The position numbers and the translations under genes are program-made. From an uncultured Pelagibacteraceae bacterium (GTDB taxonomy: Bacteria; Pseudomonadota; Alphaproteobacteria; Pelagibacterales; Pelagibacteraceae), in NCBI GenBank assembly GCA_902636075.1, contig CACPQM010000001.1, forward strand, positions 146,186 through 210,185: a stretch of 64,000 nt of DNA, in the 5' to 3' direction. The notes under the pieces are model-generated. The model ran no database searches and had not been told where the DNA came from. It was given only the letters and a program-made list of their open reading frames with translations. Below, piece after piece: positions 1 to 64,000 of this stretch (within the stretch, counting starts at the first letter, position 1; every line of letters starts with the position of its first letter).

Positions 1-597
1 TATGATGGACTAATATGGGGTGGGAGTAGTCTAAATATTTATAATGATACCATCGAAATAAGAAGACAGATCGAATTTATGAGAGAGTGTCAAAAAAAAA
101 TTAAAAAAATATTAGCTATTTGCTGGGGACTTCAGGTTGCTGTTACGGTAGCAGGAGGTCAAGTAAAAAGATGTACTAACGGATCTCACAGAGGTATAGC
201 ACTAAACATTGAAATAAATAATGAGGGATTAAAACATCCAATATATAAAAATAAAGATAAAATTTTTAATACACCTGCTTTTAATTTTGATGAAGTTGCA
301 ACATTACCAAAAAATTCAAAATTACTAGCCTCAAATCCTGTAAATAAAGTTATGGGAGTAAATTTTCAGTCTGCAATAAGTGATATATGGGGTATTCAAT
401 ATCATCCTGAAATAACTTACGATAAAATGATAAGCCTTATACATTTCAGAAAAGAACGACTTTTAAACAATAATGCCTTTGTAGATGAGCAAGAGATAAA
501 TAATCATGTAAGAATGATTGCTGAAGAAAATAAGATTACAAATAAAGATCTTAGAATGCGTGAACTTGAAAACTGGCTTAATTATCTTTTAAAATAG
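1..597 (+). CDS. class I glutamine amidotransferase (5'-truncated by window)
   Basis: The reading frame is open from base 1, so the true start lies upstream; the first in-window ATG at 79 is internal. The nucleophile elbow CWGLQ follows the ATG by about 17 residues and the HPE motif (IQYHPE) lies about 110 residues later, giving the Cys-His-Glu triad of class I glutamine amidotransferases. A C-terminal tail of about 55 residues follows. The family removes ammonia from glutamine or cleaves gamma-glutamyl amides; the acceptor cannot be named without the N-terminus. The gene converges on fhs and their ends overlap by 9 bp. Confidence 0.8.
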
Positions 598-2265
598 ACC
601 TTCTGTTTCACCTTTTTCATTAATACAGATTGAGTCCGCAGCTGGCACTTTTGGCAATCCTGGCATTGTCATTATTGCACCGCATACAACAACGATAAAT
701 TCTGCTCCTGATGATAGTCTTACTTCTCTTATTGGTAATACATGACCTGAAGGTGCTCCCTTTAGATTTGGGTCAGTGGAAAAACTATATTGAGTTTTTG
801 CAATACAAATTGGTAATGATTGGTAACCTCTTTCTTCAAAAGCTTTTAATTGTTCCCTTATTTTAGTATCTGCTACTACTTCGCTTGCTCTATAAAGTTC
901 CTTGGCAATTGTTTCTATTTTTTTAAATAACGAAGTTTTATCATCATATAAAAATTTAAAATCACTATCTTTTTCACATAGTTCAACTACATCATTTGCT
1001 AAATTAGTTGCACCTTCTCCACCTTTTTCCCAATGCTTTGATATAGAGGCTTTAATATCCTTTTGTTCACAAAATTGGGTAACTTCATCAATTTCTTTAT
1101 CAGTATCTAAAACAAAGTGGTTAATAGCTACTGTTACAGGTAATCCAAATTTTTGAATATTTTCTATATGTCTTTCTAAGTTAACCAATCCTTTTTTAAC
1201 TGCATCTACATTTTCATTTTTTAATTCATCTTTTTTAACTCCTCCATGCATTTTTAGAGCTCTTATAGTTGCAACAATCACAACACAACTTGGTTTTAAT
1301 CCTGATTTTCTACATTTAATATCTAAGAATTTTTCTGCTCCTAGGTCAGCTCCAAACCCTGCTTCTGTTACGACATAATCTGAGAGTTTTAATGCTGTCT
1401 TAGTTGCTAAAACTGAATTACATCCATGAGCAATATTTGCAAATGGTCCACCATGAATTATAGCAGGATTGTTTTCCAAGGTTTGTGTAACATTTGGTCT
1501 AATAGCGTCTTTTAACAATACAGTCATTGGACCCTGCGCGTTTAAATCTTTTGCATATATCGGTTTTTTATCTCTAGTATAAGCAACAGTAATATTACCA
1601 ATTCTATTTTCAAGATCATGCAAATCATTTGATAAACAAAAGATTGCCATTATTTCTGACGCAACAGTAATATCAAAACCATCTTCTCTTGGAAATCCAT
1701 TCGCAACACCACCAAGATTAATATTTATAGATCTTAAAGCTCTATCATTCATGTCGAGAACTCTTTTCCAAACTATTCTTCTGACATCTATATTTAGTTT
1801 ATTTCCCCAATATATGTGGTTATCTATTAATGCAGATAAAAGATTATGCGCAGATGTAATTGCATGAAAGTCTCCTGTGAAATGAAGATTTATTTGCTCC
1901 ATAGGAACTACTTGAGCATAACCACCACCAGCAGCCCCACCTTTCATTCCAAAAGAAGGACCAAGACTTGGTTCTCTTAAACAAACAATAGATTTTTTAC
2001 CTATTTTGTTTAATCCATCTGACAATCCTACAGAAGTTGTTGTCTTTCCTTCCCCTGCCGGAGTAGGTGTAATTGCTGTTACTAGAATTAATTTTCCATC
2101 TTTTTTGTCTTTAAATTTTTCTAAGTATTCAAGTTTGATTTTAGCTATATATCTGCTTATTGGACTATATGCCTCAGTTTTGTCGGGTACTCCCACTCCA
2201 TCCAAAATTTCTTGGATAGGTTTCATTTTTGCTTCTCTAGCAATTTGAATATCTGATTTTGACAT
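589..2265 (-). CDS. fhs: formate-tetrahydrofolate ligase
   Basis: This 558-residue protein has the usual length of Fhs, which makes 10-formyl-THF from formate, THF and ATP, or runs in reverse to recover ATP. The ATP-binding segment [11 protein letters not shown] is at residues 66-76, and the conserved stretches [19 protein letters not shown] and [13 protein letters not shown] are all present. The start at 2265 is the first ATG; no clear Shine-Dalgarno sequence precedes it. It is divergent from the sarcosine oxidase operon across 128 bp. With methylene-THF produced by soxBDAG and the other GcvT-domain enzymes nearby, it is likely to close oxidation of methyl carbon to formate. Identification is secure; direction in vivo is inference. 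Confidence 0.97.
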
Positions 2266-2393
2266 TTAGTTTAAAATTTATAATTGTTTAATGTGCAAAA
2301 TGTCTATACTTTTTTGGTTTGATTTTAAACATCTAAAAAATATATATATAAAAAATAAGAAAAAATTTATGTTTAATTGGATAAAATTATAAA
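2266..2393. promoter_or_regulatory. divergent fhs / soxB intergenic region
   Basis: This 128-bp AT-rich gap separates two outward-facing genes and must hold both promoters. It contains long A/T runs and a TATATATATA stretch near 2340. It is too short for a tandem glycine riboswitch, and I saw no paired stems or clear operator. Confidence 0.5.
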
Positions 2394-3650
2394 ATGCAAA
2401 AATACTCTGTTTTTAGCCTCATTAAAAATGCATTCTCAGATCATCAGAATTGGGAAGTAGCATGGAAAGATCCAACTCCTAAAAAAGAATATGATGTGAT
2501 TATCATAGGTGGCGGGGGTCATGGTTTAGCAACTGCATACTACTTAGCTAAGGAGCACAATATTACAAATGTAGCTATCATTGAAAAAGGCTGGATAGGT
2601 GGAGGTAATGTTGGAAGAAACACTACAATAATTAGATCAAACTATATGCATGATGACAATGCTTTGTTCAGTGAATTTGGTATGGATTTGTGGAGAAAGA
2701 TGAGTCAGGATTTGAATTACAATGTCATGTTTTCTCCAAGAGGAATAATAAATCTTGCCCATTCAGATGCACAAATGAATGCGTACTCTAGAAGAGGAAA
2801 TTCAATGCGATTAAATGGGATTGATGCAGTTTTATTAAATAGGGAAGAGGTTCAAAAAAAAATTCCAATGGCAGATTTTTCTGACAATGTGCGATTTCCA
2901 ATTTTTGGAGGTTTGATGCAACCAAGTGCTGGGACTGCTAGACACGATGCTGTTGCTTGGGGATATGCAAGACAAGCAGACTCAATGGGTGTTGACATAA
3001 TTCAAAATTGTGAAGTTACAGGATTTGATGTTACTAACGGAAAAATAGTTGGTGTAAGAACTTCCAGAGGAGATATCAAAGCGAAAAAAGTTGGTTTGTG
3101 TGTTGCAGGTAGCACAAATATTTTAGCAGAAATGTTAAATATGACACTACCAATTGAAACTCATCTCCTTCAAGCATGTGTATCAGAACCTGTAAAACCT
3201 TTGCTTGACCATGTAGTTACATTTGGTGCAGGTCACTTTTATTGTAGTCAATCAGATAAGGGAGAGATGGTTATGGGTGGAGACTTGGACGGATACAATA
3301 GTTACTCACAAAGAGGAAATTTACCAACACTCCAACACGTATTGACTGAAGGTATTGCAATGTTTCCATTTCTAAGCAAATTGAAAATGCTTAGAACTTG
3401 GGGTGGAATTATGGATATGTCAATGGACGGTTCACCAATTATTGATAAAACACATATTGATGGCTTATACTTAAATTGTGGCTGGTGTTATGGTGGATTT
3501 AAAGCTACTCCTGCTTCAGGTTGGACTTTTGCACATACAATTGCGCAAGATAGAGTTCATGAATTAAACTCAGGTTACAGTTTAAATAGATTTAATACTG
3601 GTGATTTAATTGATGAAAAAGGTCTTGGTACCAAAACTTGGATATCTTAA
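2394..3650 (+). CDS. soxB: sarcosine oxidase subunit beta
   Basis: This flavoprotein subunit of heterotetrameric sarcosine oxidase oxidises sarcosine to glycine, with the methyl carbon passed to THF. The dinucleotide fold GGGGHG is at residues 39-44. The segment around TARHDAVAW carries His184, which aligns with the histidine that covalently holds FMN in characterised beta subunits. The C-terminal PIIDKT and CGWCYGGFK motifs are typical of the family. The length of 418 residues is normal. It is the first gene of soxBDAG, directly abutting soxD with no spacer, so translation is probably coupled. Confidence 0.96.
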   Translation: MQKYSVFSLIKNAFSDHQNWEVAWKDPTPKKEYDVIIIGGGGHGLATAYYLAKEHNITNVAIIEKGWIGGGNVGRNTTIIRSNYMHDDNALFSEFGMDLWRKMSQDLNYNVMFSPRGIINLAHSDAQMNAYSRRGNSMRLNGIDAVLLNREEVQKKIPMADFSDNVRFPIFGGLMQPSAGTARHDAVAWGYARQADSMGVDIIQNCEVTGFDVTNGKIVGVRTSRGDIKAKKVGLCVAGSTNILAEMLNMTLPIETHLLQACVSEPVKPLLDHVVTFGAGHFYCSQSDKGEMVMGGDLDGYNSYSQRGNLPTLQHVLTEGIAMFPFLSKLKMLRTWGGIMDMSMDGSPIIDKTHIDGLYLNCGWCYGGFKATPASGWTFAHTIAQDRVHELNSGYSLNRFNTGDLIDEKGLGTKTWIS

Positions 3651-3920
3651 ATGCTCTATATATTCTGTCCACATTGTGGATCAAGATCACAGAATGAGTT
3701 TGCTTATGGCGGAGATGCAACAGTAAAACGACCAGAGCTTAACAAGGAAATTAGTGACCAAGAGTGGAATAATTTTGTTTATTTAAGAAAAAGTCCTAGA
3801 GGAAAACACCTAGAGTTATGGCACCATATATCTGGCTGCAGACAATGGATAAAAGTTGAAAGAGATACTTCAACTCACGAGATTTTTAAAACCTATAAAG
3901 CAGATGAACTGACTGAATAA
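3651..3920 (+). CDS. soxD: sarcosine oxidase subunit delta
   Basis: This 89-residue zinc-binding subunit of heterotetrameric sarcosine oxidase starts at the base following the soxB stop. The zinc ligands are visible as CPHCG near the N-terminus and as HHISGC near residue 60, the usual C-x2-C and H-x-C pattern. The subunit is structural, sits against the alpha subunit and has no known activity alone. It overlaps the soxA start by one base. Confidence 0.95.
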   Translation: MLYIFCPHCGSRSQNEFAYGGDATVKRPELNKEISDQEWNNFVYLRKSPRGKHLELWHHISGCRQWIKVERDTSTHEIFKTYKADELTE

Positions 3921-6916
3921 TGTCACAAGATTTTAGATTAGATAACATTGGAATGGTAAATAGAAATAAAAAAATTTCTTTTACATTTAATGGTAAAAAA
4001 TATTTTGGTTATGAAGGAGATACTATTGCTTCTGCTTTAATAGCAAATGGAGTGCATCTTGTTGGGAGAAGTTTTAAATATCATAGACCTAGAGGTTTCT
4101 TTGGAGTTGGTGTTGATGAACCTTATGCAATTTTACAATTAGAAAGAAATAATGAGAGAGATCCTAATATTAGAGCTACTGAACAGGAGATTTTTGAAGG
4201 TTTAGAGGTTAAAAGTGTAAATTGTTGGCCTAGTGTAAACTTTGATATTGGAGCAATTAATAATTTCTTAAAAATGTTTTTTCCAGCCGGGTTTTATTAT
4301 AAAACTTTTATGTGGCCACCAAGTTTCTGGTACAAAATTTATGAACCTTTCATTAGAATGGCAGCAGGTTTTGGAGAAGCATCTATCAAACATGATAAAG
4401 AAAGATACGAGCATAAATATGAATATTGTGATTTATTAATCACTGGATCAGGACCTTCAGGTTTAGCTAGTGCATATGCAGCAGCAAAAAATGGTGCGCG
4501 TGTAATTTTAGCTGAAGACAAACCTAGGTACGGAGGTAGCTTGTTAACTAGTGATGTAAATATTGGTAATCAAACTGGTGCTGAATGGTCAGAGAAAATA
4601 ATTACTGAGTTAAAGTCAATGTCAAATGTGATTGTAAAAAATAGATCACAAGTATTTGGTTATTATGATCATAATATGTTGGTAATGTCGGAACGAATAA
4701 GTGATCACTTGCCTAAAACCCAAAAATATTTACCTAAACAACGTTTGTGGTACATAAGAGCAAAAGAAGTTCTTATTTCATCAGGTTCAATTGAAAGACC
4801 ATTAGTATTTGGTAACAATGATACCCCAGGTGTAATGTTATCTTCGGCAGCTAAAGAATACATAAAGGTCTATGGAGTTTTAGTTGGGAAAAAACCTTTG
4901 ATATTTACTAATAATGACAGTGGATATGAAACCGCTATAGAGTTCAAAAAAAATGGTGTTAATCCATTAATTTTAGACACTAGAAAAGAACCATCTTCTG
5001 ACATTATTACTGAAGCAAAAAATTTAGGAATTGAAATTAAATATTCTTATGTGGTAGTTGCTGCTAAAGGATACAAAAAAGTTAAATCAGCTGATATTGC
5101 AAAAATATCTGATAATAAAAAAGATTTATCAAATATAGAAAATATTGAATGTGATTGTATTTGTGTTTCAGGGTTTTGGACGCCATCAATTCATTTAGCA
5201 TCACAATCTGGAAATAAATCTGAATTTAATGAGAAAATAGATGCATTCATTCCAAAAAAATCTAAACAGAAAGAAAATACTATTGGTTCAGCAAACGGTA
5301 AATTTACTTTAGAGGAAACTATTAATGAAGCATTCAATAAAGGATACGAAGTCTCAAACAAAATAACTGAAAATAATAATAAAGTTTCTGTTCCAACAGT
5401 AGTTGAAAAAAAATCTACAGAGCATGACAAGTTTTGGTGTGTTCCATTACCAAAAGGTAAATCTTACAAAAGATTTTTAGATTTTCAAAACGATGTGGCT
5501 GTATCAGATATAGAGTTGGCATTAAGAGAAGGTTTTAGATCAATCGAACATGTAAAAAGATATACCACCCTTGGAATGGCCACAGATCAAGGAAAAACAA
5601 GTAATCTTAATGGTTTACAATTAGTGTCAGACATTGAAAATAAAGTTGTACCACAAGTTGGCCACACAACATTTAGGCCACCTTATACACCTGTTTCAAT
5701 TGGAGCAATTGTGGGAAGAGAAGTTGGCAAGCATTCTAAACCAACAAGAAAATCACCAATGCACGAGTGGCACGAAAAAAATAATGCAGTATTTGTTGAT
5801 GCTGGAGTTTGGTTGAGACCAAGATACTATAAGCAAGGAAATGAAACATTATTTGAAGCCTCAAAAAGAGAAGCAAAAAATGTAAGAAAAAATGTAGGTG
5901 TATGTGATGTAACTACTTTAGGAAAAATAGATGTTAAAGGTCCCGATGCTGCAGAATTTTTAAATAGAGTTTATACTAATGCATGGCTTAAACTTCCAGT
6001 TGGTAAAGCAAGATATGGAGTGATGTTAAGAGAAGATGGAATTGTTATGGATGACGGAACAACAACAAGAATTTCTGAAAATCATTACCACATGACAACT
6101 ACAACAGCTCAGGCGGCCAATGTCCTATCTCATTTAGAATATTATTTGCAACTAGTTTGGCCAGAATTAAATGTTAATGTGGTTTCAACAACAGAGCAGT
6201 GGGCTGGTGCTGCAATAGCAGGCCCAAATTCAAGAGCATTACTAATGAAATTATTTCCAAATACCGATGTATCTAATGAAGGTCTCCCATTTATGGGTTA
6301 CAAAGAGGCTGATTTATTTGGTATTCCGGCAAAAATTTATAGAATTTCATTTTCAGGAGAACTTGCTTATGAAGTTAACGTGGAATCAGACTTTGGTAAT
6401 TTCATGTGGGAAAAAATTATTGAAGTTGGTAAAGAATTTCAAATACAGCCATATGGAACTGAGGCACTATCTACTTTAAGGATAGAAATGGGTCACGTTG
6501 CTGGCTCTGAGCTTGATGGTAGAACAATTCCTCATGATGCATCGCTTGAAGGTTTAGTAAGTAAGAAAAAAGACTTTATTGGTAAAAGATCTTTAAGCAG
6601 ATCAGCTTTTACAAAACCAGATAGAGAAAAAATAGTAGGTGTTGTTCCATTAGACAAAACAACAAGTATTCCTGAAGGCTCATATATTGTTAAAGACCCT
6701 AAAGCAAAACTTCCAAACCCTAAATTAGGTCATGTCTCAGCATCATGTTGGAGTGTTGAGTATGATAATCCATTCTCACTTGCGATAATTAAAGATGGTA
6801 AAAATATGATAGGACAAAAGCTATTTGCTATGTCACCTTTAAAAAACAAAACTATTCCTGTGGAAATTGTTTCATCGCATTATGTTGATCCTGAAGGAAA
6901 GAGAGTAAGAGCATGA
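3920..6916 (+). CDS. soxA: sarcosine oxidase subunit alpha
   Basis: The 998 residues match the usual alpha-subunit length. Domain order is a ferredoxin-like N-terminal fold (roughly 15-100), an NAD-binding flavoprotein fold with GSGPSG near residue 176, and a C-terminal GcvT-type folate domain from about 600 to the end (LRIEMGHVAG and SFSGELAYEV segments). The folate domain captures the methyl carbon as 5,10-methylene-THF in the partner complex. The start overlaps soxD by 1 bp (TAATG) and the end overlaps soxG by 4 bp, so the operon is translationally coupled. No disrupted domain was seen. Confidence 0.96.
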   Translation: MSQDFRLDNIGMVNRNKKISFTFNGKKYFGYEGDTIASALIANGVHLVGRSFKYHRPRGFFGVGVDEPYAILQLERNNERDPNIRATEQEIFEGLEVKSVNCWPSVNFDIGAINNFLKMFFPAGFYYKTFMWPPSFWYKIYEPFIRMAAGFGEASIKHDKERYEHKYEYCDLLITGSGPSGLASAYAAAKNGARVILAEDKPRYGGSLLTSDVNIGNQTGAEWSEKIITELKSMSNVIVKNRSQVFGYYDHNMLVMSERISDHLPKTQKYLPKQRLWYIRAKEVLISSGSIERPLVFGNNDTPGVMLSSAAKEYIKVYGVLVGKKPLIFTNNDSGYETAIEFKKNGVNPLILDTRKEPSSDIITEAKNLGIEIKYSYVVVAAKGYKKVKSADIAKISDNKKDLSNIENIECDCICVSGFWTPSIHLASQSGNKSEFNEKIDAFIPKKSKQKENTIGSANGKFTLEETINEAFNKGYEVSNKITENNNKVSVPTVVEKKSTEHDKFWCVPLPKGKSYKRFLDFQNDVAVSDIELALREGFRSIEHVKRYTTLGMATDQGKTSNLNGLQLVSDIENKVVPQVGHTTFRPPYTPVSIGAIVGREVGKHSKPTRKSPMHEWHEKNNAVFVDAGVWLRPRYYKQGNETLFEASKREAKNVRKNVGVCDVTTLGKIDVKGPDAAEFLNRVYTNAWLKLPVGKARYGVMLREDGIVMDDGTTTRISENHYHMTTTTAQAANVLSHLEYYLQLVWPELNVNVVSTTEQWAGAAIAGPNSRALLMKLFPNTDVSNEGLPFMGYKEADLFGIPAKIYRISFSGELAYEVNVESDFGNFMWEKIIEVGKEFQIQPYGTEALSTLRIEMGHVAGSELDGRTIPHDASLEGLVSKKKDFIGKRSLSRSAFTKPDREKIVGVVPLDKTTSIPEGSYIVKDPKAKLPNPKLGHVSASCWSVEYDNPFSLAIIKDGKNMIGQKLFAMSPLKNKTIPVEIVSSHYVDPEGKRVRA

Positions 6917-7500
6917 CGGTGATTTCTGCATTACAAAATGTCCATATCGAGGGGTCATTTGGAAACTTTGAAAATAAATCTGAAAATGAATTATTAAAAA
7001 TTAAAGAATTAAAAAATTTATTAATTGTTCAAATAGTTCAATATAAAAATTCTTCAATTAAAATTGACGATATAAATTTTAACAATTTAAAATTTGTAAA
7101 TCAGGCACAAAAAGTAGTTTCAAATGAAAATATAAGAGTTTTGTGGAACTCACCAAATAATTGGCTTTTAGTTTCTCATGAAAAAGAATTGTTAAAAGAA
7201 ATTTACAGTACTTATAATGAAAATGATTTTGCTGTTACAGACCTTTCTCATTCAAAAGCAACAATCGAATTAGAAGGACCATACGTAAAAGAAGTTTTAA
7301 AAAAAGGATGTCCTTTTAATTTTAACATTTTAACAAAAAATATGAGTATTAACTCAGCTTATAATGGAATTTCTTTTATAGTTGATATGGTTGAAAATGA
7401 ACCAGAAAAAGCAAGAATTTTTTCTCTAAGGAGTTTTGGAGAATCTCTATACCATTCTATCACTGATGCTTCTTTAGAATTTGGTTATAAGTGTAATTAG
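6913..7500 (+). CDS. soxG: sarcosine oxidase subunit gamma
   Basis: This 195-residue last gene of the soxBDAG operon overlaps soxA by 4 bp (ATGA). The family is poorly conserved; visible marks are NNWLLVSHE near residue 77 and DLSHSKATIELEGP near residue 112, both typical of the small GcvT-like gamma subunit. Its role is structural, near the FAD/FMN interface. Position and order make the call firm despite the weak sequence conservation. Confidence 0.92.
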   Translation: MTVISALQNVHIEGSFGNFENKSENELLKIKELKNLLIVQIVQYKNSSIKIDDINFNNLKFVNQAQKVVSNENIRVLWNSPNNWLLVSHEKELLKEIYSTYNENDFAVTDLSHSKATIELEGPYVKEVLKKGCPFNFNILTKNMSINSAYNGISFIVDMVENEPEKARIFSLRSFGESLYHSITDASLEFGYKCN

Positions 7501-7503
7501 TTA

Positions 7504-9117
7504 TTATTCCTCAGTTTTAAATCTAGATTTCTGAATAAATAAAACAAATAGCACTGGTATAATTAAGGTAATAATTGTAACTGTAATTAATAACAATCCT
7601 AGCTCAGAATAGTCTGCTGTAGTTAAAATTGCGTTTGTAACCTTATCTTTTACTTCTCTTGTGATTGTAAAGATTTCATTAAGATATTTTGTTAATAAAG
7701 CACTTGCAGACAAAGCTAAATTAGTGAATGAGGCAAAAACCGCAAAAAAAGTTGCTTTTAAATGTGAAGGAGCATTCTTAGCAATCCAAGCCAAAAGTGG
7801 AATCATAGATATTTGACCCAATGGAGATTCTAATGCTGTATTAATTATTGCTATAAATTTTGCATCAACAATTCCATTTGTTAACGAAGAAGTCCAGTTA
7901 TGAAATCCATAATACATTCCAACACTTGGCAAAAATAATATTGATCCAGCAATTGATAAAATTATGATTATTTTAGCAATAGAATTTTTTGCCATAAATG
8001 GTCTAAGCATTATTATTCCAACTAATGTTAGGATAGAAGCTAGTAAAGACAGTATTGAAAAAAATTGTTCATTAAATTGTAGTTCATCAATTTCAAACCA
8101 AGATAAGCCCGGTCCAGGTCCAGGCATGGCTCTAAATATAAAAATAATTATAGCAGTTCCAACTATAGTAAATCTTAACTTTTCAGGTAACTCTTTAATA
8201 AGTTTGTTCATAAGAAATAAAATGATTAACATAGAACCTAAAAAAACAATTTCTTGTGCAAAAGGTAATCCTAACGAACCGACACTCAATGTGAAAATTA
8301 CAAAAATTAAACTACCACCTAGTATCCACCAATTTACTTTTGTTTGCTCATGATTAAAATTATCTTCTTCACCTGATAGACCTTGTCTAATTAAAATGTT
8401 TTTCTTTTTATTTTTTAAATAAGCAGCAAAAATAACACCTAAAATTGAAACCACTGGTATTATTAATGCATAAAGATATATCGAGCCGTATAATTGTATT
8501 TTTTCAGCCTGTTCAAGATCATCTACCCCCTTAAATAATATCACATTGGCAAGAGCAACCAACACTGTCCCACCTATAATTGCAAATCTTCCAAGTGTTT
8601 GCATCGTCGTATGCATAATTTTAACTTGATCTGCTGTAAATGTTTCTCCGTTCTCATTTATTAAAGGCACAGCTTCGACTGTCATTGCATCAGCAACAAC
8701 ATCTTGAACTACATATCCAATAGGAGCTAAAAGAACACTTATTACAAACCAAGTTTCAACTTTTAAATAAGATGACATTTGCTCTGTATGAATTATTAGT
8801 CCGTACATTATTAATAAACTTACACCAATTAATGAGGCACCGACGTAAACCATGTAATTCTTTTTATTCCATATTAAATCTACCAAATGCCCTAGTGGCA
8901 TTTTTAAAGCCCAAGGTATTCCTGCCCAGAAACCTAATCCTGCAAGAAATGCTGCAGATAAATTTAAGTAATCTTTTACAAAGAAAGTACCTACTATTCC
9001 TGTAAGTCCAGATATACCCGCTGCCACGTAAATCATTAACGGAGGTAAATAAGACAATTTAAATTGTCTTCCTAAATCAAACAGTGTTGAGTCTATAAAT
9101 TGAATGATTCTGTCCAT
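7504..9117 (-). CDS. MFS-fold transporter, BT1 (folate-biopterin)-like
   Basis: This 537-residue polytopic membrane protein has about 12-14 hydrophobic segments. The segment APIGYVVQDVVADAMTVEA near residues 132-150 resembles the conserved DVVAD region of the BT1 family, and PWALKMPLGHLVDLIW near residue 68 resembles the first-loop motif of that superfamily. BT1 proteins carry folates or pterins, which would suit the neighbouring folate-dependent sarcosine oxidase, but substrate is inference and a general MFS permease cannot be ruled out. A small direct repeat encodes PGPGPG near residue 330. It is the last gene of a three-gene minus-strand run with the small protein at 9124 and the GNAT gene, and converges on soxG. 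Confidence 0.6.
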   Translation of the reverse strand: MDRIIQFIDSTLFDLGRQFKLSYLPPLMIYVAAGISGLTGIVGTFFVKDYLNLSAAFLAGLGFWAGIPWALKMPLGHLVDLIWNKKNYMVYVGASLIGVSLLIMYGLIIHTEQMSSYLKVETWFVISVLLAPIGYVVQDVVADAMTVEAVPLINENGETFTADQVKIMHTTMQTLGRFAIIGGTVLVALANVILFKGVDDLEQAEKIQLYGSIYLYALIIPVVSILGVIFAAYLKNKKKNILIRQGLSGEEDNFNHEQTKVNWWILGGSLIFVIFTLSVGSLGLPFAQEIVFLGSMLIILFLMNKLIKELPEKLRFTIVGTAIIIFIFRAMPGPGPGLSWFEIDELQFNEQFFSILSLLASILTLVGIIMLRPFMAKNSIAKIIIILSIAGSILFLPSVGMYYGFHNWTSSLTNGIVDAKFIAIINTALESPLGQISMIPLLAWIAKNAPSHLKATFFAVFASFTNLALSASALLTKYLNEIFTITREVKDKVTNAILTTADYSELGLLLITVTIITLIIPVLFVLFIQKSRFKTEE

Positions 9118-9123
9118 TTATTC

Positions 9124-9564
9124 TTAATCTAAAAGGTTTAATTTAATTAAACTATTATTTTTTGTTTCTTTGCACCACAATTCATAACTTTCGCACACTC
9201 GCCACAAATGATTTGTAGCTCTTTGTGATATTTCCAAGGGAAAATGACTCTTTGCATAGTACAAATCAGGAAATTTAATCAATTGTTTAATCATTGCTTC
9301 TTTTTGTAAATTCAAAAGTCTTAAAACCTCTTTAGAAATTTTTTCTCCTGAGGTCTCATCAACAAAATCGTTTTCTTTTAGTTTCTCAAACCATTCATCA
9401 TGAAATTTACCACTACTTACTTTTTGATACAACTTTGAACCCATAAATCTTTCAATTGCGTCTATATTGGAAATATCAATATTTTGCTTTTTAATTTGAA
9501 ATATTTCTAAATAGATTGCCTCAGCAACATAAAGTATGTAGGGTTTTTTATTTTCATCTCCCAT
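9124..9564 (-). CDS. hypothetical protein, 146 aa
   Basis: I do not recognise this soluble protein. It is charged and largely helical by composition, with no signal peptide, membrane segment, cysteine cluster or nucleotide motif. It lies 6 bp from the transporter gene downstream and 4 bp from the acetyltransferase gene upstream, so the three are probably one transcript. No clear domain is visible; a helical-bundle regulatory or adaptor role is possible but unsupported. Confidence 0.75.
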   Translation of the reverse strand: MGDENKKPYILYVAEAIYLEIFQIKKQNIDISNIDAIERFMGSKLYQKVSSGKFHDEWFEKLKENDFVDETSGEKISKEVLRLLNLQKEAMIKQLIKFPDLYYAKSHFPLEISQRATNHLWRVCESYELWCKETKNNSLIKLNLLD

Positions 9565-9568
9565 AAAA

Positions 9569-10039
9569 TTATAAATCTAAAGTATAGTAACAAGAATTAG
9601 GGTCCTCTTTATAATGAGCAAATGGTTTACATTTACTAAATTTAAAATGTTCAAAAAGTTTTCTGGCCGGTAAAAAGAATTTTCCAGATCCTGTTTCAAT
9701 ACTTAGCTTTTTTATACCAATTTTTTTTGCCTGAAATATCAAATGTGAGATTATTTTACTGCCAATACCTCTATTTCGAAAATCATCAGATACTCTAATA
9801 GATTTAAATTCACCATGATTTTGTCCAATAAATTTTAAGGCTCCACATCCAATTAAATGATTATTATTCCACAAGCTCCAAAATTTTATACTTGGATCTT
9901 TAAGTCCAGGGATATCTAAAACGTGAGTGCTACCTTTAGAAGAAACAGATCTTAATTCAATAAAGTGTTTTATTAAAAGATGATTTACCTTTGGGTGGTC
10001 AAAGTTATTTTCTATTGATTTAATCATTAGCATGAACAT
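9569..10039 (-). CDS. GNAT family N-acetyltransferase
   Basis: This 156-residue protein carries the GNAT acetyl-CoA motif A, seen as RVSDDFRNRGIGSKII (R-x2-G-x-G), preceded by a beta strand with WNNNHLIGCGAL and followed by KLSIETGSG. The layout resembles small stand-alone acetyltransferases; the acceptor is unknown. Three in-frame ATG codons occur within the first five residues (10039, 10033, 10027), so the exact start is uncertain by a few residues. It heads the minus-strand set running into the BT1-like transporter and is divergent from the SRAP gene across 36 bp. Confidence 0.85.
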   Translation of the reverse strand: MFMLMIKSIENNFDHPKVNHLLIKHFIELRSVSSKGSTHVLDIPGLKDPSIKFWSLWNNNHLIGCGALKFIGQNHGEFKSIRVSDDFRNRGIGSKIISHLIFQAKKIGIKKLSIETGSGKFFLPARKLFEHFKFSKCKPFAHYKEDPNSCYYTLDL

Positions 10040-10075
10040 ATAATCTAAAAAAAAATTAAACCAATACGAAAAAAT

Positions 10076-10696
10076 ATGTGTGGAAGATACGTCATTACTA
10101 ATGCTGTTTCAAAAACAAGTAAAATCGTTAAAACTGCAATTAAAGTAGAAGACTCAGAAAATTATAATGCACATCCTTACCAAAAACTTCCAGTTATTAA
10201 GAAATATAACAATGGAAATACTCTTGAAAATTTAAATTGGGGGATTGTACCTAGTTGGGCTAAAAAAAAAGACTTTAAACCACTAATTAATGCAAGATTA
10301 GAGACGATTGATGAAAAGGTCTCTTTTAAAAAGTTAATAAAACTTCAAAGATGTGTTGCCGTGGCCGACGGATTTTATGAATGGAAGAGAATAGAAAAAG
10401 AGAAGACCCCTTATTACTTTTTAAGAGAGGATAAGAAACTTATTTATATTGCTGGTATTTATGAAGAAGATCAATTTTGTATGATTACTGAAGAAGCAAG
10501 TTTAAATGTAACAGAAATTCATCACAGACAGCCAGTTATCTTAAATGAAAGTGATGTTAATAAATATTTGAATATTGAAATTTCAGGTTCAAATTATTTA
10601 AAACAATCGCAAAAATCAAAACTTTCTTTTTATGAAATTTCTAAGGATGTAAATAAGCCAACAAATAACAATATTTCTCTAATACAACCTCTATAA
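10076..10696 (+). CDS. SRAP (YedK/HMCES) abasic-site DNA-protein crosslink protein
   Basis: The protein begins MCGRY, giving the Cys2 that becomes N-terminal after Met removal and forms a thiazolidine crosslink with abasic sites in single-stranded DNA. Other family residues are Asn72 in NARLET, Glu102 in FYEWK and His149 in IHHR. The usual H-x-R-M-P is here H-H-R-Q-P, a small deviation. Length of 206 residues is normal. It acts in the cytoplasm as a shield of replication-associated abasic sites. It stands alone between a divergent acetyltransferase and convergent purK. Confidence 0.93.
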   Translation: MCGRYVITNAVSKTSKIVKTAIKVEDSENYNAHPYQKLPVIKKYNNGNTLENLNWGIVPSWAKKKDFKPLINARLETIDEKVSFKKLIKLQRCVAVADGFYEWKRIEKEKTPYYFLREDKKLIYIAGIYEEDQFCMITEEASLNVTEIHHRQPVILNESDVNKYLNIEISGSNYLKQSQKSKLSFYEISKDVNKPTNNNISLIQPL

Positions 10697-10698
10697 AA

Positions 10699-11742
10699 TT
10701 ATTTTTCAATAATTGTTAGATGTCCCATTTTCCTTTTTGCTTTTACTTGTTTTTTTAAATAATCATAAAAAAACTCATTCTCTTTAAAAGTTTTATTTCT
10801 ATAAATTGTTATATCATCACCAATGAGATTAATCATTTGAGCATTATATATTTTTTTTGTGTCGATTTTTTTTAAACCACAAACAGCTCTAATATGATTT
10901 TCAAATTGACTAACATTATGTGAGTTTATTGTTAGATGACCAGAATTATGAACTCTAGGTGCAATTTCATTAACATATAAGTTTTCATTTTTATCAATAA
11001 AAAACTCAACACATAAGGTTCCAATATAATCTAGTTCTTCAACAATTTGTTTTGCCCATTCTTTAGATTTTACCTTTATTGTTTCTGAAATTTCAGCAGG
11101 AATTTTTGAATGTTTCAAAATTTGATCTTCATGAACATTCTCAATCGGTTCATATATTTCATATTTTTGATTGCCAAATCTACATATAACAATTGAAATT
11201 TCTTTTTTAAGATTAATAAACTTTTCTAAAATATATTCTTTAGTAAAATCAATGTCTTCATTTATGTCAATAAAACTGTTTAATTTATATTGACCTTTAC
11301 CATCATATCCAAGAGTAGTAGTTTTAAGTAGCCCAGGCAAAAGGTTTTCATTATCTTTTATTTCATCCTTATTTTTAATTAAAGCATAGTTAGTCGTTCT
11401 AATATTGTTTTTATTTAAAAAATCCTTTTCGGTTAATCTATTTTGGATTAAACTATTTATTTCTGGTTTGGGTAAAACACTCTTTGATTTATTGATTTCA
11501 TTTAATATATCAAAGGGTATATTTTCAAATTCATAAGTAACTAAATCAACGCTATTAACAAATTCTGTTATGATTTTTGTATCATTATAGTTTCCATATA
11601 TGAACTTATTTGCAAAATTTTTGGCAGGCGCATCTGGATCATCACTAAGTACTACAGTTTTTATATCTATCTTTTTAGCAGCTTCAGAAAGCATACTACC
11701 TAGCTGACCACCTCCAATTATTCCTAAAACTGGCTGGTTCAT
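10699..11742 (-). CDS. purK: 5-(carboxyamino)imidazole ribonucleotide synthase
   Basis: This ATP-grasp enzyme converts AIR, bicarbonate and ATP into N5-CAIR in purine synthesis. The N-terminus GIIGGGQLGSML is the PurK signature; TTLGYDGKGQ and EIAPRVHNSGH are the ATP-grasp lid and metal-binding regions. The 347 residues are normal. It begins one base after the purE stop, so purEK is a two-gene operon in the usual order, read on the minus strand. Confidence 0.96.
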   Translation of the reverse strand: MNQPVLGIIGGGQLGSMLSEAAKKIDIKTVVLSDDPDAPAKNFANKFIYGNYNDTKIITEFVNSVDLVTYEFENIPFDILNEINKSKSVLPKPEINSLIQNRLTEKDFLNKNNIRTTNYALIKNKDEIKDNENLLPGLLKTTTLGYDGKGQYKLNSFIDINEDIDFTKEYILEKFINLKKEISIVICRFGNQKYEIYEPIENVHEDQILKHSKIPAEISETIKVKSKEWAKQIVEELDYIGTLCVEFFIDKNENLYVNEIAPRVHNSGHLTINSHNVSQFENHIRAVCGLKKIDTKKIYNAQMINLIGDDITIYRNKTFKENEFFYDYLKKQVKAKRKMGHLTIIEK

Positions 11743-12237
11743 TTATTTTGGTTTTTTTTTAACAGATTTTGATTGTTTAGATCGCCACTTATTCAGATTA
11801 TTTTTAACACTCTTATCAAAGTTAGAAATAATTGATGCGGCATACAAAGCTGCATTTATTGCCCCATCTTTACCAATTGCTACTGTTCCAACAGGTATAC
11901 CTTTTGGCATTTGAGCTATTGATAGTAAACTATCTAGACCTTTTAATTTTTTACTTTCGATTGGCACTCCTATTACTGGAATTCTTGTTAGAGATGCAAT
12001 CATTCCTGGTAAATGGGCTGACCCGCCAGCTCCAGCAATTATTACAGAAATTTTATTGTTTTCTGCAGATTTTGCATACTTAAACATACGTTCTGGAGTT
12101 CTGTGAGCTGAAACTATATTTGATTCGTAATTAATTTTAAGCAATTTAAGAATTTTTTCACAAAATTTCATGGTTGAGTAATCAGAATTACTTCCCATAA
12201 CAATTGATACCTTGTGACTATATTTTTTGTTTTTCAC
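11743..12237 (-). CDS. purE: N5-CAIR mutase
   Basis: The 164-residue protein is a class I PurE that rearranges N5-CAIR to CAIR. The signatures [23 protein letters not shown] and [12 protein letters not shown] surround the active site. It is followed directly by purK. A lysine-rich tail of about 20 residues extends beyond the core. It is divergent from the 12325 operon across 87 bp. Confidence 0.96.
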
Positions 12238-12324
12238 TATACGAATTTGAATTAATATAGATTAACATATTCTTTAAATTTAAACTAGTCGACAAATTAT
12301 TTTATACTTATATTGTCTTTAAAT
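12238..12324. promoter_or_regulatory. divergent purE / M19-operon intergenic region
   Basis: This 87-bp gap lies between outward-facing genes and is expected to hold both promoters. The sequence is plain and AT-rich. I saw no hairpin or operator. Confidence 0.4.
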
Positions 12325-13293
12325 ATGAACTATCGAATAGATAATCTTCAATATTGTAACTGGTCTAGAGATATTTTTCTCATCAATCGGGAAGCTGGAT
12401 TAAATGCAGTGCACGTTACTCTAGTATATCACGAAGATTATGACGAGTTTTTACAAAGAGTTAAAGAGTGGGATAAATTTTTTGAAGAAAATTCAGATTT
12501 AATTTTTTTGGGAAAAACATTCGAAGATATTACAAAAGCACAATCTGATAACAAAACAGCAATTTTTTTTGGTTTTCAAAATTGTTCCCCAATCGAGGAT
12601 GATATAAATTTAATAGAGAAAGTCCATGAGCATGGTTGTAGATTTATGCAACTTACTTATAATAATCAATCTCTTCTAGCCACAGGATGTTATGAAAAAA
12701 ATGATTCTGGAGTCACAAATTTTGGAAGAGAAGCAATTAAAGAGATGAATAGGGTAGGAATAGTTGTAGACATGTCTCATTCAGCAGAAAAAAGCACTTT
12801 AGATGCGATCGAAATAAGCGAAAAACCAATTGCAATTACCCATGCAAATCCTTCTTTCTGGCATCAAGCTTTAAGAAATAAATCAGATTTCTTGTTAAAG
12901 AAACTTTCTGAAAGTGGAGGTATCTTAGGTTTATCATTATATTCTCATCATTTAAAAGATGGAACAAATTGTAAATTAGAAAGTTTTTGTGAAATGGTTG
13001 CTAAAACAGCAGAAATAATGGAAGTAAAAAATATTGGTATTGGGTCAGATCTATGTTTGAACCAACCTGACAGTGTTGTTGAATGGATGAGAAACGGAAC
13101 TTGGTCTAAAAGTACAAATTATGGAGAGGGAAGTAAAAAAAAACCTGGATTTCCAAAACAACCTGACTGGTTTTTGGATGCTAGAGGGTTTAATAATTTA
13201 GAAAGTGGATTAAAAAAAATTGGTTTTAATAAGCAAGAAGTAGAAGGAATTTTAGGAAATAATTGGTTTAATTTTTATAAAGGAATTAATTAA
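12325..13293 (+). CDS. atypical M19 (renal dipeptidase) family protein
   Basis: The start chosen is the ATG at 12325; a TTG four codons upstream is also in frame. The 322-residue protein fits peptidase family M19: MSHSAEKS and ITHANPSF match the two histidine metal sites, and GIGSDLC matches the late aspartate region. The N-terminal H-x-D pair of classical members is not visible (LQYCNW occupies that area), and the usual bridging-glutamate region reads FGFQNCSPIED. The two-metal site is therefore probably altered and the substrate may not be a dipeptide. It overlaps the next gene by one base and starts a four-gene operon. Confidence 0.8.
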   Translation: MNYRIDNLQYCNWSRDIFLINREAGLNAVHVTLVYHEDYDEFLQRVKEWDKFFEENSDLIFLGKTFEDITKAQSDNKTAIFFGFQNCSPIEDDINLIEKVHEHGCRFMQLTYNNQSLLATGCYEKNDSGVTNFGREAIKEMNRVGIVVDMSHSAEKSTLDAIEISEKPIAITHANPSFWHQALRNKSDFLLKKLSESGGILGLSLYSHHLKDGTNCKLESFCEMVAKTAEIMEVKNIGIGSDLCLNQPDSVVEWMRNGTWSKSTNYGEGSKKKPGFPKQPDWFLDARGFNNLESGLKKIGFNKQEVEGILGNNWFNFYKGIN

Positions 13294-14948
13294 TGGAAAT
13301 AAGATTAAGAGATCCAAAATTTTTGATGAAACTATCTAAATTGGGGTCTTTTCATCAATCAAAATTATCATTTCTAAGATCTTTTTTATCTGAATTTAAA
13401 GATTGGAAGTATAGCCGAGATTTATTTCAACTAAATGACAAAGGACATGGTAGAGCAGTTTACTCATTTACAAAAAACAAAAGAACATATTCTCTCATTT
13501 GTTTTGCTAGTGAAATCAATGATGATGAAAGATCAGATAGAGTAATAGCCACTAAGTGGGATGCTGCTTTTACCTTATTTGATGGAATTCCATCAAAAGA
13601 AGACATAGATAGACTTAACAATAATGTTCCAAAACAAGAGGTTGGAAGACTTTCGTATAAGGAATTAACGTTATCAAGAGCTAACAAGTCAGTAAGAGTT
13701 TTCGACCATGTGGTTGACAGTTTATCAAATGGAGATCAACCTAATAAAGAAATTTTATCAAAGGTTGGGTATTTATATAGAACAACAGCAGTTTATGGAT
13801 CAGGAAAATTTGGTTTAGCAGACAGGTTTAGAATTAAAAATAGAGAGGAAATCAGAGGACCTTTTAGATTAGAGATGATGCTAGTATATCTCGTTAGACA
13901 ATTTACATTTGATCAGGTTAATCATATTGCAAAAAATAAAAATCCAAAACTAGCAGTAGAATTAGATCCTTCAATCAGCAGGAACTTAGGAATAGGAAAT
14001 TCTACTGGCCTTGGCATGGCTCCTTTTATTGTTAATCATCCTACTTTGTTGAATAATTGGATACATGCAAGAGAAACTGCTTTGAAACAAATAAGAGAAA
14101 TAGAGCGAGTTTCAAAAAATGAGATTGATATTTTTTATAATTGCCTAATTAAATCTTTAAAGAATATAACCAGTTGGCACACAGATAGCGAATTTCAAAA
14201 AGAAAAAATCAAAGGTTTAATTGTCGATTTAAAAAAGTTTATTAAATTTATGAAAGAAGATTTTAAATTTCAAAATTCATATCAATTTAATCAAATTTAC
14301 AACTGGTCAGAGGAAAATTTAAATGATGAATGTATAGAATATATTGTATCTATGATGATGGAGCCATTTGATGACATAGTTAATCCATTGATTACTCAAA
14401 TGAGTTCTGATGAGGAAGAACATTTTAACATTCCTGTTGATAGAACTATTGAAGATTTAAGAAACATATTAGAAAATAAATATTCTGAAATACTTAAAAT
14501 TGATTTTTTAAAAGACGAAAATAATCAAAACTTTTGGTTTATATCAAAAAATAAAGAAGAGCCTAGAATAGGAGACAGATATATTGATGAGGGATCTGAT
14601 TTAGAACAGCCATTAGCAATAGCAAGAGACATAAATAAACTTTATGATGCTGTATTTACAAAAAAAAATAGTTCTAAAATTGGTAAATTTTTAAAAGATA
14701 ATAATCATTTAAGACACGTTGTCAGAAGAGCATTTATTGCAGAAAAGTTTCCTTATTCAGAAATCCAAGACAATACAATTGGGTCCAAACTAGTTCCAAT
14801 TGATATGTTAAGATTAAAATTATCATTTTTTGGAGCTATAAAGTTTGATCCTAGATCAGATAAATGGTTGCGTATTTGCATGTTCCAAGGAGCACCTTTG
14901 CCTTCAGAATTGCGAAATTTTGATGATAAATGGATTTATAAATCATAA
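13293..14948 (+). CDS. conserved hypothetical protein, 551 aa
   Basis: I do not recognise this family. It is a large soluble protein without signal peptide or membrane segments. Visible features are a glycine-rich stretch GIGNSTGLGMAPF near residue 230, followed by HPTLLNNWIHARE, a middle helical charged region, and a C-terminal region with RHVVRRAFIAEKFPY. The glycine-rich segment could bind a phosphate or cofactor, but this is inference. It overlaps the M19-like gene by 1 bp and is 4 bp from the DUF3726-like gene, so a joint function is likely. Confidence 0.85.
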   Translation: MEIRLRDPKFLMKLSKLGSFHQSKLSFLRSFLSEFKDWKYSRDLFQLNDKGHGRAVYSFTKNKRTYSLICFASEINDDERSDRVIATKWDAAFTLFDGIPSKEDIDRLNNNVPKQEVGRLSYKELTLSRANKSVRVFDHVVDSLSNGDQPNKEILSKVGYLYRTTAVYGSGKFGLADRFRIKNREEIRGPFRLEMMLVYLVRQFTFDQVNHIAKNKNPKLAVELDPSISRNLGIGNSTGLGMAPFIVNHPTLLNNWIHARETALKQIREIERVSKNEIDIFYNCLIKSLKNITSWHTDSEFQKEKIKGLIVDLKKFIKFMKEDFKFQNSYQFNQIYNWSEENLNDECIEYIVSMMMEPFDDIVNPLITQMSSDEEEHFNIPVDRTIEDLRNILENKYSEILKIDFLKDENNQNFWFISKNKEEPRIGDRYIDEGSDLEQPLAIARDINKLYDAVFTKKNSSKIGKFLKDNNHLRHVVRRAFIAEKFPYSEIQDNTIGSKLVPIDMLRLKLSFFGAIKFDPRSDKWLRICMFQGAPLPSELRNFDDKWIYKS

Positions 14949-14952
14949 ATAA

Positions 14953-15561
14953 ATGAGAAGCTTTAGTGAAATAGAAGTAACTACAAAAAAAGCATCTAAA
15001 GCTATTGGTTTTTCTTGGGGAGTATCAGAGGAGGTTGGAAAAAATATTCGATTACTAGAAATGTTTGGACTACCAGGTCTTAAAAATTTAAACCAATACT
15101 ACAAAATTTATAAAATCAGTAATTTTGAAAATATTGATGAAATATCGGTCTCAAATACTCCAAAGACTTTTTATTGTCCTATATCATCTGGATTAAATTT
15201 TTTTGATCAATCTTCATCAATATCTAAATTCAATGAAATTGAAATTAATAAGATTGCTTTTCCACTTATATTTTTATCATTTGTAAGCAGAACTTCAGAA
15301 ATTATTGGTAAGAGAATTTTTTTAAAGATGGATGATAAAGAATTTTTATTTAATTTTAACGAGTCTATTTATTCAAACTATCTAACAGGAGATGTATTGG
15401 AAAAATCAGATAAAATTAACTTAAAATTTTTAGATAATAAGAACAGTTTTACTGAAGATGATTGGTCTGAAATTTATAATTTATCTCTAAAAACTTACGT
15501 CGATGAAAGTGATAAATCGAGGGAACGAACAGCAGGAGCTGGATTAACAGATAATGACTAA
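14953..15561 (+). CDS. DUF3726-like protein
   Basis: The 202-residue protein opens with SFSEIEVTTKKASKAIGFSWG and ends with RTAGAGLTDND, both resembling the DUF3726 family as I recall it; the function of that family is unknown. No catalytic motif is evident. The conserved tail makes truncation unlikely. It lies 4 bp after the 551-aa gene and its stop overlaps the start of a 55-aa four-cysteine gene by 8 bp, arguing for strict co-expression. Confidence 0.75.
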   Translation: MRSFSEIEVTTKKASKAIGFSWGVSEEVGKNIRLLEMFGLPGLKNLNQYYKIYKISNFENIDEISVSNTPKTFYCPISSGLNFFDQSSSISKFNEIEINKIAFPLIFLSFVSRTSEIIGKRIFLKMDDKEFLFNFNESIYSNYLTGDVLEKSDKINLKFLDNKNSFTEDDWSEIYNLSLKTYVDESDKSRERTAGAGLTDND

Positions 15562-15721
15562 AGAATATGATGCAGAATTAAATAAGAATTTAGAAGCAGA
15601 TTTAAATGATATTTGTGAAGAGTGTAAAAAAGAAGATGAAAGTGTAACTCAAAATTTATTCCTTACTGGTTTTAAAATATGCAAATCTTGCAGAACATCT
15701 AAAACTGTTTTTCCTTTTTAG
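15554..15721 (+). CDS. small four-cysteine (zinc-ribbon-like) protein, 55 aa
   Basis: The ATG at 15554 lies inside the end of the DUF3726-like gene (8-bp overlap ATGACTAA) and the frame runs to the TAG at 15719-15721. The product has two CxxC pairs, CEEC near residue 21 and CKSC near residue 43, spaced like a small zinc ribbon or iron site. The N-terminal half is acidic, and the tail is KTVFPF. The tight overlap and cysteine spacing argue for a real gene. Its 3' end overlaps the convergent Yip1-like gene by 4 bp. Function unknown; a metal-binding partner of the operon is plausible. Confidence 0.7.
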   Translation: MTKEYDAELNKNLEADLNDICEECKKEDESVTQNLFLTGFKICKSCRTSKTVFPF

Positions 15722-16263
15722 CTAATATTACTAATTGGAATTGAATTCATTCTATTAATTATGAAAGTTATAGATAGGAACGCTATTATTAGAAAAGATA
15801 AAAATACTATTCCAAATGATTTTAAATTAGATTTTAAATTCAAAATTTGTTTTGTTGATATTATGAGAGATGCAAAAATCCAAAATTGAGTAAGGAAAAT
15901 AATTGGTAGAACTAAGTCAGGTGTTACTGCAAAAAACCTAATTAAACCTGGCGCATGAGCATATCCCACAGCTATTAAAATTTTTTTGAAAGGCACCTTA
16001 TTCCCTTTATCTGGAAAAATTTTTACTCCAATTACAAAAATAAAAATAGCCCAAACAAACCATGTTAATAGAGCTGTCAAGCCTGAGATGCCAATTGATG
16101 TTCTCACAATTGAATTTGCCGCTACTGCTCCCGCAACACCATCAAGTATCATTACAAGACCAGCAAAATAGATTGCAGCCTCACCAAAGTATTTATTATC
16201 TCTATATAAGCTTTTATCTAATTTTAAAGATTTAAAAAAAATTTCTAAAAATTGTGCGAACAT
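15718..16263 (-). CDS. Yip1-like integral membrane protein
   Basis: This 181-residue protein has about five hydrophobic segments, with a short N-terminal amphipathic part (FAQFLEIFFKSLKLDKSLYRDNKYFGEA) and GYAHAPGLIRFF in the middle, the latter typical of bacterial YIP1-domain proteins. It is in the inner membrane. Bacterial members have no firm role. It follows the DmdA-like gene on the minus strand with a strong hairpin in between, so it may be only partly co-transcribed with that operon. Confidence 0.75.
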   Translation of the reverse strand: MFAQFLEIFFKSLKLDKSLYRDNKYFGEAAIYFAGLVMILDGVAGAVAANSIVRTSIGISGLTALLTWFVWAIFIFVIGVKIFPDKGNKVPFKKILIAVGYAHAPGLIRFFAVTPDLVLPIIFLTQFWIFASLIISTKQILNLKSNLKSFGIVFLSFLIIAFLSITFIINRMNSIPISNIS

Positions 16264-16270
16264 TTTAATT

Positions 16271-16293
16271 AGGGAGGAGCTAAACTCCTCCCT
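16271..16293 (-). terminator. hairpin between DmdA-like gene and Yip1-like gene
   Basis: A perfect 9-bp stem (AGGGAGGAG / CTCCTCCCT) with a 5-base loop lies 9 bp past the DmdA-like stop and just before the Yip1-like start on the minus strand. The stem is far richer in G+C than its surroundings. There is no long U tract after it, so it could be a weak terminator, an mRNA 3'-end stabiliser or a translation block on the next gene. Confidence 0.65.
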
Positions 16294-16302
16294 TAAAGTT
16301 AT

Positions 16303-17661
16303 TTAACCTTTTACAACTTCTCTTGTATTTGCGTTGTAAGATTCTTTAAATGGTATATCTACAATTACTGCATCAACAGGTTTACCTGGAGTTTCAGAAT
16401 ATATCTCTGGCAAATGTACCTTAAACTTAGATCCTACCTTTCCTTTTGGAAATCCATTTGCGTTCAATGTACCATCAAATGGCACATAGCCCATAGCAAT
16501 GTTCTGTTTTTTTTCAGGATGATACCAAGGAGAAGTAATAAAGCCTATAGGTTCTCCACCACCCTCATCAGAAATTAGCCAAAAGTCAGGAGCATATTCC
16601 TCAATTGGTTTTCCACCTAATTCAAGACCAACTAATTGAAGTTTGTATGGTTTGTGACCTGCTTTTAAATCAGATTTCATTTTTTCAAGAGCTTTCTTAC
16701 CTACGTAATCTGCCTTCTTGTTCCATTCTCCTTTTCCAGATAATGATACTTGATAACCTAAATTACATTGAAAAGGATTATGTTGATTGTCCATGTCTTG
16801 ACCCCAAGAAAGAATTCCAGCTTGAATTCTTCTATGGTGCGCAGGGGCAATAACCATTAGGCTATGTTTTTTTCCTGCTTCAAGAACTGCATTCCACATA
16901 TCCTCAGCATATAAAGTACATTCTCTTAAATAAATTTCGTAACCAGCTTCACCTGAAAATCCTGATTGAGATATCACACAACTTCTACCACCGATTTTAG
17001 CCTCTGCTAAACCGTAGAATGGCATATTGTCAAAATCAACTTGATCTCCACATAAATCTTTCATTAATGCTTTAGATTTTGGCCCCTGTATCTGAACTGG
17101 GCTTACATCTATCTCATCAATTTCTACGTTAAATCTCTCGTCAGCATTTACGCCTTGTAAATAAAGACCTATATCACTATCAGATAAACTGAACCAAAAT
17201 TCGTCTTTTGATAATCTTAAAAGTATGGGATCATTTAATACGCCGCCATATGCGTTGCAAAGAATTACATATCTTGCTCTCATTGGAGAGATTTTTGTAG
17301 CATCTCTTGTAATTACATAGTCTACAAATTTTTCTGCATCAGGACCCTTCACTCTAATTTGTCTTTCAACAGCAACATTCCACATTGTTACATGATTAAC
17401 AATTGCATCATACTCGACCATTGCACCACCATCTTCAGGTTTTACATAGCCTCTTGGGTGATAAATACGATTATATACAGTTGCTCTCCAACAACCTGCT
17501 TTCATTGATAAATGCCAGTAGGGTGATTTTCTTACACGAGTTGAAATCAACATTTCTACTTTTGTAGGTCCGCTTTGTCTTAAATTATAAGGCACTTTTC
17601 TATCAGATTGATCTACTGATGTTACGTGTCTTAGCTTACTATAGTCAAATTCTTTAGACAT
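16303..17661 (-). CDS. DmdA-like THF-dependent methyltransferase (GcvT superfamily)
   Basis: This 452-residue protein belongs to the GcvT/DmdA folate-binding superfamily. Segments such as VTMWNVAVERQIRVKGPDA, GGVLNDPILLRLS, VSPVQIQGPKS and QAGILSWGQDMDNQHNP correspond closely, from memory, to the same positions in Pelagibacter DMSP demethylase DmdA, but this protein is about 80 residues longer, mostly at the N-terminus and in a loop near residue 330. The likely reaction is methyl transfer from an onium or amine donor to THF. It overlaps the MetF-like gene by 8 bp and follows a quaternary-amine transporter. The donor could be DMSP, betaine, or an O-methyl compound as in LigM; it is not resolved by sequence. 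Confidence 0.8.
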   Translation of the reverse strand: MSKEFDYSKLRHVTSVDQSDRKVPYNLRQSGPTKVEMLISTRVRKSPYWHLSMKAGCWRATVYNRIYHPRGYVKPEDGGAMVEYDAIVNHVTMWNVAVERQIRVKGPDAEKFVDYVITRDATKISPMRARYVILCNAYGGVLNDPILLRLSKDEFWFSLSDSDIGLYLQGVNADERFNVEIDEIDVSPVQIQGPKSKALMKDLCGDQVDFDNMPFYGLAEAKIGGRSCVISQSGFSGEAGYEIYLRECTLYAEDMWNAVLEAGKKHSLMVIAPAHHRRIQAGILSWGQDMDNQHNPFQCNLGYQVSLSGKGEWNKKADYVGKKALEKMKSDLKAGHKPYKLQLVGLELGGKPIEEYAPDFWLISDEGGGEPIGFITSPWYHPEKKQNIAMGYVPFDGTLNANGFPKGKVGSKFKVHLPEIYSETPGKPVDAVIVDIPFKESYNANTREVVKG

Positions 17662-18382
17662 AGTTATTCTCCTTCAACCACTTGTTTGTTTCCTTCAAGC
17701 CGCCGAATGTATAAATGTGAAAATAATCAGTATGCGATTTAACTTTCCCAATTAGATCATTAGGGTCTTTAGGTTTCAATAAATCTAATGCCTTAGTAAA
17801 ATTAGATTTAAGAAAGTTAATGGAATTTTTTGCCCCTACAATATTTGCAAACTTTATTAAGCTTGAAATTTTCATGGGCCCAGTTATTCCAACATGAACT
17901 GGTATCGTTTGTTTAGAAATGAAATCAACGATAGGCTGAGAATCTAATAACCATTGGGTTACAATATAATCAGCGTAAGGCTTTTTATCCATCATTGCTT
18001 TTTCTAATTCTGAATCGGATATATCAGGACTACCCTCTGGATGTCCAGCAATTCCAATCTTAATTCCATCAAATAATCCTGTCTCTAATATTTGATATGA
18101 GCTGTCAAATTTTCCAACTGGGTCTCTACTTCCACCTATAGCCAATATCTGTTTCACACCTAAATCTTTACATCTCGAAATGTAGTCTTTAAGTTCTTCT
18201 TCATTATTTATTGATCTAGCTGGGAAGTGGGGTACTGGATTAAATCCTTTCTTAACCAAGTCACCAGATTTATCCGCAGTTTCTTTATAATCTCCTCCAG
18301 GTAGCATAGTCACATAAACATCTTTAACTTCAGGTAAAGTATCAAGATCTGTGTGAGGTCCAATTTCTAATGAAAAATTCAT
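17654..18382 (-). CDS. short MetF-like methylenetetrahydrofolate reductase family protein
   Basis: At 242 residues this is shorter than a typical MetF (about 290). The N-terminal FSLEIGP matches the SFEFFPP region with the catalytic Glu, and QILAIGGSRDP matches the folate/FAD contact region. VHVGITGPMKISSLIKFA is another MTHFR-family segment. MetF interconverts methyl-THF and methylene-THF; next to a THF methyltransferase it would probably oxidise the methyl-THF formed. Start overlaps none upstream; the end overlaps the DmdA-like start by 8 bp. FAD binding in so short a version is uncertain. Confidence 0.8.
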   Translation of the reverse strand: MNFSLEIGPHTDLDTLPEVKDVYVTMLPGGDYKETADKSGDLVKKGFNPVPHFPARSINNEEELKDYISRCKDLGVKQILAIGGSRDPVGKFDSSYQILETGLFDGIKIGIAGHPEGSPDISDSELEKAMMDKKPYADYIVTQWLLDSQPIVDFISKQTIPVHVGITGPMKISSLIKFANIVGAKNSINFLKSNFTKALDLLKPKDPNDLIGKVKSHTDYFHIYTFGGLKETNKWLKENNYV

Positions 18383-18444
18383 TTTTGAATAATTATTTAT
18401 TTTAAAATGTCTGTCTAGAAAAATCGTAAGCTAAAATGTCAGAG

Positions 18445-19329
18445 CTATTTTTTCTGGCCTCTGTGCTTTTGAATTCTCTCACCATATTTCTGAGTTACCC
18501 TATCAAAGATAATTGCTAAAGCAACTATGGCTAGCCCATTCATCATTCCAAGTGCTAAATACTGATTTGAAATTGCTTGTAAAATAGGTACTCCAAGACC
18601 TTTTACCCCAATCATAGATGCAATAACTACCATGGCTAAAGCCATCATAATTGTTTGGTTAATACCTGCAAAAATAGTTGGTAGAGAAAGAGGTATTTGA
18701 ACTGATTTTAACTTCTGCATAGGTGTTGCGCCAAATGCTTCACTTGCCTCAAGTGTTTCTTTATCTACTTCTCTAATCCCAAGATTTGTTAGCCTGACTA
18801 CTGGAGGTAAAGCATATATGCATACTGCCAATAAACCAGGGACTTTTCCGATACCCAAAAGCATAATTATTGGAATTAGATACACAAAACTTGGAATCGT
18901 TTGCATCATGTCCAATACGGGTAGAATAGTTTTTTCTGCTCTACTTGATTTTGACATTAATACTCCAATAGGTATTCCAACAACAATACAGACAAGTGTA
19001 GAAACAGAAATTATAGCAACAGTTGCCATACAATTTTTCCACATCCCAAAATAACCTATAATTAGAAAACAAATTACAGTTCCTATAACCAGCTTAATAC
19101 TTCTTGAACCAATCCAAGCCAACAGAGCAAATGTTCCTATGACTAAAGGCCAAGGACTATTTACTAATAACTTTTCTAACCAAATTAAAAAATATAGTAG
19201 TGGATCAAAAAAACTTTCTATTCCATCTCCATAAGCTCTTGAAAAATCTTTAAAACTTAAATCAATACCCTTTTTCAGCTCCCTAAGAGCTGTTCTATCC
19301 ATTACAGGTATCGAATTTAAGAAATCCAT
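18445..19329 (-). CDS. quaternary-amine ABC transporter permease (ProW/OpuAB type)
   Basis: The 294-residue inner-membrane permease has an N-terminal extension, several membrane segments and the EAA loop EASEAFGATPMQKLKSVQIPLS that contacts the ATPase. The segment MMALAMVVIASMIGVKGLG is characteristic of ProW/OpuAB. It follows the binding-protein gene by 48 bp with a hairpin in that gap. No ProV/OpuAA-type ATPase is in the run; the only ABC ATPase in the window is FutC, so the ATPase must be elsewhere. Likely substrates are glycine betaine, DMSP or TMAO. Confidence 0.92.
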   Translation of the reverse strand: MDFLNSIPVMDRTALRELKKGIDLSFKDFSRAYGDGIESFFDPLLYFLIWLEKLLVNSPWPLVIGTFALLAWIGSRSIKLVIGTVICFLIIGYFGMWKNCMATVAIISVSTLVCIVVGIPIGVLMSKSSRAEKTILPVLDMMQTIPSFVYLIPIIMLLGIGKVPGLLAVCIYALPPVVRLTNLGIREVDKETLEASEAFGATPMQKLKSVQIPLSLPTIFAGINQTIMMALAMVVIASMIGVKGLGVPILQAISNQYLALGMMNGLAIVALAIIFDRVTQKYGERIQKHRGQKK

Positions 19330-19336
19330 TTTTTTA

Positions 19337-19363
19337 ACTGAACCCGTTATAAACGGGTTCAGT
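19337..19363 (-). promoter_or_regulatory. strong intercistronic hairpin between binding-protein and permease genes
   Basis: A perfect 12-bp stem (ACTGAACCCGTT / AACGGGTTCAGT) with a 3-base loop sits in the 48-bp gap. Its base ends only 7 nt before the permease ATG, where a ribosome binding site would be, and no U tract follows on the minus strand. Such hairpins commonly stabilise binding-protein mRNA and lower expression of the downstream membrane component. Confidence 0.75.
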
Positions 19364-19377
19364 AATATTTACACTAA

Positions 19378-20388
19378 TTATAGTGCTTTTTTTATTTTTG
19401 CAGCAGCTTCACTTGAAACCCACTTAGACCAAACATCTTCTTGGTTTGTTAGGAATTCAATTGCAGCATCAGCACCCTCTGCTTGGTTTTCACCCATCCA
19501 AACTAACATACTGTTCATTACTGGACCTGGATAAGTTCTTTTTTTGAAATAATCCATACCAGCACTTCCAGCTGTATTTTTGAAATTGTCAGTTACGATT
19601 GTGTAAACTTCAGATTTTGTCCATGAAGTTGCTTTAGGGTCTCCACATTCTTGTTCTGGTAAAACTATACATTTATCCCAGTTATCTTTTCCACCCCAAG
19701 CTCCCATGTCCACAGCTCTCATATCATATTTACCAATGATAGCTGTTGGTGACCAATAGTAACCAAACCAGTTTTCACCTCTTTCAGCAGCTTTAGCAAT
19801 TGATCCATCTAATCCTGCAGCAGAACCTGTTTCAACAATAGCCCAACCTTTTGCTTCCATGTCAAAAGCTTTGTAAAGATTTCTATTACTTAGTTCACAG
19901 TTCCATCCTGGAGGACAAATATGAAACCCACCTTTTGATGGATCCTCTGGATGAGGAAATAGATCCGGTCTTGCCAAAATTGCTTCAGCAGTTGTAAGTT
20001 CAGGATGTTTTTCTAAAGTAGCAGGTAACACCCACCATCCTTCACCTAAACCAGTAATAGGTGCTTTATTAAGTGAGTGCATTCTTCCTTCATCAACTGC
20101 TTTATTTAAAGCAATGATTGCAGCGTTAGCCCAAAATTCTGGGGCTACATCTGGTTCACCTTTTTCTTGCATAGATGCAAAAGTTGGCTGAGTTGCACCA
20201 GGCACAAGCTCAACATTACATCCATAACCTTCTTCTAATATGATTTTGTCAACTTCAGCCATGAAGTTTGCAGAAGCCCAGTTCATATTAGCAATACTAA
20301 TGTCTCCACATTTTGCATTAGCAACATTACCGAAAGATGTAACGCCTAAAACAAATAATGCAGAAAGTAAGATTCTTTTTAATTTCAT
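19378..20388 (-). CDS. periplasmic quaternary-amine binding protein (OpuAC/TmoX type)
   Basis: The 336-residue precursor starts with a clear signal peptide (residues 1-25, ending NVANA-K). The mature part has ISIANMNWASANF, GYGCNVELVPGATQ, GFHICPPGWNCEL and WFGYYWSPTAIIGKY, which resemble TmoX and OpuAC proteins that hold trimethylammonium or sulfonium groups in a tryptophan/tyrosine box. The ligand could be glycine betaine, TMAO or DMSP. A good ribosome site AGGAG lies 7 bp upstream of the ATG. It heads the minus-strand operon and is divergent from the BHMT gene. Confidence 0.9.
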   Translation of the reverse strand: MKLKRILLSALFVLGVTSFGNVANAKCGDISIANMNWASANFMAEVDKIILEEGYGCNVELVPGATQPTFASMQEKGEPDVAPEFWANAAIIALNKAVDEGRMHSLNKAPITGLGEGWWVLPATLEKHPELTTAEAILARPDLFPHPEDPSKGGFHICPPGWNCELSNRNLYKAFDMEAKGWAIVETGSAAGLDGSIAKAAERGENWFGYYWSPTAIIGKYDMRAVDMGAWGGKDNWDKCIVLPEQECGDPKATSWTKSEVYTIVTDNFKNTAGSAGMDYFKKRTYPGPVMNSMLVWMGENQAEGADAAIEFLTNQEDVWSKWVSSEAAAKIKKAL

Positions 20389-20520
20389 TATTTCTCCTAA
20401 TTAATTAATTATAAATCATCAGAACATATAGATGGAAAAATTGCAAACTAGTTTCAACTTTGAGTTGTGTTAAAATTGTCTTTAAACTCTCTTTATTTAG
20501 AAATAAATTATTAAATAAAT
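20389..20520. promoter_or_regulatory. divergent betaine-transporter / BHMT intergenic region
   Basis: This 132-bp gap, the largest in the window, separates the transporter operon from betaine-homocysteine methyltransferase and should hold both promoters. An AGGAG site serves the minus-strand gene. Repeated TTAATTAATTA occurs at 20400-20411. I saw no aptamer-like structure. Confidence 0.5.
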
Positions 20521-21561
20521 ATGAATAAAAATTTATTATCAAGATTAGATGAGGGTCCCGTAATATTCGCAGAGGGATATTTATTTGCGATGGAAAGGAG
20601 AGGATATCTTTCTGCAGGTCCATTTGTGCCAGAAGTAGTTTTAGAGCATCCAGATGTAGTTACACAATTACATAGAGAATTTATTAGAGCTGGTTCAGAT
20701 ATTGTTCAAGCTTTCACCTATTATGGACATAGAGAGAAATTAAGAATTATTGGAAAAGAACATTTGCTAGAGCCGATGCAAAAAAATGCACTTAAAATTG
20801 CAAAGGATGCTGCGAAAGAATTTAAAGATTTAGATTTAATGGTTTGTGGAGATGTTGCTAATACAAATATTTTTGATCCAAAAGACAAAAACTCATTCAA
20901 AGAATGTCAAAAGATGTACGAAGAGCAAGTGCTTTGGGCAAAAGAGGCAGGAGTTGACTTTGTAGTCGCAGAAACAATTAATTGGGTAGATGAAATGAAG
21001 ATAGCTTTAAAAGCAATTAAGGATGAAGGTTTGATTGCAGTTGCCAATTATGCAATACCTCGTGGTGATTTGACAAGAGATGGCCACACTGCTGAAGATG
21101 CATGTAAAATAATTGAAGATCTTGGTGCTGATGTTGTTGGTTTGAATTGTTACAGAGGTCCAGAAATGACCATGAAACTTTTAAAAAAAATAAGAAAAAA
21201 AGTTTCCTGTCATGTTGCAGGTCTTCCTGTTCCATATAGAACAACAGAGGAAGAACCAGGATTTTTGAATCAAACAGATCACGGATGTGACTGCATTCCT
21301 GGAGGAAATGCATTCCCTGTTGCTCTAGATAATTTATATTGTAACAGATTTGAAATGGCTGAATTTGCAAAAGAATGTCTTAAAGAAAAAATTAATTTAA
21401 TCGGTATTTGTTGTGGTGCTGAAGCTCATCATGTTAGAGAAATGGCTGTTGCAGTTGGTAAAAAACCAATTGCCATGAAGTACATGCCAGATATGACTAA
21501 ACATTTTCACCATGGGACAGACAAGACATTGAAAGACGTCAATAAACAAATAAAATACTAA
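20521..21561 (+). CDS. betaine-homocysteine S-methyltransferase
   Basis: This 346-residue TIM-barrel enzyme transfers a methyl group from glycine betaine (or a sulfonium donor) to homocysteine, forming methionine and dimethylglycine. The zinc ligands are Cys210 in GLNCYRG and Cys297-Cys298 in GICCGA, the same pattern as animal BHMT. The N-terminal AEGY and AFTYYGHREK segments replace the usual GD and FTF motifs. Its product dimethylglycine is the expected substrate of the enzyme encoded 2 bp downstream, and the divergent gene is a betaine-type binding protein. Start is the first ATG in the open frame. Confidence 0.93.
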   Translation: MNKNLLSRLDEGPVIFAEGYLFAMERRGYLSAGPFVPEVVLEHPDVVTQLHREFIRAGSDIVQAFTYYGHREKLRIIGKEHLLEPMQKNALKIAKDAAKEFKDLDLMVCGDVANTNIFDPKDKNSFKECQKMYEEQVLWAKEAGVDFVVAETINWVDEMKIALKAIKDEGLIAVANYAIPRGDLTRDGHTAEDACKIIEDLGADVVGLNCYRGPEMTMKLLKKIRKKVSCHVAGLPVPYRTTEEEPGFLNQTDHGCDCIPGGNAFPVALDNLYCNRFEMAEFAKECLKEKINLIGICCGAEAHHVREMAVAVGKKPIAMKYMPDMTKHFHHGTDKTLKDVNKQIKY

Positions 21562-21562
21562 C

Positions 21563-23968
21563 ATGCAAAATCATGCAAAAGTAGTCATCATAGGTGGCGG
21601 CGTAGTAGGCTGTTCCATTCTTTATCATTTATCAAAGTTTGGTTTAAAAGATTGTATTCTTCTTGAAAGAAATGAACTCACATCTGGATCCTCTTGGCAT
21701 GCAGCTGGAAATGTACATGTGATTTCATCTGACCCAAATATTTCTAGAATGATGGCTTATACAATCGGATTGTACAAAGAAATTGAAAAAGAGTCTGGCC
21801 ATTCAGTTGGATTCAAATCAAGTGGGGGATTTTATTTGGCTTCAAATGATGTTTGGGCTGATTATTTAAAAAGAGAGAGGTCTAAAGCAAGATATATGGG
21901 TCTTGACCAAGAGTTTGTTTCTTTAGAGGAAGTAAAAAAGAAAAATCCTTTAATTGATCCATCAAGATACCTTCTAGCATTGTGGGATCCAATTGATGGG
22001 GAAGTAGACCCATCAGGTGTGACTTATGCTTTTGCTAAAGCAGCAAAAGTTCATGGTGGAAAATATTATACACATACAGTTGTAAAAGACACAAAACAAA
22101 AAGAGGATGGAAGTTGGGATGTGATAACTGACAAGGGCAATATAAAAGCTGAAATAGTTATTAACGCTGGAGGTTTATGGGCAAGAGAAGTTGGACAGCT
22201 TGCAGGAATTAATCTACCAGTTCAACCAATGGAGCATCATTACTTAATCACTGAAGCTATTCCAGAAATTGAAGCAATGGGTGATCAAAGAATTCCTATT
22301 GGAACTGATTTTGAAGGTAACATTTATTTTAGACAAGAAGGAAAGGGAATGCTTCTTGGAACTTATGAACCAAAATCAACACCATGGAAGGTTGAAGGAA
22401 CACCTATGAATTTTGGTCATGAGTTATTAGAACCAAAACTAGATAATATTCAAGATAGATTAGCAATAGGTTTTGAAAGAATGCCAGCGTTAGAAAAGGC
22501 AGGAATTAAAAATATTGTAAATGGGCCTTTTACTTTTGGACCTGATGGATCACCATTAATTGGTCCTGTTCCCGGAATGAAAAATTATTGGGTAGCAGTG
22601 GGTGTAATGGCTGGTTTTTGTCAAGGAGGAGGAGTTGGAAAATGTATTGCTGAATGGATAATTGACGGAGAACCATCAATAGATGTTTGGGCAATGGATG
22701 TTGCAAGATTTGGAGATTATGCATCACCTCAATACGGAACAATTAAATCTTCTGAAAATTATGAACGAAGATTTATTATGACATTTCCAAATGAAACTTT
22801 ACCAAAAGGAAGAAAACAAAAAACAACAGCTCTTTATGATCGGTTTGTAGAACAAGGAGCGGTTATGGGAGACAGCTTTGGTTTAGAAAATGTTTTGTGG
22901 TTTGCAAATGATAAAAAAGATGCATACGAAGAGCCAACTATAAAAAGATCTAGATCGCATAATTATGTCTCCAAAGAAGTTATTAATGTAAGAGAAAATG
23001 TTGGTTTTATTGAAGTTGCTAATTTTTCAAAACATCAATTTAAAGGAAAAGATGCAAGAAAATTTTTAGATCATATTATGGCAGGTAAGCTTCCAAATCC
23101 TGGAAGAATATCGTTATCTCCAATGTTATCTTATAGAGGAAAATTATGTGGCGATCTTACAGTTTCATGCCTTGATGAAAACGAATTTATGGTTTTTGGT
23201 TCAGGTGCAGCTCAAGAAATGCATAGACGTTGGTTTGAAAGCCATTTAGATAAATTTAATGTTGAATATAAAAATAGATCAGATGAATTTCATGGAATAT
23301 CTATAGCAGGACCTAATTCGAGAAAAGTTTTAGAAAAAATAGTTAGAGACGATGTATCTAATGAAAAATTTAGATTTAGAGACTCAAGAAGAATGTTTGT
23401 TGGAGGTGTTCCAGCAATTATAAACCGAATTTCATTCACGGGTGAACTTGGTTATGAAATATATGTTGCGCCACATTTCCAAATTAAACTTTATGAGGAG
23501 TTAATGGAGGCGGGAAAAGAATTTGGTATTAAACCTTTTGGTGGAAGAGCTTTAATGTCTATGAGACTAGAGAAAAATTGGGGTGCGTGGACTTTAGACT
23601 ATCGACCTGATTTTACTGCTAAAGAAACTGGATTAGAAAGTTTCATTAATTGGAACAAAGAATTTATTGGTAAAGAAAAAGCTAAACAAGACAATAGCTC
23701 GAATAGATTAGTTCCTTTAATAATTCAAACAAACGACATAGATGTCACAAACAATGAAGCAGTAATGAAGGGAGATAATAGCATTGGGTATATAACTTCA
23801 GGTGGATTTGCTCATTTTGTAAATAAAAGTGTTGCTTTTTCATATCTAGATCAAAAAAATTTATCATCTGAAGATGGAATACAAGTAGAAATTAATGGTG
23901 ATTTATTCAATTGTTCAATTATCAAAGAACCACTTTATGATCCAAGTGGAGAAAAAATGAGAGGGTAA
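21563..23968 (+). CDS. dimethylglycine dehydrogenase-like FAD/folate oxidoreductase, copy 1
   Basis: The 801-residue protein has an N-terminal DAO-type flavin domain (GGGVVG at 11-16) and a C-terminal GcvT folate domain. His46 in SSWHAAG aligns with the histidine that covalently binds FAD in dimethylglycine and sarcosine dehydrogenases. SFTGELGYEIYV and LRLEKNWGAWTLDYRPD (MRLEKN) belong to the folate domain. It oxidatively removes an N-methyl group to methylene-THF and passes electrons to ETF. Located immediately after BHMT, dimethylglycine is the most likely substrate of the three paralogues here. It overlaps the methyltransferase gene by 1 bp. Confidence 0.88.
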   Translation: MQNHAKVVIIGGGVVGCSILYHLSKFGLKDCILLERNELTSGSSWHAAGNVHVISSDPNISRMMAYTIGLYKEIEKESGHSVGFKSSGGFYLASNDVWADYLKRERSKARYMGLDQEFVSLEEVKKKNPLIDPSRYLLALWDPIDGEVDPSGVTYAFAKAAKVHGGKYYTHTVVKDTKQKEDGSWDVITDKGNIKAEIVINAGGLWAREVGQLAGINLPVQPMEHHYLITEAIPEIEAMGDQRIPIGTDFEGNIYFRQEGKGMLLGTYEPKSTPWKVEGTPMNFGHELLEPKLDNIQDRLAIGFERMPALEKAGIKNIVNGPFTFGPDGSPLIGPVPGMKNYWVAVGVMAGFCQGGGVGKCIAEWIIDGEPSIDVWAMDVARFGDYASPQYGTIKSSENYERRFIMTFPNETLPKGRKQKTTALYDRFVEQGAVMGDSFGLENVLWFANDKKDAYEEPTIKRSRSHNYVSKEVINVRENVGFIEVANFSKHQFKGKDARKFLDHIMAGKLPNPGRISLSPMLSYRGKLCGDLTVSCLDENEFMVFGSGAAQEMHRRWFESHLDKFNVEYKNRSDEFHGISIAGPNSRKVLEKIVRDDVSNEKFRFRDSRRMFVGGVPAIINRISFTGELGYEIYVAPHFQIKLYEELMEAGKEFGIKPFGGRALMSMRLEKNWGAWTLDYRPDFTAKETGLESFINWNKEFIGKEKAKQDNSSNRLVPLIIQTNDIDVTNNEAVMKGDNSIGYITSGGFAHFVNKSVAFSYLDQKNLSSEDGIQVEINGDLFNCSIIKEPLYDPSGEKMRG

Positions 23969-24597
23969 TGGCCCAAAAAGATGTAGGTAACAAAGTTCCA
24001 ATTTATAAACTAAAAGAAACAAAAGAGGTGATGGATTTTTATGACGAATGGGGTTTGGATAATAAATATGATAAAGATATGGTTGAATGGAATTATACTG
24101 GCCCAAAGGAAACAGCAGAAGTTTTCAATAAACATCAAAAAGAAAAAGATATTAATATTTATGATGCTGGATGTGGAACTGGATTGGTTGGTGTAGAATT
24201 GAAAAAGTATGGTTTCACTAATTTTTTTGGTGCCGATCTATCCCAAAAACTTTTAGATTTGGTTCCAAATAACCTTTATAAAAAATTAGATAAAGTAGAT
24301 TTAAATAAACCAATCAAGGAAAAGGATGATCAATATGATGCTTTAATGTGTGTGGGCACATTTACTTTTGGACATGTAAAACCACCTGCATTAGATGAGT
24401 TTATTAGAATTACTAAAAATAAAGGTCTAATTTGTTTCACTATTAACGAGGGAATATATGAGGAATATGGATTTGATAAAAAAATCAAACAATTAAAAAA
24501 TGAAAATAAATGGAAAGAAATAGAGTTTTTTAAATCTGATTATATTGCTAGTAAAGATGTAAATGCATGGCTTGGTCTATATGAAGTGACAAAATAA
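23968..24597 (+). CDS. class I SAM-dependent methyltransferase
   Basis: The 209-residue protein has motif I DAGCGTGLVG near residue 66 and a following GADLSQKLL acidic motif II, a typical Rossmann methyltransferase. The N-terminal MDFYDEWGLDNKYDKDMVEWNYTGP resembles the METTL27/WBSCR27-type group. The acceptor is unknown; in the BHMT-dimethylglycine dehydrogenase cluster a small amine is possible. It overlaps copy 1 of the dehydrogenase by one base and is one base from the Rieske gene. Confidence 0.85.
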   Translation: MAQKDVGNKVPIYKLKETKEVMDFYDEWGLDNKYDKDMVEWNYTGPKETAEVFNKHQKEKDINIYDAGCGTGLVGVELKKYGFTNFFGADLSQKLLDLVPNNLYKKLDKVDLNKPIKEKDDQYDALMCVGTFTFGHVKPPALDEFIRITKNKGLICFTINEGIYEEYGFDKKIKQLKNENKWKEIEFFKSDYIASKDVNAWLGLYEVTK

Positions 24598-24598
24598 A

Positions 24599-25774
24599 AT
24601 GTCAGCAATTTATAAAATTATAGATAAAAAAAAATTAGATATAGTTAAGAAATCAATTTCAAAAGCACATGGACTCCCCAACGAATGTTATACAAGTAAA
24701 GATTATACTTTAATAGAAAGAGAGAAAATATTTGAAAATAAATGGACTGTAATAGGAGTAGCAAGTTCTTTGCCAAATATCGGCGATGTAAAACCATTTA
24801 ACTTGTTAGGACTGCCATTATTTTTAGTAAGGAATAAAAAAGATCAGATAAAAGTTTTTCATAACGTCTGTAGTCATAGAGGAGTAAAGCTAGTAAACAA
24901 AAAAGGCAATATTAGAAATGTTATCAGATGTCCTTATCATTCATGGTCATACACATCAGATGGAAAGCTAATTGCAACACCTCATATAGGTGGGATGAAC
25001 CAACATAGTAGCCCAAAATTTAAAAAAAATAAAAACAATTTAAAAGAAATAAGATCATGTGTTTGGTTAGATTTAATTTTTATTAATATTAGTAACAACG
25101 AAATTCCATTTGAAAAATATATTAAACCCTTAAGTGATAGGTGGGCTAAATTTTGGAAAAAAAAAGATAGAAAATTAATTAATCATGCAAATGATTTTGG
25201 TTATTTTAAAATAAATGCAAAATGTAATTGGAAATTTGCAATTGAAAATTATTGTGAAAGTTATCATTTGCCATGGGTTCATCCAGGTTTAAATTCTTAT
25301 TCAAAAATTGAAGATCACTATCATATTCAAGGATTACCAAACCGCTTTGCAGGCCAAGGCACAGTTGTTTACAATCCAAAATTTAAAGGTAAGAAAAAAT
25401 TTCCTTGCTTTCCTAACTGGCCCAAAGAAAAAGAAAATATTGCAGAGTATGTAGCTTTGTTTCCCAATGTTATGTTAGGTATACATAAAGATCATTTCTA
25501 CGCATATTGGTTAGAACCTATTAGTCATAAAAAAACCTTAGAGCATATGGAAATATATTACGTAGGTGAAAAAGCCTCAAAATCATTAGAGTTTAAACCA
25601 TTAAGAAAACAAAATCATAAATTGTGGGAAGATATTCAAAAAGAAGATGTTGGTATAATTCAAAGAATGCAATTAGGCCGCAACTCACATGCATATAATG
25701 GTGGAAATTTTTCTCCTGATATGGATAATCCAACACATCAATTTCACAAGTGGGTGGCAACTCACATTGTGTAG
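24599..25774 (+). CDS. Rieske non-heme iron oxygenase, alpha subunit
   Basis: This 391-residue protein has a Rieske centre with Cys91, His93, Cys111 and His114 (C-x-H-x17-C-x2-H) and a mononuclear iron site with ENYCESYHLPWVH (His223, His228). The family includes aromatic dioxygenases and the N-demethylases GbcA and stachydrine demethylase. Given the betaine genes on both sides, N-demethylation of a quaternary amine is the preferred reading. No ferredoxin reductase gene (GbcB type) is in the window, so electrons must come from a partner elsewhere. The end overlaps an alternative GTG start of the SET gene. Confidence 0.88.
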   Translation: MSAIYKIIDKKKLDIVKKSISKAHGLPNECYTSKDYTLIEREKIFENKWTVIGVASSLPNIGDVKPFNLLGLPLFLVRNKKDQIKVFHNVCSHRGVKLVNKKGNIRNVIRCPYHSWSYTSDGKLIATPHIGGMNQHSSPKFKKNKNNLKEIRSCVWLDLIFINISNNEIPFEKYIKPLSDRWAKFWKKKDRKLINHANDFGYFKINAKCNWKFAIENYCESYHLPWVHPGLNSYSKIEDHYHIQGLPNRFAGQGTVVYNPKFKGKKKFPCFPNWPKEKENIAEYVALFPNVMLGIHKDHFYAYWLEPISHKKTLEHMEIYYVGEKASKSLEFKPLRKQNHKLWEDIQKEDVGIIQRMQLGRNSHAYNGGNFSPDMDNPTHQFHKWVATHIV

Positions 25775-25788
25775 AAAGTGCGAAATAT

Positions 25789-26229
25789 ATGTACAGACCT
25801 TTACCAGATGCATTAACAATAAAAAGTTCACCAATCGAAGGTTTGGGATTATTCGCAACCAAAGAAATTAAAGCTAATACTTTTATCGGAATTACTCACA
25901 TAAGAGATGAGCAGTTTGAAAATAAATATATAAGAACTCCATTAGGTGGTTTTTATAATCATTCTGACAATCCTACAGTTCAAAGAATGGTATCAAATAT
26001 TTTACCTACATTAAAATTTGGTGATCCAATTGATCCTACCGCAAAAGCAAAAAAATTTAACAAAAATGACGATAATTTAGAAAACATGTATTATAATTTA
26101 AGAGAGAAACCAAACGCAAAATATTTTTTTATGGTTTCAATAAAAGATTTGAAACCAGGAGATGAGCTTTGTGCAAATTATAATTTATACACCTATCCAA
26201 AAACAGGAGTTGGTGTACAGATGTTATAG
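25789..26229 (+). CDS. SET domain protein
   Basis: The ATG at 25789 is chosen (146 residues, just after the Rieske gene); a GTG at 25750 would add 13 residues and overlap that gene. The SET hallmarks are GLGLFATKEI, GGFYNHSDNP (the NHS knot) and GDELCANYNLY. Bacterial stand-alone SET proteins may methylate lysine, but targets are unknown. The knot lacks the pre- and post-SET cysteines. It lies within the betaine/Rieske/M24 run with 2 bp to the next gene. Confidence 0.82.
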   Translation: MYRPLPDALTIKSSPIEGLGLFATKEIKANTFIGITHIRDEQFENKYIRTPLGGFYNHSDNPTVQRMVSNILPTLKFGDPIDPTAKAKKFNKNDDNLENMYYNLREKPNAKYFFMVSIKDLKPGDELCANYNLYTYPKTGVGVQML

Positions 26230-26231
26230 AG

Positions 26232-27467
26232 ATGAAGTTTAACAGAAAAATTCTTTCAGAAAACCAACCAATTAAGAAATATATTTCAAAAAAAAGATTA
26301 AGAGAAGATGAAATAGATTTTGACGAACTTAGATCTTATAGACTTGACAGATTAAGAAATGAATTAAAGAAAAATAATATAGAGGCATGTATTTTATTTG
26401 ATCCAGTAAATGTAAGGTATGCATTAGATACTGTGAATATGAGTGTTTATAATATGCATAATCTTACAAGATATTGTTTTATCTCTGTTGATGGTCCAAC
26501 AATATTATATGAATATTTTAACTGTGAAATATTATCTAAAGGTCTCAATTTAATAGATGAAATAAGACCAGCAATTACTTGGGATTATTTTAGCAATGGT
26601 GACCAATCAGAGTTGCAACTTAAAAAATGGGTCAATGAAGTAAATGATTTATCTAACTCTTATTTTAAAAGTAAAAAAATCGCAATTGATGTAATCAATG
26701 GTCCAGCCGTAAATGAGCTTAATAAAAAAGGAATTCAAGTTTTAGAAGCGAAAAAAATACTTGAACAGGCTAGAGTTATTAAATCTTCTGAAGAAATTAA
26801 ATGCATGCGAGCAGCTTTAGATGTTGCTGATATTGGAATAATTAAAATGAGAGATTATTTGAAATCAGGAATTACTGAAGATGAGTTATGGTCGATTTTA
26901 CATAAAACGAACATTGAAAATGGTGGAGAGTGGATAGAGTGTAGAATATTATCTTCAGGCTCTAGAACCAATCCTTGGATGCAAGAAAGTAGTAATAAGA
27001 TTATTCAAGATGGTGAGATCGTATCCTTTGATACAGATATGGTAGGCCCTTATGGATATTGTGCAGATATTTCTAGAGCTTTTGTTTGTGGAAATAAATT
27101 TAATGAACATCAAAAAAAAATTTATTCAACAGCAGTTGAGCAGATTGACTATAATTCAAGATTAATTAAAAATGGAGTATCATTTAGAGAATTTACTGAA
27201 AAGGCATGGATACTTCCTGAAAAATATTACGGAAATAGATATTCAGTCATGCTTCATGGAATAGGTTTATGTGATGAGTGGCCAGCAATTAGATATCCGA
27301 CTGATGGTGGAGAAAGAAGCGGTATATTTCAAAAAAATATGACAATTACTCTAGAAAGTTATATCGGCGAAGTTGGAGGTCATGAGGGAGTGAAATTAGA
27401 ACAACAATATTTAGTTGGCGAAAATGGATTAGAATTAATGTCTCATCATCCTTTAGAACAAATTTAA
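26232..27467 (+). CDS. M24 family metalloenzyme, DddP-like (candidate DMSP lyase)
   Basis: The 411-residue protein has an M24 (creatinase/aminopeptidase P) fold. Metal ligands are predicted at Asp267, Asp269, Asp279, His342, Glu375 and Glu390. The D-x-D spacing (FDTDMVGPYGYCAD) and Asp348 in HGIGLCD match the arrangement I recall for DMSP lyase DddP (Asp295, Asp297, Asp307, His371, Asp377, Glu406, Glu421), with only a two-residue change between His and the first Glu. Ordinary aminopeptidases P have a single Asp before an 11-residue gap. DddP cleaves DMSP to DMS and acrylate. An Xaa-Pro peptidase or other C-N hydrolase remains possible. It overlaps the kinase-like gene by one base. Confidence 0.7.
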   Translation: MKFNRKILSENQPIKKYISKKRLREDEIDFDELRSYRLDRLRNELKKNNIEACILFDPVNVRYALDTVNMSVYNMHNLTRYCFISVDGPTILYEYFNCEILSKGLNLIDEIRPAITWDYFSNGDQSELQLKKWVNEVNDLSNSYFKSKKIAIDVINGPAVNELNKKGIQVLEAKKILEQARVIKSSEEIKCMRAALDVADIGIIKMRDYLKSGITEDELWSILHKTNIENGGEWIECRILSSGSRTNPWMQESSNKIIQDGEIVSFDTDMVGPYGYCADISRAFVCGNKFNEHQKKIYSTAVEQIDYNSRLIKNGVSFREFTEKAWILPEKYYGNRYSVMLHGIGLCDEWPAIRYPTDGGERSGIFQKNMTITLESYIGEVGGHEGVKLEQQYLVGENGLELMSHHPLEQI

Positions 27468-27874
27468 TGAAAATAGTTTTAATTATGGGTTTGCCTGGGG
27501 CTGGCAAAACAACATTGGCAGAAGAACTTGCTCCAAAACTGAATGCAAAAAGATTAAATGCTGACGAAGTTAGAAAAGAAGCAAATGATTGGGATTTTTC
27601 TGAGGAGGGTAGAAAAAGACAAGCTAAAAGAATGGCAGACTTTGCTTTAAAGCTGAAAAATCAAGGAAATTATGTTGTGGCAGATTTTATTTGCCCAACT
27701 CCAGAAGCAAGAAGTTTATTCCCTGCAGATTTTGTTATTTGGGTAGACACGATTAAAGAAGGAAGGTTTGACGATACTAATCAAATGTTTGTCAAACCAG
27801 AAAAATATGATTTTCATGTAACTACTCAAGATGCTAAGTTTTGGGCGGATAAAATAATAAAGGAGATATCATAA
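27467..27874 (+). CDS. P-loop kinase, adenylylsulfate-kinase-like
   Basis: The 135-residue protein has Walker A GLPGAGKTT at residues 8-16, and NADEVRKEANDWDFSEEGR resembles the substrate loop of adenylylsulfate kinases (CysC). It is much shorter than classical CysC (about 200). VADFICPTPEAR is the strand before a possible substrate site. True APS kinase activity is uncertain; small kinases of this branch phosphorylate varied hydroxyl groups. It overlaps both neighbours by 1 bp and pairs with a nucleotidyltransferase. Confidence 0.8.
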   Translation: MKIVLIMGLPGAGKTTLAEELAPKLNAKRLNADEVRKEANDWDFSEEGRKRQAKRMADFALKLKNQGNYVVADFICPTPEARSLFPADFVIWVDTIKEGRFDDTNQMFVKPEKYDFHVTTQDAKFWADKIIKEIS

Positions 27875-28248
27875 TGAGTTATGAATGGGATAATAAAAAA
27901 CCAACAGCACAAATGCTTGGAAGATGGCAGCCATTTCATGAGGGTCACTATACTTTATTTAAAGAGATCATCAAAAAGACCGGTCAAGTGTGTATTCAAA
28001 TAAGAGACGTTCAAGGAGTTGATGACAATCCATTCGACTTTGAAACGGTAAAAAAAAATATTGAAAATAAATTAAATCCTGAATTTGAAGGAAGATTTAA
28101 AATAATGATGGTGCCAAATATTACAAATATTTGTTATGGGAGAGGAGTTGGTTACAAAATTGAGGAGATAGTATTGTCTGAAGAAATACAAAAAATTTCT
28201 GCCACAAAAATTAGAGCTAAAATGCGTGAAGACGGAGAATTAAAATAA
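27874..28248 (+). CDS. cytidylyltransferase-fold nucleotidyltransferase, NadM-like
   Basis: This 124-residue protein has GRWQPFHEGH at residues 16-25 (the HxGH nucleotide-binding motif) and ISATKIRAKM near the C-terminus, equivalent to the ISSTxxR motif. Both resemble archaeal-type NMN adenylyltransferase NadM, but the protein is short. It transfers AMP or CMP to a phosphorylated substrate. The partner kinase gene overlaps it, so the two may activate one small molecule in two steps. Confidence 0.8.
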   Translation: MSYEWDNKKPTAQMLGRWQPFHEGHYTLFKEIIKKTGQVCIQIRDVQGVDDNPFDFETVKKNIENKLNPEFEGRFKIMMVPNITNICYGRGVGYKIEEIVLSEEIQKISATKIRAKMREDGELK

Positions 28249-28262
28249 TTATAAACTTTAAT

Positions 28263-29036
28263 ATGAATGTAAAAACAAGAAAATTAGGTAATGGAATTAC
28301 AAATGTGGTAATTAATGATCCTAAAACCTATAATTCTCTATCATTTAAAACTTTAAGAGATCTTTTAAATACATTTATTAGTTTAGATAAAGATAATGAT
28401 ACTAGGGTAATAATATTAGAAGGTTCCGGTAAAGGTTTTAGCGCTGGTCATAATCTTAAAGAAGTAGGTGGAATAAAAAACAGGTCAAACCACTTAAAAT
28501 TATTTAATCTTTGTTCAAAATTAATGATGAAAATTGTTGAAGGAAAGAAACCAGTTATTGCAAAAGTGCATGGTGCAGCTTATGCAGCTGGATGTCAGTT
28601 AGCTGCAAGTTGTGACCTTGCATACAGCACAACAACAGCTACATTTGCAACACCTGGAGTAAATATTGGATTGTTTTGCAGTACGCCAATGGTTGCTGTT
28701 AGTAGAAAGGTGACTAGAAAAATTATGATGAAGATGCTTTTAACTGGAGAGCCAATAAATGCTAAATATGCAAAAGATATTGGTTTAATTAATGATTGTT
28801 TTTCAAGTAAAAAACTTAATTCAGAAGTTTTAAAAATTGCCAAAACCATTTCTTCAAAATCAAATTTAACAATTAAAATTGGTAAACAAGCTTTCTACAA
28901 ACAATTAGAAATGCCATTAGGAGATGCATACAAATTTACGAGTAAAATGATGACTTTAAATATGGCCTCAAAAGATGCAAAAGAGGGAATATCAGCTTTT
29001 TTACAAAAAAGAAAACCTAACTGGAAAAATAAATAA
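28263..29036 (+). CDS. enoyl-CoA hydratase/isomerase family (ECHDC3-like)
   Basis: The 257-residue crotonase has FSAGHNLKE as its first oxyanion segment and AAGCQLAASCDLAY as its second. In active hydratases the second segment carries a Glu where this has Gln, and the following PEV Glu is replaced (TPGVNIG), so classical hydration is doubtful. These replacements are usual in ECHDC3-type proteins. The acyl-CoA substrate is unknown; a role in acrylate metabolism after the DddP-like enzyme is attractive but weakened by the missing acids. Confidence 0.82.
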   Translation: MNVKTRKLGNGITNVVINDPKTYNSLSFKTLRDLLNTFISLDKDNDTRVIILEGSGKGFSAGHNLKEVGGIKNRSNHLKLFNLCSKLMMKIVEGKKPVIAKVHGAAYAAGCQLAASCDLAYSTTTATFATPGVNIGLFCSTPMVAVSRKVTRKIMMKMLLTGEPINAKYAKDIGLINDCFSSKKLNSEVLKIAKTISSKSNLTIKIGKQAFYKQLEMPLGDAYKFTSKMMTLNMASKDAKEGISAFLQKRKPNWKNK

Positions 29037-29057
29037 TAATTATTTTAAATTTTAATT

Positions 29058-29525
29058 ATGAACGACGATCAAATTAAATCTATTTTAAGAAAATCAAAAG
29101 TCATAGCAATGATTGGCGTAAGTTCTGAGAAAAAAGGGGAAGATAAAAAAAATCTTAAAAGAAAACCTGCAAACGTAGTCATGAAGTATATGCAAAACTT
29201 TGGTTATAAAGTGATACCCATAAACCCTTTTGCAGTAGGTGAAATTGTAAATGGTGAGCCAATGGTTGAAAGCTTGGATAAAATCAAAGAAGAAATCGAT
29301 ATAGTTGATGTTTTTAGACCTTCAAATGAAGCAGAGGGCATTGCAAAAGAAGCAATTCAAAAAGGAACTAAAGTATTATGGTTACAGTATGGAATTCATA
29401 GCGATGAGGCTCAAGTGATTGCTGACAAAGAAAATATTGAATTTATTTCCAATAGATGCATAAAGCAGGAATATCAAAAACTTTTTCAAAAATCTAATCC
29501 AGTTTTTCCAGTTCTTAAAGACTAA
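29058..29525 (+). CDS. CoA-binding domain protein (YccU family)
   Basis: The 155-residue Rossmann protein has IAMIGVSSEKKG near the N-terminus, YKVIPINPFAVGEIVNGEP and VFRPSNEAEGIA, the hallmarks of the YccU/CoA_binding_2 family. The C-terminal FISNRCIKQEYQKL is typical as well. Members bind CoA, but no reaction is established. It overlaps the next gene by one base. Confidence 0.88.
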   Translation: MNDDQIKSILRKSKVIAMIGVSSEKKGEDKKNLKRKPANVVMKYMQNFGYKVIPINPFAVGEIVNGEPMVESLDKIKEEIDIVDVFRPSNEAEGIAKEAIQKGTKVLWLQYGIHSDEAQVIADKENIEFISNRCIKQEYQKLFQKSNPVFPVLKD

Positions 29526-30094
29526 TGAAAAAAGTATTTTTGGTTTATGGCCATTATAATGAAAAATCTTTCAATTCAGCAATCAAAGATGCGTTTATAA
29601 AATCAGCAGAAGAAAAAGGTCATTCAGTAGAATGTATAGATTTATATAAAGAAAAGTTTAACCCAGTATATGCTGGTGAAAAAGCTGACGAAGTAGTTTT
29701 AGATCACAGAAAAAAAATAGATGAATCTGATTTAATTGTCCTTGTAGCACCTATTTGGAACTATAGAATGCCAGCAATATTAGAGGGTTGGATAGATAAA
29801 GTATTAGCACCACCTTGGGCTTTTTCTTTTAAGAAACTTATCGGTAACCATGGATATGCTGTAGGAAAACTAAAAAGTAAAAAAGCTATAATTTTCTGCA
29901 CATATGGCTCTCCAAGATTTTCAATTACAGATTTTTTTTTAAATTTACCCCTCAGAAGAATTAAAAAAGGTATTTTTAATAAGTGTGGTATTTATGACAT
30001 TGCCTATAAACGATATTTTGCTGTACCATTTGTCTCAAATGAAAAAAGAATTGAATTTTTGGAAGATGTTAAAAATACAGCCAGCAATCTATAG
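29525..30094 (+). CDS. NAD(P)H:quinone oxidoreductase-like flavodoxin-fold protein
   Basis: The 189-residue protein fits the NQO1/modulator-of-drug-activity group: VFLVYGHYNEKSF is the FMN-phosphate loop, APIWNYRMPAILEGWIDKVL holds the isoalloxazine region, and FCTYGSP is the third contact. It is cytoplasmic and transfers two electrons to quinones or similar acceptors. Its end overlaps the start of the next gene by about 29 bp. Confidence 0.85.
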   Translation: MKKVFLVYGHYNEKSFNSAIKDAFIKSAEEKGHSVECIDLYKEKFNPVYAGEKADEVVLDHRKKIDESDLIVLVAPIWNYRMPAILEGWIDKVLAPPWAFSFKKLIGNHGYAVGKLKSKKAIIFCTYGSPRFSITDFFLNLPLRRIKKGIFNKCGIYDIAYKRYFAVPFVSNEKRIEFLEDVKNTASNL

Positions 30095-30539
30095 CATCTT
30101 ATTTCTATTTATTTTTTCTTTAAATGAATTATCTGCCGAGATAAGAAAACCAAATCCAGAGATAAAACCAAGAGAAGTTATTGAGATACAACTGAATGCT
30201 TTAATGAAGAATGACAGTCCAGAAAAAGACAGTGGTATCATTCAAACTTGGTTTTTTGCTCACCCAAATAATCAAAGAGTTACAGGACCCATTGAGAGAT
30301 TTAAAAACATGATTAAGACCGATTCTTATTCAATGCTTTTAAACCACGAAAATTATGAAATTTTAGAAGTTTATAAATCTAAAGGTGTATCGACATTTGA
30401 AGTAACCATTATGGACAAGGATAAAAAATATTACAAATTCAAATGGCAAGTTGAAAAATACGAAGTTGATGGATTTTTAAAAAATTGTTGGCTCACTACT
30501 GCAGTATCTCAACCAATGCCAATGGGCTCTTCTATTTAA
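30066..30539 (+). CDS. exported DUF4864-like protein
   Basis: The ATG at 30066 gives a 157-residue precursor with a signal peptide (residues 1-24, ending LSA-E); an in-frame ATG further upstream at 29985 would place the hydrophobic segment internally. The mature part has IEIQLNALMKNDSPEKDSG, IERFKNMIKTDSY and a final beta-rich TTAVSQPMPMG, resembling DUF4864. The fold is probably NTF2-like. Function unknown. The gene overlaps the preceding quinone reductase gene and the next start by 1 bp. Confidence 0.72.
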   Translation: MLKIQPAIYSILFLFIFSLNELSAEIRKPNPEIKPREVIEIQLNALMKNDSPEKDSGIIQTWFFAHPNNQRVTGPIERFKNMIKTDSYSMLLNHENYEILEVYKSKGVSTFEVTIMDKDKKYYKFKWQVEKYEVDGFLKNCWLTTAVSQPMPMGSSI

Positions 30540-30754
30540 TGAAAAAACCTAGTTTTCCAGTACGAATTGCAATACTTATGGCAATTCTTTGTATCCCACC
30601 GATTGGTGCCACCCAGATAGGTTGGTATTATTTTGGACAAACTATGGGAGTAAATTTTGGTATGGCTGCAGGAGTGGTGAGTGTAATAACTGCCGCATAT
30701 TTAATGTACCAAATGGGTTGGAGAGATGACGATGATGATGATTATCCCTATTAG
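30539..30754 (+). CDS. small two-helix membrane protein with acidic tail, 71 aa
   Basis: The ATG at 30539 overlaps the preceding stop (TAATG) and gives 71 residues with two hydrophobic segments (about 8-25 and 38-57) and a tail WRDDDDDDYPY. The acidic tail could bind cations or sit at the membrane surface. I do not recognise the family. The overlap with the DUF4864-like gene supports it as a real gene. Confidence 0.68.
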   Translation: MKKPSFPVRIAILMAILCIPPIGATQIGWYYFGQTMGVNFGMAAGVVSVITAAYLMYQMGWRDDDDDDYPY

Positions 30755-30794
30755 AATTATGTTTAGTTTATAGAAAAAATTTAGTAAAAATCGC

Positions 30795-33230
30795 ATGATG
30801 AAATCAAAAGCAAAAGTTGTAGTAGTAGGTGGTGGAGTTGTTGGCGTTAGTGCTCTGTATCACTTAGCTAAAAAGGGCTGGTCTGATGTTGTTTTGATTG
30901 AAAGAAAGGAATTAACCTCAGGTTCAACATGGCATGCAGCTGGTCTACTTCCATTATTTAACATGAGCTACTCAGTTGGCCAGTTACATAAATATGCAGT
31001 TAATCTTTATAAAAGTTTAGAGGAAGAAACAGGCAAGAACGTCGGTTTCAGTGTTGTTTCAAATATTAGATTAGCAGACAACAAAGATAGAATGGATGAG
31101 TATCATCAATACGCTGGAGTTGCAAAAACTATCGGAGTAGATGTAAAATTTCTAACACCAGACCAAGTAAAAGAAATTTGGCCTTTGTGTAATACAAATG
31201 ATTTAATTGGAGCAATACAACATCCCGAAGATGGATATATTCAACCAGCAGATTTAACGCAAGCGTTAGCTACGGGCGCAAGGAATAGAGGTGCTGAGAT
31301 TTATAGAAATACTACAGTTCTGGCAATGAAACAAAATAAAGATGGATGGGTTGTTGAAACAGATAAGGGATCTATAGAATGTGATCACGTAATTTCATGT
31401 TCAGGAAATTTTGCTAGACAAACTGGTAAGATGGTTGGTTTAGATATTCCAGTAATACCAGTTGAACATCAATATATTGTAACAGAACCACATCCAGAAA
31501 TTCAAAAAAGAAAAAAAGAAGGTCTTCCAGAAATGGGAGTTTTGAGAGATAGCGATAGCAGATGGTACATGAGAGAGGAAGCAGGTGGTTTAATTTTAGG
31601 ACCATATGAAGATGGTGCTCCTGCCTGTTATGTAGATGGTCCTTCAAAGGAATCTGAGTATGAACTTTTTCAAGAAGATCTAGATAGACTTGCTCCTCAT
31701 ATTGAAGGAGCTATTCATAGAGTTCCAGCATTTGGAGAGGTAGGTGTTAAAAAAGTTTACAACGGTGCTATTTGCTATACTCCAGATGGAAATCCGATAG
31801 TTGGTCCAGCATGGGGATTAAAGAACTTTTGGATTAATGAAGGTCATAGTTTTGGAATTACAGCAGCCGGTGGAGCCGGATGGCAATTAGCAGAGTGGAT
31901 TGTTGATGGTGAACCTACAATTGATATGCTTGGAGTAGAACCAAGAAGATATGGAGATTATTGCTCAAAATCATATCTTAAAGAGAAGAATGAAGAAGCT
32001 TACAGTCATGTATTTATAACTCACTTTCCAGATGAAGAAAGACCAGCTGCAAGACCTTTAAGAACAGCCCCGTGTTATGACAGAATGAAAAATCTTGGTG
32101 CAGTTTTTGGTCAAAAATTTGGATGGGAAAGACCAAACTTTTTTGCAACTGATGGCATGGAACAAAAGGATGATTGGTCATTTAGAAGATCTAATTGGTT
32201 CAAAGCAGTTGAAAAAGAGTGTAAAAATGTAAAAGAAAATGTTGGACTGCTAGATATGACCGCATTTGCTAAATGTAGAATTAAAGGACCTGGAGCTGAA
32301 GAATTTTTAGATAAGTTGGTAGCAAATAAATTACCAAAAAAAGTTGGTAGAATTAATTTATGTCATGCATTGAATACAAAGGGAGGTGTTCACTCAGAAT
32401 TTACAATAATGAGAGAGTCAGAAAATAGTTTTTATCTTGTTTCTGCTGGAGCTTATCAAAGATTGGATCACGATTGGATATTTGGTTGGATGCCAAAAGA
32501 TGGATCAGTTCAATTTGAGAATTTAACAAATAGCAAAGGTGTTCTTGTAGTATCAGGACCAAAAGCAAGAGAATTAATGCAAAGAGTATCAAATGATGAC
32601 TTTTCAAATGAAAATTTCAAATGGTTAAGTGCAAAACAAGTAGATGTAGGTTTTGCACCCGTTAATGCGATGAGGGTTAACTTTGTGGGAGAGCTTGGAT
32701 GGGAACTTCATCATCCTATTGAATATCAAAATCATATTTTCGATAAACTTATGGATGCAGGTCAAGACTTAGGTTTAAAGCCTTACGGTATTAGAGCAAT
32801 GAACAGTTTAAGAGTTGAAAAATCATATAAACTAGTTGGAACTGAATTATCAATTGAGTATTCACCTTATGAAAGCGGATTAGATAGATTTATTCATCCA
32901 AACAAAGGAAGTTTTATTGGACTTGATGCTTTAAATAAATGGAGAGAAAAAGGCTTTGATAATAAGCTTGTTACTCTAGAGGTTCACGAAACTAGTGATG
33001 CGGATGTATTAGGAAACAACCCAATTTATGAAAATGGTAGTGTTGTAGGACGTGCAACTGGTGGTGATTTTGGATTTAGACTAGGAAAATCTATCGCACT
33101 AGGAATGGTTAAACCAGAGTTAGCAAATGTTGGACAAAAACTAAGGATTGATATACTTGGTAAAATGCATGAGGCAACAATTTTAGAAGAAAGTCCTTAC
33201 GATGCAGAAAATAAATTATTGAGAGCTTAA
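30795..33230 (+). CDS. dimethylglycine/sarcosine dehydrogenase-like FAD/folate oxidoreductase, copy 2
   Basis: The 811-residue protein begins with two adjacent ATG codons. The flavin domain has GGGVVG at 12-17 and His47 in STWHAAG for covalent FAD; the C-terminal GcvT domain has [13 protein letters not shown] and [13 protein letters not shown]. Within the family the first domain oxidises an N-methylated amino acid and the second stores the methylene on THF. It overlaps etfB by 1 bp, so it is in one transcript with its electron acceptor chain, a strong sign of an ETF-linked dehydrogenase. The exact N-methyl substrate differs perhaps from copy 1. Confidence 0.9.
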
Positions 33231-33979
33231 TGAAAATTTTAGTCGCTGTAAAAAGAGTTATTGATTATAACGTTCAAATTAGAGTTAAAGAGGACGGTAG
33301 TGGAGTTGTTACTGATAATGTTAAAATGTCAACAAACCCACCAGATGACAATGCTATTGAAGAAGCTGTAAAAATTAAAGAGGCAGGCAAAGCAAAAGAA
33401 ATAATAGCTGTTACTGTTGGTGAAGAGAAAGCTCAAGAAACAGTCAGAAAAGCTTTAGCGGTAGGAGCGGATAGAGGAATTCATGTAAAGGTTGATGGTA
33501 CCATTGAGCCTCTTGCTGTTTCTAAAATTTTAAAAAAAATTGTTGAAAAAGAAAATCCAGATTTAGTCTTTATGGGTAAACAAGCAATTGATGATGACTG
33601 TAATCAAACAGGCCAAATGTTAGCAGCACATTTAAATTGGCCACAAGCAACTTTTGCATCAAAAATTGAGGTAAACGATAAATCATTACAAGTTACCAGA
33701 GAGGTAGATGAAGGTCTGGAAACTATAGAAGTTAATACACCAGCTATTGTTACGTGTGATTTAAGATTAAATGAGCCAAGATATGCGTCACTGCCAAATA
33801 TAATGAAAGCTAAAAAAAAACCTATTGAACAGATTAATGCGTCAGATCTAGGAGTTGATACAAACCCTAGAATAGAACATATTAAGATTGAAGAACCACC
33901 GAAAAGAAAAGCGGGTATAAAAGTTGCTAGTGTTGAGGAATTAGTGCAAAAATTAAAAAATGAGGCTAAGGTAATTTAA
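33230..33979 (+). CDS. etfB: electron transfer flavoprotein beta subunit
   Basis: The 249-residue protein carries the beta-subunit signature region [10 protein letters not shown] (here [14 protein letters not shown]) near residue 165 and VNPFDE replaced by [16 protein letters not shown] near residue 40. It binds AMP and pairs with EtfA to shuttle electrons from dehydrogenases to ETF-quinone oxidoreductase. It overlaps both the dehydrogenase copy 2 and etfA by one base. Confidence 0.96.
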
Positions 33980-34932
33980 TGTCAGTTTTATTAATAGCAG
34001 AGCATAACAACAAAGAGGTAAAACCATTTACTTTAAACGCGATTACAGCTGCATCGCAAATAGATCAAGATCTTCATGTACTGTTAATTGGAAGTAAGGC
34101 AGATGATGTTGCAAAATCTTTATCTGAAGTTTCTTTAGTAAAAAAAGTTCTGCATATAGATCATGAAATTTATGAAAATTATATTGCTGAGAATTATACT
34201 GCAGCAATTTTAAAACACGCTGATAAATATTCACATATTATTTGCTCAGCAAATACATTTGGAAAAAACCTTATGCCAAGAGTAGCAGCATTATTGGATA
34301 TTTCACAAGTAAGCGATATTATAAAAGTTATATCTCCCGATACTTTTTTAAGACCAATTTATGCTGGAAATGCATTTGCTACAGTTAAAAGTAATGATGA
34401 AAAAAAATGTGTTACTATTAGACCAACATCATTTGAAGCGGCTGAAACAACTGGAGGATCTGCCGAAATAGAAAAAATAGATGCAGCAGACCAAACTGAA
34501 AATACGAAATTTATTAATAGAGAAGAAATCAAATCAGATAGACCTGAATTAGGCACAGCTAGAATAGTAATTTCAGGTGGTAGAGGCTTGCAAAGTGGAG
34601 AAAATTTCAAATTAATAACTGATGTAGCGGATAAATTAAATGCTGCAATAGGAGCTTCAAGAGCTGCGGTTGATGCTGGATATATTACAAACGAACATCA
34701 AGTAGGACAAACAGGAAAAGTTGTTGTACCTGATCTTTATATAGCAGTTGGAATTTCTGGAGCCATTCAACATTTAGCAGGAATGAAAGAAAGTAAAGTT
34801 ATTGTTGCTATAAATAAAGATGGTGAAGCACCTATTTTTAGTGTCGCAGATTACGGCCTAGAAGCTGATTTATTCGAAGCACTTCCTCAATTCTTAGAGG
34901 AACTGAACAAATTAAACACTATACAAAAATAA
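33979..34932 (+). CDS. etfA: electron transfer flavoprotein alpha subunit
   Basis: The 317-residue protein has the FAD-binding C-terminal domain with SRAAVDAGY, QVGQTGKVV and LYIAVGISGAIQH, the standard EtfA motifs. With EtfB it forms the soluble acceptor for the dimethylglycine/sarcosine-type dehydrogenases of the window. It is followed 21 bp later by the quinone oxidoreductase gene. Confidence 0.97.
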   Translation: MSVLLIAEHNNKEVKPFTLNAITAASQIDQDLHVLLIGSKADDVAKSLSEVSLVKKVLHIDHEIYENYIAENYTAAILKHADKYSHIICSANTFGKNLMPRVAALLDISQVSDIIKVISPDTFLRPIYAGNAFATVKSNDEKKCVTIRPTSFEAAETTGGSAEIEKIDAADQTENTKFINREEIKSDRPELGTARIVISGGRGLQSGENFKLITDVADKLNAAIGASRAAVDAGYITNEHQVGQTGKVVVPDLYIAVGISGAIQHLAGMKESKVIVAINKDGEAPIFSVADYGLEADLFEALPQFLEELNKLNTIQK

Positions 34933-34953
34933 CAAATACTGTAAGAAATTAGT

Positions 34954-36573
34954 ATGTCCAGAGAAGTGATGGAATACGATGTAGTAGTCGTAGGTGGCGG
35001 ACCATCGGGACTTTCAACTGCAATAAAATTAAAGCAGTTAAATCCAGATATTAATGTCTGCCTTTTAGAAAAAGCATCTGAAATAGGTGCACATATTTTA
35101 TCCGGGAACGTGTTTGAAACGCGAGCCTTAGATGAACTATTGCCAAATTGGAAAGATCTTAATCCACCAATTAAAACAAAAGTTAACAAAGAAAAGTTTC
35201 TATTTCTAGGAAAGACAAAAAAAATTAGTTGGCCAACTTGGTTATTACCTAAAGTACAACAAAATCATAACAATTATATTATTAGTCTAGCTAATCTATG
35301 TAGATGGCTGGCTGAACAAGCTGAAACTCTTGGAGTTGAAATATTCCCAGGTTTTCCTGCAAGTGAAGTTTTATATAATGAAGATGGTTCTGTTAAGGGT
35401 GTAGCAACTCAAGATATGGGTTTAGATAAAGAAGGTAATAAAAAAGATAGTTATGAACCAGGAATGGAACTTCACGCAAAAGTTACAGTTTTTGCAGAAG
35501 GGTGTAGAGGACATTTGGGTAAAGAATTAATCAAAAAATTTGATTTAGATAAAGGAAAAGATCCACAACAGTATGGAATAGGATTTAAAGAAATTTGGGA
35601 ATTAAAAGAAGAAAATCACGACGAAGGTCTAGTGATGCATACTGCAGGTTGGCCATTAGATAACAGCACCTACGGGGGAAGCTTTGTTTATCATGCTGAG
35701 AATAAACAAATATTTTTAGGATATGTCATTGGTCTTGATTATAAAAATCCACATCTTTCACCATTTGACGAATTTCAAAAGTTTAAAACTCATCCTGCGA
35801 TTAGATCAATATTAGAAGGTGGTAAAAGAATATCATACGGAGCAAGAGCACTAATAGAGGGAGGTTTTCAAAGTCTACCTAAGATGTTTATGCCAGGTGC
35901 ATTATTAGTTGGTTGCGATGCAGGCACATTAAATATGCCAAAGATTAAAGGATCACATACTGCAATGAAAAGTGGAATGATTGCAGCGGAAACTATTATT
36001 GATCACATAAAATCAAGCAAAGAATTATCTATTTATGAAGAAAAATTCAAAAAAAGTTGGGTTTATAAAGAGTTATATGAGGCTAGAAATGTTAAACCTA
36101 GCTTTAGCTGGGGTTTAATTCTTGGAATAATATTTACAGGAATTGATCAAATTTTATTTAAAGGAAGATTGCCATTTACACTTAAACATAAACATGCTGA
36201 TCACGAAACCTTAAAACCAGCAAGTGAAATGCCAAAAATAGATTATCCAAAACCAGATAACATTATTACATTTGATAAAACAAGTTCAGTTTATCTAACA
36301 GGAACTAATCATGCTGAAAATCAACCAGTACATCTTCAACTTAAAGATAAAGATTTACCTATAAAATATACTTTAGGTAAATACGATGAGCCTGCGCAAA
36401 GATATTGTCCAGTTGGAGTTTATGAAATTCAAAAAGAAAATGATGTTGAAAAATTTGTAATTAATTCTCAAAATTGTATTCATTGTAAAACTTGCGATAT
36501 AAAAGAACCATCACAAAATATTACCTGGGTTACACCAGAAGGTGGGGGTGGGCCTAAGTACGGAAATATGTAA
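34954..36573 (+). CDS. electron transfer flavoprotein-ubiquinone oxidoreductase
   Basis: The 539-residue membrane-associated enzyme reoxidises ETF and reduces ubiquinone. The FAD fold is DVVVVGGGPSG near residue 9; GCDAGTLNMPKIKG is the late FAD segment; the 4Fe-4S cluster has one Cys in RYCPVGV and three in NCIHCKTC, followed by ITWVTPEGGGGP. It completes a four-gene run of dehydrogenase, ETF beta, ETF alpha and ETF-QO, so electrons from N-demethylation enter respiration here. Confidence 0.96.
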   Translation: MSREVMEYDVVVVGGGPSGLSTAIKLKQLNPDINVCLLEKASEIGAHILSGNVFETRALDELLPNWKDLNPPIKTKVNKEKFLFLGKTKKISWPTWLLPKVQQNHNNYIISLANLCRWLAEQAETLGVEIFPGFPASEVLYNEDGSVKGVATQDMGLDKEGNKKDSYEPGMELHAKVTVFAEGCRGHLGKELIKKFDLDKGKDPQQYGIGFKEIWELKEENHDEGLVMHTAGWPLDNSTYGGSFVYHAENKQIFLGYVIGLDYKNPHLSPFDEFQKFKTHPAIRSILEGGKRISYGARALIEGGFQSLPKMFMPGALLVGCDAGTLNMPKIKGSHTAMKSGMIAAETIIDHIKSSKELSIYEEKFKKSWVYKELYEARNVKPSFSWGLILGIIFTGIDQILFKGRLPFTLKHKHADHETLKPASEMPKIDYPKPDNIITFDKTSSVYLTGTNHAENQPVHLQLKDKDLPIKYTLGKYDEPAQRYCPVGVYEIQKENDVEKFVINSQNCIHCKTCDIKEPSQNITWVTPEGGGGPKYGNM

Positions 36574-36948
36574 TTAAGAAAGATCTATTGCAAATTTTTT
36601 TAAAGTTTCAATTGGTACCAACTTTAATGTGTTAACATGAGTTTTTTTTAAGTATATAGAACATCCAATTCCTGCCTCTAAAGCTCTTGCAACCCAACTG
36701 GCACATACACACCAGTTATCTCCATCTACCAATCCAGGAAAACCAAATTCAGGGTGAGGTGTTATCAAATCATTACCAGCCTCCTTACACCATTCTAAAA
36801 ATTCGTCGTTAACTTTTACACAAACTGTGTGTAAACCACGATCGTTTTCATCTGTGTTACAACAACCGTCTCTGTACCAACCAGTTAATGGATTTTTTGA
36901 ACATTCTTCAAGATCTTCACCAAGAACGTTTTTTTGAGCCTCACTCAT
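36574..36948 (-). CDS. DUF2237 family protein
   Basis: The 124-residue protein has the DUF2237 pattern: NPLTGWYRDGCCNT, GLHTVCVKVNDEFL and GDNWCVCASWVARALEAG. The conserved cysteines suggest metal or redox chemistry, but no function is known. It abuts the ETF-QO gene tail-to-tail and overlaps the hisI stop by one base. Confidence 0.9.
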   Translation of the reverse strand: MSEAQKNVLGEDLEECSKNPLTGWYRDGCCNTDENDRGLHTVCVKVNDEFLEWCKEAGNDLITPHPEFGFPGLVDGDNWCVCASWVARALEAGIGCSIYLKKTHVNTLKLVPIETLKKFAIDLS

Positions 36949-37415
36949 TAAATTTTAGTAGGATTAGGTTGTCCTTTATAAACAACTTCTGGATCAAATT
37001 TTTTCTTTTCTTCTTCAAATTTCATTTCTACTTTACGTCCATTTTCAATTTTGCCTGTAGGTACTGATCTATAAAAACATGATCTGTAACCAACATGACA
37101 ACTTGCACCATCACCAATATCTACAGTTATCCAAACTGCATCTTGATCATCGTCAATTCTTATTTCTTTTACTTTTTGAGTAAAGCCGCTAGTTTTTCCT
37201 TTATGCCAAATTTCTTTTCTAGACCTGCTCCAGTAGTGAGCTTCTTTTGTTTCTATTGTTAATTTTAAAGCTTCAACATTCATATAACCGTGCATTAGGA
37301 TCTCTTTAGTTTCTGCACATGTTGTAATTACAGGGATTAAGCCATCATTATCGAATTTTGGAGATAAAAGGTTACCTTCCTCTATATCAGCGACATTTTC
37401 TCTTTTTTTAAACAT
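36948..37415 (-). CDS. hisI: phosphoribosyl-AMP cyclohydrolase
   Basis: The 155-residue stand-alone HisI hydrolyses phosphoribosyl-AMP in histidine synthesis. AHYWSRSRKEIWHKGKTSGF and SCHVGYRSCFYR are the family blocks, the latter with two zinc cysteines. The third zinc ligand, the Cys of the usual DCD motif, is Asp here (DDDQDA); as I recall this is usual in alphaproteobacteria, so it is probably not a defect. No other his genes are near. It is divergent from folE. Confidence 0.92.
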   Translation of the reverse strand: MFKKRENVADIEEGNLLSPKFDNDGLIPVITTCAETKEILMHGYMNVEALKLTIETKEAHYWSRSRKEIWHKGKTSGFTQKVKEIRIDDDQDAVWITVDIGDGASCHVGYRSCFYRSVPTGKIENGRKVEMKFEEEKKKFDPEVVYKGQPNPTKI

Positions 37416-37494
37416 ATATAAGTCGCATTATCTAACATATTACTGAATATATTAAATATTTTAAATTTAAGGATTTACTGTATAAAAAGGCGCT
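37416..37494. promoter_or_regulatory. divergent hisI / folE intergenic region
   Basis: This 79-bp AT-rich gap must hold both promoters. I saw no hairpin or clear operator. Confidence 0.35.
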
Positions 37495-38103
37495 ATGAAA
37501 TTAGTAAAAGACACAGACAATAAAAATTTAGAGACTAAACAAGTTTCAGATAAAGAAGCTGAAGAAGCTTTGATTAAGATATTAACTTGGATTGGTGAGG
37601 ATCCAAATAGAGAAGGTTTGTTAGAAACACCAAAGAGAGTAATAAAAGCATATAAGGAATTTTTTAGTGGGTATAAAGAGGATGCTAATAAAGTTTTAGA
37701 AAAAACTTTTGGTGACGTTGAAGGATATAATGACATGGTAATTCAAAAGAATATATCTGTGCAAAGTCATTGCGAACATCATATGGTTCCAATATTGGGT
37801 ATGGCACACGTTGCATACATACCAAAAGAAAGAGTTGTAGGACTAAGTAAGCTAGCAAGGGTTGTTGATGTATTTGCAAAAAGGTTGCAAACACAAGAAA
37901 GATTAACACTACAAATTGCTAAATCAATTATGACTGCTCTTGATGCTAAGGGTGTTGCAGTAACAATCGATGCAGCTCATCAATGTATGACTACTAGAGG
38001 GATAAAAAAAGAAAGAGCATCTACAGTTACTAATTACTTTTTAGGTCAATTTAAGGACGATCTTTCTATTCAGAATAGATACTTACGATTTATTAAAGAA
38101 TAG
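37495..38103 (+). CDS. folE: GTP cyclohydrolase I
   Basis: The 202-residue type I enzyme opens GTP to dihydroneopterin triphosphate, the first step of folate synthesis. QSHCEHHMVPILG carries the zinc Cys and catalytic His, and DAAHQCMTTRGIKK carries the other zinc Cys. This supply of folate suits the many THF-dependent enzymes of the region. It precedes the AcuI-like gene by 13 bp. Confidence 0.97.
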   Translation: MKLVKDTDNKNLETKQVSDKEAEEALIKILTWIGEDPNREGLLETPKRVIKAYKEFFSGYKEDANKVLEKTFGDVEGYNDMVIQKNISVQSHCEHHMVPILGMAHVAYIPKERVVGLSKLARVVDVFAKRLQTQERLTLQIAKSIMTALDAKGVAVTIDAAHQCMTTRGIKKERASTVTNYFLGQFKDDLSIQNRYLRFIKE

Positions 38104-38116
38104 AGTATAATTACAC

Positions 38117-39121
38117 ATGTCTGATACTTTCAAAGCCCTGGTTATAAACCAGGTGGGTGAAAATTTTTCTCAAGAAGTTAAAGAATTAAATTTTGATTTT
38201 TTAAACGAAGGTGAGGTTTTAGTAAAAATACAATACTCTGATTTAAATTATAAAGATGCTTTGATTTTAAAAGATGGTGCAAAATTAGTAAAAGAGTTTC
38301 CAAGGATTCCTGGAATTGATTTCTCAGGTACAGTAGCAGAAAGTAAGTCAGATGAATTCAAAGAAGGTGATGAGGTAATACTTACTGGTTGCAGAGTTGG
38401 AGAATTATTTCACGGAGGATTCTCTCAATATGCAAGAGTTAAAAAAGAATTTCTTATAAAGAAACCTTCAGGTATTGATTTAAAGCAAGCAATGATGATG
38501 GGTACAGCAGGTTTTACTGCTATGTTATGTGCCTTTGCAGTAAAAGCAAAAGAAGAATTATTACTACAAAGCAAAGTGAACGATGTCCTTGTAACAGGTT
38601 CAACTGGTGGTGTAGGGATGGTTGCAGTAAATATTCTGTCAAAAATGGGATGTAATGTAACTGCAATCACAGGAAAACCTGAAAAAGCTGATTATTTAAA
38701 AGAATTAGGAGCAAAAACTGTTTTAGATCGTAAAGAATTTGAAGGTGAACCAAGATTAATTGGCAAAGGTACTTGGGATGGTGTTGTTGACACTGTCGGT
38801 GGAAATATTTTAGCAAATGCAATATCTCAAACAAGATTAAAAGGAATTGTAGCTGTCTGTGGTAATGCGAGTGGAACTAACAAATTAAATACTTCTGTAG
38901 TTCCTTTTTATATCAGAGCTGTAAAACTATGGGGCGTAGATTCAGTTAATGTAAGCAATAAAAGAAAAGAATTCGTATGGGGTGAAGTACCAAGTTTAGT
39001 AGATTTTAGTATTATTGAAAAATCAATTAAAATAGTTGGGCTTGAGGAATTATTGACTGTATTTCCGGAAATGCTTGAAGGAAAATTGAAAAATAGAATT
39101 TTAGTGGACGTAAATAAATAA
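38117..39121 (+). CDS. acuI: acrylyl-CoA reductase-like (AcuI/YhdH family)
   Basis: The 334-residue medium-chain dehydrogenase/reductase lacks the zinc sites and carries the NADPH fold GSTGGVGMVAVNIL. YSDLNYKDALILK and FPRIPGIDFSGTV are typical of AcuI/YhdH. The enzyme reduces acrylyl-CoA to propionyl-CoA, removing the toxic product of DMSP cleavage. It overlaps a LysR regulator by one base. A related quinone-reductase role cannot be excluded, but the match to AcuI is close. Confidence 0.85.
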   Translation: MSDTFKALVINQVGENFSQEVKELNFDFLNEGEVLVKIQYSDLNYKDALILKDGAKLVKEFPRIPGIDFSGTVAESKSDEFKEGDEVILTGCRVGELFHGGFSQYARVKKEFLIKKPSGIDLKQAMMMGTAGFTAMLCAFAVKAKEELLLQSKVNDVLVTGSTGGVGMVAVNILSKMGCNVTAITGKPEKADYLKELGAKTVLDRKEFEGEPRLIGKGTWDGVVDTVGGNILANAISQTRLKGIVAVCGNASGTNKLNTSVVPFYIRAVKLWGVDSVNVSNKRKEFVWGEVPSLVDFSIIEKSIKIVGLEELLTVFPEMLEGKLKNRILVDVNK

Positions 39122-40011
39122 TGGATTGGGATAAATTAAAAATTTTTCATGCAGTAGCCGAAGCTGGGAGTTTTACAAGCGCTACCGTAATTCTAAATCT
39201 AAGCCAATCTGCAATTAGTAGACAAATTCAATCTTTAGAAGAAGATTTAAAAGTAAAGTTATTTGAAAGACATGCAAGAGGATTGACACTTACAGAAAAT
39301 GGTGAATACGTTTATAAAACTGCACATGAAGTTATCAGTAAACTTAAAGAGGTAGAAACAACTTTAGGAGATCAAAAACATAAACCAACCGGAAAACTAA
39401 CAATTACAACTGTTAGAAGTTTTGGTACTCACTGGTTAACACCGAGAATTCAAGAGTTTATGCAATTAAATCCAGAAATTGAAATAGAATTAATTTTTGA
39501 CGATAAAGAGTTAGATTTAAGCACAAGACAAGCCGATATAGGAATATTTATGAGAAGACCAAAGCAACTTAATTATATTCAAAGAAAACTAATGGACATA
39601 AATTACCATATATATGGCTCAAATAAGTATCTAGAAAAACATGGTATGCCTAAATCTATAAATGATTTAAACAAGCATAACTTTATATCATTTGGTAGAG
39701 GAGCCCCATCACCTGTGTTTAACCCAGATTGGGCATTAAAACTTGGTATAAAAGATAATAAAAAAAGAAAACCTGTTATGAAAGTAAATAGCGTTATGGG
39801 TTTACTGTTAGCAGTCGAAAGTGGTGTAGGCCTTGCGGCTCTTCCAGATTATTTAGTTTCTTTATCTCGAAATGTAATTAAAGTTCTACCCAGTGTTGAG
39901 GGTCCAATTACAGAGGCTCACTTTGTTTTTCCTGAATCATTAAAAAATGTAGCTAGAGTGACAACCTTCAGAAACTTTCTTTATAGTAAAATTTCGGAAT
40001 TTAAGTCTTAA
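39121..40011 (+). CDS. LysR family transcriptional regulator
   Basis: The 296-residue regulator has an N-terminal winged helix-turn-helix (residues 1-60, SFTSATVILNLSQSAISRQI) and a type 2 periplasmic-binding effector domain from about 90. Its start overlaps the AcuI-like stop (TAATG), so it is co-transcribed with it and may regulate that gene or the iron operon. The inducer is not predictable. Confidence 0.93.
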   Translation: MDWDKLKIFHAVAEAGSFTSATVILNLSQSAISRQIQSLEEDLKVKLFERHARGLTLTENGEYVYKTAHEVISKLKEVETTLGDQKHKPTGKLTITTVRSFGTHWLTPRIQEFMQLNPEIEIELIFDDKELDLSTRQADIGIFMRRPKQLNYIQRKLMDINYHIYGSNKYLEKHGMPKSINDLNKHNFISFGRGAPSPVFNPDWALKLGIKDNKKRKPVMKVNSVMGLLLAVESGVGLAALPDYLVSLSRNVIKVLPSVEGPITEAHFVFPESLKNVARVTTFRNFLYSKISEFKS

Positions 40012-40052
40012 AATATCAATAATATTTTCATTAAGTGCGTCATTAATGCGAT

Positions 40053-40067
40053 TGATAATCATTATCA
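40053..40067 (+). promoter_or_regulatory. Fur box upstream of futA
   Basis: The sequence TGATAATCATTATCA is a perfect 7-1-7 inverted repeat identical in its arms to the classical Fur box core. It lies 57 bp before the futA ATG, in the 112-bp promoter gap. Iron-dependent repression of futABC by a Fur-type regulator is the direct expectation. Confidence 0.85.
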
Positions 40068-40123
40068 TTGAGAATAGTTATCAAAATCATTATAAATTAT
40101 AAAAAACTAAAAGATAGAGATAT

Positions 40124-41152
40124 ATGAAAAAAATGACAATTTCAGCATTAATCTTATCCTTATTTGCATCAAGCTTTGCAATAGCAAATGAGGTAAATAT
40201 TTTTAATGCAAGACATTATAAAGCTGATGCAGAACTTTATAGTAAATTTACAGCAGCAACAGGAATTAAAGTAAACTTAATCAATGGTAAAGCTGGTGCT
40301 TTAGAAAAAAGAATGATTGAGGAAGGGGCTGATTCAGCTGCCGATCTTTACATAACAGCTGACGCTGGAAGATGTGGTGCTTTTAAAGCAAAAGGAATGA
40401 CTCAATCAGGATTAGTTTCATCTACAATTAAATCATCTGTACCAAAAAGTTTTAGAACTACACACTGGGTTGGAGTAGCAAAAAGAGCAAGAATTGTTTA
40501 CTACTCACCAGAAAGAGTAAGTGGTGCTGAGTTATCAGGGTTAACTTATGAAAGTTTAGCTGATCCAAAATGGAAAGGCAGAATTGCAATTAGAGCTTCT
40601 AGCAACATTTATAACAAATCTCTTGTAGCTTCATTAATTAAAAATAATGGAAAAAAAGCTGCAGGTGAGTGGGCTAAAGGAGTTGTTGCAAACATGGCAA
40701 GAGATCCAAAAGGAAATGATAGAGCACAAATTATGGCTGTAGCAGCAGGAGAAGCTGATATTGCTGTTGCAAATACTTATTACTTAGCTTTGATGTTATC
40801 TGGGAATAAAGGACCTGAACAACAAGAAGCTGCAAAAAAAGTTAAAGCTTTTTTCCCTAATCAGAATGATAGAGGAACACACATGAATATAAGTTGTGCA
40901 GCTTTAGTTAAAGGAGCGCCCAATAAAACTAATGCAATTACACTTGTTGATTTTTTATTATCACCAGAAGCTCAAGAACACTTTACAAATAATACGTTTG
41001 AGTTTCCAATGATAGCTGGAGTTTCACCAAGTCCATTGGTAGTAAATAACTTAGGTTTAGATTTTAAACAAGATCTAACAACAAGTGTTGCTAGTTATGG
41101 AGCAAAGCAAGCTGACGCCTTAGAGGTAATGACAGCTGCTGGTTGGAAGTAA
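40124..41152 (+). CDS. futA: ferric iron ABC transporter substrate-binding protein
   Basis: The 342-residue precursor has a signal peptide of about 21 residues (ending FAIA-N). The mature protein fits the FutA/FbpA group: VNIFNARHYKAD, INGKAGALEKRMIEEG and VANTYYLALM, the last holding the tyrosine pair that binds Fe(III). It is periplasmic. A Fur box lies upstream, and a strong terminator-like hairpin after the following small ORF separates it from the permease. Confidence 0.95.
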   Translation: MKKMTISALILSLFASSFAIANEVNIFNARHYKADAELYSKFTAATGIKVNLINGKAGALEKRMIEEGADSAADLYITADAGRCGAFKAKGMTQSGLVSSTIKSSVPKSFRTTHWVGVAKRARIVYYSPERVSGAELSGLTYESLADPKWKGRIAIRASSNIYNKSLVASLIKNNGKKAAGEWAKGVVANMARDPKGNDRAQIMAVAAGEADIAVANTYYLALMLSGNKGPEQQEAAKKVKAFFPNQNDRGTHMNISCAALVKGAPNKTNAITLVDFLLSPEAQEHFTNNTFEFPMIAGVSPSPLVVNNLGLDFKQDLTTSVASYGAKQADALEVMTAAGWK

Positions 41153-41175
41153 CATTGAAAGTAAAAAAAAAATTT

Positions 41176-41325
41176 ATGTCTGAAGTTAATTTAAATAAAT
41201 CAGCCAATGCATGCTTACCATGTGCCGAGGAGTGTAAAAAAATTAACAAAAGAATAAATAAAAGAAAATTATCAGAGATAAGTACTAAAGATTTACCGCA
41301 CATTTCAAAAGTATTCAATATCTGA
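41176..41325 (+). CDS. possible small cysteine-containing protein, 49 aa
   Basis: An open frame starting at the ATG at 41176 (an upstream in-frame ATG at 41143 would overlap futA) encodes 49 residues with NACLPCAEECKK and basic stretches. Cysteines at C-x2-C-x3-C could bind iron or zinc. It lies between futA and a strong hairpin, within an iron-regulated operon. No clear ribosome site is seen, and it may be untranslated leader. Confidence 0.4.
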   Translation: MSEVNLNKSANACLPCAEECKKINKRINKRKLSEISTKDLPHISKVFNI

Positions 41326-41337
41326 CTTTTCTTAATG

Positions 41338-41371
41338 AAAGTGCCTATGCATCCTTCGTAGGCACTTTTAA
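41338..41371 (+). terminator. rho-independent terminator after futA
   Basis: A perfect 10-bp stem (AAAGTGCCTA / TAGGCACTTT) with an 11-base loop is followed by TTAAAAAT. It lies 12 bp past the small ORF and before futB, so it probably attenuates transcription from the binding protein into the permease and ATPase genes. Confidence 0.82.
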
Positions 41372-41418
41372 AAATATTAAAAGAGACTATATAGGTCATT
41401 TAAATTACAAATATCTCT

Positions 41419-43047
41419 ATGTTTACAAACAAATTTAGTATCTGGTTTTTAAGCTCTCTGCTTATTTCATTGCTTGTTATAATTCCTATTTTGACAGTCT
41501 CTTTTAGTTTTTTTGAAGATACTTCCAGATATTTTGACATACTTAAAAAAACTTTTTTGTTTGAATATATTTTTAATTCTTTGTCACTTTTAGTTGGTGT
41601 CTTAATACTAACTTTTTTTCTAGGTGTTGGATCTGCTTACATAGTCTCTTTTTACAAATTTCCAGGAGTTAACTTTTTTAAATGGGCATTAATTTTATCT
41701 TTTGCTATACCACCCTATATTTATGCATACTCTTTATTTGCATTTTTTGATAATTATGGCACTGCATTTACAATATTAAAGACTTTATTTGGTGATGGTG
41801 AGTACAATAAAAGTATACCAAAGTTTGATGGAATGTTTGGTTTAATATTATCTATTTCATTTTCTCTTTATGCATATGTTTATATTCTTGCAAGATCTTC
41901 TTTTTTATATCAATCACAAAATTTAATAGACCTTGGAAAAAATTTAGGTTTTTCAAAATTTAAATCTTTTTATTCAATAATATTACCAGCTGCCAGACCT
42001 GCAATAGTTGCTGGTCTCTCTTTAGTTGCAATGGAAACACTAGCAGAGTTTGGTGCAGTAGATTTTTTTTCAGTTAATACACTAACAACAGGTATATATA
42101 ATGCTTGGATAACTTTTGATGATTTAGCTTTTGCTAATAGAATATCATTTTTTCTTTTGTTATTTATATTTATTCTTTTTCTGACTGAAAATCTATCTAG
42201 AAAAAAAGCGAAATATCACTTGGATACAAGAGGTGGTTTTAAACAAAAAGAAAAAATAAAACTTTCTGGAACAAATTCTTTTTTTGCCTTTTTATTTTGT
42301 TTTTTATTGTTCTTTATAAGTTTTCTATTTCCATTAGGACAAATGCTTTATTGGACAATAAAATTTCCAGAAAATTTCTTTGATATAAATGTAACTAATC
42401 TTTTATTAAACACACTTTATTTAGTAGTATTGTCTAGTTTAGTTCTAATAACATTTGCTCTGATTTCTAATTATGGAAATCGAGTTTCAAGAAATAAAAC
42501 ATTAAATTTTTTATCCACACTGTCGATTTCAGGTTACGCCATACCTGGTGTTATTTTAGCTGTTGCTTTTATAACTTTTATTGCCTGGTTTGATGAGAAT
42601 ATAATTAAATCCTTAGGTTTTTTATCAATTAAAAAATTATTTATTGGATCTGTTTTAGGTTTAATTATTGTATATTTTGTTCGTTTTTATTCACTAGCTT
42701 TCAATGGAATAAAATCAGGATATGAAAAAATAAACGTTTCAGTTGATGAGAGTGCATATCTTCTTGGTTATTCAAAAAGAAAAACATTTCTGAATATTCA
42801 TGTGCCATATTTGAGAAATTCATTATTATTTGTGGTTATTTTAATATCTCTTGAAATAATTAGAGAATTGCCAATTACCTTGGTTTTACGGCCATTTAAC
42901 TTTGAAACATTTGCAACTACTGCTTATATCTCTGCATCAGAGGATATGCTTGAAGCAGCAGCAGTACCATCATTGTTTTTAATTTTAATTGCTGCCTTTT
43001 TTATTACAATAACTTCAAATTATATTTTAAAAGAGAATAATGGCTAA
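41419..43047 (+). CDS. futB: ferric iron ABC transporter permease
   Basis: The 542-residue protein is a fused double permease with about 12 membrane segments and two EAA-like loops (LGKNLGFSKFKSFYSIILPAARP and LGYSKRKTFLNIHVPYLRN), as in FbpB/FutB. It is an inner-membrane channel. It overlaps futC by 8 bp and follows the terminator-like hairpin. Length is normal for the family. Confidence 0.93.
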   Translation: MFTNKFSIWFLSSLLISLLVIIPILTVSFSFFEDTSRYFDILKKTFLFEYIFNSLSLLVGVLILTFFLGVGSAYIVSFYKFPGVNFFKWALILSFAIPPYIYAYSLFAFFDNYGTAFTILKTLFGDGEYNKSIPKFDGMFGLILSISFSLYAYVYILARSSFLYQSQNLIDLGKNLGFSKFKSFYSIILPAARPAIVAGLSLVAMETLAEFGAVDFFSVNTLTTGIYNAWITFDDLAFANRISFFLLLFIFILFLTENLSRKKAKYHLDTRGGFKQKEKIKLSGTNSFFAFLFCFLLFFISFLFPLGQMLYWTIKFPENFFDINVTNLLLNTLYLVVLSSLVLITFALISNYGNRVSRNKTLNFLSTLSISGYAIPGVILAVAFITFIAWFDENIIKSLGFLSIKKLFIGSVLGLIIVYFVRFYSLAFNGIKSGYEKINVSVDESAYLLGYSKRKTFLNIHVPYLRNSLLFVVILISLEIIRELPITLVLRPFNFETFATTAYISASEDMLEAAAVPSLFLILIAAFFITITSNYILKENNG

Positions 43048-44098
43048 TAACTTTTTAGAAGTAAATAACGTTGATTTCAAAGCTGGTGGAAAAACAAAAG
43101 TAAAAAATGTGTCTTTTTCAGTTCAAAACGAAGGAGACATCATTTGTCTTCTAGGACCTTCTGGAATAGGAAAAACTACCATATTGAGAACAATCGCTGG
43201 ATTAGAAAAGATTAATAATGGATCTATAATTATCAATAATAAAACTATATCTTCAAAAAAAATTCACATTGAGCCTGAGGATCGAAATATTTCACTTGCC
43301 TTTCAAGACAATAGTTTATTCCCACATTACAATGTTGAAAAAAATATATTAATTGGTACAGAAAAAAAAAATAAAAAAAAAATTAAAATAAATGCAAAAG
43401 AAATAGTAGAATTTTTAAATTTAAAAAAAATATTAAATAAATATCCACATGAGATTAGCGCTGGTGAAGCGCAAAGATCGTCACTAGCAAGAGCTTTAGT
43501 TTCGAATCCAGACTTATTATTATTAGATGAGCCATTGTCGAATGTTGACCAAAGCTTTAAAGAAGAAATTCAAGTCGAATTAAAACAATTATTAAGTAAA
43601 TCCAAAATAACAACTATAATTGTTACACACGACTCATACGAAGCGTTTTACTTAGGAAGTAAATGTGGAATTATATTAAATAAACAACTTAAACAATTTG
43701 ATGATCCATATAATGTTTATCATTTTCCTAATTCAGTAGAAGTTGTAAATTTTTTAAATAGAGGAATTTTAATTCCTGCAAAAGTTACAAGCGAAAATAG
43801 TTTAGAAAATAAAGATCTTGGAACAATTAAAGGTAATTTTGTTAAACATTATCCAAATGGATCAGAGGTAAAACTTTTATTACAGCCAGAAGATTTAGAA
43901 CATGATGATAAAAGTAATTTAAAATTAGAAGTCGTTGATCGTAAATTTAGAGGAACAAATTTTATTTATACTTTAAAAACACCAAGCGAGTTACAAATTC
44001 CTGTATTTGTTCATTCACACCATATTCACCAGCATGAAATAGACGAAAAATTTGGTATTAAACGACCAATTCACATTGACCACATTGTTTGTTTTTAA
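43040..44098 (+). CDS. futC: ferric iron ABC transporter ATPase
   Basis: The 352-residue ATPase has Walker A GPSGIGKTT, a signature motif that reads ISAGEAQR instead of the usual LSGGQ-QR, Walker B LLLLDEPLS, and an H-loop VTHD. The C-terminal part (about 240-350) resembles a TOBE-type regulatory domain. It drives iron import via FutB. It is followed 27 bp later by the third dimethylglycine-dehydrogenase-like gene. Confidence 0.94.
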   Translation: MANNFLEVNNVDFKAGGKTKVKNVSFSVQNEGDIICLLGPSGIGKTTILRTIAGLEKINNGSIIINNKTISSKKIHIEPEDRNISLAFQDNSLFPHYNVEKNILIGTEKKNKKKIKINAKEIVEFLNLKKILNKYPHEISAGEAQRSSLARALVSNPDLLLLDEPLSNVDQSFKEEIQVELKQLLSKSKITTIIVTHDSYEAFYLGSKCGIILNKQLKQFDDPYNVYHFPNSVEVVNFLNRGILIPAKVTSENSLENKDLGTIKGNFVKHYPNGSEVKLLLQPEDLEHDDKSNLKLEVVDRKFRGTNFIYTLKTPSELQIPVFVHSHHIHQHEIDEKFGIKRPIHIDHIVCF

Positions 44099-44125
44099 GT
44101 ATTATTATACTTTTAAAATATATTC

Positions 44126-46570
44126 ATGGATAAAGATTTACCAAGAAGCACTAAAGTTGTAGTTATTGGAGGCGGCGTAGCTGGAACATCGTGTGCATAT
44201 CATCTAGCTAAATTTGGCTGGAAAGATGTAGTTCTATTAGAGAGAGACCAATTAACATCTGGAACCACATGGCATGCAGCTGGTTTAATGGGTCAATTAG
44301 GGGCTTCATCTACTATTACAAAGTTAAGAAAATATACTCTGGATCTTTATCAAGAATTAGAAAAGAAAACTGAATTATCTATAGGGTTAAGACAGAATGG
44401 TGCAATTACAGTAGCTACCACTAAAGAGAGAATGCAAGAGTTGTTGAGGCAAGCAACTACCGCTCAACTATCTGATGTTGAAGTGCATGTTTTGGATAAA
44501 AAACAAACAAAGGATTTATATCCTGTTGTAAATAATGAGGACATTATTGGAAGTGTTTTTATGCCAAAAGATGGTCAAGCTGATCCAGTAGGAGTAACCA
44601 ATGTTTTAGCAAAAGCTGCTAGAATGGAAGGAGCACAAATTTTTGAAAAAACACCTGTAACAAAAATTCTTGTTAAAAATAATTCTATAGTTGGAGTTGA
44701 GACCGATAAAGGAAAAATTGATTGTGAATATGTTGTTTTAGCAACAGGTATGTGGTCTAGACAAATAGGTGAAAAAATGAATGTTAGTATTCCATTGTAT
44801 CCCAATGAACATTTTTATGTGATCACGGAACCAATGAAAGATTTACCAAAAAACCTACCAGTTTTAAGAGATTATAATAATTGTCTCTATCTTAAAGAAG
44901 ACGCAGGTAAAATGTTAGTTGGAATTTTTGAACCAAATGCAAAACCAGCCTTTAAAAATACTGGTGTTGTGCCAGATGATTTTTCCTTTGGTGAATTACC
45001 AGATGATTTTGATCATTTCGAACCTTATTTACAAAAATCATTTCACAGGTTGCCTATGTTGGAAAATGCAGGAATTAGAAAATTTTTCTCTGGCCCTGAA
45101 TCATTTACTCCTGATACCCAATATCTTTTAGGTGAAACTCCTGAGATTAAAAAACTTTTTACATGTTGTGGTTTTAATAGTATTGGGATTGCAAGTTCAG
45201 GAGGTGCTGGAAGAGTTACTGCAGAATGGATGATTAATGGACACATAAATGAAGATTTATTTTCATTAGATATTAAAAGATTTCAAAAATTTCATTCATC
45301 AAAAAAATTTATAATGGAAAGAGTGACAGAAACACTTGGTGATTTATATGGAATGCATTGGCCATTTAAACAACATAAAACATCAAGAAACCAAATTGTA
45401 TTACCCTACCAAGAGGAGCTAAAAAAATTAGGAGCTTGTTTTGGAACCTCGGGTGGTTTTGAAAGACCTATGTGGTATGCGTTAAAAGGTGAAAAGGCTG
45501 ATTATAATTATAGTTTTGGTTATCAAAATTGGTATCCATCAGCTGAATTTGAGACCAAAAATGCCAGAGAAAACGTTGGATTATTTGAGCTATCTCCTTT
45601 TTCAAAATTTGACCTAGAAGGGCAAAATGTTCATGAAGAATTACAAAAAATTTGTACAGCAAACATAAAAGATATTGAGGGTAGAGCAACTTATACCCAG
45701 ATGTTAAATGAAGATGGAGGAATAGAGACAGACGTTACTATTACTTGTCTTAAGAAAAACCATTTTAGAGTGATAGGTCCAGCAGCAACAAGAGAACATG
45801 ATAAATTTCATATAAAAAAATATATTTCAGAAGAGGTCAATTTTAAAGATGTAACAGAAGATTTAACATGCCTAGGATTATACGGACCCAACTCAAGAAA
45901 ATTACTATCTAATATCAGTAATGACGATTTTACAAATGAAGGTATAAAGTTTAGTCATGGAAAATTCGTTACTATTGACGGAGTTAAAGTCTGGGCTCAA
46001 AGATTATCTTATGTAGGTGAAATAGGATTCGAATTATATACAAACATAGATGAAAGCAAAAAATTATTTTTAGCCATTATTAAAGAGGGTAAAAATCATG
46101 GCTTATCACTTTGTGGTGCGCATGCTATGGATATTATGAGAATGGAAAGTGGTTTCTTACATTGGGGACATGATATATCACCTGAAGAAAATCAATATCA
46201 AGCAGGACTTAATTTTGCAATCAGTTATAAAAAAAATATAAATTTTGTTGGAAAAGAAGCATTATTAAAAATTAAAGATAAAAACCCTACAAAATCATTA
46301 GCCATGATGGTATTGAAAGATAACATACCTGGAGAACCCTTGTTACTTCATGAAGAGCCAATTTACTTAGATGATAAAATAATTGGCAGAACAACATCAG
46401 GAAATTATTCATTTAATTTTAAAAAAAATATTTCATTTGGTTATGTCAACTCTGGAAATTCTATTGAAGACTTGATCAATAAAAATTTATATATTGAAGT
46501 TGAAAAGAAAAAATACCCTGTAACAATAATCAAAAAACCTTTAAATCAAAAAAATATAAAAAATAATTAA
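44126..46570 (+). CDS. dimethylglycine/sarcosine dehydrogenase-like FAD/folate oxidoreductase, copy 3
   Basis: The 814-residue protein has GGGVAG at 15-20, His50 in TTWHAAG for covalent FAD, and a GcvT folate domain with SYVGEIGFELY and MRMESGFLHWGHD. It is more like sarcosine-type than copy 1 in the folate domain by its GHD tail segment, but substrate is not determinable. It overlaps a TauD-like gene by 1 bp and follows futC by 27 bp, so it may be read from the iron-regulated promoter. Electrons probably go to the ETF encoded at 33230. Confidence 0.87.
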   Translation: MDKDLPRSTKVVVIGGGVAGTSCAYHLAKFGWKDVVLLERDQLTSGTTWHAAGLMGQLGASSTITKLRKYTLDLYQELEKKTELSIGLRQNGAITVATTKERMQELLRQATTAQLSDVEVHVLDKKQTKDLYPVVNNEDIIGSVFMPKDGQADPVGVTNVLAKAARMEGAQIFEKTPVTKILVKNNSIVGVETDKGKIDCEYVVLATGMWSRQIGEKMNVSIPLYPNEHFYVITEPMKDLPKNLPVLRDYNNCLYLKEDAGKMLVGIFEPNAKPAFKNTGVVPDDFSFGELPDDFDHFEPYLQKSFHRLPMLENAGIRKFFSGPESFTPDTQYLLGETPEIKKLFTCCGFNSIGIASSGGAGRVTAEWMINGHINEDLFSLDIKRFQKFHSSKKFIMERVTETLGDLYGMHWPFKQHKTSRNQIVLPYQEELKKLGACFGTSGGFERPMWYALKGEKADYNYSFGYQNWYPSAEFETKNARENVGLFELSPFSKFDLEGQNVHEELQKICTANIKDIEGRATYTQMLNEDGGIETDVTITCLKKNHFRVIGPAATREHDKFHIKKYISEEVNFKDVTEDLTCLGLYGPNSRKLLSNISNDDFTNEGIKFSHGKFVTIDGVKVWAQRLSYVGEIGFELYTNIDESKKLFLAIIKEGKNHGLSLCGAHAMDIMRMESGFLHWGHDISPEENQYQAGLNFAISYKKNINFVGKEALLKIKDKNPTKSLAMMVLKDNIPGEPLLLHEEPIYLDDKIIGRTTSGNYSFNFKKNISFGYVNSGNSIEDLINKNLYIEVEKKKYPVTIIKKPLNQKNIKNN

Positions 46571-47361
46571 TGTTAAAGATAATTTCAAAAAAAAATAGGG
46601 CAGCGGAAATTATTTGCAACCTTAATAAAATTGATAATAAGCAATTAAAAGAAATTAAATCAACACTTGATAAGTATGGAATGATTTACTTTCCAAAACA
46701 AAAACTTACTTCCAAGAATTATCTAAATTTTGCAAAAAAATTTGGTAAACCAGCTAATTATCCAAGATTGAAAGGTTTAAATAAAAAATATCCTCAAATA
46801 ACTGTTGTACAACGTAAATCAACTGACAAAGGACCTAGCTTTGGTGAACAATTTCACACAGACTCCTCTTATACAAAAAAACCTCCTAGATACACGATGT
46901 TACTGTCAAAACTAGTACCTAAAAAAGGTGTTGCTAATACTGACTTTTCTTCGCAGTACTTAGCTTATGAAAAATTATCAAAAAATTATAGGAATAAGCT
47001 TAAAAAATTAAAAGGCATCTACTCTTCTCATGGACCAATATCAATTACAACAGTTGAGAGAGAAAAAGAAAAAGGAAAAATATCTAAAGAACTGATTTCC
47101 AGACATAAAATAATTAGAACTATTAAAAATAAAAAAACTATATACTGTAGCCCAGGGCACTTTTTAAAATTTAATACACATATGACTAAACAAAAAAAAG
47201 AACTAAAGAAATTCTTATTCAATCATCAGACAAAAAAAACCTTTCAATATTCATTAGAATGGGAAAAAGATCAGCTTGCTATTTGGGATAATAGAGCCAT
47301 GCTCCATCAGGCTACACCGTTTAAAGGTAATAGAATACTTCATAGAATAACTATACTTTAA
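46570..47361 (+). CDS. TauD/TfdA-family Fe(II)/2-oxoglutarate dioxygenase
   Basis: The 263-residue protein has the iron facial triad as His96-x-Asp98 (EQFHTDSSY) and His246 (AMLHQATPF), with Arg255 or Arg259 for 2-oxoglutarate. The fold fits TauD. Members hydroxylate taurine, gamma-butyrobetaine or other amines, releasing products by hydroxylation. Coupled by overlap to dehydrogenase copy 3, it may act on the same N-methylated compound. An AEC permease gene follows by 4 bp. Confidence 0.9.
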   Translation: MLKIISKKNRAAEIICNLNKIDNKQLKEIKSTLDKYGMIYFPKQKLTSKNYLNFAKKFGKPANYPRLKGLNKKYPQITVVQRKSTDKGPSFGEQFHTDSSYTKKPPRYTMLLSKLVPKKGVANTDFSSQYLAYEKLSKNYRNKLKKLKGIYSSHGPISITTVEREKEKGKISKELISRHKIIRTIKNKKTIYCSPGHFLKFNTHMTKQKKELKKFLFNHQTKKTFQYSLEWEKDQLAIWDNRAMLHQATPFKGNRILHRITIL

Positions 47362-47365
47362 TAAA

Positions 47366-48292
47366 ATGTATTCAATATTTCTTGGGTTAACACCTTTTAT
47401 CTTTATCACACTGTTTGGTTTTGTTTTTGGTAAACTTAAAATTTTTGATTTAGGTCATGCAAAAGTTTTAAATCTGTTTTTATTCTATGTAGCGGTCCCT
47501 GCCTTAATTATTAAATTTGTTGCTCAAAGTGAAATCGGCCAAGTCGATATAAAACAGATAGTTTCATATTTTTTAATGCAAGGAAGTCTTGGGTTTTTAA
47601 CATTTTTATTAACATCAAAGTTTTTTAAAAGACCTATTCCAGAATCTATCATATGGGCATTGATGGTAGCGCTATCAAATCATGTAACATTATTATTACC
47701 TATTACAAAAATCTATTTTGGAACTGAAGTAATTACTCAAGTAACAAGTATAATATTAATGGATGGGGTTATTTTATTATCTGTAATTGCTTTTTTTTTA
47801 GAACTTACTACTAAAAAAAATATTCGATTAACCATATTTATAAAGAACATAGTTCTTAATCCAATGATATTTTCAATCTTAATTGGTCTTTTACTTTTTG
47901 TATTTAAGATAAATATCGACGATACGCCAATAGACTACGTACTTTCTGTTTTGGCAGCTTGTGTTTCTCCTATAGGACTTTTTGCAATTGGTATCACATT
48001 ATCTTTTTACACCCATAAAGTTATTAATAAACTAACTACTTCTATATCTATATTGAAATTAGTTGTTTCCCCAATCATCCTCCTGATAATTGGCTTTATC
48101 ATATTTGATGCTGGACAACCTGAAAAAATTCCTGGTGCTTTTTTTGTTAGTGTTGCACCATGTGGTCATACAGCTGTAGTATTATGTTCTGCTTATAATG
48201 TAAGTCCTGAAAATATAATTAAAGCTTTATTTATCTCAACTTTTGCTTCATTTGCTACCATATTTTTTGCTATTCAATATTTAACAACTTAA
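47366..48292 (+). CDS. AEC (auxin efflux carrier) family permease
   Basis: The 308-residue protein has about ten hydrophobic segments, with LFLFYVAVPALIIKFV and a mid-protein ISILKLVVSPIILLIIGF, and a late APCGHTAVVLCSAYNVSPENI block, all typical of bacterial AEC transporters. These usually carry small organic acids such as malonate, malate or lactate. It ends the futABC-dehydrogenase-TauD run and converges on the tartrate/D-malate dehydrogenase gene. Substrate not inferred. Confidence 0.87.
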   Translation: MYSIFLGLTPFIFITLFGFVFGKLKIFDLGHAKVLNLFLFYVAVPALIIKFVAQSEIGQVDIKQIVSYFLMQGSLGFLTFLLTSKFFKRPIPESIIWALMVALSNHVTLLLPITKIYFGTEVITQVTSIILMDGVILLSVIAFFLELTTKKNIRLTIFIKNIVLNPMIFSILIGLLLFVFKINIDDTPIDYVLSVLAACVSPIGLFAIGITLSFYTHKVINKLTTSISILKLVVSPIILLIIGFIIFDAGQPEKIPGAFFVSVAPCGHTAVVLCSAYNVSPENIIKALFISTFASFATIFFAIQYLTT

Positions 48293-48293
48293 G

Positions 48294-49361
48294 TTAATTA
48301 ATATTATCTAAGATTTTATTAGCACATTCTTTTGTATTGCTGTCACCATCTAGATCTTTAGTTCTATTTTGTTTTTCTAGCAAAGTTTTTTCGATTGAAC
48401 TTACTATTCGTGTGGCAGCTTCTTTTTCGCCTAAATAATCTAACATCATAGCGCCAGACCAAATTTGACCTATTGGATTTGCAATACCTTTCCCAGCAAT
48501 ATCAGGTGCTGATCCATGAACAGGCTCGAATAAAGAAGGATGTTTATTTGTTGGATTAATATTTCCTGATGGAGCTATCCCAATTGTTCCCGTACATGCT
48601 GGACCCAAATCGGATAAAATATCTCCAAATAAATTTGATGCTACGACAACATCAAACCACTCTGGTGTTAAAACAAATCTTGCAGCTAAAATATCGATAT
48701 GAAATTGATCTGTTTTAATCTCAGGAAAATCTTTTTTATTTTCATAAAATCTTTGGTCCCAGTATGGCATGGTTATAGAAATACCATTTGATTTTGTGGC
48801 ATTAGTTAATTTTTTTCTATCTCTTGTTTTTGCTAATTCAAATGCAAATTTTTGAACTCTATCTATTCCATGTTTAGACATTATAGTTTCTTGTATAACA
48901 ATTTCTCTTTCAGTATTTTGATACATTTTTCCACCTACCGAAGAATATTCGCCCTCAGTGTTTTCACGCACTATCATCATATCTATGTCACCAGGTTTTT
49001 TATTTGCTAATGGTGCATTTACTCCTTCAAATAATTTTACTGGCCTTAAATTAATAAATTGATCAAATTCTCTTCTAAACTGAAGTAGGGAGCCCCATAA
49101 AGTAATATGATCTGGATATTTATCTGGCATACCTACTGCACCAAAAAATATCGCATCATGATTACCAATTTGTTGTTTCCAATCATCAGGTAGCATTTTT
49201 CCGTGCTTTTCATAATAATCGCATGATGAAAAATCAAATTCATCTATCTTTAATTTAAATTGATGTTGATTTGCCACTTCTTTAAGTATTTTTAAAGCCT
49301 CTGGAACAACCTCTTTGCCAATACCATCTCCAGCAATTGAGGCGATTTTGTATTCTTTCAT
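48294..49361 (-). CDS. tartrate / D-malate dehydrogenase family (decarboxylating)
   Basis: The 355-residue protein belongs to the beta-decarboxylating dehydrogenases. The start IASIAGDGIGKEVVPE is a family motif; LLQFRREFDQFINLRP is typical of tartrate/D-malate members rather than IPMDH; VRENTEGEYSSVGG and ASNLFGDILSDLGP hold substrate and metal residues; HGSAPDIAGKGIANP is the NAD site. It oxidises D-malate or tartrate to pyruvate or related acids. A neighbouring AEC permease could supply the acid. It follows the guaC stop by 2 bp. Confidence 0.9.
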   Translation of the reverse strand: MKEYKIASIAGDGIGKEVVPEALKILKEVANQHQFKLKIDEFDFSSCDYYEKHGKMLPDDWKQQIGNHDAIFFGAVGMPDKYPDHITLWGSLLQFRREFDQFINLRPVKLFEGVNAPLANKKPGDIDMMIVRENTEGEYSSVGGKMYQNTEREIVIQETIMSKHGIDRVQKFAFELAKTRDRKKLTNATKSNGISITMPYWDQRFYENKKDFPEIKTDQFHIDILAARFVLTPEWFDVVVASNLFGDILSDLGPACTGTIGIAPSGNINPTNKHPSLFEPVHGSAPDIAGKGIANPIGQIWSGAMMLDYLGEKEAATRIVSSIEKTLLEKQNRTKDLDGDSNTKECANKILDNIN

Positions 49362-49363
49362 CC

Positions 49364-50398
49364 TTACTTAGTAAAAGTATCGTTAAATTGTTTAGCTACT
49401 CTTACAAAAGTAGTACATTTACTAAGTTGTTTAAGAGAAGGGGCTCCTACATAAGTACAGCTACTTCTAACACCACCAAGAATATTATTTATTGTATCTT
49501 TAATTTTTCCTCGATATTTAATTCTCACTGTTCTGCCCTCACTACTTCTATAGTCGGACAAACCCCCGTAATGTTTCTTATTTGCTATGTCAGAACTTGA
49601 TCCGTAAAATTCTATAAATTTATGACCATTTGATTTTATTAGCTTACCTTCACCTTCATCGTGACCAGCAAACATTCCTCCAAGCATCACAAAATCTGCA
49701 CCACCACCGAAAGCTTTTGCGACATCACCCGGACAAGTACAACCTCCATCAGCAATTATGTGTGCCCCTAAACCATGAGCAGCATCAGCACATTCAATGA
49801 CAGCGCTTAACTGAGGATAACCAACACCTGTTTGAATTCTTGTAGTACAAACACTACCTGGTCCAATTCCAACTTTTACAATATCCGCTCCTGATAATAC
49901 CAATTCTTGTGCCATATCAGCTGTGACCACGTTACCAGCAATAATAGTTTTAGTAGGATATTTATCTCTTACAGATTTTAAAAATTTACTAAAGTGTTCA
50001 GAATAACCATTAGCAACATCAATGCAGATAAATTTTATGAAACTATATTCTTTTAAAATTTTATCTAAATTTTCAAAATCTTCTTTTTTTATTCCTATAC
50101 TTAAAGCAATATTTGGATGAATAGATTTTATTTTTTTGAATTTTTTTATTTTTTGAATGTTATGCTGTTTAGTTAAACAAGTGATCATTCCGTATTCAGA
50201 AAGCTTTTCAGCTACACCAAGTTCACCAACACCATCCATATTTGAGGCCATGATAGGAATTCCAGACCATTCATTATTACTATACTTAAATCTATAAGTT
50301 CTTTTTAGATTTACATCTTTACGACTTTGAAGAGTACTTCTTTTAGGTCTAAAAAGTACATCTGAGTAGTCTAATTTTAGTTCTTCTTCAATTCTCAC
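49364..50398 (-). CDS. guaC: GMP reductase
   Basis: The 344-residue IMPDH/GMPR-family enzyme has GIGPGSVCTTR, carrying the catalytic Cys, and ADGGCTCPGDVAKAFGGGADFVMLGGMFAGHDE. KLDYSDVLFRPKRS near the N-terminus and the absence of CBS domains mark GuaC rather than IMPDH. It converts GMP to IMP and ammonia, balancing purine pools. It lies upstream of the tartrate/D-malate dehydrogenase gene on the minus strand. Confidence 0.92.
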   Translation of the reverse strand: MRIEEELKLDYSDVLFRPKRSTLQSRKDVNLKRTYRFKYSNNEWSGIPIMASNMDGVGELGVAEKLSEYGMITCLTKQHNIQKIKKFKKIKSIHPNIALSIGIKKEDFENLDKILKEYSFIKFICIDVANGYSEHFSKFLKSVRDKYPTKTIIAGNVVTADMAQELVLSGADIVKVGIGPGSVCTTRIQTGVGYPQLSAVIECADAAHGLGAHIIADGGCTCPGDVAKAFGGGADFVMLGGMFAGHDEGEGKLIKSNGHKFIEFYGSSSDIANKKHYGGLSDYRSSEGRTVRIKYRGKIKDTINNILGGVRSSCTYVGAPSLKQLSKCTTFVRVAKQFNDTFTK

Positions 50399-50500
50399 GA
50401 GTCCGAATTTATACAGGGGCTCAAAGCAAATTCAAATTAATTATTAATATTGATGAAGCGTTTTCATTGGCTTTAATTTAAAAAATACATATTATTAGGC

Positions 50501-51379
50501 ATGTTTAATGGTTTTAAGTCAAAGTACGTAAAGGTAAAAAAGGGCAAGGTTTTTTGTAGAGTTGGTGGTGAAGGTCCACCATTACTTTTACTACACGGAT
50601 ATCCACAAACACATTTAATGTGGCACAAAACAGCTCCTGATTTATCTAAAAGATTTACAGTGGTTGCTGCGGATTTAAGAGGATATGGAAATAGTCTTGC
50701 TCCAGCATCAGATAACAAACATTACAACTACTCAAAAAGAGAAATGGCAAGTGACATGAAACAGATGATGATAAAATTAGGGTTTAACAAATTTTTTGTT
50801 GCGGGACATGATAGAGGTGGAAGAGTTGCTCACAGGCTAGCAAGAGACCACAGAAAAAATATAATAGCTCTTAGTGTTTTAGATATTTGTCCAACATTAG
50901 ATATGTATGAACTAACGACGAGAGATTTCGCAAAAGCTTACTTTCATTGGTTTTTTTTAATACAACCAAAATGGTTACCTGAGAAAATGATAATGAGTGA
51001 TCCACGTAAATGGATGAAAAGTTGTTTAGATAAATGGTCAGGTAATCACAAATTTGGAAAAGTTGAAGAAAATTATTTAAAATGTTTCAAGCAACCAAAA
51101 AGAATTCATGGATCTTGTGAAGATTATAGGGCGTCTGCGACTATTGATTTGGATCATGACAAACAAGATAGAAAGAAAAAACTAAATATTCCAGTCCAAG
51201 TGTTATGGGGAAGTAAGGGAGTAATTGGAAAACAGTTCAAACCAATAAAAATTTGGCAAAGATATACTCAAAAAAAAGTTATAGGTTATCCTATAAACTC
51301 AGGTCACTTCATCCCAGAGCAAAATCCAAAGGCAATTATTAAACACCTAACTGATTTTTTTTTGAAGAAAATTAAGTAA
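50501..51379 (+). CDS. fluoroacetate/haloacetate dehalogenase-like alpha/beta hydrolase
   Basis: The 292-residue protein matches the fluoroacetate dehalogenase active site residue by residue, as recalled for RPA1163: nucleophile Asp104 with Arg105 and Arg108 (AGHDRGGRVAHR), Asp128, the halide-pocket His149-Trp150 and Tyr209, and catalytic His269 (SGHF). It also has the LHGYPQTHLMWH oxyanion region. It hydrolyses the carbon-halogen bond of haloacetate to glycolate, or acts on a related small ester. A 102-bp divergent gap separates it from guaC. Confidence 0.85.
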   Translation: MFNGFKSKYVKVKKGKVFCRVGGEGPPLLLLHGYPQTHLMWHKTAPDLSKRFTVVAADLRGYGNSLAPASDNKHYNYSKREMASDMKQMMIKLGFNKFFVAGHDRGGRVAHRLARDHRKNIIALSVLDICPTLDMYELTTRDFAKAYFHWFFLIQPKWLPEKMIMSDPRKWMKSCLDKWSGNHKFGKVEENYLKCFKQPKRIHGSCEDYRASATIDLDHDKQDRKKKLNIPVQVLWGSKGVIGKQFKPIKIWQRYTQKKVIGYPINSGHFIPEQNPKAIIKHLTDFFLKKIK

Positions 51380-51453
51380 TAGTCTAACTTGATGTGATCA
51401 ATAATCGCGCATATCATTCTTGATAATATTAAATTCACCTTTAAATATAGCGA

Positions 51454-52866
51454 ATGTCTTCTTTACTTAAAAATTCAGAATTAACCTCAGAAAAAGCAGA
51501 TAGTATTGTTTCTGAAACTCTAAATAATTGTGATGATGGCGAGCTTTATATAGAGGATACAAAATCTGAGACAATTGTATTAGATGATAACAAAATTAAA
51601 AGTTCAAATTATACATCTGACTTAGGTTATGGTTTTAGAGCTGTAACAGGTGATACAGTCGCTTACTCTCATTCAAATGAAATTTCAGAAAAATCATTAA
51701 AAAATTCTAGCGAAAATCTTAAGTCAACTTTAAAAAATAATAGTGGCACATATAATTCAGAAATTAAAAAAACTAATCAGAAACTTTATAAAGACGTTGA
51801 TCCAATTGAGAGTAAGTCAATGAAATCAAAAATAGAATTGCTGAACAATATGAATGAGTATGCCAGATCAAAAGATAGTTCAGTTAAACAAGTAACAGCA
51901 AGCCTTCTGGCAGAAAAGAAAAATGTTGAGATCATTAGATCTGGAGGAGAATTATTATCAGATAATAGACCTTTAGTTAGAATAAATATGTCAGTAATGG
52001 TTGAAAAGAATGGTAGAAAAGAAACTGGTGTTTTTGGTATTGGTGGAAGACAAGATTATGATGAATATCTAAAAAATGATAATTGGAAAAAAGTTTGCGA
52101 TGAAGCTTTTAGAATTGCAAGTACAAATATAGAAAGCAAACCTTCTCTTGCAGGAGAAATGAAAGTCGTTCTAGGACCTGGTTGGCCTGCAATTTTAATT
52201 CATGAAGCTGTAGGTCATGGATTAGAAGGTGATTTTAATAGAAAAAAAACTTCAGCTTTTCATGATTTAGTTGGTAAAAAAGTTGCGAGCGATGGAGTTA
52301 CAATAATCGACGACGGAACATTAGATAATAGAAGAGGTAGTTTAAATATTGATGATGAAGGGACGCCAACAGAAAGAACAGTTTTAATTGAAAATGGTAT
52401 CTTAAAGAATTTCATGCAAGATAGACTTAATGCAAGACTTATGAATACAAAATCAACAGGAAATGGAAGAAGAGAGAGCTATAAACATGTCGTGATGCCT
52501 AGAATGAGAAATACGATAATGTTAGGTGGATCAAACACTCAAGAAGAAATGATTAAGTCAGTAGATAAAGGTATTTTTGCTGTAAGTTTTGGAGGCGGTC
52601 AAGTTGACATTACCTCTGGAAAATTCGTTTTTAACTGCACAGAAGCTTATGAGATTATAAATGGAAAAATTGGATCTCCAATTAAAGGAGCTACTTTAAT
52701 TGGTGATGGACCATCTTCATTAAAAGAAATTTTAATGATTGGAAATGATATGATGTTAGATCCTGGCATTGGAACATGCGGTAAAGCTGGACAAGGCGTA
52801 CCAGTTGGTGTTGGACAACCATCTTTGCTTATCAATAATATGACTGTTGGCGGAACCCAATTATAG
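51454..52866 (+). CDS. tldD: metalloprotease TldD
   Basis: The 470-residue protein has HEAVGHGLEGD, the HExxxH zinc motif, and the C-terminal GQGVPVGVGQPSLLINNMTVGGTQL. With TldE/PmbA it forms the cytoplasmic heterodimer that trims unfolded peptides, including antitoxin CcdA and microcin leader peptides. The partner gene follows after 4 bp. No RiPP precursor was recognised near. Confidence 0.95.
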   Translation: MSSLLKNSELTSEKADSIVSETLNNCDDGELYIEDTKSETIVLDDNKIKSSNYTSDLGYGFRAVTGDTVAYSHSNEISEKSLKNSSENLKSTLKNNSGTYNSEIKKTNQKLYKDVDPIESKSMKSKIELLNNMNEYARSKDSSVKQVTASLLAEKKNVEIIRSGGELLSDNRPLVRINMSVMVEKNGRKETGVFGIGGRQDYDEYLKNDNWKKVCDEAFRIASTNIESKPSLAGEMKVVLGPGWPAILIHEAVGHGLEGDFNRKKTSAFHDLVGKKVASDGVTIIDDGTLDNRRGSLNIDDEGTPTERTVLIENGILKNFMQDRLNARLMNTKSTGNGRRESYKHVVMPRMRNTIMLGGSNTQEEMIKSVDKGIFAVSFGGGQVDITSGKFVFNCTEAYEIINGKIGSPIKGATLIGDGPSSLKEILMIGNDMMLDPGIGTCGKAGQGVPVGVGQPSLLINNMTVGGTQL

Positions 52867-52870
52867 TAAG

Positions 52871-54190
52871 ATGATTAAAGATCAACAGTATCTAAAAAAA
52901 ATTGCAGATATATGCCTTAGTAAATCAAAAAAATTAGGTTCATCTGATGCAAACATATTAGTGCAAAGTTCTGTTTCTGAAAATGTAAATGTAAGGAATA
53001 AAAAACTTGATGGATCTGAAAGGTCTGAAAATCTTGGAGTAGTCCTTACAACTTATTTAGGTAAAAAAAAGTCCTCAATAGCCTCATCAAATCTTAAAGA
53101 AAGTAATTTAGATGAGTTAGTAAATAGATGTATTGAAACAATGAAAATTACTCCTGAGGATGAATATAATTCATTACCAGACAAAGATTTGCATTTTAAA
53201 GGATTAAAAGACTTAGACTTGTATGATGAAACTCATTTAAGCAATGAAGATAAGATTAATTATATAAAAGAGGCAGAAGAGGAAGCTTTTTTAAATGACA
53301 AAATAATAAATACTAATGGATCTGGTTTTGGTGAAAATAAATCAAATTTTTTATTAGCCAATTCAAATGGATTTGCTGATGGATATAAAACCTCACAATT
53401 TACTGCATATTGTGAAGTTGTTTCAAAAAGCAATGGGAGCATGGAAAGAGATTATGAATATACAAGCAAAAGGTTTTATAGCGATATTTTAAAACCTAAA
53501 CAACTTGGATCTATTGCAGCAGAACATGCAGTAAAGAAGTTAAATCCAAAAAAAATAAAAAGTGAAAAAATTAGTCTAATATTTGATAAAAGAATTTCAA
53601 AAAACTTTCTATCTATTTTTGCAAGTGCAATATCATCAAGTGCGATAGCAAAAGGAACAACATTTTTAAAAGATAAATTAAATCAACAAGTTTTTAACTC
53701 TGAAATAAATATATTAGATCACGGTAATATAAGAAAAGCCAATGGATCTCGTTACTTTGATAGCGAAGGTATAGCAGTAGTTAACCTTGATTTGATAAAG
53801 AATGGTATTCTTCAGGACTATTTAATTGATACTTATAATGGGAAAAAAATAAATAGAAAGTCTAATGGTAGGGCAAGTGGTACAACAAATTTGTATTTTC
53901 AAAATGGATCAAAAACATTTGAGGATCTAATCAAATCAGAAAATAAAATCTTGTATATCAAAGAAACTATCGGCCATGGTACAAATATTATTAATGGTGA
54001 TTATTCTGTAGGAGCATCTGGTATGATGATTGAGAATGGAGAGTTTTCATATCCAGTAAGTGAAATTACAATTGCTGGAAACTTAAATAATATTTTTAAA
54101 AATATAACTTTAGCTGATGATCTAGAATTTAATTATGCAACGAATTCACCGACAATGATGGTTGAAGGTATGGTTGTAGGCGGAAAATAA
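52871..54190 (+). CDS. pmbA: metalloprotease partner TldE/PmbA
   Basis: The ATG at 52871 is chosen, giving 439 residues; an ATA/GTG-type upstream extension to 52847 would overlap tldD. It lacks the HExxxH zinc motif, as expected for the inactive partner. GHGTNIINGDYSVGASGMMIENGE and SPTMMVEGMVVGG are family blocks. It completes the TldD/E heterodimer and directly follows tldD. Confidence 0.95.
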   Translation: MIKDQQYLKKIADICLSKSKKLGSSDANILVQSSVSENVNVRNKKLDGSERSENLGVVLTTYLGKKKSSIASSNLKESNLDELVNRCIETMKITPEDEYNSLPDKDLHFKGLKDLDLYDETHLSNEDKINYIKEAEEEAFLNDKIINTNGSGFGENKSNFLLANSNGFADGYKTSQFTAYCEVVSKSNGSMERDYEYTSKRFYSDILKPKQLGSIAAEHAVKKLNPKKIKSEKISLIFDKRISKNFLSIFASAISSSAIAKGTTFLKDKLNQQVFNSEINILDHGNIRKANGSRYFDSEGIAVVNLDLIKNGILQDYLIDTYNGKKINRKSNGRASGTTNLYFQNGSKTFEDLIKSENKILYIKETIGHGTNIINGDYSVGASGMMIENGEFSYPVSEITIAGNLNNIFKNITLADDLEFNYATNSPTMMVEGMVVGGK

Positions 54191-54197
54191 TTTCTAA

Positions 54198-54746
54198 ATG
54201 AAAAAAATAATAACCATTTTTTTTGCAATTTTTTTTATTACTAACTCATCAAACTCTAATGAATACGAAATAAGATTAAATAACTTATTTGAAAAATTAA
54301 AAATTCAAAACCACTCAATTGCAATTGATACAGAGATGAAAATTTGGGATATTTGGACCAAACATCCCACTAATCAAAATTTAACTTCTTTGCTATCAAG
54401 AGGAACAAAATTTATGAACCAGGAACAATATTCAGTTGCTGTAGATATATTCACAACAGTAATTAACAAAGATCCTACTTGGGCAGAAGCTTGGAATAAA
54501 AGAGCAACTGTCTTTTATTTAATGGGTAAATATCAAGATTCTCAAAATGATATAGACAAGGTATTAAAACTGGAGAAAAGACATTTTGGAGCATTATCAG
54601 GACAGGGTCTAGTTCAAATTAAGTTAAAAAATTATGAAAAGGCTTTAAAGAGTTATGAAAAAGTAAAAGAGATTTATCCGTCCATGAGGTCACCACAAAT
54701 AATGATACCACAGATTAAAGAGTTGATTAAAAACCAATCTGTGTAA
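54198..54746 (+). CDS. exported tetratricopeptide repeat protein
   Basis: The 182-residue precursor starts with a signal peptide (about residues 1-20). At least two TPR units are visible between 75 and 155 (EQYSVAVDIFTTVINKDPTWAEAWNKRA and the following AALSGQGLVQIKLKNYEKALKSYEK). It would mediate protein contacts in the periplasm or inner membrane. It follows pmbA by 7 bp and abuts the phosphatase-like gene, so it may be co-transcribed. Confidence 0.85.
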   Translation: MKKIITIFFAIFFITNSSNSNEYEIRLNNLFEKLKIQNHSIAIDTEMKIWDIWTKHPTNQNLTSLLSRGTKFMNQEQYSVAVDIFTTVINKDPTWAEAWNKRATVFYLMGKYQDSQNDIDKVLKLEKRHFGALSGQGLVQIKLKNYEKALKSYEKVKEIYPSMRSPQIMIPQIKELIKNQSV

Positions 54747-55295
54747 ATGAAAAAACTACTGTTAATATTTTTTATCAATATTTTTGCAGTTAATTCTGCT
54801 TATTCTGTAGATGAAGTCCTGACTTCTTTAAAAGAGGGAGGAAAAATAATTTTTATTAGACATGCGCTTGCACCAGGGAATGGAGATCCAGAAAATTTTG
54901 ATTTGAATGATTGCTCTACGCAAAGAAATTTAAATCAAAGAGGAATTGAACAGTCAAAATTTATTGGAAGTATATTTAATAAAAACCAGATTAAAATTGA
55001 AAATGTCTATTCAAGTGAATGGTGCAGATGTATAGATACAGCTAAATTTGCTTTTAAAAATTATCAAACATTTAGCGCTCTAAATTCTTTTTATGATATT
55101 AGATTTGAAGCAAATGAAGAGAGGCAAATAACTCAACTAAAAGAGTTTATTAATCAATGGAAAGGTAATGAAAATATAATTTTTATCACACATTTTGTTG
55201 TTATATCTTCAATGCTAAATATAGGGACTTCTTCAGGAGAAATAGTAATAACTGATAAGAATTTAAATATTATTGGATCAATTGATACTTTGTAA
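54747..55295 (+). CDS. exported histidine phosphatase family protein
   Basis: The 182-residue precursor has a signal peptide (about residues 1-20) and the RHG-type catalytic motif as FIRHALAPG near residue 35, followed by QRNLNQRG and a late second histidine in FITHFVVIS. It belongs to the branch-2 or SixA-like phosphatases, acting in the periplasm on a small phosphoester. It starts at the base after the TPR gene stop. Confidence 0.87.
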   Translation: MKKLLLIFFINIFAVNSAYSVDEVLTSLKEGGKIIFIRHALAPGNGDPENFDLNDCSTQRNLNQRGIEQSKFIGSIFNKNQIKIENVYSSEWCRCIDTAKFAFKNYQTFSALNSFYDIRFEANEERQITQLKEFINQWKGNENIIFITHFVVISSMLNIGTSSGEIVITDKNLNIIGSIDTL

Positions 55296-55313
55296 TATAT
55301 TAACTTAAGATTT

Positions 55314-55505
55314 ATGAAAACAATATTTATTATAGGATCAAAAAAGCATACTTTAAAATACACGAGAAAAATGCCTGAAGGTGAAGTAAAAAAAATGAAA
55401 TCTTTTGTAACTAATAAAGGTCAAAAGTTAGAAAAAACATCCAAGTTTAAAATACTAAATATTTCAGACGAAAAAACAGCAAGAGTGTTTAAGATCAGTT
55501 TATAA
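55314..55505 (+). CDS. small basic hypothetical protein, 63 aa
   Basis: The frame of 63 residues starts at an ATG 18 bp after the phosphatase gene. It is basic and beta-prone (MKTIFIIGSKKHTLKYTRKMPEGEVKK), with no cysteine or membrane segment. Position in an otherwise tight array and a full open frame support it moderately. I do not recognise it. Confidence 0.55.
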   Translation: MKTIFIIGSKKHTLKYTRKMPEGEVKKMKSFVTNKGQKLEKTSKFKILNISDEKTARVFKISL

Positions 55506-55530
55506 TATTTAATCCAGAAATAGAAACTAA

Positions 55531-56682
55531 ATGAAGAAATCTAAAAGAAGTAATGTTGACCCATTTATTGTTATGGATGTAATGGAGTCCGCTAGAAAAG
55601 CAGAAGCTAATGGCAAGCATGTAATTCATATGGAAGTAGGTCAACCAGGAACACCAGCACCAAAACTTGCCAAACAATTTATTTCAGATGAAATTTCAAA
55701 TAATGATCTTGGCTATACAGTTACTTTAGGTTTACCAGAATTAAGAAATAGAATTTCTAAATTGTATGCAGATTGGTACAATATTGATTTGAACCCAGAC
55801 AGAATAATTATAACAACTGGATCTTCAGGAGCATTTATACTTTCTTTTGCAGCATTATTTGATGTTGGAGATAGAGTAGGCATTGCCGCTCCAGGCTATC
55901 CTAGCTATAGACAAATTTTAAAGTCTCAAGATTTAATTCCAGTTGATATTTTTACAGAATTACAAAATAAATTTCAGCCTATACCGAAAGATATTAAAGA
56001 AAATAATTTAAACGGTTTATTAGTTGCTTCTCCTGCAAATCCCACCGGTTCAATGCTTGATAAAAAAAAACTAAAAGAACTTATTAATACAGCCCATGAG
56101 AATAAAGTGAGTTTTATTAGTGATGAGATTTATCACGGAATTCAATATGAAAATAATCCTACATCTGCACTAGAAATTTCAAATGAATGTTATGTTATAA
56201 ACTCATTTTCTAAATATTTTTCTATGACTGGTTGGAGAGTTGGCTGGATGATTGTTCCTGAAGATCATGTTAGACAAGTAGAAAGATTATCTCAAAATCT
56301 TTTTATTTGCCCCCCACATGTCAGTCAATTAACTGCTCTTTCAGCAATGGATGCAAAAGATGAATTAAACCATAATGTAGATGTTTACAAAAAAAATAGA
56401 TCAATTTTGTTAGAAGAATTACCTAAGGCTGGTTTAAATAAATTTTCTCCCCCAGATGGTGCATTTTATATCTACATTGATATTTCAGAGTACTCGAAAG
56501 ATAGCCTTAATTTTTGTAAAGAAGTGCTTGATAAAGCAGGAGTAGCAATAACTCCTGGACTTGATTTCGATCAAAAAAGAGGAAATTCTACAATAAGGTT
56601 TTCATACGCTAGAAGCACTGAGGATATAATTGAAGGAGCAAATAGAATAAAAAAATTTATGAAAGAAGAGTATTTAAAGTAA
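55531..56682 (+). CDS. class I/II PLP aminotransferase
   Basis: The 383-residue fold-type I enzyme has NSFSKYFSMTGWRVGW with the PLP lysine, VASPANPTGS and SDEIYHGI before it, and a C-terminal RFSYARS. It carries the aspartate aminotransferase family layout; substrate is not assignable, though the layout resembles 1-aminotransferases acting on aspartate or related amino acids. Length is normal. It precedes the epimerase-like gene by 2 bp. Confidence 0.87.
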   Translation: MKKSKRSNVDPFIVMDVMESARKAEANGKHVIHMEVGQPGTPAPKLAKQFISDEISNNDLGYTVTLGLPELRNRISKLYADWYNIDLNPDRIIITTGSSGAFILSFAALFDVGDRVGIAAPGYPSYRQILKSQDLIPVDIFTELQNKFQPIPKDIKENNLNGLLVASPANPTGSMLDKKKLKELINTAHENKVSFISDEIYHGIQYENNPTSALEISNECYVINSFSKYFSMTGWRVGWMIVPEDHVRQVERLSQNLFICPPHVSQLTALSAMDAKDELNHNVDVYKKNRSILLEELPKAGLNKFSPPDGAFYIYIDISEYSKDSLNFCKEVLDKAGVAITPGLDFDQKRGNSTIRFSYARSTEDIIEGANRIKKFMKEEYLK

Positions 56683-56684
56683 TA

Positions 56685-57341
56685 ATGAAAACCGCTGTTT
56701 TATTTGGCTCATCTGGATTAATTGGATCTAAATTACTAGATAATTTAATCAACAACAATACTTACAACAAAATAAAAATATTTGTTAGAAAACTACCTTC
56801 TATTGATAATTCAAAAGTTGAAGTGATTAATACAGATTTTTTAGATTTAGACACTTTAAAAGAAAAATTAACAGGTGATGATTGTTTTTTTTGCATTGGC
56901 ACAACTCACAAAGATACACCAGATAAAAAAGAATATAGAAGAATAGAATATGATTTGCCTGTACAATTAGCAAAAATTGCAAAATTTAATTCAATTAGTA
57001 ATTTTATTTACGTCTCCTCAATTGGAGCAAACCCAAAAGCCTCAAGTACATATTTAAAAAATAAAGGTCAAGTAGAGGAGGAGCTAAAAAAGATTGGGTT
57101 TTCTAACCTAAGCATTATTCAACCCTCATTTTTAGTTGGAAACAGAAAAGACTTTAGAATTGTTGAGGTTTTAGGAATTCCAGTGATGAAATTTCTATCC
57201 TTATTCTTTTTTGGTGGATTTAAAAAATACACTCCAATAAAAGTTGAGATAGTTGTGAATGCAATGATCAAACTTGCCTCAGGAAATAATAGTGAGCAAA
57301 CTTATTTGTCTGATAAGTTGCAAGAGTTAGGATCTAACTAA
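56685..57341 (+). CDS. NAD(P)-binding Rossmann protein (HTATIP2-like)
   Basis: The 218-residue protein has FGSSGLIGSKLL near the N-terminus as the dinucleotide motif and VSSIGANPKASSTYLKNKG as an SDR-type Tyr-x3-Lys segment. The length and small C-terminal region fit HTATIP2/atypical SDR proteins. No substrate is inferred. It is 2 bp after the aminotransferase and abuts the SOUL protein gene. Confidence 0.83.
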   Translation: MKTAVLFGSSGLIGSKLLDNLINNNTYNKIKIFVRKLPSIDNSKVEVINTDFLDLDTLKEKLTGDDCFFCIGTTHKDTPDKKEYRRIEYDLPVQLAKIAKFNSISNFIYVSSIGANPKASSTYLKNKGQVEEELKKIGFSNLSIIQPSFLVGNRKDFRIVEVLGIPVMKFLSLFFFGGFKKYTPIKVEIVVNAMIKLASGNNSEQTYLSDKLQELGSN

Positions 57342-57914
57342 ATGAGAAAATCTATAATATCAATATCTTTTTTGATTTATATATTTTGTATTTTACCTTA
57401 CTCTACTTCAATGGCATATGAGGAATCTCAATATGATGTAGTATATAAATCTGAAATATACGAAGTGAGACATTATAAAGACCGTCTAGTTGTTGAAGTT
57501 GTAAGTAGAAATGATGACAATAGTTTTAGAAAACTTTTTAAATATATCTCGGGTCAGAATAATAAATCCCAAGAAATTAAAATGACTGTGCCAGTAACAC
57601 AGGGTGAGAAGGATAATGGATACTATATGCAATTTTATCTTCCATCAAAATTTACAAAAGAGAATGCGCCTATACCCACAAATTCAGAAGTTAAAATCTC
57701 AACAATAGAAGAAGGTTTTTTTGCTGTGATAGAATATTCTGGAAGAGCCTCAGATAATAATTTCTTCAAACATAAGGAAATTCTTAATAAAAAACTCTTA
57801 GAGGATAAAGTAATCATTAAAGGACCCCCAATAAGAGCAACTTATAATGGGCCTTTTACGCTTCCTATGATGAGACGCAACGAAGCTATGTTTAAAGTTG
57901 AGTGGAGTAAATAG
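57342..57914 (+). CDS. exported SOUL heme-binding family protein
   Basis: The 190-residue precursor has a signal peptide (about 1-26, ending TSMA-Y). EIYEVRHYKDRLVVEVV and IKMTVPVTQ, then RRNEAMFKVEWSK, are SOUL-family marks. Members bind heme or related tetrapyrroles; bacterial roles are poorly known. It ends a run of close genes before a 70-bp gap. Confidence 0.85.
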   Translation: MRKSIISISFLIYIFCILPYSTSMAYEESQYDVVYKSEIYEVRHYKDRLVVEVVSRNDDNSFRKLFKYISGQNNKSQEIKMTVPVTQGEKDNGYYMQFYLPSKFTKENAPIPTNSEVKISTIEEGFFAVIEYSGRASDNNFFKHKEILNKKLLEDKVIIKGPPIRATYNGPFTLPMMRRNEAMFKVEWSK

Positions 57915-57984
57915 ATTACATTTTGCCATATATATTAATTTTTATCGCCTGATAGTTTAACTTCATTAATCAGAAAGGTATTTT

Positions 57985-58386
57985 ATGAAAAAATTATTTA
58001 TAATTTTATTTGTAGCATTTGGTTTAAACAGCTCTGTTTTTGCTGATGGTCATGTAAAAAGAATTTTATCAACTAGTCAGACTGGCATGGGTAACGATAT
58101 TGTTTATCCTTCAGGCAAAGCAAAGATAACTGCATTTGAGTTTAACGTTCCTGTTGGAGGCCCAGTTGTTCCACATACTCACTCATTCCCTGTTTTAATA
58201 ATGATACAAGAAGGAGAGATTGAACTTATCCAAGGCGGTAAAAGCTATATCTATAAAGCTGGAGATGCATTCGTAGAGGATGTGGGTGTAGTCCATGAAT
58301 CAAAAAATATTGGAGATGTTCCTGTTAAAGCTATTGTTGTTGCGATGGGAGTTGAAGGTCAAAAAATTATGACACCAGTAAAATAG
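57985..58386 (+). CDS. exported cupin-domain protein
   Basis: The 133-residue precursor has a signal peptide (about 1-20, ending VFA-D). The cupin has PHTHSFPVLIMIQEGEIELI as motif 1 and GDAFVEDVGVVHES as motif 2, with histidines set to bind a metal. It is periplasmic. A ribosome site AGAAAGG lies upstream. A hairpin follows the stop. Substrate unknown. Confidence 0.87.
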   Translation: MKKLFIILFVAFGLNSSVFADGHVKRILSTSQTGMGNDIVYPSGKAKITAFEFNVPVGGPVVPHTHSFPVLIMIQEGEIELIQGGKSYIYKAGDAFVEDVGVVHESKNIGDVPVKAIVVAMGVEGQKIMTPVK

Positions 58387-58396
58387 GAAGGAAAAA

Positions 58397-58434
58397 ATAT
58401 GGGGCATGTAAATATTATTGCCCCATATCTCATT
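58397..58434 (+). terminator. hairpin terminator after cupin gene
   Basis: A perfect 10-bp stem (ATATGGGGCA / TGCCCCATAT) with a 12-base loop lies 11 bp past the cupin stop. A weak T-rich stretch (CTCATTCTTT) follows. It is placed between convergent genes and probably ends the plus-strand run. Confidence 0.75.
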
Positions 58435-58441
58435 CTTTAAG

Positions 58442-58717
58442 CTAAAACTTTTTAGCCTCTTTCTTTAAGTGACCTAATGTTTCTCCTGAATTTTTTCCAG
58501 ATTTGATAACGTATCCACTTGTACCATTTGCATTTGTTTCTACAGTTTTCAAGTTTCGAAACATAAGTTGATTTAGCCTAGCATTCTTTGAGCCTCGGCT
58601 AAACGAACTTAATACTCTGTGCATTCTTTTCATACACTCTCCTTGTTTGTTTTTCCAAAACTCGCTTTTAACCGATGCGATATCGGTCTCTTTTTCACCA
58701 TGAGATATGGTAAACAT
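58442..58717 (-). CDS. small basic hypothetical protein, 63 or 91 aa
   Basis: The frame runs from 58717 to 58442 (91 residues). An in-frame ATG at 58633 preceded by AAGGAGAGTGT has a far better ribosome site and would give a 63-residue protein beginning MKRMHRVLSS. The product is basic, with SSFSRGSKNARLNQ and a lysine-rich tail. I do not recognise it. The good ribosome site and otherwise empty interval support a real gene, with the shorter start favoured. Confidence 0.55.
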   Translation of the reverse strand: MFTISHGEKETDIASVKSEFWKNKQGECMKRMHRVLSSFSRGSKNARLNQLMFRNLKTVETNANGTSGYVIKSGKNSGETLGHLKKEAKKF

Positions 58718-58805
58718 AATTTATCATTCTAGAAAATTGATTTCAAATTATTAAAAAAAATAAAAGATCAAAATGGGTTTTATTAATTATATTTATCAAC
58801 AAAAT

Positions 58806-59960
58806 TTAATTAGAATTAAATTGGATCCATTTACTATTGTTCCTACTTGACTTAATCACGTTTTCTATAAACTTCATTCCATCAATTCCATCATCAATTG
58901 TAGGATAACAATTATTTGACTTATCATATTCTTGTCTATCAATATTAGCTGATAGCTCTTTGTAAACATCACTATAAATATTAGCAAAACCTTCTAAATA
59001 ACCTTCTGGATGACCCTGAGGAATTCTTGTTACATTTTTAGCTTCTTCACTCGTGATATTGCTCCCTCTTGTAATGTTTTGAGCAGGACTACCAAATTTA
59101 GTATAACTAAGATAATTAGGATCCTCTTGTCTCCACTCAATTCCAGCATTTTCTCCATATATTCTTATTTTAAGATTATTTTCATTTCCAACTGCTACTT
59201 GGCTTGACCATATTGATCCTTTCGCACCCCCTATAAATCTTAGCATTATTTGCGCATTATCATCTACTTTTCTCCCTTCAACAAATGTATGAATATCAGC
59301 CGAAATTTCATCTACCTCTAATTCAGTTATAAACCTAATCAAATTATAGGCATGAGTTCCAATATCACCTATACAACCACCTGCGCCTGATCTATTGGGA
59401 TCAGTTCTCCACTCCGCTTGCTTTAATCCACTATCTTCTGCCTTTGTAGTTAACCAATCTTGAGGATATTCAGCTTGAATAACTCTCAAAGAACCCAAGT
59501 CTCCTTTTTGAACTAAGGATCTTGCATGTCGGACCATAGGATAACCGGTATAATTATGAGTTAAAGCAAATATTAATTTTTTACTTTCAATTATCTTTTT
59601 AAGATCTATTGCTTCCTCACTAGACATACCAATTGGCTTATCGCAAATAATATGAATCCCTTTTTCTGCAAAGATTTTTGCAATAGGTACATGTAAATGA
59701 TTTGGTGTTACTATTGAAACTACATCAATACCGTCGGGTCTAACAGACTCTTTCTCTGCCATCTCTTGGTAGGTTTTATAGATCCTATCATTTTCTATAC
59801 CAAGATTTTTTCCAGTTTCTTTTGAATTATCAAAGTCAGATGAAAATGATCCCGCAACTAATTCATAATACCCATCAAGTCTTAAAGCTATTCTATGGAC
59901 ACTTCCAATAAAAGCATCTTTTCCACCGCCAACCATTCCGATGCGTATTTTTCTATTCAT
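58806..59960 (-). CDS. Gfo/Idh/MocA family oxidoreductase
   Basis: The 384-residue protein has IRIGMVGGGKDAFIG near the N-terminus as the NAD(P) motif and IICDKPIGMS, the variant of the EKP motif with the catalytic lysine. ACIGDIGTHAYNL (here GGCIGDIGTHAYNLI) holds the active-site histidine. It likely oxidises a sugar or cyclitol. It overlaps the isomerase-like gene by one base and is divergent from a sugar-type transporter. Confidence 0.9.
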   Translation of the reverse strand: MNRKIRIGMVGGGKDAFIGSVHRIALRLDGYYELVAGSFSSDFDNSKETGKNLGIENDRIYKTYQEMAEKESVRPDGIDVVSIVTPNHLHVPIAKIFAEKGIHIICDKPIGMSSEEAIDLKKIIESKKLIFALTHNYTGYPMVRHARSLVQKGDLGSLRVIQAEYPQDWLTTKAEDSGLKQAEWRTDPNRSGAGGCIGDIGTHAYNLIRFITELEVDEISADIHTFVEGRKVDDNAQIMLRFIGGAKGSIWSSQVAVGNENNLKIRIYGENAGIEWRQEDPNYLSYTKFGSPAQNITRGSNITSEEAKNVTRIPQGHPEGYLEGFANIYSDVYKELSANIDRQEYDKSNNCYPTIDDGIDGMKFIENVIKSSRNNSKWIQFNSN

Positions 59961-61015
59961 TAATTAATGCCAAGCATTTTTTTATTTGCTTCATGGTCAG
60001 CACCACTACCTGCAAAATCATCAAAAGCTTTTTCTGTTGTATTAATAATGTGATTTTTAATGAATTCAGCTCCTTCTCTTGCTCCATCTTCTGGATGTTT
60101 AAGACAGCATTCCCATTCAAGAACTGCCCAACCATCATAATCATATGAAGTTAGTTTTGAGAATATGGATTTAAAATCAACTTGTCCATCACCAAGTGAT
60201 CTAAATCTACCAGCTCTATTAACCCATGACTGAAACCCACCATAGACACCTTGTTTCCCAGATGGGTTTAACTCAGCATCTTTAACGTGAAACATTTTTA
60301 TTTTCTCATGATAAATATCAATATGAGCTAAATAATCTAGGTGTTGCAGAACATAATGACTTGGATCAAAAAGCATATTACATCTTTTATGATTACCTAC
60401 TCTTTCTAAAAACATCTCAAAAGTTACACCATCATGAAGATCTTCACCTGGATGTATTTCATAACATAAATCTACTCCATTATGATCAAAGTGATCAAGA
60501 ATAGGCTTCCATCTTTTTGATAATTCATCAAATGCATTTTCAATTAAACCCTCAGGTCTTTGTGGCCAAGGATAAACATAAGGCCACGCAAGTGCTCCTG
60601 AAAAAGTTACATGTTTATCTATTCCTAGACTATTTGATGCTTTTGCAGCCATCATCAACTGATTCACAGCCCATTCTTGTCTTGCTTTAGGATTTCCTCT
60701 TACTTCAGGCGCAGCAAAACCATCAAAAGCAGAATCATAAGCAGGATGCACTGCAACAAGTTGACCTTGAAGGTGAGTTGATAATTCTGTAATTTCTAAA
60801 TTGTGTGATTTAGCAATTCCCTTAATCTCATCACAATAATCTTTACTTTCAGATGCTTTTTTTAAATCAATTAATCTACCGTCCCAACTAGGAATTTGTA
60901 TACCTTTGTAACCGAGAGATGATGCCCATTTACAAATATTATCTAAAGAATTAAACGGTGCATCTTCGCCTACAAATTGTGCTAGGAAAATTGCAGGACC
61001 TTTTATTTTGTTCAT
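59960..61015 (-). CDS. sugar phosphate isomerase/epimerase-like TIM-barrel protein
   Basis: The 351-residue xylose-isomerase-like protein has CYEIHPGED, LFDPSHYVL, FHVKDAEL and VLEWECC, which supply the four metal ligands Glu, Asp, His and Glu. It resembles IolE/IolI-type enzymes acting on keto-sugars or inosose. A good ribosome site (AAAGGGG) precedes the ATG at 61015. It overlaps the dehydrogenase gene and likely acts in the same sugar pathway. Confidence 0.87.
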   Translation of the reverse strand: MNKIKGPAIFLAQFVGEDAPFNSLDNICKWASSLGYKGIQIPSWDGRLIDLKKASESKDYCDEIKGIAKSHNLEITELSTHLQGQLVAVHPAYDSAFDGFAAPEVRGNPKARQEWAVNQLMMAAKASNSLGIDKHVTFSGALAWPYVYPWPQRPEGLIENAFDELSKRWKPILDHFDHNGVDLCYEIHPGEDLHDGVTFEMFLERVGNHKRCNMLFDPSHYVLQHLDYLAHIDIYHEKIKMFHVKDAELNPSGKQGVYGGFQSWVNRAGRFRSLGDGQVDFKSIFSKLTSYDYDGWAVLEWECCLKHPEDGAREGAEFIKNHIINTTEKAFDDFAGSGADHEANKKMLGIN

Positions 61016-61096
61016 AATTCCCCTTTCTCTTTAATTTTTTACATAAACTATTTTTACAAAAAAAATACTAGCAGGCACAAGTCTTCTTGGATAGAC

Positions 61097-61110
61097 TATT
61101 CTTAAGAATA
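61097..61110. promoter_or_regulatory. 14-bp palindrome in divergent sugar-locus promoter region
   Basis: TATTCTTAAGAATA is a perfect palindrome 22 bp before the binding-protein ATG, in the 116-bp gap shared by the divergent isomerase and transporter genes. It is a candidate operator for both; no regulator gene is in the window. Confidence 0.45.
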
Positions 61111-61131
61111 ATTAAACTAATAGGAGATAAA

Positions 61132-62436
61132 ATGAAAAAAATAATGATTTTATTGTTTGTTTCTCTATTTACTTTTTCTGCAAATTCAAATGCTAAGTCA
61201 ATCACATTAGGATGGGCCGCTTGGGACCCTGCCAATGCTTTACAAGAACTTACTAAAGAGTTTACTGCAGAGACAGGAATAGATGTCAACTTCGAATTCG
61301 TGCCATGGCCAAATTTTGCTGATCGTATGTTGAATGAACTTAACAACAAAGGTAAAACTTTTGACTTGTTGATTGGAGACTCACAATGGATTGGAGCTGG
61401 TGCAGTATATGGACATTATGTAAAATTGAATGACTTCTTTGATAAAGAAGGTATTTCAATGAATGATTTCTCACCTGCAACAGTTTATGCATATTCAACT
61501 TGGCCTAAAGGAAGTGAAAACTATTATGCATTACCAGCTATGGGAGATGCATTAGCTTGGGCTTATAGAAAAGACTGGTTTGATAGACCAGAACTTAATT
61601 CAGAGTTCAAAAAGAAATATGGTTATGATCTAGGAGTTCCTGCAAATTGGAATCAATTACATGACATGTGTTCTTTCTTTCAAGGAAGAGAAATTGATGG
61701 TCAGAAGAGATATGGTGCAGCCATTAATACAGAACGTGGATCTGAAGGTATTACAATGGGTGTAACAGCTGCAATGTATGCATGGGGAATGGAGTATGAA
61801 AACCCTAACAAACCATATGATATGGAAGGTTATTTTAACTCTCCTCAAGCTGTAGAAGCTGTAGAGTTCTATAGAAAATTATATGAGGACTGTGCACCTC
61901 CAGGGCACTCTGATGCTTATATGGTAGCAAACCTAGATGCATACAAATCAGGACAAGTTGCATTCCAAATGAACTGGTATGCTTTTTGGCCAGGTGTTTC
62001 AAAAGAGGATAGTGACGGAAGAGTTAGTGGTTTCTTCGCAAATCCAAAACAAAACGTAGCTGCTGCCACATTAGGTGGTCAAGGTATATCTGTTGTGAAA
62101 TATTCAGATAAACAAGATCTTGCACTAGAATATATTAAATGGTTTGCAAGACCAGATGTACAGCAAAAATGGTGGGATTTGGGAGGATATTCATGTCATA
62201 ATGATGTGTTAAATTCACCATCTTTTCCAACATCTACAGTTTATGCACAAGGTTTCTTAGACTCAATGGGGATAGTCAAAGATTTTTGGCAAGAACCAAC
62301 ATTTGTAGAGTTAATGTTACCTATGCAGGAAGCTATTCATGATTATGTAGTTAATGGAAAAGGTACTGCTAAAGGTGCTTTAGATAAAATCATTGAAGAG
62401 TGGGTTGAAGTATTTGAAGCAGACGGCAAACTTTAA
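61132..62436 (+). CDS. ABC sugar-type extracellular binding protein
   Basis: The ATG at 61132 is chosen because it follows TAGGAGATAAA and opens a proper signal peptide (residues 1-21, ending NSNA-K); an in-frame ATG at 61087 would add 15 residues before the signal. The 434-residue protein fits family 1 binding proteins (MalE/UgpB type), with ITLGWAAWDPANALQELTKEF and FDLLIGDSQWIG. It is periplasmic and binds a sugar or polyol. A hairpin with a T run separates it from the permease gene. Confidence 0.9.
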   Translation: MKKIMILLFVSLFTFSANSNAKSITLGWAAWDPANALQELTKEFTAETGIDVNFEFVPWPNFADRMLNELNNKGKTFDLLIGDSQWIGAGAVYGHYVKLNDFFDKEGISMNDFSPATVYAYSTWPKGSENYYALPAMGDALAWAYRKDWFDRPELNSEFKKKYGYDLGVPANWNQLHDMCSFFQGREIDGQKRYGAAINTERGSEGITMGVTAAMYAWGMEYENPNKPYDMEGYFNSPQAVEAVEFYRKLYEDCAPPGHSDAYMVANLDAYKSGQVAFQMNWYAFWPGVSKEDSDGRVSGFFANPKQNVAAATLGGQGISVVKYSDKQDLALEYIKWFARPDVQQKWWDLGGYSCHNDVLNSPSFPTSTVYAQGFLDSMGIVKDFWQEPTFVELMLPMQEAIHDYVVNGKGTAKGALDKIIEEWVEVFEADGKL

Positions 62437-62462
62437 CAATACTATTTGAAGATATAAAAAAA

Positions 62463-62491
62463 GGAGGGGGGATATAATCTCCCCTTTTTTT
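62463..62491 (+). terminator. hairpin with T run between binding-protein and permease genes
   Basis: The stem GGGGGGAT / ATCTCCCC (one G-T pair) has a 3-base loop and is followed by seven T residues, with the A/G-rich 5' flank extending it. It is a rho-independent terminator in form and probably gives excess binding-protein mRNA over permease mRNA. Confidence 0.82.
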
Positions 62492-62505
62492 GTTAAAAAA
62501 ATCAT

Positions 62506-63405
62506 ATGAGCGTTAAAAAAAAATTTAAAGGACTATCTGATAAAGCTGTAGCTTGGCTTTTTATTGGCCCTTCTGTATTTCTTTTATTAGCAATAAATAT
62601 TTACCCTTTAATTTATGCCATCAGAATGTCTTTCACAAATTTTTATGCAAATAAAATTGGAAGAGAACCACAGTTTGTAGGTTTAAAAAATTATATAAAA
62701 GTTCTCAATAAAGAAGCCATATGGGAAAAAATGCAAGTTACCGCAAACTTTATGTTTTGGACTTTGTTACTTCAGGCAGTAATAGGTCTAGGTTTAGCTT
62801 TATTATTAAATAGGAAATTTAAAGGTAATGAATTATTAACTACCTTAATAGTATTACCAATGATGTTATCTCCTGCTGTTGTGGGTGTATTTTGGACTTA
62901 TCTTTATAATCCCCAAGTAGGTTTGTTTAATTATGTTATTAATTTTTTCCACGATTTTGGAAGTTTTGATATGATTGGATCAAGTGTGCTTGCGCCATGG
63001 TCAATAGTTATTGTTGATACTTGGATGTGGACACCTTTTACAATGTTAATTTGTTTAGCTGGTCTAAGATCTGTTCCAAATTATTTATATGAAGCGGCAG
63101 AAGTCGATAGAGCTAGTAAATGGCAACAATTTATTTACATCACATTACCATCTGTATTACCATTTTTATTGTTGGCATTATTATTTAGGGGAATTGAGAA
63201 TTTTAAAATGTTTGATATGGTCGTCGAACTTACATCCGGTGGCCCTGGGTCAGCTACAGAGCTCGCCTCAATCAATTTAAAAAGAGAAGCATTTGAAAAA
63301 TGGAAAACCGGTTATAGTTCAGCTTTTGCAGTTATTCTTTTTGTAACGATTTTTGGTTTTGGAAATGTTTATGTAAAAGTAATGAATAAGATAAAGGAAC
63401 GCTGA
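62506..63405 (+). CDS. ABC sugar transporter permease (MalF/UgpA type)
   Basis: The 299-residue protein has six membrane segments and the EAA loop YEAAEVDRASKWQQFIYITLPSV. AVAWLFIGPSVFLLLAINIYPLIYAIRMSF at the N-terminus is typical of the family. It is the inner-membrane partner of the following permease. It overlaps the next gene by one base. Confidence 0.92.
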   Translation: MSVKKKFKGLSDKAVAWLFIGPSVFLLLAINIYPLIYAIRMSFTNFYANKIGREPQFVGLKNYIKVLNKEAIWEKMQVTANFMFWTLLLQAVIGLGLALLLNRKFKGNELLTTLIVLPMMLSPAVVGVFWTYLYNPQVGLFNYVINFFHDFGSFDMIGSSVLAPWSIVIVDTWMWTPFTMLICLAGLRSVPNYLYEAAEVDRASKWQQFIYITLPSVLPFLLLALLFRGIENFKMFDMVVELTSGGPGSATELASINLKREAFEKWKTGYSSAFAVILFVTIFGFGNVYVKVMNKIKER

Positions 63406-64000
63406 TGGATACATCTAGATCATATTTAGAACCTTCGTCGTTTTCAAAGAAACTCGCTGCTACAATTATTATTGTATATACAGTAATAACGTTAATTCCT
63501 ATTTCTTGGATGGTGATGACCAGCTTCAAGAATGTAAATAGTGCAATTTCTTATCCACCTGAAGTATTTTTTGAACCATCATTAGAAGGATATGTTAATT
63601 TGTTTACTAATAGATCAAGACAATCTCAGGAATATCTTGACTCACTGCCACCACCAGAAAATTGGTATGAAGAACTAGTTAGAAGTAGAGAGATGGTTAT
63701 AACAGGTCCATCAAAATTTTTAGGAAGATATTCAAACTCAATGATAATTGGATTTGGTTCAACTTTTGCATCTGTATTTTTGGGTGCATTAGCAGCGTAT
63801 GCCTTTTCAAGGTTTAGGGTTCCATTAAAAGATGATTTATTATTTTTTATTCTCTCTACTAGGATGTTTCCACCAATTGCCGTGGCTGTTCCAATATTTA
63901 TTATGTATAGAAAATTAGGATTAGGGGATACTCACCTTGGAATGATCATATTATATACAGTCGTAAATTTAAGTTTAGCGGTGTGGCTGTTAAAAGGATT
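63405..64000 (+). CDS. ABC sugar transporter permease (MalG/UgpE type), 3'-truncated by window
   Basis: The ATG at 63405 overlaps the preceding stop (TGATG) and the frame stays open to the window end, giving about 198 residues. TLIPISWMVMTSFKNVN near residue 34 is the first membrane segment of MalG-type permeases, followed by a periplasmic loop, SNSMIIGFGST, and RMFPPIAVAVPIFIMY. The EAA loop should lie just outside. The ATPase gene is probably further downstream. Confidence 0.9.
   Translation, partial: MDTSRSYLEPSSFSKKLAATIIIVYTVITLIPISWMVMTSFKNVNSAISYPPEVFFEPSLEGYVNLFTNRSRQSQEYLDSLPPPENWYEELVRSREMVITGPSKFLGRYSNSMIIGFGSTFASVFLGALAAYAFSRFRVPLKDDLLFFILSTRMFPPIAVAVPIFIMYRKLGLGDTHLGMIILYTVVNLSLAVWLLKG

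Follow-up and report, generated by a model that had tools for sequence, protein, structure and literature searches.

On balance, we favour the reading that the four genes described here are the version found in SAR11 of an operon that is widespread and likely breaks homarine (N-methylpicolinate, a ring-shaped compound of plankton) down to N-methylglutamate. The window, i.e. the whole stretch of 64,000 nucleotides that was analysed, has its source in SAR11, a group of abundant marine bacteria, and ORF calls on it placed four coupled ORFs on the + strand at 12325-15721 (Table 1). They are joined, in order, by a 1-bp overlap, a 4-bp gap and an 8-bp overlap, exactly as an earlier note on this DNA had laid out, and the first ORF has an alternative TTG start 12 bp upstream of its ATG, which would add 4 aa.

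Table 1. Positions of the operon genes and of the soxBDAG-type operon in the window
Feature	Position	Strand	Remarks
soxB-D-A-G type operon	2394..7500	+	genes 2394-3650, 3651-3920, 3920-6916, 6913-7500; TIGR01373 and TIGR01372 above cut-off
M19-family amidohydrolase-like protein	12325..13293	+	322 aa from ATG; Pfam PF01244; putative function
551-aa protein, unrecognised fold	13293..14948	+	no Pfam/NCBIfam family; putative function
DUF3726 protein	14953..15561	+	202 aa; Pfam DUF3726
55-aa protein, two CxxC pairs	15554..15721	+	like ORF in 68/70 SAR11 loci

Conservation and neighbourhood of the operon

Counting outward from the 551-aa protein, we found the M19 and DUF3726 genes beside it inside a 4-kb span in 67 of 75 SAR11 loci; contig ends interrupt the other eight. 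A class-wide sample gave the same arrangement in 40 of its 47 loci. Because these first three genes are conserved into other phyla, the linkage is not a matter of chance. The earlier note had expected the genes to work together, which this linkage bears out; homologues standing apart in most genomes, the outcome it had named as speaking against this, were not what we observed when starting from the 551-aa protein. No phage record matched the 551-aa protein at E 1e-5. The fourth gene behaves differently from the trio: a small ORF with the two CxxC pairs already remarked on in the note follows DUF3726 in 68/70 SAR11 loci, and the 45 class-sample loci hold a single like ORF, in a genome of the same genus. 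Seen only in SAR11, the 55-aa four-cysteine protein, which had no Pfam match at E 0.1, is a SAR11-private addition to the operon.

Which genes accompany the trio elsewhere? In many relatives it stands with an aldehyde dehydrogenase (ALDH), an Ldh-family reductase, a regulator and betaine-type transporters. Aquimarina has the order ALDH-M19-BCCT-551-DUF3726, which recurs in one of two paralogous copies in P. inhibens (the other is without BCCT) and, followed by Ldh, in Ruegeria sp. TM1040, whose plasmid was the sole Ruegeria plasmid record with a match in a collection that contains no chromosomes. A glycine-betaine ABC transporter lies beside the module in Aminobacter. The S. meliloti version, read from ORFs in records that carry no annotation, is divergent (about 25%) and adjoins an ABC transporter of another kind, and near the Natrinema version, in which no M19 was detected, there are DHDPS and hydantoinase/oxoprolinase genes. 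Within 5 kb in the 47 class loci, the specific ALDH was present in 14, Ldh in 15 and either of them in 23.

In the SAR11 window no ALDH, Ldh, regulator or BCCT gene adjoins the operon; a BCCT gene was not found in the source genome either, and the best-scoring ALDH and Ldh matches there were 33% identical. Around the operon lie the soxBDAG operon, a betaine transporter-like binding protein, DMGDH-like stretches and a GcvT-like gene.

In the relatives, the neighbour genes suggest catabolism of a small compound of the betaine kind rather than protein modification. Of the two roles that the note had offered, a small metabolic module is supported by the conserved linkage and by the kind of neighbours, and a protein-modifying one is not. 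The names of M19 proteins as dipeptidases and the unrecognised 551-aa protein would speak for a protein- or peptide-modifying system, which we nevertheless regard as highly improbable: in the annotated relatives examined, the neighbours serve small-molecule catabolism or encode betaine-type transporters, no precursor peptide was noticed in passing, and we set this explanation aside because no neighbour supports it.

The encoded proteins

In a Pfam search, the first ORF scored 228 bits against Peptidase_M19 (PF01244; cut-off 26). The N-terminal HxD and the bridging Glu are known as metal ligands from renal dipeptidase. The window protein agrees with the family profile and not with a binuclear metal site built on these residues, since, as the note had observed, it lacks both the HxD and the bridging Glu; the place of the latter is taken by Gln85. 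We aligned 113 relatives (72 SAR11 and 41 class-sample loci, a strong M19 match being required) and found Gln85 in 113/113; Tyr112, His152, His173, Arg184 and Asp242 were likewise each kept in all 113. The closest solved relative, 2i5g ('amidohydrolase' in the Protein Data Bank; 260 bits with profile A3), has the same Gln in place of the bridging Glu. We take 2i5g to be from Pseudomonas aeruginosa and to be encoded near glycine betaine genes. Hydrolase activity of the M19 protein is not assured, because half of the usual metal ligands are missing; we propose it as the hydrolase of an N-formyl intermediate.

The 551-aa protein had neither a Pfam match at E 0.1 nor an NCBIfam family, and profile searches with its members against Pfam and solved structures returned chance-level rows only. 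Its predicted model is confident (pLDDT 84.8), and a fold search with this model among solved structures gave no acceptable match; START/Bet v 1-like rows were rejected as chance, with a probability of 0.04 or less. The glycine-rich stretch GIGNSTGLGMAP spans residues 233-244, and all twelve of its residues are invariant in 64 aligned sequences. Two glycine-rich loops of the model, at 169-176 and 238-243, are poorly predicted.

The third ORF, said in the note to resemble a DUF, indeed matches DUF3726 in Pfam with 69.5 bits; no paper on this family turned up in the literature searched. Residues 1-163 resemble the Ldh_2 fold in a predicted-structure fold match, which suggests that DUF3726 is a shrunken Ldh_2-fold protein: the Ldh_2 family (type II malate/lactate dehydrogenases, DpkA) has about 335 aa, compared with 202 aa here. 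PF02615 matches one of ten DUF3726 members, a haloarchaeal counterpart and not the protein of the window. Direct comparison of the DUF3726 and operon Ldh profiles was weak (E 0.0015 over 41 columns, probability 16.5%), so that the fold match carries the Ldh_2 claim. The SHG segment of Ldh_2 proteins is catalytic and belongs to the active site; S47-H48-G49 is invariant in three aligned operon Ldh proteins, whereas DUF3726 is without it at the corresponding position. The note's view that none of the four genes has a known role stands only in part, since the M19 subgroup has a solved structure in 2i5g and DUF3726 a predicted, reduced Ldh_2 fold.

Among the partner enzymes of the relatives, the Ldh profile found delta1-piperideine-2-carboxylate reductase as its best solved match (219 bits; next 155), and its best curated model was L-sulfolactate dehydrogenase, at 182 bits below the cut-off of 500. 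For the TM1040 ALDH, the top curated models were 2,5-dioxovalerate (best) and alpha-ketoglutaric semialdehyde dehydrogenases, both far below cut-offs, and the best matches of the ALDH among solved structures were betaine aldehyde dehydrogenases (304 bits).

A putative route from homarine and its alternatives

We consider homarine as the substrate because the Ldh and ALDH resemblances both fit N-methylglutamate as product. The 551-aa protein and DUF3726 are likely the ring-opening enzyme, with the former as proposed catalytic and the latter as proposed partner subunit; they would cleave the pyridinium ring at the C5-C6 bond, with an N-formyl-N-methylamino C5 semialdehyde as the product. Oxidation of this semialdehyde by the aldehyde dehydrogenase would give the acid, from which the M19 amidohydrolase would split off the formyl group in the form of formate. 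The C=N that results would be reduced by the Ldh-family reductase, and N-methylglutamate would be formed. In SAR11, the ALDH and Ldh steps would fall to enzymes encoded at other places in the genome. More tentatively, the 551/DUF3726 pair may constitute a ring-opening enzyme of a new class that acts on N-methylpyridinium compounds. Its catalytic subunit would have an unseen fold and no conserved His/Cys cluster, and would work with a degenerate partner of the Ldh type; the conserved GAG...DND tail of that partner may extend into the active site of the catalytic subunit. The SAR11 operon would then be pared to this core, with its own four-cysteine protein added.

A soxBDAG-type enzyme could finally demethylate N-methylglutamate to glutamate and methylene-tetrahydrofolate. 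Such genes lie upstream in 56 of 59 SAR11 loci having at least 9.9 kb upstream, and the source genome holds two soxBDAG-type operons as well as mgs-like and gmaS-like genes. We regard the soxBDAG operon of the window as a candidate N-methylglutamate dehydrogenase acting after the module. An alpha-subunit tree, in which only one reference is assigned to sarcosine oxidase, and that by context, did not assign the linked soxBDAG operon, or the other one of the genome, to N-methylglutamate dehydrogenase, long branches meeting there; the Phaeobacter and TM1040 neighbours group with the presumed sarcosine oxidase. Paralogy of soxBDAG in SAR11 is discussed in PMC3160333, and our reading, if true, bears on the point raised there in 2011, namely which of the two SAR11 soxBDAG operons is the N-methylglutamate dehydrogenase. 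The operon near the module would become the first candidate to test for this activity, SAR11 would carry a minimal operon for the homarine route, and the 551/DUF3726 pair would be the step to study.

Against homarine stand the presence of ALDH or Ldh in only 23/47 class loci, the absence of adjoining ALDH, Ldh, regulator and BCCT genes in the window, the low ALDH scores on the curated models, the nearness of the ALDH to betaine aldehyde dehydrogenases and of the Ldh to L-sulfolactate dehydrogenase, and the outcome of the alpha-subunit tree. An operon of this type, for ring opening or betaine catabolism, might serve another substrate (trigonelline, a proline-type betaine or another N-methylated heterocycle), with the SAR11, Phaeobacter and Sinorhizobium versions each possibly differing, an alternative that we judge possible and rather unlikely. 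P. inhibens carries two paralogous copies, and thus substrates may differ between them; the divergent S. meliloti version with its different transporter, the Natrinema version with its own neighbours and the likeness of the ALDH to betaine aldehyde dehydrogenases point the same way, as does the poorer growth of R. pomeroyi on homarine than on trigonelline, reported in PMC8269262. The carboxyl group of trigonelline, however, is at C3, and by the expected chemistry its ring opening would not yield the C5 2-imino-acid skeleton suggested by the Ldh and ALDH resemblances. We think it improbable that the genes have an accessory part in glycine betaine and one-carbon metabolism, e.g. a cofactor- or methyl-handling helper for neighbouring demethylases: the surroundings in the window would suit this role, yet the trio has its own ALDH or Ldh in those 23 class-sample loci, and a regulator and transporter of its own in several of the named relatives.

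For homarine itself, PMC8269262 reports a share of particulate carbon in the surface ocean as high as 3%; a later correction by the authors states that concentrations were overstated. Rapid homarine drawdown is reported in PMC12817926. Text searches on trigonelline genes, Pelagibacter membrane dipeptidase and S. meliloti genes gave nothing decisive.

Comparison with known degradation systems

In trigonelline degradation, ring opening is followed by an aldehyde dehydrogenase and then a hydrolase. The oxygenase TgnA/TgnB likewise opens the ring of an N-methylpyridinium carboxylate, and the Tgn system is judged unlikely to act on homarine, both according to PMC8269262. The 551-aa protein differs in that family-profile searches matched it to no Pfam or NCBIfam oxygenase family.

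A homarine pathway published in 2026 (Nat Microbiol 11:1531) reportedly has five structural genes and a regulator (homABCDER) and N-methylglutamate as product, and is reported to occur in SAR11, Rhodobacterales and soil bacteria. Five genes (551, DUF3726, M19, ALDH, Ldh) and a LysR regulator likewise make up the conserved set described here. Because this pathway probably contains these genes, the earlier description of an undescribed system is doubtful. The literature searched, which excludes the 2026 paper, gave no description of the homarine gene list or of the ring-opening enzyme; PMC13390433, citing the pathway paper, states that Mgd participates in homarine catabolism. The full hom set as reported does not occur in one operon in the window, and a fuller set is present in TM1040 and in several class-sample loci. 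If its genes correspond to those of the hom operon, the SAR11 operon has three of the five structural genes, no adjacent regulator and, as an extra, the gene for the 55-aa four-cysteine protein.

Linkage of the module genes

The four open reading frames re-derived from the window match, in coordinates and spacing, the closely coupled genes that the earlier note had described, which encode an M19 protein, a 551-aa protein, a DUF3726-like protein and a 55-aa four-cysteine protein. The operon is real and widely shared. Sequence databases hold the 551-aa gene in great numbers, with at least 7999 relatives in a large protein collection (every scored candidate was a relative); it is present in 53 of 385 sampled alphaproteobacterial genomes. 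The window's genome is a SAR11 member: of the 76 loci of this protein, 75 carry a Pelagibacteraceae, Pelagibacterales or Pelagibacter label and one is Aquimarina.

Linkage was counted with profiles of each protein, within 4 kb and outward from the 551-aa gene. Both M19 and DUF3726 lie in this range in 67 of the 75 SAR11 loci, and in the other eight a contig ends at most 173 bases away on the missing side. Our class sample comprised 47 loci out of 45 of the 53 positive genomes, two loci being of the window's own genus; M19 was found in 41/47, DUF3726 in 45/47 and both in 40/47. Where M19 was absent from the range, it lay about 4.6 kb away in L168, the 551-aa gene adjoined a DUF3726-like frame in L127 and L139, and the frame listing is unreliable for L137, L146 and L169. 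In Mesorhizobium sp. 131-2-1, one annotated 814-residue protein combines the 551-aa homologue with DUF3726. These two form the tightest unit of the module, which suggests that they are two subunits of one enzyme.

Neighbouring genes and the SAR11 form

The neighbour layout is that of the degradation of a transported small molecule. Aquimarina has the order regulator, aldehyde dehydrogenase (ALDH), M19, BCCT (betaine-type) transporter, 551, DUF3726, where the regulator was called IclR-like by eye and the other genes were also matched by search. Phaeobacter inhibens DSM 17395 carries two copies of the module on the same plasmid, one with and one without BCCT. The Ruegeria sp. TM1040 locus additionally has an Ldh-family oxidoreductase, as do Mesorhizobium and Aminobacter loci, and the Aminobacter module adjoins a glycine betaine ABC transporter. 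The locus of the halophilic archaeon Natrinema combines 551 and a DUF3726 counterpart with ALDH and BCCT; M19 was not detected there. In S. meliloti, 551 is only distantly related and stands in one row with M19 and, at the position of DUF3726, a small protein. Haloarchaeal DUF3726 counterparts match Ldh_2 (PF02615) and appear intermediate between both families.

Of the class-sample loci, 14 of 47 have a specific ALDH (≥50% identity, ≤5 kb), 15 have Ldh (≥45% identity) and 23 have at least one of the two; in half of the loci neither was found near the module. LysR occurs in seven, BCCT in six and a betaine-binding protein in six. Within the window, the genes next to the module include neither ALDH nor Ldh, and no regulator or BCCT. 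The window's genome holds six ALDH and two Ldh matches (best-scoring 33% each) and no BCCT match, an absence that at 86% completeness is not proof. Most likely, the operon is catabolic and its SAR11 form pared-down.

Features of the window, its genome (G000) and related loci
Feature	Location	Remark
soxBDAG-type operon	2394-7500	Upstream of module
Second, paralogous soxBDAG-type operon	G000:C12, L190	
mgsABC-like genes	11080-14257 in L191 (G000:C1:110000-129900)	
gmaS-like gene	7342-8667 in L191	
452-aa GcvT-family protein	16303-17661	Best score DMSP demethylase, 239 bits, below cut-off 410
242-aa protein beside GcvT-like gene	17654-18382	Weak MTHFR match, barely above Pfam, far below NCBIfam cut-offs
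Sarcosine-oxidase-alpha-like stretches	22850-23965, 32055-33227, 45404-46456	26-28% identical
Mesorhizobium fused gene	L080:11947-14391	
Sinorhizobium meliloti pSymB row	L082:9716-13390	Divergent 551, small protein, M19; adjoins ABC transporter
Haloarchaeal DUF3726 counterparts	L083:11668-12621; P0241, P0243, P0246	317 aa

The three sarcosine-oxidase-alpha-like stretches point, by their sequence, to several dimethylglycine-dehydrogenase-like proteins in the window.

Substrate and relation to known pathways

Delta1-piperideine-2-carboxylate reductase reduces the C=N bond of 2-imino acids and makes N-methyl amino acids. An operon Ldh profile of three sequences matched this enzyme best (1wtj, 219 bits; next family member 155), and the top models of the TM1040 ALDH were 2,5-dioxovalerate (476 bits) and alpha-ketoglutaric semialdehyde dehydrogenase (471), neither reaching its cut-off (750 and 770, respectively). 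These likenesses would indicate a C5 skeleton bearing N on C2 and ending in an acid at C5, thus N-methylglutamate. This is a hint and not firm, because there are rival best matches: betaine aldehyde dehydrogenases are the closest solved ALDH structures (304 bits), and L-sulfolactate dehydrogenase is the best curated Ldh model (182 bits versus a cut-off of 500).

N-methylglutamate would result if the ring of homarine (N-methylpicolinate) were opened between C5 and C6 and C6 lost as formate, leaving a C5 skeleton. We consider it most likely that the operon is part of homarine breakdown; it holds a candidate ring-opening enzyme. SAR11, roseobacters and soil bacteria reportedly carry a homarine operon whose five structural genes, accompanied by a regulator, yield N-methylglutamate.

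Among the SAR11 loci whose sequence upstream of the module extends to 9.9 kb or more, 56 of 59 have genes like soxA/soxB in that upstream part; outside the window's genus, such genes lie near the module (≥40% identity) in 3/45 class-sample loci (L142, L158, L164). In the alpha-subunit tree, TM1040 and Phaeobacter neighbours group with presumed sarcosine oxidase, and the SAR11 operons are left unassigned. Both alpha subunits of the window's genome score higher to a Phyllobacterium operon beside mgs/gmaS-like genes than to its Paracoccus counterpart, here treated as a sarcosine oxidase. Sun et al. 2011 (PMC3160333) describe two soxBDAG-type operons in SAR11, one presumably N-methylglutamate dehydrogenase, and leave undecided which; the mgsABC-like and gmaS-like genes of the window's genome suggest an N-methylglutamate route for methylamine (compare PMC3160333). 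N-methylglutamate dehydrogenase has a part in homarine catabolism, according to a 2026 paper that cites a separate pathway paper (PMC13390433). The homarine pathway has probably been published already, so that less of this is novel; the parts that may still be new are 551 together with DUF3726, and the module's layout in SAR11.
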